DNA of 29,921 nucleotides from Baffinella frigidus (Eukaryota; Cryptophyceae; Cryptomonadales; Baffinellaceae), in NCBI GenBank assembly GCA_026770585.1, contig MU646741.1, positions 1-29,921 on the forward strand, given 5' to 3'. The notes under the pieces were generated by a model. It saw only the letters and a program-made list of their open reading frames with translations. It was not told the origin of the DNA and ran no database searches. How positions within the stretch are numbered: the stretch's first letter is position 1; every line of letters starts with the position of its first letter. A program made the position numbers and the translations under genes. Of the stretch, positions 1-29,921 are shown piece after piece.

Positions 1-90
1 ATTGAATAGACGGAATTGAATAGCGCGACGAAAAAGATGTCGCGCTATTCGGCTCGCATTTTTCATCGCGCTATTCAATTCGTCTATTCA
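1..90. repeat. Inverted repeat at left edge
   Basis: The arm GAATAGACGGAATTGAATAG near position 4 pairs with its reverse complement ending at 90. A second, inner pairing involves GCGCGACG and CGCGCTATTC. It is probably a MITE-like hairpin cut or abutted by the window edge. Related GGAATAGACGGAATT sequence recurs near 475. Confidence 0.6.
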
Positions 91-811
91 GCTACTTTTC
101 AGTCAACTTTTTCTTTTTTGTAATTCTCACTTCTCAGCCGACCGCCTTAACTTCTGAATGTAATAGGAAACGTGATCGTGGGCCCCGATGGCCCCTGTGA
201 GTTCGGTGGGCCCACGAGGTAAGTTTTGCTCGCAGCCTCGATCTGAATAGCTGAGAGGAAAGACCGCGGCGCCGCGTGTCTGATGCTGTGTCTAACTTTC
301 ACGGGGCCCCCTTGTGAGCCCCGTGGGCCCCATGAGACCCGCGGCGCCCATGAAGGGATGGATCCATGAGCAAAATGAATAGATGGACACATTTGAGAGT
401 TGGAAGCAATTTAGCCGCGAAAGTTCGGCAGTAGAATCCCGGGATTTGGGCCGGGATTCTATTCCGTGGGGACCGGAATAGACGGAATTCAGGAATCTGG
501 AATAGCTGGAATAGCTGGATTTTTTTTTTTCGCGTACAACGCCCCTAAGGCCGTTTCTTACGCTGGAATCGAGAAAGGAAGAATAATAGTAAGAGATTGT
601 AAAGCACAATTCTTCTGCGATCGACTTTACAAGTGATTTTATCGCGGCCGAACCTTTCTCAGGTGGAAACAATTGACTTTCGATTGCGGGTTTTCCGTTT
701 CTCGGGAATTAACGGCATTTGTACGAGATGTTGCCCGAAATTAGGCAGCCTGCGGCGCAAAAAAACAGATAAATACACTTGTAAAGTCAATCACACAAGA
801 AAATGATTCCA

Positions 812-848
812 GCCGACTTGGAGCGGGATAGAACCGCTCCAAGTCGGC
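812..848. repeat. Perfect 15-bp hairpin
   Basis: GCCGACTTGGAGCGG pairs perfectly with CCGCTCCAAGTCGGC across a 7-base loop. It lies about 820 bp beyond the TPR gene stop codon, so a terminator role is unlikely. It is probably part of a small repeat. Confidence 0.6.
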
Positions 849-904
849 GGGAAACCATTGAACCTCCTTTTCGGAGGATGGGCGTTCCCTAGAGCTGGTC
901 TCTG

Positions 905-1085
905 ATGAGTTGACACTTTTCGGACCTCAAAAAACTTCTAAACTTTCAAACTCTTTTGGTCAACTCGTACGAAATTTACCACAGCGTAAATTTCTTATAA
1001 TTTCGCTGTAATAAATTTCAGGTGAGTTGACTAAAAGAGTTTGGAAGTTTGGAAGTTTTTCGGGGTCCGAAAAGTGTCAACTCAT
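905..1085. mobile_element. MITE-like element, terminal inverted repeats
   Basis: Both ends carry ATGAGTTGACACTTTTCGGA in inverted orientation. Inner arms (AAACTTTCAAACTCTTTTGG and its near complement) and a centre with TAAATTTCTTATAATTT make almost the whole 181 bp foldable. No coding capacity. Single copy in this window. Confidence 0.7.
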
Positions 1086-1344
1086 GAGAGTTCAGCTCTA
1101 CGGATCGAGAAAAGAAGAATAAGCGAAAAGCTTATTCCTCCTTCTTCAAAATCGGTCGCGGAACGGCCGCGGAGAGGCCTCTCCTTTTGTACGAGGTCCT
1201 GGGCACGTCCTAGGACCCTACGGTAGGGCGTATGAGCCTACTCGCCACTTAATGGATAGCCTCCTCAGGGGGGAACACATTGCGGCCATGTTGGTACCAT
1301 TCACGGAATCTCTTTCGCGCCCCTCCTCTCTTCGCGTTGGGAGG

Positions 1345-1350
1345 AATCGG

Positions 1351-1394
<44 letters not shown>

Positions 1395-1400
1395 CCTCTC
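1345..1400. repeat. CT microsatellite
   Basis: Run of CT dinucleotides continuing as imperfect CTCTCC/CTGT blocks to about 1455. It generates spurious serine/leucine or arginine/glutamate ORFs on both strands. Confidence 0.9.
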
Positions 1401-1514
1401 TGTACACAAGGAGGAATCTTCCTCTCTCTCTGTCTCTCTCCCCCTCTCTGTACACAGCGATCAACACAGAGAGAGAGGGAGCTCTGCTATCAAGAGCAGC
1501 TCTTGATGTTTATT

Positions 1515-1637
1515 TACAGGGGTACCTCGCTCATAAGAAACCGCCGCCCCCCTAGGACCACCACAGGGCCCTAGGCATAGGCCGACTGCATAGGGTCCTA
1601 GGAGGAGGCGCTTTCTTAAGAGCGAGGTACCCCTGTA
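1515..1637. mobile_element. Family A MITE
   Basis: Termini TACAGGGGTACCTCGCTCAT and the inverted copy ending GTACCCCTGTA. The interior is the CCTAGGACCACC...GGTCCTAGG palindrome typical of the family. The element reads TA-CAGGGG...CCCCTG-TA, consistent with a TA target duplication. No transposase is present. Confidence 0.85.
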
Positions 1638-1665
1638 TAACAAGAGCTGCGATCAAGAGCTTCGA

Positions 1666-1758
1666 TCAAGATTTCCGATCGCCAGAGAACATGAGCTTAA
1701 ACGCAGCCTGCGACTTCTTGTCCGCCTCCTTGTGCCGCACCAGCAGCTGTTTCAGCGC
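1666..1758 (-). CDS. TPR gene exon 8 (C-terminal helix, stop)
   Basis: Acceptor CTACGGCAG is followed by a phase-0 exon reading ALKQLLVRHKEADKKSQ then AAFKLMFSGDRKS and TGA. The charged helix ending in a short hydrophobic MF motif is the usual end of TPR immunophilin-type proteins. The acceptor itself lies at the end of a family H repeat. Confidence 0.85.
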   Translation of the reverse strand, partial: ALKQLLVRHKEADKKSQAAFKLMFSGDRKS

Positions 1759-4700
1759 CTGCCGTAGGAGGTGGAGTTAGAATCCATCCGAAAAATGCTC
1801 GTATGAGCGGCCGACACGGGGTGCAGTAAGTGGCACAATGCGCAGCATGTGCGGCGCTGACGCTGGTTGTTTGGCAAGAAATTATCAATCTCTCAGAGCC
1901 TGCCCACACAAGAGGGGGGAGAGCGAACGTGCTTAGCAAACATTTCATCCTTTAGGTCCTTCAGGTTCTTCGAGCTCCCAACATAGGCAGACACCGGAAC
2001 TTGTTCTGTAGAAAGGCCATGCTTCCTTTCATACGGCTGAGAATGTTGATGGGGTAACGGCCTGAAAATGGGGTAGTTAGGCCTACGGGATTGCCTAGGA
2101 CCTCCTACCGTAGGCCGAATGTTTTTGGTCCTAGGATGCCTCGGCCTACGGTAGGAGGTCCTAGGCAATGCCGTATGCCTAACTACCCCGTTTTCAGGCC
2201 GTTAGCCTATGAATGTCTTAAAAGATGCACCATCCACCAGTTGGCTTCGCAGATCGGTCCATGCATTTTCGTGGAACTGATTAAAAATTGCTCGGTACGA
2301 AGACATCTTATGAAAAGACATTTCGACCGGGTTTTCAGCGGAAATTTTCTTCCAGAAAACGTTTGAAATTTGGAGGGCTGGTGCTGTTTCAGGGCCAGCC
2401 CACGCCACTTCACGAATCAGCATTTAAGGTTGAGGCGCCTCCTTTTACAAGTGTTTCCTGGTACAAATGAAACGTTATTGGCGAACCACGCCCCCTCTGC
2501 GATAATCACGGTCCACACGGTGGGCTTCGCAGATCAGTCCATTTATTTTCGCGGTACTAATAAATAACTGCTCGGTACAAAGACATCTTGCCAACCGAAA
2601 CTTCGACCGGATTTTCGGTGAAAAATTGCTCCGAAGCCCACTGTGTGGGAGGGCGAGGGGAAACACCGTTTTTTGCAGGAGAAGCACCGTTCACGGAGGG
2701 GGGGGGCCGCCGTTTAAGGGGGTGAAAGCGCGATTCATGGAGGCAAACAAGCGCCGTTTACAAAAAGCGCCGTTTACGGATGCCGTTTATGGAAGTGAGA
2801 GCAAAGAACTGGCGCGGTCTCACGGGCCCGCCTCAGGACGGACGGGCCCGCCCCAAAACTGACAGGCCCGCTTCAGGACCGAAAGGCCCGCCTCGGGACT
2901 GACGGGCCCGTCTCAGGACTGACGGGCCCGTCTCAGGACTGACGGGCCCGCCTCAGGACTGACGGGCCCGCCCCAGGACTGAACGGCCCGCCTCAGGACG
3001 GACGGACCCACCTCAGGACGGACGGGCCCGCCTCAGGACGGACGGGCCCGCCTCCAGACTGAAAGGCCCACCTTAGGACTGAACGGCCCGCCTCGGGACT
3101 GACGGGCCCGCCTCAGGATGGACGGACCCACCTCAGGACGCGCAATTATCCGGGGGAATTTATTTTTCTTTCAGAATCTGGCAACAAAAATTACTACACA
3201 CATGCTTTTATATTACTAGTAAGAACGAATCGTGTGGTAATTTTCGTTGCCAGCTCTGAAAGAAAAACAGGGTTCCCAGGACGCGCCCCGCCTCAGCCAC
3301 TCGAGGCTGGAAATGTGACTATTTTAAAACAGTCATTGTGTTACAAGTGAAGAAAAAAAAATGTGTAGTAATTTTCACACAAATTGGGGCGTTTGGTCAC
3401 GTATCTGACAGAAATCTGTCAGATACGTGACCAAGCCTGCCCGTGACTGGTACTAAATTTAACAACCCCACATTTAAAATACTCCCTCTTCCAGCCTCGA
3501 GTGGAGGATGCGCACCCCGCCTCAGGATGCGCCTGGGGTACCTCACTCATCAGAAAGCGCCCCCCCCCTAGGACCCTACAGTAGGACCATGCCTAGGGCC
3601 CTATGGTGGTCCTAGGGGGGTGGAAGTTGTCTCTGAAGAGGGCGTGTTCAACTACCCTAATGTCAGTGCGATACCCTATTCAACTTGCCTACTCGTCCGG
3701 ATGAATTTAGGGTATCGAACTGGCATCAGGGTAGTTGAGCCTACGGTGTTGGCTACGGTAGGCCGTAGGGCCCCTAGGCCTGGATTTCGGAGGCGGCTGG
3801 AGGGATGCGGGGGGTTCTGGAGAACATCCTACAGGAGTACCTTGGACAAAGCACAGGTTAACAGGGTAAATGTTGAGATGTTTCTGTTGAACTTGTGCTG
3901 TGTCCAAGTTGAAGCGGCCCGAGTGGCACACCCCGCGTTTTAATGGCCTCCCAGGCTTGACTACCGTAGGTTGAACTGCCCTGAATTCAGGACGCGCACC
4001 TTTTGGATAGCCTCTCGAAGTAGATGACTTATCCTTGCGCCCTATCCCGTTTTCAGAACCATACGTAAAGCCCTAAACCCTTTACATAAAGTCCTAAACC
4101 CTTTGAGTAAAGCCCTAAACCCGTTACGTAAAGCCGCACCTTTTGGATCGCGATGTCGGCGGGGCTGAGCTTCGCAGCTGCGTCCAAGTCCGCCTGTTCC
4201 GAGAGACAACATTTCCCCAAGTCAGCCTCCTGGCGCCTCCATAGGTCCATGTTAGCCTCCTTTCTCCCCAATTTAATTTCGGAACAAGACAGAATATGTT
4301 CCGCTATCTAAGGCTTCCGATGCCGAAGATAAGGGTGTATATGCTATTTTAGGCATGCATTGATGCTGTCTTAAGCCATTTCACGTGGACAGATTCTGGT
4401 ATGTTCCGAGATGAAATTGGTCTAAGTTAGCCTTCAAATCGGAAACTTTCGACCCTTTTGCGGCTGCGTCCAAGTCCGCCAGTCAAACCAGAATTTGAAG
4501 GTTGAGGCTCCCTTCTTTCAAAAAGGTTGTCTGGTACAAAGGAAGCATTCCTTGCTCGGATAGCGAGGGGTTAAACGGATCTTTTTAATTCGGGTACAAA
4601 TTCAAAAAATCTGTACGAGTCGTGTCCAACTTGTGGGCGCTAGACTGCACAAAACTGCAGTCTAGCCAAAAATTACCCGATCCGTTTAACCCCTCGCTAT

Positions 4701-7122
4701 CCGAGCAAGGGTTGCGCATGGCAAAATTGGCGTGTCCAGGGACACGCCACAGGTTTCCTCGAAATTCAGGACACGCCCCGCCCCTCCACACGAGGCTATC
4801 CATGCGAACAGAATAAAAGGACATTCTAAAATTTGTGGGGAAATGATCACGTTTCCGTACGGAGTCCGTACGGAAACGTGATCAAATGCTGACTTTTGGC
4901 ATGTTTCCTGGGCAATAATCCAATAATTAACTCATGAATCTGTTCGCATGGATAGCCTCGTGTGGCTAGGGTGGTCCTAAGGTCCTAGGAATAGCCTGTG
5001 TCGAGACACGGGAGAGGGTTACTCGAAATTATCGCCATGTTGTTTTCGGTCCGGAATACACGCATTTCTCTCTTCAGCAGCTTCAACCTTTCTGATAGCT
5101 GCCGCATGTACAGGGGTGACTCGAAATTAAGGACACGGACCGCCCCTGGGGTGGTCATGTGCTCCTAGGACTAGCCTGTTTCGAGGCACGATAGAGGGGT
5201 TCATCGAAACACACGGGATTACTCGAAATGGCTGAATTCCGAGTTACTCATGTATGCTATAACCACGCCAGAGTGGAGGAGAGGGTTGAATTTTTTTAAA
5301 CCTTGATGATAAGGTTCTCCACTTTTGAAAACCACTGCCTTCAAGGGGAATTGACTTTTGGCGACCCCTTCGAAGACTCTGGCGTGGAAACATCCCTGCA
5401 ATACGAGAGGTTCTGGAAGTGCAACCTGGACGGTGTCCAACTACGCGGGAGGGCTAGATGTCTTATCCGGCCAACCGCGTGCATACGCGCAGTCCTCCTA
5501 AGCGACTTGTTGACTTTGGGACTTTTGTGGGTAATTCCGGCGGTCACGTCCGCTTCACCAGTACAAATCTGAAAATTGCCCTGGGGCGTTTTAAGAGATT
5601 TAGCTCTCCCGCGTAAAAGTTCAAGGCGCCCGAGTGGCACACCCATTGCTTTTATGGCCTCCTACGAGAAACCCGGGCCTAGGGGCCCTACGGCCTACCG
5701 TAGGCACTACCGTAGGCTCAACTACCCTGAATTTGGCCCATTACGCTATGGATATGGACGCAATGGCACACCCCGCGCCTGCTGCGAGAAACCTGGGTCT
5801 AGGGGCCCTCCTTCCCACCCTAGTCAATACCGTAGGCTTAATTTACTCCCTAATTTATTCCCAACTACCCTTAATTTATTCCCTCGCCCTAATAACCTGT
5901 GCTTTGTCCAGGTTGAAGGCGCCCGAGTGGCACACCCCGCGCCGGAACAGCGCCTTGCCCTCGTCGACCCCCCCGCCAGAATCCAACGCCTGCACGGAGA
6001 GAACGTTTGACCACTACAGCTTGATGGTCAGACGCACACGCCCTCCAAAGCCACGTATTAATCTCCATACAATTATTAATTAAATGCTTTTGGGCAACGA
6101 ACATTACTACACGATTTGCTCATAAAAGTAATAGTAGAGCATTTGTGTAAATTTCGTTACGCCAAAGGCAATTAATTAATACTTTTGTGGAGATGAGTAT
6201 GCACCCCCATCTGGCCCTCGTCCACCCCCCCGCCAGATTCCAGCGCCTGCACGGAGAGAACGTTTTAGGATTCTGAATTCAATGGCTCTAGTGTACCCCC
6301 CCCACCTGCCCCTCGTCCACCCTCCCCGCCCGATGCCAGCACCTGCCACTCGAGGCTGGAAGAGAGAGTATTTTAAATGTGGGATTGTTAAATTTAGTAC
6401 CAGTCACGGGCAGGCATGGTCACGTTGCGGGCAGAATTACGCCCGCAACGTGACCAAGCGCCCCCATTTGTGTGGAAATTACTACACACCTGTTTTTTTT
6501 GCTTCACTTGTAAAACGAATCCGTGTTTTAAAATAGTCCCATTTCGAGCCTCGAGTGGTGCAGTGCCACGCTCCAGCTATTTGACGTTTGGCGAACTGGA
6601 AAGGAATTGTGTGATTTCTCTCCTAACCACACAGCGGGATACGAAGGAATTTTCGGGCTCTGAGAGCCCGAGTTTCCGTTACCTTATCCATAGGAACCCC
6701 CCTATGTCCCTGCGGGTTGCCTACCGTAGAGTCCTAGGTATTATCGCTTAGGGGTTATTCGAAACCCCTTCGAAGTCCGCTGTGTGGAGTGGCCGATCGG
6801 TGGTACACATGGTAGAAAGACTCTTCCTCTCTCTCTCTCTCGATCTCTGTGAAGCATTATACGCACCCTCCTCACAGTGCACGCGACTCCCGGAATCGCC
6901 ACGCCTTTCTCTCGCCTTTTGACTCTGTTTCGCCAGCGCAACCCTAGGCGCTCGCGCAATGGGGACAGCGTGGAGCTTCGAGACACTCGGAGCAATATGC
7001 GGTACGCTGTCTACGGCCGGGGCTTTGGAAATGGTTTGTGGAATGTGGAAGTCCCCTGTTGGACTTTGTTGAACCAACCACGGATCCTCCCAGTCATAAT
7101 ATATATATATATATATATAAAA

Positions 7123-7164
<42 letters not shown>

Positions 7165-9962
7165 ATGCCGGGTTCCACTCAAGAGCTCGGCTAGATCGAG
7201 GAGACCTAGCTCTGCCTCGGCCGGGTCTGTCTGGCCATGCTCGCGTTGGCATTCTGGGTGTGTGGTAGAGCGGTGTGCAGAGAAGTTATCTACGAAAATA
7301 ATGAAATAATGCTAAAAATATCATAAGTTCGTACCGAAACCGTCAATTGCCAAAAAATTGTCATTTCTGCGGCCAACTTCTCTGCGCACCGCTCTACAAA
7401 GAATACGGCTTAGGGCTTAGGGTTTAGGGGTTACGACACCTTGGACAGGCGTCGATGCCCTTCTCCCACATCTCCTGTTTCACGTACCTAAATCGGTTTA
7501 GGCCAAGCCGTCGGATTCCGACGTCATTGGCCCAATTCGTACCATAAAAATAGAAGCACAGAAGCGATTTGAGCATTCTGTGAGGGGCTGGTGGTAGTTA
7601 CCACGAGTACCCATCTGCGCTACCCTGCCTGCGTGGAATAGTTGACTCATGAGGGCTGGTGCTAAACTAATCAGACCTAGCTCTGCTTCAGCCGGATTGT
7701 CTGACTATGCTCGCGTTGGCATTCTGGGTGTGTCTGTGCCACTCGGGCGCCTTCAACTTGGACACAGCACAGGTTAAGAGTCTCAAAGCAAAGCGCTCTT
7801 AACCGTAATTTTCATTGTCATCTCTGCTTTGAGACAAACGTCGAGAGTGGAACGTCTCAAAATAAACGTTAAACCTCCGTTAACTTAATGCAACGGTGGA
7901 TGACTTAGTGGAACCTCCGTTAACTTGAGGTAACGGTGGATAACTTAGTGGAACCTCCGTTAACTTAAGGTAACGGTGGATAACTTAACTGGGTAGTTAA
8001 CGTGGAGGGGACCTTGGAGCAGGCGTCGATACCCTTCCCCCACATCTCCTGCTTCACGCCTCCTTGCTCGGATAGCGCGGGGGCAAATGGATCGGGTAAT
8101 TTCTGGCTGACTGCAGTATTGTGCAGTCTTAGCCTTGTCATTTATTTAGGAGGCCTAATTAGATTTACTATGCCCCATTTAATTTCTCCTATTCAATCTC
8201 CTATTGAAAAGGAACCAATTCAGTTAACTTCCGAGATGAAATCGGTGGAGGGGACTTTGGAGCAGGCGTCCATACCCTTCTCGGTTGAATAGGAGAAATT
8301 AGTTAGGGCATAGTCAATTCAATTAGGCCTCCTAATTGAATGAAAACGCTAATAAGGAAACTGATTCAGTTATCTTTCGAGATACAAATCGGTGGAGGGG
8401 ACCTTGGAGCAGGCGTCGATGCCCTTCTCCCACATCTCCTGCTTCACGTAGCACATCGCCTGCAACGTTCAGGGTTCAGGGTTTAGGGTGTAGGGTTTAG
8501 AGTTTAGGGAGTAGGGTGTAGGGAGTAGGGTTTCGGGTTTCGGGTTTCGGGTTTCGGGTTTCGGGTTCAGGGTTTAGGGTTCAGGGTTTAGGGTTCAGGG
8601 TTCAGGGTTTAGGGTGTAGGGTTTAGGGTTTAGGGTTTAGGGTGTAGGGTTTAGGGTTTGGGGTTTGGGGTTTGGGGTTTGGGGTTTGGGGTTTGGGGTT
8701 TGGGGTTTGGGTTTGGGGTTTGGGGTTTGGGGTTTGGGGTTTAGGGTTTAAAGTGTAGGGTGTTCATGTGCACCTTGTTCATGTGCATCGTCCCCATCAG
8801 CTGCGCCACCTGCGGGGGGACACACCTTTGTGAGTATGTTTGGATCTATGTTAGTGAAGATTGTTCGGACGCAGTCTAAAGTTGTCGCCCAGTTGTTGAC
8901 TTTTCACGAACCGTTGAAAGGAGGTCACACGCTTTTGTGACCTCCTTGACCCTGTGATTTCTGTTTTTATGGAGGGGAACCACGCCAGAGCCTTGGAAGG
9001 GGTTGCCAAAAGTCAATTCCTCCTGAGGGCAGTGCTTTTCAAAAGTCAACAACCGCTTTCAGACGCGGTTTTAAAAAATCAACCCCCTCCTGCAATCTGG
9101 CGTGGAAATTGCCGTTTATGGAGGAGGGGGGGGGGGCGCCGTTCATGGCAGAGAGGGGAGAGGAAGGGAGCGGAGGAGTTTTCCACCGTTACCTTAAGTT
9201 AACGGAGGTTCCACTTTTTCTTTGAGACGTCCCACTCTCGACGTTGGTCTCGGTGGGCACCGCTCTTGCACGACGAATCCAACGTTCCACACGGTGGACT
9301 ACGAACCTTTCATCAAAAGTCAACTCACCTGAAGACAATCAACTTTGAAGATTGGGCACCGCTCGTGATCCTGAACGGCAGTCGAGAAGCAAGAGGAATC
9401 TACATGTCGCATGCCTCTGCTATTTCTCTCAAGCCCTGGAGATGAGGGATCCAAACGGTTATGAGCCTTGAGACGACCCCGCTTCGGTACAGGTCCATCT
9501 CCGCAAAAGTATTAATTGATTGCTTTTGGCGCCAAGAAATTTACTACACAAATGCTTTACTATTACTAGTATGACCCAATCGTGTAGTAAATTTCATTGC
9601 ACAAAAGCGATTAATCAATACTTTTGTGGAGATTAAGGTTCTTAATGAGGTTGGGATATCCGAACCGAACTCTGGTTGGTACCCAACCTGGTGTCCCTTC
9701 GTAGCCCGCTGGTGTCCCGTAGCCCGCTGTGTGTGGGGGGGAAGCGCCGTTGATGGAGAGGAGGGGAGGGGAGGGGAAGACGGGGGTTGTTGTTGTACGG
9801 GGTGGATCGCGTGAAGCAGGTTAGGCGCTTGGTTGATGCTCGGTTGTGAGGGCTGGTGGAGGGAGGGGAGGACCTCCTTGCGCTGTTCGTGCGTGAGAGC
9901 CTCCTCCTGCTTTCCGACCCTCAATCCTCAACCCTCAACCCTCAACGGGTTGCCTCAGCCGT

Positions 9963-9994
<32 letters not shown>

Positions 9995-12900
9995 GGTTGC
10001 GGCGTTGAGGCATCGACACCTCACTGCCTCTCACCGCCTCACCCCTGAACCAGGATGACAGAGAGAGTTCTCTTTGCTGTCGACGTGCTCCAGAAGCATT
10101 ACAGGGGTACCTCGCTCATAAGAAAACGTCACCCCCTAGGACCCTACAGTAGGCCTATGCCTAGGGCCCTATGGTGGTCCTAGGGGGGTGGGCGTTTCTT
10201 TTAAGCGAGGTACCCCTGTACGGGTACTCTCACAGTAGATGCGGGAGGGGAAGACCTCCTTGCGCTCTTCGTGCGTGAGAGCCTCCTCCTGCTTCTCGGC
10301 AGAACCCTCAAGCCTCAGCCCTCAGCCCTGAACCCTGAACCCTGGACCCTGGACCCTGAACCCTGCACCCTCGACCCTCGACCCTCAACCCTCACCCTGA
10401 ACCAGGATGACGAGGCGGGCAAGACCTCTAGCTCTGCCCGAGTTAATCTGGTCTCCTCAAAACGAGGAGGGGTGCGCGGTACAAATCAGTCAATTGTTAT
10501 AGTGAAAACGATCGATCGGCCCGACCGAGGCAGAGAGCGGGCCTCCTTGCGCGGTTCGTGCGTGAGCGCCTCCTCCTGCTTTCCAACCCTCAACCCTCAA
10601 CGGGTCGAGGCGTCAACGCGTCAACGCGTCAACGCGTCAACGCCTCAACCCTGAACCAGGATGAGAGGGAGGCTAGCTCTGCTCCACTTGATTTCGTCTC
10701 ATCATTAAAAACATTTAGCCGTCATTATGAGTTTTAAAGGAGGATTTCCAGTACAAATCAACTGTCCATCTACGGCTAAATGTTTTTGATGATGAGACGA
10801 AATCAAGTGGGACAGAGCTAGGGAGGGGCAAACCTCCTTGCGCTGTTCGTGCGTCAGAGCCTCCTCCTGCTTGTTCGCCGGCATCATCGCCGTCATGCCC
10901 CCCCCTGCCGCGAGAGAGGGTATGAGCTCTATCCGAAACGTCGAAATAGTCCCCCCCTGCGAGAGCGAGCATGCCACCCCCTGCGAGAGCGACCGTTGTT
11001 ACTACCCAAATCGCGAACCCCGAACCTTGAACTCCAAACCCTGAATCCTAAACCAGAACGGAGCGCCCCCAGAGAGGCTTACTACACACAATGAGTTTTA
11101 CTGGTATTGTAGAAATGGGCTCCGCGCGGATTTTTACAACGTGAGGTGAGGAGGCCAGGAACGTCAATAAATCGATTTTTTGATGAAAAATCGATTTTGT
11201 GCTATGTTACGGGTGGTTGATTCTATTTTAGGCATCTTGCTCATGCCTAAGATAGCATAAAAGTTCATTTTCGACGTTTTTTTATCTCCTGACCTCATTT
11301 CCTAACCTGACCTTGAATCCGCGCGGAGCCCATTTCTACAATAATATTAAAGCATTCCGCTACCGAGCGAAGTGGGGGTTCGTTTAAAAGAGGGGAACAG
11401 AATCTGGTCTACTCCCACACACTCATCCTGGACGTGACTGGTACAAACCAGGGTTGTTGGGGAAGCGTTGGGGAAGGTTCCTGCATTGTAGCCTTTTACA
11501 AGGTCACGCGGAAGAGTTCATGGCTTGCAAAAAAAACGGACGCGCCGAGGTGAAATAATGGGGGTGCGTCCATCTAAACAACGATTATATTGCACCTGCG
11601 ACCGTCTATGTGCCAATTACGCCTTTCGAACGCATTTTTCTGGATGTGACTTTTTTTTCATGGTCATGTAAAGTTTACATGTACATTGTAAACGTATCAC
11701 GATTGTTTTTGAAAAACAGTCACGCCCGTATACAATTGCCCGTACAACAAGGTTCTTGACTGGACGTGGAAAGCTTTAAAACCCCTTTAAAATCCACTTG
11801 TAGCCTCCCCGAACCCCCACTTCGCTCGGTAGCGGTTGCAGTAATTTTCATTGAATCCAGCGATTTTGCCCCCTGCTACCGCGAGAGAGACCTTTGTAAA
11901 CACTGTAAATAGTATGTAAATAGCACACGATCTTGTTCGCTGGCGTCATCGCGGTCATGCCCCCCCCTGCCGCGAGAGAGGTTATGAGCTATCAGCGAGA
12001 GGCCTTTTGCTGACACGATGCGCCCCCCACGGAGGCTCTGGCAGAGCGCCGATGCCCCCCCCCCTGCGAGAGCAAGAGAGAGGTTTGTGCATACCAACAC
12101 GGCCGCCATGTTCACATGGCGGGCCAAACGGCTTGCAGGATCCCCCACGTGCCCCCTACAGGGGTACCTCGTTCATAAGAAACGCCCACCCCCCTAGGAC
12201 CACCGTAGGGCTCTAGGCATAGGCCTACTGTAGGGTCCTAGGGGGAGGCGTTTTCTTATGAGCGAGGTACCCCTGTACCCCACATCACTATTTAAAACCG
12301 AACATGTAAGGTCTTTACTACACAAAAGATCAAATTTGTACCAGGATAAGGTAAACGTAACCTCGCGCCTGGTACAATTGTTACCGGGCACGAGGTTGCT
12401 TTACCTTATCCTGGTACAAATGTTTACAACCCCACATTTAAATAGGCTCCTCTAGCATTCTCGAGTGGTAAGAGGGCCCATCGCTGTCGCATACCGCCCT
12501 GGTACAGACAAGATACTGTAGCGGCATCGTCGCTCTGCATCAGTCGGGTTGACATAATATTCTAAAGTTGACATGCTGGGTGTACTGTACAAACCCGTCA
12601 ACTTTGGTTTACAAAACCGTCAACTTTGGTTCAACGTTTCCGCTCCAAAGCGCCCGGGCGCACCAAAGTTCATCTCCACAAAAGTATTAATTAATTGCTT
12701 TTGGCGCAACGAAATTTACTACACAAATGCTCTACTATTACTTGTATGAGTGAATCGTGTGGTAATTTTCGTTGCACAAAAGCAATTAATTAATACTTCT
12801 GTGGAGATTAAAATGCTTCGCCTGCATGGACTGAAACTCTAGGAAGAGACCAGCGCCGGTCTCATGTCCACGCTTCTCCCACACGATTGAGAGGACTTGA

Positions 12901-15285
12901 CTTGGGAGAGCGGGTGGAGGGGTTTGGGCAGGTGGCGGGTGTAGGGTCTGGAGGGGGGGACACCAGCGCCCGATGTCAAGTGGAACTCATCCAATGTTTT
13001 GAACCAGAATCAAGTCCAAACAAGTCTTCCTCCAACCTTGGCTTTCGGCATTGTTGGAGGGTTCTTAGAGAGGGAAATACCGCCGTCGTCTGCGCTCTTC
13101 TTCTTTAGTAATGCCACAAGCTAACGCCAGCGGACCCCTTAGCCTACGGTAGGAACCCCCCCTCTTCCTACGACGTTTAAAACAAAAAGGTCTTTAAAAG
13201 GCGTAGGAGGGGGGCTCCTACCGTAGGCAATCCGTAGGCTCTAAGTACCTCGCTGGCGTTAGCTTTTCAGATGATTAGCCCCCCCCGATGTCAAAGTGGA
13301 TCCGGTGGTACTTCTGAAGCGCTATTTGGGCTGACCAATTTGGTGAGCCCAGGCACTTTCCCGCTCCAAAGTTGACGGACGTGTACCGGGAACCACGCAT
13401 GTCAACTTGAGAGTATCCGGCCAACGCTCGTTACGGAACCTTCCAGCCCTGATGGGCTTTTTGGGCTCTGAAGCGGATCAAATCCCCTTTTGAGGCCTGA
13501 AAAATTTCAAAGTCTGAAAAAGGGGTGAGCATAGAGGGGATTTGATCCGCGTCAGGTCCCAAAAAGCCCATCAGGGCTGGAAGGTTCCGAAACTAACGCG
13601 AGTGAGGAAGAGCTCCACTAGCCCTTGGAGGTGGCTCAAACAGTGCTCTGGGGCATTTTCGATTCACCTTGGATCGGGGTCGGATCCAAGGTAACATCGA
13701 AGACCTTCCAGGGCACTATTTGAGCCACTTGGGACGGCTGGTGGCTAGGGAGCGATTTCATAGGGAAACGGTTGTAATTTAAAACTTCCTGGCAATGAAA
13801 TTTACTACACACAATGAGTTTTACTAGTCATATTAATGCATTCGTGCAGTAATTTTCATTGAATCCAGCGATTTTGAATTAAAACCGTTTCCGCATTAGT
13901 TAGTGCGGCAGAGATGAGGGGCGGTTGGAGGAGGTGAGACCGCCATCATCTGCGCTCTTCTTCTTCAGCCCCCCGATGTAGAAGTGGATCCGGTGGTACT
14001 TCTGGAGCGCCCCGCGCACGTCCCCCTGCCATGCAGAAAGATGAAATCAGCGGTAGACCGGTGGACTTATTTGAACGCGACTCGGTACCAAGTTTACGAT
14101 CCACTTAGCAGCCACCATTCGTGAAACAGTTTTGAAACTTTCAACTTGAATGTGGTCTCAGATTTTTCATCGCGACATCGAAAGGCCTCTATTGGAGGGG
14201 CGCAAAATGACGTTTTGCCCACGAAAGTGTATATTCAGTCGCTTTACAAAACTCATCCTGGGGTCCGCCACTATTAAAGTGGTCGGGCTTCACAACCCTT
14301 TAAAAACACGATTGCAATGTTTTGTACCAGAGTCACGTCCAAAGTCCAGCGACAACGTACCACCAGCCACCAGAAGTGAACCAAAGCAAACGTTGATTTC
14401 CCCTGCAGACTGAAGGCTGAGCCTTTAGTCTGCAGGGGAAATCACCTTTTGCCATTCTTCGATTTAGTTCTCTTCTGGTGGGAACCTGGGTGCCATCATG
14501 CAAAAAGCTAACTCCAGCGAGGTACTTAGAGCCTACGGATTGCCTACGGTAGGAGCCCCCCTCCTGCGACTTTTAAAGACCTTTTTTTTTAAAACGTCGT
14601 AGGAGGAGGGGGGGTTCCTACTGTAGGCTAAGGGGTCCGCTGGCGTTAGCTCTTCGCATTAGCAAGCATCCTCCTAGGGATTTACCTTCTTGAACAGCTC
14701 GTTGCCCGCGGCCTTGAGCAGCCGCGCCTGCTTCAGCACCTCGCACCCGTGCTGCTCCGGGAAGTACTGCGCCAGGTCGACGCGGCGTCCTTCTCCTCCC
14801 CCGCCCCCTCCTCCTCCTGCCGCCTCCCCACCCCCCAGGATGCGCGCCTTCTCCTCCGCGGGGAGCGTCACCTCGTACATGTCCTCCAGGAGGAGCAGCA
14901 GTGCCGCCTCTGACGCTGGCCCGTGCACCACCGCGGTGAACGCCCCGGCGCCCTCAGGCAGCGTCACCGCGCTCCAGTACTTGGCGATAACAGCCTGGAC
15001 GCCCCTGGCCCACAAGCTGGATCCCTCCCCGTCGGGGGCGCTCCCGACGGTGAAGGAGGCCTCGTCGCCGGTGGCGGAGGAGATGCGGCACGTAGGCTCG
15101 CCGGAGGTGTGGAGACCTCCGATGATGATCGTGTGGGTTTCGGAGGAGGATCCCGGTGCGAAGGAGCAGACCGCCGGGGATTTAAAGGTCCCTTTGGGGG
15201 CACGTTTGCGGAACGCTTCAGTGAGCGACGGGAGGATGGCGACCTCCGGAAGAGGCGTGCTTTTGAAGCCGCCTGGCGAGTTCAT
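1666..15285 (-). CDS. TPR protein, TTC9/AIP-like, eight exons
   Basis: Eight minus-strand exons (14686-15285, 13941-14025, 10834-10904, 8774-8809, 8403-8459, 5897-5989, 4140-4193, 1666-1758) join without a frame break into 362 residues ending at TGA. Residues 1-183 are unrecognised, with a poly-glycine run near 157-164. From about 184 the protein follows a three-TPR co-chaperone plan: LKAAGNELFKK then GDVRGALQKYHRIHFY (first TPR plus a long insert), then MNK/AMCYVKQEMWEKGIDACSK, then KALFRRGVCHSGAFNLDKAQ, closed by a charged helix ending KLMF. That order, with the long gap after TPR1 and a basic terminal helix ending near MF, is typical of TTC9, AIP and the TPR half of FKBP-type immunophilins. 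No peptidyl-prolyl isomerase domain is visible. Likely a cytosolic chaperone-binding adaptor (inference). All introns are GT-AG. Intron 2 starts in phase 1 and the rest in phase 0. Confidence 0.85.
1759..1897 (-). repeat. Family H repeat abutting the exon 8 acceptor
   Basis: About 140 bp shared with 26866-26994 in the Tcp11 gene. On the transcribed strand it runs from GAGATTGATAATTT to GATTCTAACTCCACCTCCTA and ends directly in the CGGCAG acceptor. Both copies have the same orientation relative to transcription of their host gene. It is not a strong palindrome, unlike most repeats here. Confidence 0.7.
1938..1992. repeat. Short repeat shared with Tcp11 intron 1
   Basis: CTTTAGGTCCTTCAGGTTCT continuing to GCTCCCAACATAGGC is similar to 23966-24007. 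On the minus strand it reads SAYVGSSKNLKDLKDEMFAK, protein-like, but no splice phase requires it in the TPR gene. It may be an exon relic or a dispersed repeat. Confidence 0.45.
2051..2211. mobile_element. Family D palindromic MITE
   Basis: Arms GGTAACGGCCTGAAAA and TTTTCAGGCCGTTAGCC enclose a near-perfect palindrome built on CCTAGGACCTCCTACCGTAGG. A second copy at 17556-17717 in the WD40 gene is about 95% similar by eye. It lies in intron 7 of the TPR gene. Confidence 0.85.
2815..3140. repeat. 20-bp GC-rich minisatellite
   Basis: About 16 tandem copies of a unit close to GACGGGCCCGCCTCAGGACT, with variants at a few positions (GGACG/GGACT, CCTC/CCCC, GGACCCA). Partial units recur at about 3280 and 3525. 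It sits in intron 7 of the TPR gene. Confidence 0.9.
3163..3267. mobile_element. Family F hairpin element
   Basis: Arms TTTTTCTTTCAGA and TCTGAAAGAAAAA, next pair CTGGCAAC/GTTGCCAG, around the core AAAATTACTACACA...CGTGTGGTAATTTTCGTTG. The same core occurs inside different arms in families E, G and L. Confidence 0.75.
3297..3504. mobile_element. Family L hairpin element, copy 1
   Basis: Termini CCACTCGAGGCTGG and CCAGCCTCGAGTGG, about 208 bp. The interior holds a 38-bp hairpin with arms GGTCACGTATCTGACAG and a GTGTAGTAATTTTCACAC core. The inverted homologue lies at 6346-6558. Confidence 0.8.
3532..3640. mobile_element. Degenerate family A element
   Basis: The left terminus CTGGGGTACCTCACTCATCA and the CCTAGGACCCTACAGTAGGACC interior are clear. 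The right arm has decayed to GGAAGTTGTCTCTGAAGAG. It is followed by an inverted repeat TCAACTACCCTAATGTCAGT / GGCATCAGGGTAGTTGA at about 3648-3749. Confidence 0.6.
3835..3939 (-). repeat. Decayed copy of TPR exon 6, partly as a hairpin
   Basis: On the minus strand 3893-3939 reads RGVCHSGRFNLDTAQ followed by a GT-like donor, a copy of exon 6. An inverted copy of the exon end plus donor (TTGGACAAAGCACAGGTT) sits at 3842-3860, so exon-derived DNA forms a hairpin. No open frame connects it to the gene. Confidence 0.7.
3995..4010 (-). repeat. Fragment copy of TPR exon 7 end plus donor
   Basis: GCACCTTTTGGAT on the plus strand matches the last codons of exon 7 (AIQK) and its GTGC donor at 4136-4147. 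A second fragment, CGGCTGCGTCCAAGTCCGCC, at 4461-4480 matches the exon 7 start. Confidence 0.55.
4062..4137. repeat. Short CCCTAAA-like tandem array
   Basis: Four units of about 23 bp of the form GTAAAGCCCTAAACCCTTTA. The telomere-like words run as CCCTAAA on the plus strand, immediately beyond the donor of TPR exon 7. Confidence 0.7.
4140..4193 (-). CDS. TPR gene exon 7
   Basis: Acceptor GGAACAG, donor AAG|GTGCGG, 54 nt, phase 0 at both ends. It reads ADLDAAAKLSPADIAIQK, the last TPR helix, equivalent to the 'AxxDLxxAlxlxPxNxxi' segment of TPR proteins. It joins in frame to the terminal helix of exon 8. Confidence 0.85.
4550..4710. mobile_element. MITE-like element with 32-bp terminal inverted repeats
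   Basis: CCTTGCTCGGATAGCGAGGG at the left end and CCCTCGCTATCCGAGCAAGG at the right end. The arms extend further inward as GTTAAACGGATC. A partial relative starts at 8070 (CCTTGCTCGGATAGCGCGGG). Confidence 0.85.
4787..4965. mobile_element. Family J element, copy 1
   Basis: Termini CACACGAGGCTATCCATGCG / CGCATGGATAGCCTCGTGTG, with an internal perfect hairpin GATCACGTTTCCGTACGGA. A closely similar copy lies at 23722-23902 in Tcp11 intron 1. Confidence 0.9.
5109..5225. mobile_element. Family C element (diverged)
   Basis: Starts TACAGGGGTGACTCGAAATT, with a CCGCCCCTGGGGTGGTC interior and CTCCTAGGACTAGCCTG, as in 19073-19183. A related fragment (GGGTGGTCCTAAGGTCCTAGG) sits just upstream at 4969-5010. 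Confidence 0.6.
5263..5387. mobile_element. Family K element, copy 1
   Basis: Ends CCACGCCAGAG and CTCTGGCGTGG. Contains GGGAATTGACTTTTGGCGACCCC, matching in inverted orientation the element at 8980-9105 (GGGGTTGCCAAAAGTCAATTCC). Confidence 0.7.
5620..5780 (-). repeat. Further decayed TPR exon 6 fragments
   Basis: 5620-5645 (AAGGCGCCCGAGTGGCACAC) and 5760-5780 (CAATGGCACACCCCGCGCC) match pieces of exon 6 in sense orientation for the gene. Both are followed by GAGAAAC(C)TGG(G)TCTAGGGGCC repeats. Confidence 0.55.
5897..5989 (-). CDS. TPR gene exon 6
   Basis: Acceptor CCGTGCAG, donor CAG|GTTATT, 93 nt, phase 0. It encodes ALDSGGGVDEG then KALFRRGVCHSGAFNLDKAQ, a full TPR motif; the K-A-L-F-R-R-G core matches the third TPR of immunophilin-like co-chaperones. 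It has more echoes in the flanking introns than any other exon. Confidence 0.88.
6061..6194. mobile_element. Family E element, copy 1 (imperfect)
   Basis: Arms ATCTCCATACAATTATTAAT and GAATTAATACTTTTGTGGAGAT-like, with core TTACTACACGATTTGC...GTGTAAATTTCGTTACGCC. It is the most diverged of three family E copies. Confidence 0.75.
6207..6344 (-). repeat. Two echoes of the TPR exon 6 start with acceptors
   Basis: On the minus strand 6207-6270 repeats the intron 5 end CTCTCCGTGCAG and the first codons (ALESGGGVDEGQ). 6299-6344 is a shorter third copy starting CAGGTGCTGGCATCGGGCGG. Both lie upstream of the real exon in the sense direction. Confidence 0.7.
6346..6558. mobile_element. Family L hairpin element, copy 2
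   Basis: Inverted homologue of 3297-3504 with the same termini. The central 38-bp hairpin has arms GGTCACGTTGCGGGC, differing from copy 1 yet perfectly self-complementary. It also contains the GTGTGGAAATTACTACACAC core motif. Confidence 0.8.
7097..7160. repeat. AT microsatellite
   Basis: Long TA/AT alternation interrupted by AAAATATATGTA, ending ATATGTATG. It gives spurious tyrosine/isoleucine ORFs on both strands. Confidence 0.9.
7266..7396. mobile_element. Family I element, copy 1
   Basis: Ends TAGAGCGGTGTGCAGAGAAG and CTTCTCTGCGCACCGCTCTA in inverted orientation, with TA at each edge. The interior is not palindromic. A second copy at 27109-27283 has the same ends and a different, largely palindromic interior. 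Confidence 0.8.
7439..7487 (-). repeat. Echo of TPR exon 5
   Basis: Minus-strand reading YVKQEMWEKGIDAC followed by CC-AAG instead of TCC-AAG. One base is missing at the end of the exon copy, so it is a decayed duplicate. It lies downstream of the real exon 5 in the sense direction. Confidence 0.75.
7735..7775 (+). repeat. Inverted echo of TPR exon 6
   Basis: TGTGCCACTCGGGCGCCTTC followed by AACTTGGACACAGCACAGGTT is exon 6 plus its donor, but on the plus strand, opposite to the gene. It would be antisense in the pre-mRNA and could pair with the exon 6 end. Confidence 0.75.
7868..7988. repeat. 40-bp tandem repeat, three units
   Basis: Three copies of ACCTCCGTTAACTT(A/G)AGGTAACGGTGGATAACTTAGTGGA. 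Each unit contains a CCGTTAACTT...GTAACGG near-palindrome. A related inverted piece (CACCGTTACCTTAAGTTAAC) lies at 9184-9210. Confidence 0.8.
8013..8058 (-). repeat. Second echo of TPR exon 5
   Basis: ACCTTGGAGCAGGCGTCGAT to CTGCTTCACG repeats the 3' part of exon 5 plus the donor flank GGTGGAGGGGAC. It breaks off into the relative of the 4550-4710 element at 8070. Confidence 0.75.
8146..8335. mobile_element. Hairpin element carrying a TPR exon 5 fragment
   Basis: Arms TTAGGAGGCCTAATTAGATT...TTCTCCTATTCAA and TTGAATAGGAGAAATT...AATTAGGCCTCCTAA. At the centre, 8215-8282 carries the exon 5 end, its donor and adjoining intron (CGAGATGAAATCGGTGGAGG), also present at 8370-8403 beside the real exon. 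It looks like a captured gene fragment, as in Pack-MITEs (inference). Confidence 0.7.
8403..8459 (-). CDS. TPR gene exon 5
   Basis: Acceptor GTTGCAG, donor AAG|GTCCCC, 57 nt, phase 0. It encodes AMCYVKQEMWEKGIDACSK, the second TPR motif in full agreement with the A-x-C-Y-x-K...W/Y-E-x-A-I-x-x-C-x-K pattern of co-chaperone TPRs. At least three partial copies occur in the next intron. Confidence 0.88.
8469..8760. repeat. TTTAGGG-like array with homogeneous variant blocks
   Basis: Telomere-type heptamers in separate blocks: TTCAGGG/TTTAGGG mixtures, then six TTTCGGG units (about 8530-8570), then about thirteen TTTGGGG units (about 8655-8750). It lies in intron 4 of the TPR gene, so the sense strand is C-rich (CCCTAAA). 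Confidence 0.9.
8774..8809 (-). CDS. TPR gene exon 4 (36 nt micro-exon)
   Basis: Acceptor CCCCGCAG, donor AAG|GTGCAC, phase 0, 12 residues VAQLMGTMHMNK. It supplies the helix before the N-x-A-x-C-Y turn of TPR2, so exon 4 plus exon 5 reads ...MHMNK/AMCYVKQ. A fragment of the exon end (TGTTCATGTGCAC) is repeated just inside the intron at 8761-8773. Confidence 0.75.
8980..9105. mobile_element. Family K element, copy 2
   Basis: Ends CCACGCCAGAG and TCTGGCGTGG. The interior matches 5263-5387 in inverted orientation, including GTTGCCAAAAGTCAATTCC. Confidence 0.7.
9497..9633. mobile_element. Family E element, copy 2
   Basis: Arms ATCTCCGCAAAAGTATTAAT and ATCAATACTTTTGTGGAGAT, then core GAAATTTACTACACAAATGC...AATCGTGTAGTAAATTTC. 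It lies in intron 3 of the TPR gene. Confidence 0.85.
9873..9912 (-). repeat. Echo of TPR exon 3 (copy a)
   Basis: Minus-strand reading KQEEALTHEQRKE followed by a GTCCTC donor, nearly identical to the exon 3 end. Its upstream part has been replaced by (CAACCCT)n repeats. Confidence 0.75.
10100..10220. mobile_element. Family A MITE
   Basis: TACAGGGGTACCTCGCTCAT left end and GCGAGGTACCCCTGTA right end, with a CCTAGGACCCTACAGTAGGC interior. TA at both edges. Confidence 0.88.
10255..10292 (-). repeat. Echo of TPR exon 3 (copy b)
   Basis: Minus-strand KQEEALTHEERKE then a GTCTTC donor. Again fused on its exon-start side to CCCTGAACCCTGGACCCT-type repeats. Confidence 0.75.
10542..10581 (-). repeat. 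Echo of TPR exon 3 (copy c)
   Basis: Minus-strand reading of KQEEALTHEPRKE type, diverged, followed by GCCCGC instead of a GT donor. Fused to CAACCCT repeats at 10582. Confidence 0.7.
10673..10821. mobile_element. MITE-like element with long terminal inverted repeats
   Basis: CTAGCTCTGCTCCACTTGAT continuing to AAACATTTAGCCGT at the left, perfectly mirrored at the right up to GACAGAGCTAG. Related CTAGCTCTGCC(T/C) ends occur near 7208, 7678 and 10427, so it belongs to a small family. Confidence 0.85.
10834..10904 (-). CDS. TPR gene exon 3
   Basis: Acceptor CGCGGCAG then seven G and CATGACG; donor GAG|GTTTGC. 71 nt, entering in phase 1 and leaving in phase 0. It encodes GGMTAMMPANK then QEEALTHEQRKE, the linker between the first TPR and the next, a region that is long and variable in TTC9/AIP relatives. 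Copies of its 3' half recur at 9873, 10255 and 10542, and of its 5' half at 11933. Confidence 0.75.
11106..11342. mobile_element. Nested hairpin element 1 inside family G
   Basis: Ends ATTGTAGAAATGGGCTCCGC and GCGGAGCCCATTTCTACAAT, perfectly inverted, 237 bp. Inner IRs include AATCGATTTTTTGATGAAAA. No coding capacity. Confidence 0.85.
11358..11834. mobile_element. Nested element 2 inside family G, 477 bp
   Basis: Ends CGCTACCGAGCGAAGTGGGG and the inverse CCCCACTTCGCTCGGTAGCG. The interior is mostly non-palindromic and AT-richer, with a GACTGGTACAAACC word seen in other elements. It carries no ORF long enough for a transposase, so it is non-autonomous. Confidence 0.85.
11933..11975 (-). repeat. 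Echo of TPR exon 3 start with acceptor
   Basis: Minus strand: CTCTCTCGCGGCAG acceptor, G-run, then MTAMTPANK, breaking off into unrelated DNA. Two more GGCAG/G-run relics are visible at about 11867-11888 and 12045-12070. Confidence 0.7.
12157..12277. mobile_element. Family A MITE
   Basis: TACAGGGGTACCTCGTTCAT ... ATGAGCGAGGTACCCCTGTA with a CCTAGGACCACCGTAGGGC interior. TA at both edges. In intron 2 of the TPR gene. Confidence 0.9.
12328..12421. repeat. Hairpin within a family L relic
   Basis: AAATTTGTACCAGGATAAGG and CCTTATCCTGGTACAAATG arms around GTAACCTCGCGCC/GGGCACGAGGTTGC. The flank at 12425-12470 (CCCCACATTTAAATA...CTCGAGTGG) is the end of a family L element. Confidence 0.7.
12672..12808. 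mobile_element. Family E element, copy 3
   Basis: Best-preserved copy: ATCTCCACAAAAGTATTAAT / ATTAATACTTCTGTGGAGAT arms with TTACTACACAAATGCTCTAC and GTGTGGTAATTTTCGTTGC at the core. Confidence 0.88.
13080..13325 (-). repeat. Echo of TPR exon 2, interrupted by a family B element
   Basis: 13275-13325 repeats the start of exon 2 (LQKYHRIHFDIGG). 13080-13108 repeats its end (KKKSADDGG with a GTATTT donor). The two halves are separated by the family B hairpin at 13118-13265, inserted near the GGGCTGAAG codons. Together with the intact exon at 13941-14025 this is another occupied/empty pair. Confidence 0.8.
13118..13265. mobile_element. Family B MITE, copy 1
   Basis: Ends AAGCTAACGCCAGCG and CGCTGGCGTTAGCTT, inner palindrome GCCTACGGTAGGA / TCCTACCGTAGGC and central CTACGACGTTTAAAACAAAA. 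Copies at 14505-14652 (inverted) and 27471-27605. Confidence 0.9.
13431..13590. mobile_element. Hairpin element
   Basis: TTACGGAACCTTCCAGCCCT continuing to GATGGGCTTTTTGGG at the left is mirrored at the right (CCCAAAAAGCCCATCAGGGC). An inner pair GCGGATCAAATCCCCT / AGGGGATTTGATCCGC extends the stem. Confidence 0.85.
13615..13744. mobile_element. Hairpin element
   Basis: CCACTAGCCC...GGTGGCTCAAACAGTGC pairs with GCACTATTTGAGCCAC...GGCTGGTGG. The centre CACCTTGGATC/GATCCAAGGT is palindromic. Directly adjacent to the previous hairpin. Confidence 0.75.
13764..13892. mobile_element. Family G element, intact copy
   Basis: Arms GGAAACGGTTGTAATTTAAA and AATTAAAACCGTTTCC around CAATGAAATTTACTACACAC...GTGCAGTAATTTTCATTG. 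Used as the empty-site reference for 11080-11868. Confidence 0.85.
13941..14025 (-). CDS. TPR gene exon 2
   Basis: Acceptor GCATGGCAG, donor GGCG|GTCTCA, 85 nt, entering in phase 0 and leaving in phase 1. It encodes GDVRGALQKYHRIHFYIGGL then KKKSADDG, completing the first TPR begun by AGNELFKK in exon 1. Confidence 0.87.
14394..14443. repeat. Perfect 17-bp hairpin
   Basis: GATTTCCCCTGCAGACT and AGTCTGCAGGGGAAATC with a loop of about 16 bases, in intron 1 of the TPR gene. The preceding 14060-14340 stretch (GGACTTATTTGAACGCGACT...AGTCACGTCC) resembles the 28655-28830 element. Confidence 0.75.
14505..14652. mobile_element. Family B MITE, copy 2
   Basis: Inverted relative to copy 1: AAAGCTAACTCCAGCGAGG to CGCTGGCGTTAGCT. 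It lies 33 bp inside intron 1 from the exon 1 donor. Confidence 0.88.
14686..15285 (-). CDS. TPR gene exon 1 (start codon, N-terminal domain)
   Basis: ATG at 15285 is the first of a 200-codon exon with donor AAG|GTAAAT. GC-rich third positions and no stop. The first 183 residues have no family I recognise: a hydrophobic, glycine/alanine-rich segment with TLPEGAGAFTAVVHGPASEA and AALLLLLEDMYEVTLPAEEK, then an eight-residue glycine run. TPR helix A (LKQARLLKAAGNELFKK) closes the exon. The opposite strand is also open over this exon (14690-15469), a by-product of GC-rich codon use. Confidence 0.85.
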
Positions 15286-15743
15286 CGTGAGGGATCTTGC
15301 AGTGGGTGATCAGGGACGGGCGAGGAGCAAGGGATTATTCAGTGTTTGGTTTGAACCTATGCGAGGAGAAATCGGGGAGAAATCGGTGCCAAAAGTCACC
15401 CAAGTGACTTTTGGCATACAAAACTGGTCAAATTCGCAAAAGTCGACAGAACGTCAACATTTGCCGTAAACCCGCGCTTTACGGGCTGGTTGCCCTCTCC
15501 CCGCGCGCTGTGTTCGACCCGACGCTCCGTGCTTCTCGCCACCCTTCTGTGTCAGAGACCAGGTCTGCCTCCTGGAAATTTGCTGTGGGGACGCGGTTCC
15601 TTTGTAGCAGCGGCAGCCTCCTCTTCAAGCTGAAGCAAACAAGAATTGCCACCCCCCTTTCCTCTGCTAGCTGTCTCGGTGATGTCCAGCTAGCTGTCCC
15701 GTGACGGCAGGCTCATTATTCGCGAAAGAAGCAGGTCGGGAGC
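15286..15743. promoter_or_regulatory. Shared upstream region of a divergent gene pair
   Basis: 458 bp between the ATG of the TPR gene (-) and that of the F-box/WD40 gene (+), free of MITE families and telomere-like repeats. It contains a perfect hairpin TGCCAAAAGTCAC-CCAA-GTGACTTTTGGCA at about 15387-15416. No TATA box is obvious. Confidence 0.55.
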
Positions 15744-16420
15744 ATGGGCGGCAAGCGCAGGGCACAGCCCTCGGGGGACGCACAGGGCAAGGGGGCAATT
15801 GGGGATGGGGGAGCGGCGCATGGGGGACCGTCGCGGAAGCGACAGACGCTGGGGCTGAGCGTGCAGGGCACTGCTGGGTCGGCGGAGGCTGGCCCGTGCA
15901 AACATGAGGAGTCGGGGTCGATTTTTTCTCCCGTGACGGTGTGCTTCTCGATGCGGTGCAACCCGATGCGGTGCAACCCGAGTGCGCTGGCCGGGAGGAA
16001 GGCAGCGCTGGCGGCAGCGGTGGAGGCTGCGCTGAGGAGTGTGGTTTCGGAGTTCGGGGGGCGGGAGTTCAAGGTGGAGTGGACGCGTGTGGGGCCAAGC
16101 GAGGACACGCTGCAACGGGTGCTGCCGATGGTGTTGGAGCGTGTGGGGCCGGAGGCCGGGGCGCAGTGTTTCCTGGTGTGCAAGTCTTGGAGGGGAGAGA
16201 TGGAGGCGCGGGGCTTCTGCAACAAGACCGTGCAGCTGTGCTCGACCCTTGCCGACGGCGGCGATGCTGCGCGCCTCGGGCAGAACGCGCAGCGACAACT
16301 GGCCGCGACACTTGCGCCTTCGAGCGAGGCATGTGCCTCGATGCCAGCGCGTTCCTGCAGCGTTCGGTGGGGCGGAGTGGGGGGCTGCCCGAGTGGCTCC
16401 AGGCCATCATCGCACTCACT
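15744..16420 (+). CDS. F-box/WD40 gene exon 1
   Basis: Frame from ATG 15744 carries a basic low-complexity leader, a 15-nt tandem duplication (MRCNP twice, residues 70-79), and an F-box-like helix pattern at about residues 122-153: DTLQRVLPMVLERV then QCFLVCKSWRGEMEARGF. After about 16315 the coding signal moves to the next frame (FERGMCLDASAFLQRS, then GLPEWLQAIIALT). One extra base near CGCCTTCG would join them. No intron with GT-AG ends fits in this gap. Confidence 0.65.
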
Positions 16421-18569
16421 CAAGAATGCCCACCTCTGCTCCGGTCTCGGCGTTCCAGATCTTCACGAGTCTGTCTTTCGATCCGGTGACGACCCGCTTC
16501 CCGTCTGCGGAAAACGCGATCGAGACCATGGGGTGATGGGGGTGTTGTTTTGCGGAGGGTTGCTGCAGGATTGGTCTGGGGAAAGGGTGTGAGGAGAGGG
16601 TGGGTTGGCAGGTGCGCACGCTGAAGGGGCATACGAGCACGGTGTACTCGGTCGGATTTTCGCCAGACGGGACGCGCATCCTGAGCGCGTCGGATGACAA
16701 CGTGAAGATCTTTGACGCCGCGACCGGGGCCGAGGTGAGCAGCTTTGTGGGCGTGCGATGAGGGTGGTGGGGTGATGTTGGTTTTCTGCTGTTTTTTTGC
16801 TCACGTTTTGTGTTGGAAGTAGTCTGAGGTGACGGTGCGTTGGCAGGTGTGCACGCTGCGGGGGCACACTGGCGAAGTGTACGAGGTCATGATCTCCCCA
16901 GACGGGACGCGCATCGTGAGCGTTTCGAAGGACAACCTCGTCAAGATCTGGGACGTCAAGACCGGAGCCGAGGTGAGCAGCCATGGAGGGTGCGCTTTGT
17001 GAAGCAAGGATTCGGTTTGGGTTTCAGTGGGGGGGGCGGAGGTGTTGGGCGTTGACGCGTTCTGAATCTGGGCTGGGGTGTTTTGCAGGTGTGCATGGTG
17101 AGCAGCCACTTGGGCAGGGTGTGGTCCGTTGCCTTCTCGCGAGACGGGAAGCGCATCGTCACCGGTTCGAGCGACGCGACCGTCAAGATTTGGAACGCCG
17201 AGACCGGGGCCGAGGTGAGCAGCTTTGTAGGAGTGCGTCGAGGGTGGCGGGCTGGTTGGGGTTTTCTGCAGGGGTTTCGTGTATGCTTCGCCAATAAGTG
17301 CCTTGGAAGTGGTCTGAGGTGACGGTGCGTTGGCAGGTGTGCACGCTGGAGGGGCACACGGAGTTGGTCTTCTCGGTCGCTTTCTCTCCAGACGGGACCA
17401 AGGTCGTGAGCGGGTCCTTTGACAACCTCGTCAAGATCTGGGACGTCGAGACCGTAGCCGAGGTGAGCAGCTTTATTAATAGTGCGGTTTGTTCAGGCGA
17501 TGGGGGTGTTCTGCGGGTGCAGGTCGTTGCCCGCATGTTTCCCCTCGGACGTTAATAGGGTAACGGCCTGAAAATGGGGTAGTTAGGCCTACGGCATTGC
17601 CTAGGACCTCCTACCGTAGGCCGAGCCTTTTTGGTCCTAGGATCCCTCGGCCTACGGTAGGAGGTCCTAGGCAATACCGTATGCCTAACTACCCTATTTT
17701 CAGGCTGTTAGCCTATGAACGTGGTCTGACTACGCGGGAGGGGGTTCAGGGTTTAGAAAATCCCACCGCGACCTGAGGTCGCGTTGGTATAGCCATCTAT
17801 GCTATCTTAAGTCTTGGTTTCATGCCTAAAATAGAACATTCTTGCTCATCTTGAGGATAAGATACCAAAAAAAATCAAACCTCTAAACCTTGGACCTGAT
17901 CTCGCGTAGGAGATGGCGGTGTTGTGACAGGTGTGCACGCTGGCCGGGCACGGCTCGAGGATTCCTGGACATTACTGATACAAGCCTTGGATCATGTCGG
18001 CAGATTCTCAGCTTGGGCGAGCACCACGGCGAGGGCCTCTGCCTCTGCACGGTGGACGAGGACGGAGATCTTGCAGAGGATCAAGACGGGTGGCCCATCA
18101 TTCACCCGGAGTGCCCCGTGCCCGGACACTCGCGTAGCGTGACGCGGGTAGAGTTCAGCGACGACGGCGCGCAGGTCAGGCTAACAGTGGGCGTGGTCAG
18201 GCTAAAAGTGGCGTGGTCAGGCTAAGACGCGCAGTCGTCAGTGCCAGCGAAGACGCGAAAACGGTGCTTCTGTGGGACGTTGCGTCTGGCAGGCGGGTGC
18301 GCCAGTTCGAAGGCGACGAGTTTGCCTTGGTAGAGGGTCTTTCCGATGCGCTCCGGAGGGGCCGCCACGTCCTCACGGCCAGCGGCGACACGCTTCTGAT
18401 CTACGAATGCGGGAAGGAGCAGCAGGACGGGGCGGGCGGTGCGGGAGCAGCTCCCGTGGCGTGCTTCAAGGCGCCGCAGCCCATCATCTCTGTGCGGTGC
18501 CACGGGGCAGCGATCTGCGTGGGGTGCTACGATGGCGCGGTGTGCATTCTGCCCTTCCTCGCTGCCTAA
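15744..18569 (+). CDS. F-box-like/WD40 repeat protein, probably disrupted
   Basis: Exons: 15744-16420 (F-box-like), an inverted WD40 block 16421-16535, 16612-16734, 16847-16972, 17089-17214, 17337-17462, 18004-18174 and about 18235-18569 ending TAA. The middle exons are 41-42 codons, phase 0, one WD40 repeat each (for example GHTELVFSVAFSPDG ... DNLVKIWDVET). Such proteins usually select substrates for SCF ubiquitin ligases (family knowledge). Breaks: a one-base frame slip near 16315, the inverted exon, and a one-base mismatch at the last exon junction (18174/18235). The well-kept motifs suggest recent loss, or assembly error. Confidence 0.75.
16421..16535 (-). pseudogene. Inverted WD40 exon inside the WD40 gene
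   Basis: Read on the minus strand, 16535 to 16421 gives HPMVSIAFSADGKRVVTGSK then DRLVKIWNAETGAE and a GTGGGC donor. It is closest to the plus-strand exon at 17089-17214 but in the opposite orientation. Turning it back joins T-16420 to H in frame, aligned without gaps to other WD40 repeats. It also places the donor next to intron sequence (GATGGGGGTGTT) that intron 5 has near its start. See findings. Confidence 0.85.
16612..16734 (+). CDS. WD40 exon, repeat 2
   Basis: Acceptor GGTTGGCAG, donor GAG|GTGAGC, 41 codons: VRTLKGHTSTVYSVGFSPDG then TRILSASDDNVKIFDAATGAE. One residue shorter than its sisters between S-D-D and V-K-I. The final W of the WD core is F here. Confidence 0.9.
16847..16972 (+). 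CDS. WD40 exon, repeat 3
   Basis: 42 codons, phase 0, acceptor GCGTTGGCAG and donor GAG|GTGAGC. GHTGEVYEVMISPDG ... KDNLVKIWDVKTGAE. Most similar to repeat 5, with which it shares the same upstream intron end. Confidence 0.92.
17089..17214 (+). CDS. WD40 exon, repeat 4
   Basis: 42 codons, phase 0, acceptor GTTTTGCAG. SHLGRVWSVAFSRDGKRIV then TGSSDATVKIWNAETGAE. The GH dipeptide is replaced by SH. Confidence 0.92.
17337..17462 (+). CDS. WD40 exon, repeat 5
   Basis: 42 codons, phase 0. VCTLEGHTELVFSVAFSPDG then TKVVSGSFDNLVKIWDVETV. The preceding intron (17215-17336) is a near-copy of intron 16735-16846, so repeats 2-3 and 4-5 look like a two-exon duplication. Confidence 0.92.
17556..17717. 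mobile_element. Family D palindromic MITE in WD40 intron
   Basis: Near-identical to 2051-2211, with arms GGTAACGGCCTGAAAATGGG and mirrored end. It enlarges this intron (17463-18003) to 541 bp against 112-122 bp for its sisters. Confidence 0.88.
17931..17951 (+). repeat. WD40 exon-start echo
   Basis: A GTTGTGACAG acceptor followed by VCTLAGH, the start of a WD40 exon, which then runs into a stop. The frame-compatible acceptor for the next real exon is GTCGGCAG at 18003, so this is a truncated exon copy. Confidence 0.65.
18004..18174 (+). CDS. F-box/WD40 gene C-terminal exon a
   Basis: Acceptor GTCGGCAG, phase 0, 57 codons: ILSLGEHHGEGLCLCTVDED, then HSRSVTRVEFSDDGAQ, a diverged WD40 blade. 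Joins exon 17337-17462 in frame. Confidence 0.7.
18175..18234 (+). repeat. 20-bp tandem repeat at an exon junction
   Basis: Nearly three units of GTCAGGCTAAAAGTGGCGTG between two GCGCAG words. GT-AG removal leaves the downstream frame one base short. Excising 59 nt instead of 60 would restore SDDGAQVVSASED. Either a non-canonical intron or a repeat expansion that broke the gene. Confidence 0.6.
18235..18569 (+). CDS. F-box/WD40 gene last exon
   Basis: Frame VVSASEDAKTVLLWDVASG, then HVLTASGDTLLIYE, and PIISVRCHGAAICVGCYDG then AVCILPFLAA and TAA. Two to three further beta-propeller strand groups that close the propeller. Confidence 0.78.
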
Positions 18570-18604
18570 CGGTGGTGCTCTGAACGCGGCGTCCAGAACG
18601 CAGT

Positions 18605-18714
18605 GTGAGCCTCGGTCGGACAGGTGATGAGCCTCGATGGTTAGTTGTGAGCCTCGGTCGGACAGGTGATGAGCCTCGATGGTTGAGATCGATCACCTGT
18701 CCAACCGAGGCTCA
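18605..18714. repeat. 42-bp duplication plus inverted copy
   Basis: GTGAGCCTCGGTCGGACAGG...GATGAGCCTCGATGGTTA occurs twice in tandem, followed by the inverted piece GATCACCTGTCCAACCGAGG. It lies 35 bp past the WD40 stop codon. It could fold into a large hairpin in the 3' UTR. Confidence 0.8.
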
Positions 18715-18860
18715 CACGCAGATTGAAGAGTGTCTGCATAAAAGCCCAGACAACGCCTCATGTAAAGGCGAGTGCCTTGCTTCGAGATTGTGGCGTTTCG
18801 CTTGCGTCTTGCCTGTGTGTGTTTGGTGATGGACCAGTTCTAGCCTTCGCCGTACATCAG

Positions 18861-18981
18861 TACAGGGGTACCTCGCTTATAAGAGACGCCCACCCCCCTA
18901 GGACCACCCTAGGGCCCTAGGCATAGCACTACTGTAGGGTCCTAGGGAGGTGCGGTTTCTTACGAGCGAGGTACCCCTGTA
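18861..18981. mobile_element. Family A MITE (cluster, 1)
   Basis: TACAGGGGTACCTCGCTTAT ... TACGAGCGAGGTACCCCTGTA. First member of the cluster ending at 20204. Adjacent GTACATCAGTACCTCGACCA (19003-19022) is a fragment of another. Confidence 0.9.
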
Positions 18982-19072
18982 AGGGGTGTCTGCGTCGATT
19001 AGTACATCAGTACCTCGACCACAAGACAGCGCACCCTCCTAGGACCCCGCGGTAGGCTTGTCTACAGGGGTT

Positions 19073-19183
19073 ACTCGCAAATAAGCACACGCGCCGCCCC
19101 TAGGGTGTTCCTATGCTCCTAGGACAAGCCCTGTGCTAGGACCCTATGACGGTGCGTGTCCTCAATTCCGAGTCACCCCGGTA
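19073..19183. mobile_element. Family C element
   Basis: TACAGGGGTTACTCGCAAAT start, CCGCCCCTAGGGTGTTCCTA interior, AATTCCGAGTCACCCCGGTA end. It shares the TA-CAGGGG terminus of family A but has a different subterminal sequence. Confidence 0.75.
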
Positions 19184-19208
19184 TCCAGGACCCTGCGGTA
19201 GGCCTATC

Positions 19209-19357
19209 GTCAGGGTTACCTCGCTCACAAGGAGGCGCACCCCTCTAGGACTAGTAGGGTCCTATCTAGCCCTGCGGTGGTCCTAGGCCTACCTATACCT
19301 AGCCCTGCGGTGGTCCTAGCGCGGGGGGGGGCTCCTCAAGAGCGAGGTACCCCTGCA
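19209..19357. mobile_element. Family A-like MITE (cluster, 2)
   Basis: CAGGGTTACCTCGCTCACAA ... AAGAGCGAGGTACCCCTGCA. The centre contains two tandem copies of CCTAGCCCTGCGGTGGTCCT, so it is longer than the standard 121 bp. Confidence 0.75.
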
Positions 19358-19398
19358 GGGCCCTACGGTGGTCCTACGGGGGATCGATCCATGCTTCT

Positions 19399-19508
19399 GC
19401 CTATTCTTAAGTGGCCAGTAGGCTCACACGCCCTACCGTATGGCCATAGGACCTGCCTAGGACCTCGTGGCGGTCAAAATTGACCGCCCGGCCACTTAAG
19501 GGATAGGC
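19399..19508. mobile_element. Hairpin element between family A copies
   Basis: GCCTATTCTTAAGTGGCC and GGCCACTTAAGGGATAGGC ends, with an inner GGCGGTCAAAATTGACCGCC hairpin. Single copy here. Confidence 0.75.
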
Positions 19509-19568
19509 ACTGCGGGAACTCTGGGTTAGGCGTATCTAGGGCCCTAGTGGTCCTAGTGCATCTCCCCC

Positions 19569-19690
19569 TACAGGAGTACCTAGCTGATAAGAAACCACCA
19601 CCACCCCTAGGACCACCGTCAGGGCTTAGGCATGGGCCTACTGTAGGGTCCTAGGAGGAGGTAGTTTCTTGTGAGCGAGGTACCCCTGTA
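19569..19690. mobile_element. Family A MITE (cluster, 3)
   Basis: TACAGGAGTACCTAGCTGAT ... GTGAGCGAGGTACCCCTGTA. The left arm has three changes not mirrored in the right arm. Confidence 0.88.
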
Positions 19691-19730
19691 GGCGTATCTA
19701 GGGCCCCACTGGTCCTAGAGCACCCTTTCC

Positions 19731-19852
19731 TACAGGGTCACCTTGCTCATAAGAAACCGCCCCCCCCCTTAGGACCGCCATAGGCCCCTACGCATAGGCC
19801 TACTGTAGGGTCCTAGGGGGGCGCGGTTTCTTATGGGCGAGGTACCCCTGTA
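19731..19852. mobile_element. Family A MITE (cluster, 4)
   Basis: TACAGGGTCACCTTGCTCAT ... ATGGGCGAGGTACCCCTGTA. Only 40 bp separate it from the previous copy. Confidence 0.88.
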
Positions 19853-20084
19853 GTGGTCACTGGGGGGAGATTCCTAACCAACCCGGCAAATCCCATGGAA
19901 GATGGGGCTTCTCGCGAATAAAGACATGATGACGTACGTGAAAGGTCTGTATTCTGCTCTCGAGCGGGACGGGAACAACCTGTGATTTTAAAGATTTGCA
20001 CCTGAACTCGAGGCCAGATTCTGATCTCGGAATTTCAAAATGTTCCATACCCGCACGAGAACGGCTACCGACACGGCTGTCATG

Positions 20085-20204
20085 TACAGGGGTACCTCGC
20101 TCATAAGAAAACGCCTACCCCCTAGGACCACCATAGGACCCTAGGCATAGGGCTGCTGTGGGTTTTTGGTGGGGGGCGTTTTCTTATGAGCGAGGTACCC
20201 CTGT
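20085..20204. mobile_element. Family A MITE (cluster, 5)
   Basis: TACAGGGGTACCTCGCTCAT ... ATGAGCGAGGTACCCCTGT. The centre is altered (GGTTTTTGGTGGGGGG). Confidence 0.88.
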
Positions 20205-21098
20205 GTGCACCCCCATCGAGGCTGATAAGGTGGGGACTAAGTCGCCATATGTGGTCAGGAGTTAGCAAACTAGGAATGCTTCATCGCGTGAATACATTTA
20301 CCCCACCAATTCCATATGAATTATTATTCAATTGTGAACATTTTGATGCTAATTTAAGGGGACTATGTGCTATTCTAAAGATACGTGAAGGCTAAGACGA
20401 CCAACACGTGACCAATACCATCCTGAAGATAGCACAAAGCCATGTTTTAATTCATGTCAGAATCCACAACACATCTATGGCAGTAGAGTAGAAAGAGTCT
20501 TTCCCTCTGCTCTTAGGGGAAAAAGATTTATTATGTACAAGCACGAACCGAAGATTTATTGTGTACAAGCATGAACCACGAACCTGGAGAGGGAATAGGG
20601 ACTGGATTGGCCACCATATACACCCCCACCGAGGCGTGTCTGAGCAAGGTCTAGAGGCTGGAGCCGTACGGTCAGCCCTAGGAGTCGACTTGTGAGCGAG
20701 GTCTGTCCGCCTACAGTATTACCTCGATGAAATTGAGAACAAGCACCCTAGGACGGGCCTAAGCTCCTGATGTCTAAGCCCCTAGTTCTAGGCTCCTAGT
20801 CATAGCCCTGCGGTCCAAGGGCGTTTTTTCAAATTCGAGCTAATCGTGTACACGCCAGCGTCCCCCCCTCCTGTAGTTCTTGCCTTTCAACAGAACTCGA
20901 GATAGTACAAAGCCTACTGTAGTGGTCTGTTGGACCATGCACACCTCGTGTTCTTAGTCGCGAGTCTATCTCTAGAGGTTATCAATACCAACACAGCCAC
21001 CATGCATGCACCCCCACCGTGTCTGAGCAGGCACGACGCGAGAGGACATGTGGACTCTGCATGTTCTACCGTAGGCTCGTGCTGCCTGTCAGACCATA
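20205..21098. other. Intergenic stretch without recognised genes
   Basis: No exon with splice signals or family motif found. It contains a 25-bp imperfect duplication GAAGATTTATTGTGTACAAG (20521-20575), words CACCCCCACCGAGGCGTGTC repeated near 20620 and 21008, and a family C-like fragment at about 20710-20830. Confidence 0.5.
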
Positions 21099-21480
21099 GG
21101 TCAGGGTTTAGGGATTGGGGTTTGGGGTTTAGGGTTTAGGGTTTAGAGTTTAGATTTTGGGGTTTAGGGTTTAGGGTTAAGAGTTTAGGGTTTGGGTTTT
21201 GGGGTGTAGGGTTTAGGGTTTAGGGTTTAGGGTTTAGGGTTTTGGGTGTAGGGTTTTGGGTTTAGGGTTTAGGGTTTAGGGTTTAGGGTTTAGGGTTTAG
21301 GGTTTATGGTTTAGGGTTCAGGGTTTAGGGTTTATGGTTTAGGGTTTAAGGTTTATGGTTTATGGTTTATGGTTTAAGGTTTAGGGTTTATGGTTTATGG
21401 TTTAGGGTTTAGGGTTTAGGGTTTAAGGTTTAGGGTTTAAGGTTTAGGGTTTGGGGCTTGGGGTGTAGAGTGTAGGTTTC
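21099..21480. repeat. Interstitial TTTAGGG array
   Basis: About 50 units of TTTAGGG with TTTAGGG>TTTATGG, TTTAAGG and TTTGGGG variants, G-rich on the plus strand. It is bounded on both sides by non-telomeric DNA. A shorter, decayed array follows at 21737-21870. Confidence 0.93.
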
Positions 21481-21736
21481 AGGGTTGAGGATTCAGGATT
21501 TAGGATTTAGTAGTGCAGCCGTCGAGTCAAGGTGAAGGCGACTCACAGTTTATAAAATCGGACAAGATTTCACTAAGTTACGGCAATTTGCGCTTTGTTC
21601 GTGAAGGGTAGCTGGTACCCGTTGGCCCTAAAAACTGATACACAACTGGTACCCCACACCCCAGCCAGTTTCAGATTTAAACATAAAACCCGGTAATTAT
21701 GAGACTGGTTGACGGGTTCTCGTCGGCCTCAGTAGT

Positions 21737-21870
21737 GTTTAGGGTTTCAGGGTTTAGGGTTTAGGGTATTAGATTGTAGAGTGCAGTGTGTAGGGTGTAG
21801 GCTGTACGGCGAAGGGTGTAGGGTGTAACGTGTAGGGTTTAGGCTTTAGGGTTCAGAGTTTAGGGTTCAG
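21737..21870. repeat. Degenerate TTTAGGG array
   Basis: Mixed GTGTAGGG, TTTAGGG and TTCAGGG units, G-rich on the plus strand, more decayed than the preceding array. Confidence 0.85.
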
Positions 21871-21889
21871 GAAAGTGCAGAAGTCGCTT

Positions 21890-22448
21890 CCGTGGCAAAA
21901 GTGACTTTTGCTACGCAATTGGAGCAATTACGCTATTGGAGCTATTGGAGCTTTGATCCACCCTGGAGGGGACTTGCGGCCAATTCTCGAATAACCCTTT
22001 ATCGCAAAAGTTGACAGGATTTGTACCACTAAAATACTTATAAGACCGTTTTGTACCAGATCCATTCATCACGACCGCGAATCTCAGATTTCAATGCACT
22101 GAGCCCTCAGTGCATTTCAAGGGGAGTTGACTTAAGAATGCTCAAAATACCCCCACCCTGCCTCCAGGGTGGCAACGTTGTACAGCAGCACGCACGTTTC
22201 TGCGCCCGGTGGGCTGAACCGCCGTGGTGAGCACAGCCGGCGAATGACGGGCCTTTGCCAATTATAGACGTAGAACGCCTCGCCTGGCTGGACAGCAGCT
22301 CGCCTCCCTTCAGCTGTCTTGCGAAACTGGTCAAATTATTTTTTTCCTCCGATCCAAGTCATCATCTGCGAACAAACTGGACAAAGCAAATCCAACTACA
22401 GCTTCCTCGTCACCCCTGCACCCCTTCCGAACGTCAGCGGCGACCATC
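21890..22448 (+). promoter_or_regulatory. Upstream region and 5' leader of the Tcp11 gene
   Basis: Repeat-poor like the other promoter region. It contains hairpins GGCAAAAGTGACTTTTGC (about 21893) and TTTCAATGCACTGAG/CTCAGTGCATTTCAA-type at 22089-22120. The AAAAGTGACTTTT word also forms the hairpin in the 15286-15743 promoter. No TATA box evident. Confidence 0.45.
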
Positions 22449-23289
22449 ATGGCTGAGCATACGGCGGTACCTGCCGACATGCTGGGAGAGCGGGCGATCA
22501 AGAAACAATGCCTGCAGATGGAAAGTCACTTTCCCCCAACCCAGGCCTGGGTCCCTGTCGCCACAGACAACACCGCCGAGTCCATAGAGGGGTTCAACGC
22601 CGGCGAGGGGGAAGGCAGCGAGCGCTGCGCCGTGCTGCTCGGAAAGCGAAATGCCAGCCGCGCCAGCACCCGCAGCAATCGGACGGAGACGCGCGACCAG
22701 GCTCGCACGGAGGCTGCGATCGTGATCCAGAGGAGCTACCTGTTCCGGTGCATGCGCCAATTTCGCTCGCAGATCCACACGCTCGGGCAGGGCGTCCCAA
22801 AGACGGAGCGCGTCAACGCCGCGCACGTCAGCCTGATCGCGCGCGCGCTCCTCCTGCGCATCACGCCGCCCAGCTGTCTATCTCTCTCGCTCGCCCCATC
22901 CGCAGGACGGCCCAGGACGGCGTGCTTCCTGATGGCGTACAAGATGCTCCCGCGCCCCGGCGCCCCGTGGGGCATCCTTAAGGCGTGCGTCGAGGGATCG
23001 TGCGCAGACAGGGTCCACAAGGCCTCCTACCAGCTGACGAAAACCTTCGACGCCTTCGTGCGCGACGCCCTCGCCGCGAGGAACTACATGGGCGCCGGGG
23101 CGCTCACCGCGAGGGAGGCGCTGCACGCTGCGGCACGCGCTGCCTGTTTCTTCCCCCTCCAGCTCCTGGCGTTCAACGAGGCGTACCGCGCGTGGTTCGC
23201 GGAGGTGAACTTTCGGCAGAGCAAACGGCTCCGCTGCAAGCTCGCGGCGCTCGCAATCTGCTGCTCTCATCTGGCGGCGAACGAGGCCG
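22449..23289 (+). CDS. Tcp11 gene exon 1
   Basis: ATG at 22449 begins the only long GC-biased frame. 280 codons plus one base, donor GCCG|GTGAGC (phase 1). Acidic linker around 40-60, IQ-like motif at 93-103, then alpha-helical Tcp11 N-terminal region (YQLTKTFDAFVRDALAA; AFNEAYRAWFAEVNF). A CTGTCTATCTCTCTCGCTC tract at residues 142-152 could be an unspliced pyrimidine tract, but the frame is open through it. Confidence 0.88.
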
Positions 23290-26200
23290 GTGAGCACCAC
23301 GGCCCAAACCCTAAACTCTCACCACTAAACCCTAAACCCTGAACCCAGAACCCCAAACTATAGCCCCTGTAAACCCTAAACCCTAAACCCTAAACCCTAA
23401 ACCCTAAACTCTAAACCCCTAAACCCTAAACTCAACCTGCTGCTCTCATCTGGCTGCGAACAATGACGGTGAGCACCACGGCCACTAAACCCTAAACTTA
23501 AACCCCGAACCCTCAACCCTCAACCCTCATCCGCGCGGATCTGGCTGCGAACCAAGAGCTGGCTGCGAACGAGGACGGTGAGGGCGACGGCCACCAAACC
23601 CTTGACCTGAACCCAGAACCCTAGACCCTCCAACGGGAATTGATAGGGCCTGTGCCGCACCAGTCCGGTCGGTCGTCATACCATCAGGGCACAAATAACA
23701 CGCGGCCGGACGTGTCCCCGGCCACACGAGGCTATCCATGCGAACAGAATAAAAGGACATTTTAAAATTTATGGGGAAATGATCACGTTTCCGTACGGAT
23801 GTCCGTACGGAAACGTGATCAAATGCCGACTTCTGGCGTGTTTCCTGGACAATAATCCAATAATTAACTTATGAATCTGTTCGCATGGATAGCCTCGTGT
23901 GGGGAGGCGGGTTCCCGGGGACGAATCCCGGGGTGGCTGCGAACCAAGAGCTGGCAGCGAACGACCCTTTAGGTCCTTTAGATTTTAAATGCTCCCAACA
24001 TATGCCAACGACCCTTCCGTGGAAAAGACTGCAGAGAAAGCATTTTTGCTTTCGGATCGCGTTTAGCTCTCCAGTGCAGAGGCTCGTGAAGAGGGGATAC
24101 AGGGTGGTTCTCTTGGGGTGTTTGAGTTGTCCCACGTGGGTACGCGCTCGCACACACACACCGAACCCAAGTCAGCCTTGATGAGACACATGGTATCCCA
24201 TGGTCGAAGTATAGGAGCTCCAACCACGGATACCCCACAAAATCCGGTGTTTGAGTTATCCCATAGAGGAGGACCCGATTTTGTGCGGATCGCGTTTGGC
24301 TCTCCACCACGAGGACGGTGAGGGCGAAGACCCGAACCTGTTACTCCTAAACCCAAACCCCCAAACCAACTCCTAAACCCAAACCCAAAACCCTAAACCC
24401 TAAACCCTAAACCCTAATCCCTAAACACTAAACACTAAACTGGCGAGCGCGATGGAAGCGGGGGTGGGGGGCTGTGGGCGGCGCTGCGGAGTGGACCCTA
24501 GACCTGAACCCTGAACCCTGAACCCTGAACCCTGAACCTAATCCGTACACCCCAAGCCAAGCACACCAAACCTCGAACGCTAGAGACTCTGAGTGGACCG
24601 CACTAAGTGGACCACTTTCAGGGGGGCTGCGGGCCGCGCTGCGGAGCGGGATGCGGGATGTGCGCGCCACGCTCGCCACGTACCCCCCGGACTGCACGGA
24701 CAGGCAAGCGCCGGGGCACCGGCAAGATCTGGGGCACAGGAAAGATCTGGGGCGTCGCGCGGGGGGGGAGGAGCGCGTGGGTGTCTCGGCTGACAAGCTG
24801 TCGGGCATGTTGGGTCTTCCTGGTGGGGGAATGGGGGGAGGGGGCAGCGGTGTGTGTGTGGTGGGGGGGGGTGAGGGGGGGGGGCATCTCTCATCTCTCT
24901 CATCTCTCTCATCTCTCTCATCTCTCGATCTCCCATCTGATCTTGCGTGCCCCGCGCCACCGGCGAGGAGGAGGGTAAACCCAAAACACGAAACACGAGA
25001 CCCGAACCTCGAAACCCGAACCCCGAAACCTGAAACCCGAACCCCGAAACCTGAAACCCGAAACTCGAACCCCGAAACCCGAACCCCCAAACCCAAACAA
25101 AAACAAACACCTGAACCCAGACGAAAACACACCAGGTGGTGCTGTGCGGGACTGTGGTCGAGTGGCAGGACCCACCTGCTCTGCGCACCTTCTTCACAGG
25201 TGTGGATTTATTGTCGGCCGATAGACTTTTGGATCAGTTACTCCTAGGCGAGTTTATCTCCGATATCGAATAAAAGTATTCACTTTCTGCCTCCTCTAAA
25301 GTTGATTATTGCCTTGAAATTGTAACCACCTTTGATTTTACACGCCAAAATTGTGTATTTTCAGGGTGATAATCAACTTTAGACGTGGCAGAAAGTGGAT
25401 ATTTTTGTTCGATATCGGAGATAAGAGTACAGGGGTTACTCGCTATCAAGAGCACGCACCGCCCCTAGGGTAGTCCTATGATCCTAGCGATACGGTAGGA
25501 CCCTAGGAAGGTCGACTGTGGTCGCGTGGCAGGACACGCCAGCTATACGCACCTTATTTACAGGTTTGGGTTTGAAGTTAGGGGGTTACGGGGTTACGGG
25601 TGAGGGGTGAGGAGTGAGGGTTGACTGTGGCTGCTCCGCGTTTAGGGTTTAGGGGGTAGGGTTTGGGGTTGAGGGGTTGGGGTTGAGGGTTGGGAGTTGT
25701 AGGGGTTTGGCATGTCCACTCTGATCATTAGCGTTCTAATAGCTCCGACAACAATAAACGCCCCCCCCCTCAGCGCAGAGCACCCTAACCCCTAAACCCT
25801 AAACCCTAAACCCTAAACCCTAAACCCTAAACCCTAAACCCCAGACCCTAAACTCTAAACCCTAGACCCCTGAACAGAGCATCCTGCCCCTGCGCAGAGC
25901 ACCCCAAACCCCACACTTTAGACCCTAAAGTCTAAACCCTCACGTGCTCTGTCACCCTAAACCCTTCACCCTCAATGAAAGCAATCCACTTGATGCGGCC
26001 CACTTAATAGGGTCCACTTGTCGCCATAAGTGGCCAACACGATGCACCTACGCCTAGTAGGGACAGGCGGCCAGACCATGACGCGTTCCTGTCAGAAACA
26101 CAGCCTCGCCGTTTCCGGAAACGGAAACAGGGCCCTCGCTCTGTTCAACTTGTTGGGAGTGTGGCCTATATATATTCAATGGACGGTTTATTTGGACGTG

Positions 26201-29200
26201 ACGGTAGTAAGTTTTTGTACCGGCTTGTAATTTTTTGAACCGCCTTCTTACAGCCCGGTACTTATTTCGGGACGTGACGGTAGTAGAAGGACACACTTGG
26301 AACGGGTCCGTTTTTGGAGCCATTGACCCCTTCCCATTCCGTTCCTTGTTTCCCCCACCGCTGAACCCTACACCCTGGGGCAGAGCACGTGAGCACCCAG
26401 GCGCGCTTCTACGGCATGTCAGACCTGGTCTGCCCCTACACCCTCACCCCTAACCCATAAACCCTAAACTCTAAAACCCTCAACGCTAACCCCAACCCTT
26501 GAACCCTAAACCCTAAACCCTAAACCCTCAACCCTAAACCCTAAACCCTAAACCCCACACCCTCAACCCCAAACCCTCAACCCTCAACCCTCAACCCTCA
26601 ACCCTAAACTCTAAACCCTGAACCCTAAACCCTAAACCCCATACCCTAAACCCTAACCCGTAACCCGTAACACCTAAGGCATGGGAGCTGACGATGAACC
26701 CTAAATCCTAAAACTCTACCCCCGAACCCCTAAGGCATAGGAGACAACCCTAACCCCTAACCCCTAACCCCTCAGGCATGGGAGCTGACGATGAACCCGT
26801 ACTTCGCGGTTGACGTCGACTTCAGCGACGGCTATTTGTGCAAGGTACGCCACACAACGGGCAAAAGAGATTGATAATTTATTGCCAAACAACCAGCGTC
26901 AGCGCCGCACATGCTACGCATTGTGTCACTACTGTACCCCGTGTCGGCCGCTCATACGAGCATTTTCCGGATGGATTCTAACTCCACCTCCTACCTTAGT
27001 GGTCATAAGTAGCCAGGGGAGCGTTCTGTCCTCTGACGAAGCTTGAGTTGAGAATGCGTTTGAGGTTCGCGGTTGACGTCGACTTCAGCAACGGATATGC
27101 GTGCAAGGTAGAGCGCTGTGCAGAGAAGTTGGCCACGGGAAATAATGGAAAATCGAGAAATTGGAGCCATTTTGTCAACTTCTGAGAAATTTGGTACCAG
27201 AAATTTCTCAAAAGTGGACAAAATGGCTCCAATTTCCCCATTTTCTCATTTTTCGGTGGTCAACTTCTCTGCACCGCGCTCTACGGACCTGGTTCAGGGT
27301 TTAGGGTTTCGAACTTTGCGTTCTGGGTCCGGGTGAAGTTTGTGTCGCCAGCACCGGAGAAACGAAGTCTCCTCTTCCTGATGCGTGATTGGGTCCGTTT
27401 CCGAAGAAGGTTCTCCCTCAACCCTAAACCATAAACCAGGCGGCAACGCAGGCCACCCAGGCACGCTGCACCCCTTAGCCTACGGTAGGAACCCCCCCTC
27501 CTCCTACGACGGTTAAAACAAAAAGGTCTTGAGAAGTCGTAGGAGGGGGGCTCCTACCGCAGGCAATCCGTAGGCTTTAAGTACCTCGCTGGCATTAGCT
27601 TTTTGCATGAAGCTGACCCTACACCCTGGGGCAGAGTGCAGCGTGCCTGGGAGGCCTGCGGTGCCGCTTCGACGAAGCGTTCTGGGCTACCATCACCCAC
27701 GACCTCTCCAAACCGCCGTGTTTGATTTCATAGGGAATTGGAGCGTTCTCGTCAGAAATTAGGCTATCGGCTCTAATTCCATACGGGCGGGGGGGGTATT
27801 TAACCTTAATACCCCCCCGCCCGTATGGAATTTTACCCCCCGCCCGTATGGAATTATTCAGGTTACATACTCGCCCCGACTGAATGGCGGCAATCGTCAG
27901 GCGACAGCGCAGGCACGCCGGACGCTCGATGACGCGTTCTGGGCCATCATCACGGACGACCTCTCCGAAGAGCCGCACGCCAACTTCTCGCGCGTGTTTC
28001 CCCTTAGTCACCGCTCAGTGGACCTCGCAGGTGGTCCACTCTCACTAACGCTCCAATCCCGTGAATTGCCAGGCGACCTCACAGGCCCGTCGGACGCTCA
28101 ATGAAGCGTTTTGGGCCACTATCACAGACGACCTCTCCGAGCAGGTCGTCTCTACGTCCTGAACCCCTTCACACCCTAAACCCTAAACCCCTCTACATCC
28201 TAAACCCTAAACCCCTCTACACCCTACACCCTGCTAAACTCCTCTACACCCTAAACCCTACACCCCTCTGTACCCTAAACCCTGAGCCCCTCTACACCCC
28301 ACACCCTAAACCCCGACTGCACCCTAAACCCTAAAACCCAGCCTTCCCGAGCAGCCCAACGCCAACTTTTCGCGCGTGTTTTCCCTCCTGCAGCACGTCG
28401 TGGAGCAGGTCCTATCCGTTCCTAATTTCATTGAAACTGGACTAGCAACTCCTAATTAAATTTAGTTAGCCCTAGTTAAAACCGTGGTCCAACTCTCATG
28501 ACATTGGTCCGAATCCTGTGACATTGGTCCAACTCCTTGGTCCAACTCCTGTGACGAAACCTTGGTCCAACTCCTGTGACAATAGGGAGACTTTTGAACA
28601 GCCGCATGCCAATTTTTCTGCTGCAGCACGTCGCCAAACAGGTTCATACAAAAAGCCAGCGTTAGAGGAGGACATATTTGGACGCGACTTTGTATAAAAC
28701 TTGCAATAGATGGCTTTACAACCCATTTAAAATAACGGTTGCAATAGATGGCTTTACAAACCATTTAAAATAACGGTTGTAATCTTCTGTACCAGAGTCG
28801 CGTCCAAATAAGCCCCCCTCTAACGTTGGCATTCGGCATCCAGGTTTGTAAAGTGGCGCCGGGGTCCGAATCCCCTGTCTGTCATAGGTCTCGTGCACGC
28901 AACAAAAACCGTTACAACAAAAACCGTCACACAAAAATCGTTACACGGAGCCCCGCGTCTTTCGTTGGGCTTACTGAAACAGATTGCATGCTTGCCCACA
29001 GGTTTGTAAAGTGGCGCCGGGGCCCGGGGGGCGCTGGAAGAGGCACCAGGATGCTGGGAAGGCTCTCGAGCAGGTTATGAATCCCGCGAGCCCTGTGGGT
29101 ATCTAGACTCAAAGGGCACCTGGTCTGTACAGTTATGAGAACTTGCTGGTTGTGCCCGCGACCACCTCGCTGCCCTCTCTCGCTCTCTCGCTCAAACCCT

Positions 29201-29414
29201 TAAACCCTAAACCCTAAACCTTAAACCCTAAACCCTAAACCGTAAACCGTAAACCGTAAACCCTAAACCCTAAACCCCAAACCCTCAACCTCAAACCCTA
29301 AATCCTTAACCCTAAACCCTAAACCCTAAACCCTAAACCCCTCGCGTGCAGGTGCTGGACCAAGAGTTGCTGGAACAGCAGGCGTACCACCACGCCTTCG
29401 ACTGGCCGGTGCAG
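22449..29414 (+). CDS. T-complex protein 11 (Tcp11) family protein with IQ motif, 3' end outside window
   Basis: Nine exons (22449-23289, 24622-24974, 25136-25199, 26384-26427, 26776-26844, 28073-28144, 28355-28408, 29002-29073, 29352-29414) join in phase into 544 codons. An IQ-like motif (IQRSYLFRCMR, residues 93-103) is followed by FLMAYKMLPRPG and LQLLAFNEAYRAWF, then the Tcp11 signatures in family order: AWELTMNPYFAVDVDF, LNEAFWATITDDLSEQ, NFSRVFSLLQHVVEQ, VLDQELLEQQAYHHAFDWP. Animal Tcp11 proteins are linked to sperm signalling and motility, and algae and plants have homologues of unclear role (family knowledge). The next exons lie beyond 29921. Introns are filled with CCCTAAA-like arrays, hairpin elements and decayed exon copies. 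Only two exons (E1, E2) are long enough to stand out as ORFs. Confidence 0.85.
23310..23530. repeat. CCCTAAA array with exon 1-end echo
   Basis: Telomere-like units C-rich on the sense strand, interrupted at 23436-23482 by a copy of the exon 1 end and donor (CTGCTCTCATCTGGCTGCGA then GGTGAGCACCACGGCC). A second echo lies at 23538-23592, a third at 23933-23967 and a fourth (CGAGGACGGTGAGGGCGA) at 24307-24327. Confidence 0.85.
23722..23902. mobile_element. Family J element, copy 2
   Basis: Same ends and internal GATCACGTTTCCGTACGGA hairpin as 4787-4965, about 95% alike by eye. Inserted between exon 1-end echoes in Tcp11 intron 1. Confidence 0.9.
24330..24545. repeat. CCCTAAA/CCCTGAA array with exon 2 echo
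   Basis: Sense-strand C-rich telomere-like units, with a fragment of exon 2 (GGGGGCTGTGGGCGGCGCTG) at 24466-24493 embedded in them. Confidence 0.8.
24622..24974 (+). CDS. Tcp11 gene exon 2
   Basis: Acceptor CACTTTCAG, entering in phase 1; donor AGG|GTAAAC, leaving in phase 0. The start GLRAALRSGMRDVRATLATY is convincing. The later part (SADKLSGMLGLPGG, then glycine and HLSSLSSLSSL low complexity from five CTCATCTCT units) is open but unusual and may hide an internal intron, for example from the GGTGGGG at about 24822. Confidence 0.6.
24975..25130. repeat. CCCGAAA-type variant array
   Basis: Telomere-like repeats dominated by CCCGAA(A) variants (CGAACCCCGAAACC), starting at the exon 2 donor and ending 5 bp before the exon 3 acceptor. 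They make up nearly the whole 161-bp intron. Confidence 0.85.
25136..25199 (+). CDS. Tcp11 gene exon 3
   Basis: Acceptor ACACCAG, donor ACAG|GTGTGG, 64 nt (phase 0 in, phase 1 out): VVLCGTVVEWQDPPALRTFF. Supported by frame continuity and by a decayed duplicate with its donor at 25515-25567. Confidence 0.65.
25254..25424. mobile_element. MITE-like element with long terminal inverted repeats
   Basis: TATCTCCGATATCGAA...TTCGATATCGGAGATA ends, inner CCACTTTCTGCC and TAAAGTTGATTATT arms mirrored. Confidence 0.85.
25428..25513. mobile_element. Family C element, truncated
   Basis: TACAGGGGTTACTCGCTATC start and CCGCCCCTAGGGTAGTCCTA interior. It lacks the right terminus and runs into the exon 3 echo. 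Confidence 0.65.
25515..25567 (+). repeat. Echo of Tcp11 exon 3 with donor
   Basis: Reads TVVAWQDTPAIRTLFTG followed by a GTTTGG donor, versus TVVEWQDPPALRTFFTG in the exon. Mostly conservative changes and no frameshift, so the duplicate is young or was once used. Followed by G-rich TTTAGGG-like DNA to 25700. Confidence 0.75.
25780..25960. repeat. CCCTAAA array with GCAGAGCAC words
   Basis: Perfect (CCCTAAA)n core at about 25793-25840, flanked by CAGCGCAGAGCACCC and CTGCGCAGAGCACCCC, fragments resembling the exon 4 acceptor region (GGGGCAGAGCAC). Confidence 0.85.
26384..26427 (+). CDS. Tcp11 gene exon 4
   Basis: Acceptor TGGGGCAG, donor CTG|GTCTGC, 44 nt (phase 1 in, phase 0 out): HVSTQARFYGMSDL. 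This choice keeps the frame into exon 5. An alternative acceptor (CACCCAG at 26400) would not. The sequence precedes AWELTMN as in Tcp11 proteins, where a similar helix leads into 'AHEIxxNxxF'. Confidence 0.55.
26440..26775. repeat. CCCTAAA array with exon 5 echoes
   Basis: C-rich telomere-like units on the sense strand, containing GGCATGGGAGCTGACGATGA at 26679-26698 and GGCATAGGAGACA at about 26734, fragments of the exon 5 start, before the true acceptor CCTCAG. Confidence 0.85.
26776..26844 (+). CDS. Tcp11 gene exon 5
   Basis: Acceptor CCCCTCAG, donor AAG|GTACGC, 69 nt, phase 0. AWELTMNPYFAVDVDF then SDGYLCK corresponds to the conserved A-H-E-I-x-x-N-x-D-F segment of Tcp11 proteins. Confidence 0.82.
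26866..26994 (+). repeat. Family H repeat, copy 2
   Basis: Same sequence and same sense relative to the gene as 1759-1897. It begins 21 bp inside the intron after the exon 5 donor. Confidence 0.75.
27066..27108 (+). repeat. Echo of Tcp11 exon 5 end with donor
   Basis: Reads FAVDVDFSNGYACK then GTAG. The family I element starts exactly at the donor TA. Frame intact but the 5' half is missing. Confidence 0.8.
27109..27283. mobile_element. Family I element, copy 2
   Basis: TAGAGCGCTGTGCAGAGAAG ... CTTCTCTGCACCGCGCTCTA ends. The interior GAAATTGGAGCCATTTTGTC...GACAAAATGGCTCCAATTTC is an extra palindrome absent from copy 1. Confidence 0.88.
27440..27713 (+). pseudogene. Decayed Tcp11 exon 6 copy split by family B DNA
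   Basis: 27440-27468 (QATQAR) matches the exon 6 start. 27663-27713 reads RFDEAFWATITHDLSKPP, the exon 6 middle. They are separated by a family B element (27471-27605) and by an inverted copy of the exon-start piece at 27635-27664 (GTGCAGCGTGCCTGGGAGGC). Confidence 0.75.
27471..27605. mobile_element. Family B MITE, copy 3
   Basis: CCCCTTAGCCTACGGTAGGA ... GTACCTCGCTGGCATTAGCT. It lacks the outer left terminus present in copy 1. Confidence 0.85.
27775..27832. repeat. Perfect hairpin with a partial third arm
   Basis: ATTCCATACGGGCGGGGGGG is mirrored by CCCCCCCGCCCGTATGGAAT around TATTTAACCTTAATA. The right arm is repeated once more at about 27834-27855. Confidence 0.85.
27901..28000 (+). CDS. 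Unsplit duplicate of Tcp11 exons 6+7
   Basis: After acceptor AATCGTCAG it reads ATAQARRTLDDAFWAIITDD then LSEEPHANFSRVFPL in phase 0, with no intron where the next copy has one. It is intact in frame to a GT at 28031. It may be a retained alternative exon or a recent duplicate; it lacks the LQHVVEQ end, so the downstream copy is preferred for the main transcript. Confidence 0.6.
28073..28144 (+). CDS. Tcp11 gene exon 6
   Basis: Acceptor TTGCCAG, donor GAGCAG|GTCGTC, 72 nt, phase 0: ATSQA then RRTLNEAFWATITDDLSEQ, the 'AFWDxLxxDLS' core of the Tcp11 domain. Confidence 0.85.
28145..28354 (+). repeat. 210-bp intron of CCCTAAA-like repeats with 8-bp flanking repeat
   Basis: Starts GTCGTC, ends CCGAGCAG, and consists of units such as CCCCTCTACACCCTAAACCC. 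The exon side ends CCGAGCAG and the intron ends CCGAGCAG. The unsplit homologue at 27901 has CCGAAGAG once at the same codons. See findings. Confidence 0.8.
28355..28408 (+). CDS. Tcp11 gene exon 7
   Basis: 54 nt, phase 0: PNANFSRVFSLLQHVVEQ, donor CAG|GTCCTA. It continues the Tcp11 pattern in which D-L-S-x-x-P-x-Y/F-S-R-V is followed by an amphipathic helix. Confidence 0.85.
28484..28633 (+). repeat. TGGTCCAACTCCTGTGAC repeats and exon 7 echo
   Basis: Five imperfect copies of TTGGTCCAACTCCTGTGAC (28488-28585), then 28586-28633, a copy of exon 7 (EQPHANF...) carrying a 16-bp internal deletion and the AAACAG|GTTCAT donor. Confidence 0.75.
28655..28830. mobile_element. Hairpin element with internal 40-bp duplication
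   Basis: Ends GCCAGCGTTAGAGG.. and ..CCTCTAACGTTGGC, next pair ATTTGGACGCGACT/AGTCGCGTCCAAAT. The centre has two tandem copies of GCAATAGATGGCTTTACAA. Confidence 0.85.
28840..28868 (+). repeat. Echo of Tcp11 exon 8 start with acceptor
   Basis: GCATCCAG then GTTTGTAAAGTGGCGCCGGG is identical to the first 20 bases of exon 8, then diverges. Confidence 0.75.
29002..29073 (+). CDS. Tcp11 gene exon 8
   Basis: Acceptor TGCCCACAG, donor CAG|GTTATG, 72 nt, phase 0: VCKVAPGPGGRWKRHQDAG then KALEQ. Matches the stretch in Tcp11 proteins where a helix precedes 'xxxLDxELxxQ'. Confidence 0.75.
29190..29345. repeat. CCCTAAA array before exon 9
   Basis: (CCCTAAA)n with CCGTAAA and CCTTAAA variants, ending 6 bp before the GCGTGCAG acceptor of exon 9. 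Confidence 0.9.
29352..29414 (+). CDS. Tcp11 gene exon 9
   Basis: 63 nt, phase 0, donor CAG|GTGCCG: VLDQELLEQQAYHHAFDWP then VQ, the 'LDxELLxQxxxxGAxD' block of Tcp11. Last exon identified in this window; the gene must continue beyond 29921. Confidence 0.85.
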
Positions 29415-29447
29415 GTGCCGCAACCCTCTCTCTCTCACACACACACA

Positions 29448-29482
<35 letters not shown>

Positions 29483-29562
29483 TCTCTCTTTATCTCTCTC
29501 TCTCTCTTCACACACTCTCACTCTCTCACACACACACTCGATGACTCACTCTCTCTCTAGAG
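29415..29562. repeat. CT/CA microsatellite
   Basis: Alternating (CT)n and (CA)n blocks filling the space between the two exon 9 copies. Confidence 0.9.
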
Positions 29563-29569
29563 AGTGAGG

Positions 29570-29631
29570 GGCTGGACCGAGAGTTGCTGGAACAGCTGGC
29601 GTACCACCACGCTTTAGACTGGCCGATGCAG
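29570..29631 (+). repeat. Second copy of Tcp11 exon 9
   Basis: Reads LDRELLEQLAYHHALDWPMQ with a GTACCA donor. Frame open, conservative changes. An upstream CTCTAG could act as acceptor, so it may be an alternative exon rather than a dead echo. Confidence 0.7.
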
Positions 29632-29639
29632 GTACCACA

Positions 29640-29810
29640 GGGGTTAGGGTAAGGGTTTACGAGTTGTGGCACCCGCCCCTTACTCAAGTTGGCGTGCAGA
29701 GACGTTGGTGTAGGGTTTATGGTTTAGGGCGTAGGGTGTAGGGTTTAGGGTTTAGGGCTTAGGGTTTAGGGTCTAGGATTGAGGATTTAGGACTTAGGGT
29801 TTAGGAAGTT
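29640..29810. repeat. TTTAGGG-like array, G-rich on plus strand
   Basis: Degenerate TTTAGGG/GTGTAGGG units, opposite in orientation to the arrays in the preceding Tcp11 introns. Followed by (CACT)n at 29855-29885. Confidence 0.85.
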
Positions 29811-29921
29811 GGCCTCCGAACTTATGTTAGATTTCCGATATTGTTTCCTAGTGCACGCACGCACGCACTCACTCACTCACTCACTCACTCAATCACTCAC
29901 TCACCCATTCCCTCCCTCCCT

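Follow-up and report, generated by a model that had tools for sequence, protein, structure and literature searches.

Positions 28145–28354 of the window (the whole 29,921-nucleotide stretch of Baffinella frigidus DNA analyzed here) are likely a new intron, judging by its sequence, made mostly of telomere-like repeats and bordered by a short duplication of exon sequence. It splits an exon of a Tcp11-family gene that occurs nearby in an unsplit form.

Structure of the Proposed Intron

The 210-bp stretch (28145–28354, + strand) lies between codons and parts two exon sequences, GACCTCTCCGAGCAG on its left and CCCAACGCCAACTTT on its right. The first half of the split exon, referred to here as copy 2 (ATSQARRTLNEAFWATITDDLSEQ; 28073–28144, + strand), matches PF05794 together with the second half and other exons. 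It ends ...GACCTCTCCGAGCAG at 28144 and is followed by GTCGTC...GAGCAG (...CCCGAGCAG up to 28354) and then by CCCAACGCC..., the beginning of the second half (PNANFSRVFSLLQHVVEQ, then GTCCTATCC; 28355–28408, + strand). Read without splicing, the frame runs for five codons (VVSTS) before its first stop, and retention of the stretch brings in seven in-frame stops altogether. GT-AG ends are present, and removal of 28145–28354, which is presumably spliced out, restores the frame to read ATSQARRTLNEAFWATITDDLSEQ-PNANFSRVFSLLQHVVEQ. An earlier note on this DNA had placed the split at these same positions, and its coordinates are exact.

The filling is a telomere-like array (28158–28339, + strand, sense = C-rich strand) with a higher-order unit of 24 bp; the earlier note had recognized the CCCTAAA-like repeats but had put the unit at 25–35 bp. 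Aligned to the unit TCTACACCCTAAACCCTAAACCCC, the array core is identical in 162 of 182 columns, and TRF gives periods of 24 and 75, with a 17-bp row too. The unit consists of two telomere-like heptamers plus CCCCTCTACA. Its word CCCCTCTAC occurs three times in the window, both strands counted together, every time within this array, and the other arrays of the window match the 24-bp unit at 71%–75% in the best 12 alignments. The filling is telomere-like, but its heptamers make up a degenerate satellite with a 24-bp unit, and a truly telomeric origin, as given in the earlier note, is not established.

Both edges carry the motif CCGAGCAG, once on the exon side (28137–28144, + strand) and once at the 3′ end of the intron (28347–28354, + strand), where it is the source of the AG; this, too, is as the earlier note had it. 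The two copies agree at 8 of 8 positions and, when extended to 13 bp (28132–28144 versus 28342–28354), at 11 of 13, with two mismatches. The motif is found at these two sites only on the + strand of the window, and on the − strand at 2568 and 22635. The array core is separated from one repeat by no more than 13 bp and from the other by no more than 7 bp. Beyond the repeat, the intron start and the second exon half show no match, which identifies the duplicated piece as the end of the first exon half.

Neither AG nor GT occurs in CCCTAAA repeats, which offer CTAAA words over and over; with both dinucleotides missing, this C-rich telomere strand lends itself naturally to filling introns. CTAAA-type words may act as branch points, and the body of the proposed intron has ten CTAAA/CTAAC words. 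In the sense orientation this body contains two AG and one GT (28 and 29 if turned round) and is 67% pyrimidine; its own base composition predicts 2.3 AG, close to the two observed, which speaks against the reading favored below. Also against that reading, AGs precede the acceptor at 28285 and 28340, both well before it, and the donor GTCGTC looks weak against the usual consensus. Terminal inverted repeats of at least 6 nt are absent, the longest inverted match in the 20 nt around both borders being 3 nt, a length equaled in 2,981 of 3,000 random segments. No inverted pairs of at least 18 bp were found at the intron borders either.

The Tcp11 Gene and Copies of Its Exons

The split exon belongs with an upstream Tcp11 exon (AWELTMNPYFAVDVDFSDGYLCK; 26776–26844, + strand), the end of which has a second copy at 27066–27107, and a downstream one (VLDQELLEQQAYHHAFDWPV; 29351–29411, + strand), copied at 29567–29630. 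With exons joined by hand, the split exon plus VLDQELLEQQAYHHAFDWPV scores 25.3–25.5 bits over 64–65 amino acids against PF05794, below the cut-off of 27; adding AWELTMNPYFAVDVDFSDGYLCK brings the three exons to 28.7 bits. Without the second half of the split exon the score drops to 15.0 bits, which shows that the match draws on both halves. The large region of the first exon (22248–23339) has no Pfam match, and protein searches for homologues of exon 1 (22452–23309) and of the joined Tcp11 composite returned nothing at E ≤ 0.001. Two DNA patterns of repeat elements had no matches in viral contigs, and one had none in genome contigs; from both sets the genome's own or very near records were possibly omitted. 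Rfam at gathering scores and ARAGORN returned nothing in the window.

The sister exon, copy 1 (ATAQARRTLDDAFWAIITDDLSEEPHANFSRVF; 27901–28004, + strand), has no intron. It aligns with copy 2 at 83% (27892–27968 versus 28064–28140) and 85% (27965–28004 versus 28347–28386), with nothing between its two aligned pieces; it runs straight through the intron site, in keeping with the read-through duplicate that the earlier note had placed at 27901. Over 33 codons the two copies differ by ten silent and six replacement changes (dS 0.615, dN 0.084), an omega of 0.14 (Fisher p-value 0.0004) that would be unexpected had either copy been nonfunctional from the duplication onward. Scored with the sequence that follows VF in copy 1 itself, copy 1 reaches 18.0 bits against Tcp11, under the cut-off, compared with 24.6 when the end of copy 2 takes its place, and the end of copy 1 therefore looks diverged. 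No constraint is seen in the exon pairs 29352/29569 and 26803/27066, which are younger and less diverged (omega 1.48 on six changes and 0.77 on four).

Two further copies of the block are incomplete. The third (27669–27718, + strand) lies upstream, is truncated, has no array at the site, and shows weak similarity beyond CTCTCC; its comparison with copy 1 over 15 codons (omega 0.36, p-value 0.33) is uninformative. The fourth (28596–28641, + strand) comprises the second exon half only; its similarity begins at GAACAG, no more than 6 bp from the splice junction. A continuation of this half-copy upstream into exon or intron sequence was set aside, the score beyond GAACAG being 0. As it starts at the junction, the exon border may predate its duplication, which is somewhat against a simple single insertion. 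Before the half-copy stands a tandem repeat, TGGTCCAACTCC... (28485–28575; periods 20 and 13), a placement that parallels that of the telomere-like array before the second half of copy 2. The exon-copy comparison omitted the self-match and rows with a mostly telomere-like query, and the direct-repeat scan masked arrays and simple repeats and retained direct repeats only.

Elements of other kinds lie among these exons. In the second copy of the FAVDVDFS exon, an inverted-repeat element, GTAGAGCGC...GCGCTCTAC (27108–27284), begins precisely at the donor; taking it out with one TA leaves GCAAGGTACGG, close to the GCAAGGTACGC of the other copy (26845). The element resembles an insertion that duplicated a TA within a 5′ splice site, with the empty site apparently preserved in the paralogous exon. 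The exon-like sequence GCGGCAACGCAGGCCACCCAGGCACGCTGCAC occurs as an inverted pair (27440–27471 and 27636–27667) around a dispersed element at 27470–27603 that is also present at 13134–13267 and 14496–14636. Another dispersed element, with ACCTCGCTCATAAGAAA near its ends, is seen at 1524, 10109, 12252, 20094, and 20180 (five exact matches, against none in 100 shuffles), and its translation, for example YRGTSLIRN, recurs among the open frames.

Edge Repeats and Chance

The repeat at the edges of the proposed intron is not a chance match. When every GT on the + strand of the window was paired with every AG 60–400 nt downstream, only six of 36,524 pairs had an upstream edge repeat of at least 8 bp, and the pair at 28145–28354 was among them. 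It was likewise one of six among the 2,517 pairs (0.24%) in which an AG precedes the GT. Two of 1,819 AG-ending + strand 8-mers equal CCGAGCAG, and these are the two at the intron edges. In one survey, as far as part of its text goes, each of the 213 introns examined is bordered by direct repeats (PMC11782384), and an edge repeat alone therefore proves little.

Other Telomere-Like Arrays in the Window

Telomere-like arrays number 21 in the window by one scoring scheme (run with no shuffled control), and they occur in both orientations. None was scored between 11054 and 21103, an interval that holds WD40 repeats in + strand open frames (16537–17552). Several arrays are enclosed by duplications. 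Around the array at 26702–26774, 24 bp of an exon start are exactly duplicated (26678–26701 and 26775–26798, + strand); around that at 23303–23436, an exon end plus donor is duplicated over 45 bp at 91% identity (23258–23481, + strand, second copy from 23437). The array at 29707–29805 (sense = G-rich strand) has the 8-bp repeat AAGTTGGC on either side (29686–29693 and 29806–29813, + strand) and interrupts no recognized exon.

With words containing telomere-like 5-mers trimmed, edge repeats of at least 8 bp were found in 30-bp flanks at five of 26 arrays, compared with 2.8% of random segments (p-value 0.0007; 4/25, p-value 0.005, once the array of the proposed intron is left out), and in 40-bp flanks at seven of 26, compared with 5.2% (p-value 0.0003; without that array 6/25, p-value 0.0014). 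Flanks of 20 bp show no enrichment (1/26 versus 1.8%, p-value 0.37), and the single array concerned is not the one at 28158–28339, a result against the favored reading. A stricter filter, in which words containing telomere-like 5-mers were dropped, gave 4/26 versus 3.25% (p-value 0.009), and in a list of 23 arrays six had repeats of at least 8 bp, versus about 3% of mismatched flank pairs. The lists of 23, 26, and 26 arrays are hand splits of the 21 scored, and since the arrays are partly hand-split and tandem duplicates are not independent, these p-values are indicative only.

The process that places or grows these arrays seems to duplicate adjoining exon sequence by variable lengths. Lengths that vary in this way (24–45 bp) would be no worse explained by template switching or break repair than by target duplication of the transposon type, and a transposase that duplicates a target of fixed length would fit them less well. 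No claim is made for an orientation bias: the C-rich strand is the sense strand in 12 of 15 arrays of the Tcp11 region and in only three of seven between 7404 and 11054, counts made by eye with 26434–26772 taken as one array and the 7404–11054 gene assumed to be on the minus strand throughout.

A Second Telomere-Like Apparent Intron

Another apparent intron of this kind, 314 nt long and in another gene, lies on the − strand at 8460–8773, with the C-rich strand as its sense. Read from 8773 to 8460 it is AAG|GTGCACATGAACACCC...GAACGTTGCAG|GCGATGTG, telomere-like apart from a dozen bases at its start and a few at its end. The sole AG is that of the 3′ splice site, and GT is found only at positions 1 and 308. 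At the start of the intron, GTGCACATGAACA echoes TGCACATGAACAAG, the end of the exon. The exons around it are putative, match no family, and rest on near-identical nearby copies of one of them.

Three near-identical exon-like copies, KQEMWEKGIDACSK, are found on the minus strand at 7438–7486, 8011–8058, and 8401–8450 (~92%–96% in the pairs shown), one of them just after the 314-nt intron. An exon-like block, KQEEALTHEQRKEV, occurs four times in the minus-strand reading (9860–9915, 10243–10294, 10539–10584, and 10820–10872); three copies directly adjoin telomere-like arrays, and the fourth continues into MTAMMPAN.

Origin of the Intron

The explanation that we favor, to which we give a little less than an even chance, is that telomere-like DNA was inserted or synthesized at a staggered break in the exon, that the ends were filled in, and that the duplicated AG allowed immediate splicing. 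The starting state would have been a Tcp11-family gene with tandemly duplicated exons, and CCCTAAA-type DNA would have entered the coding sequence of one copy at CCTCTCCGAGCAG/CCC. Repair of the staggered break, with gap filling, would leave 8–13 bp of the exon on either side of the insert. The donor would consist of the repeat copy in the exon plus a GT at the edge of the insert, and the intron copy would provide the acceptor AG; with donor and acceptor supplied in this way by the repeat copies and the insert edge, splicing would restore the original coding sequence. The C-rich telomere strand would be tolerated, as a pyrimidine-rich sequence with CTAAA/CTAAC words and almost no AG or GT. The direction of change, gain in copy 2, and the part played by break repair are what we infer here. 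The earlier note had argued for gain by insertion with target duplication. The contrast of split and straight-through copies, the telomere-like filling, the coding constraint between the copies, and the non-chance repeat would fit a gain, and the edge repeats of other arrays and the second apparent intron also favor our account; a transposon-style origin of the duplication fares less well, given arrays elsewhere with duplications of 24–45 bp, far above the 4–12 bp of known break-repair introns, a length difference that also counts against the reading favored here.

Those same exon-edge duplications enclosing arrays, 24 bp exact (26678/26775) and 45 bp at 91% (23258/23437), are what an array-linked tandem duplication would leave. 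Unequal exchange or template switching between arrays and exon edges, followed by deletions, would yield a half-exon, an array, and a half-exon, and the short repeat would be the overlap of two partial exon copies instead of a target duplication. Four full or partial copies of one exon block, a half-copy at 28596 that begins at the junction, and the imperfect extension of the repeat to 13 bp, on the exon side only, all point the same way. Such a history is nevertheless somewhat unlikely: it requires at least two events, and the array core, at 13 bp and 7 bp from the repeats, is insert-like. Nor is the intron start significantly similar to the natural donor flank at 28409 (p-value 0.17–0.20). 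On these values, the derivation of the intron start from the old 28409 donor flank by internal deletion was set aside.

An old intron that predates the exon duplication, its interior grown into a telomere-like satellite, might instead have been lost from copy 1, either by deletion between direct repeats or by gene conversion from a cDNA. The earlier note had weighed only an RNA-mediated loss; deletion between pre-existing direct repeats is possible as well and would result in precisely the uninterrupted form of copy 1. When introduced into the introns of model reporter genes, telomeric tracts expanded or caused rearrangement, according to part of one published account (PMC6410037). The repeats would still need an origin, implying an earlier gain with duplication. 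At a dS of ~0.6, moreover, an intronic repeat older than the exon duplication would, by rough reckoning, be expected to fall below 8/8 identity, and the upstream copy at 27669 is without an array too, though with weak similarity past the site. We consider such a loss unlikely.

Least probable, and in our view very unlikely, is that the region contains no intron, only decaying exon fragments interrupted by satellite where the transcript skips or truncates: neighboring exon copies that are truncated or losing similarity, internal base loss in the 28596 half-copy, the frame change that results, on a reading of the sequence, when copies 1 and 2 are joined at their nearest splice sites, the weak donor, and the absence of constraint in two younger pairs of exons belonging to this gene (omega 1.48, six changes; 0.77, four changes) would suit this, but the omega of 0.14 between copies 1 and 2 and the precision with which splicing restores frame and Tcp11 match would not.

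Comparison with Known Modes of Intron Gain

The proposed insertion of telomere-like DNA at an exon break has its closest parallels in neointrons ascribed to break repair, which in the sections of the reports considered here (PMC4202315, PMC3443670) are likewise introns in coding sequence with a 4–12 bp copy of the exon end at the opposite end of the intron; repeats of 4–12 bp are given for Daphnia (PMC4202315, in part). The insert described here differs in being a telomere-like satellite, and its intron-free state is seen in a paralogous exon only. Mammalian interstitial telomeric sequences, as treated in portions of PMC2246262 and PMC6410037, are telomere-type repeats inserted at breaks inside chromosomes, a location that the present array may share, sometimes with short insertion-site duplications, and telomeric insertions with duplications are listed at six of 130 rodent and four of 25 primate loci in the part of PMC2246262 drawn on. 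They differ from the present array, which splits a coding exon, is apparently spliced, and has a degenerate 24-bp repeat instead of clean heptamers.

Introners occur in many eukaryotes, some with target duplications of 3–9 bp (PMC9860276, part of the text), and dinoflagellate introners have direct and inverted repeats (PMC7789003, part of the text). In the passages of these two papers, introners resemble the proposed intron in their insertion into exons and in duplications of 3–9 bp able to supply a splice site, and their hosts include algae and dinoflagellates. The exact 8-bp repeat falls within this range and may be a target duplication. In contrast to introners, the proposed intron has no terminal inverted repeats and no dispersed copy of its unit in the window, and the telomere-like arrays of the window vary in sequence and length. 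Intron gain by tandem genomic duplication (PMC3443670, PMC4974935, each in part) likewise leaves an AG-containing exon piece at both intron ends and would suit a region rich in exon duplications, but here the body of the intron is not exon sequence.

No account of an intron gained from telomeric repeats appeared among the titles and abstract openings listed, which took in few subscription journals and are thus weak evidence of absence. Nor did they contain a case in which a telomere-like intron is combined with duplication of the exon edge and with a paralogous exon free of the intron, and the string "telomer" does not occur in the main texts of PMC9860276, PMC4202315, and PMC3443670.

Implications

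If telomere-like repeats deposited in break repair can be spliced at once, one of their strands being almost devoid of AG and GT, they would be a concrete, testable source of introns, one that predicts an orientation bias and would tie the maintenance of chromosome ends to the structure of genes. A broader proposal, which we regard as rather doubtful, is that introns in this lineage have repeatedly been made from telomere-like repeats, with their C-rich strand as the starting material. Arrays landing or growing within genes with CCCTAAA as the sense, poor in AG and GT and well supplied with pyrimidines and branch-like CTAAA/CTAAC words, would be removed cleanly by the spliceosome, the duplicated exon edge supplying the acceptor. 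If true, telomere-type repair would generate introns in the manner of introners, with no transposon involved.
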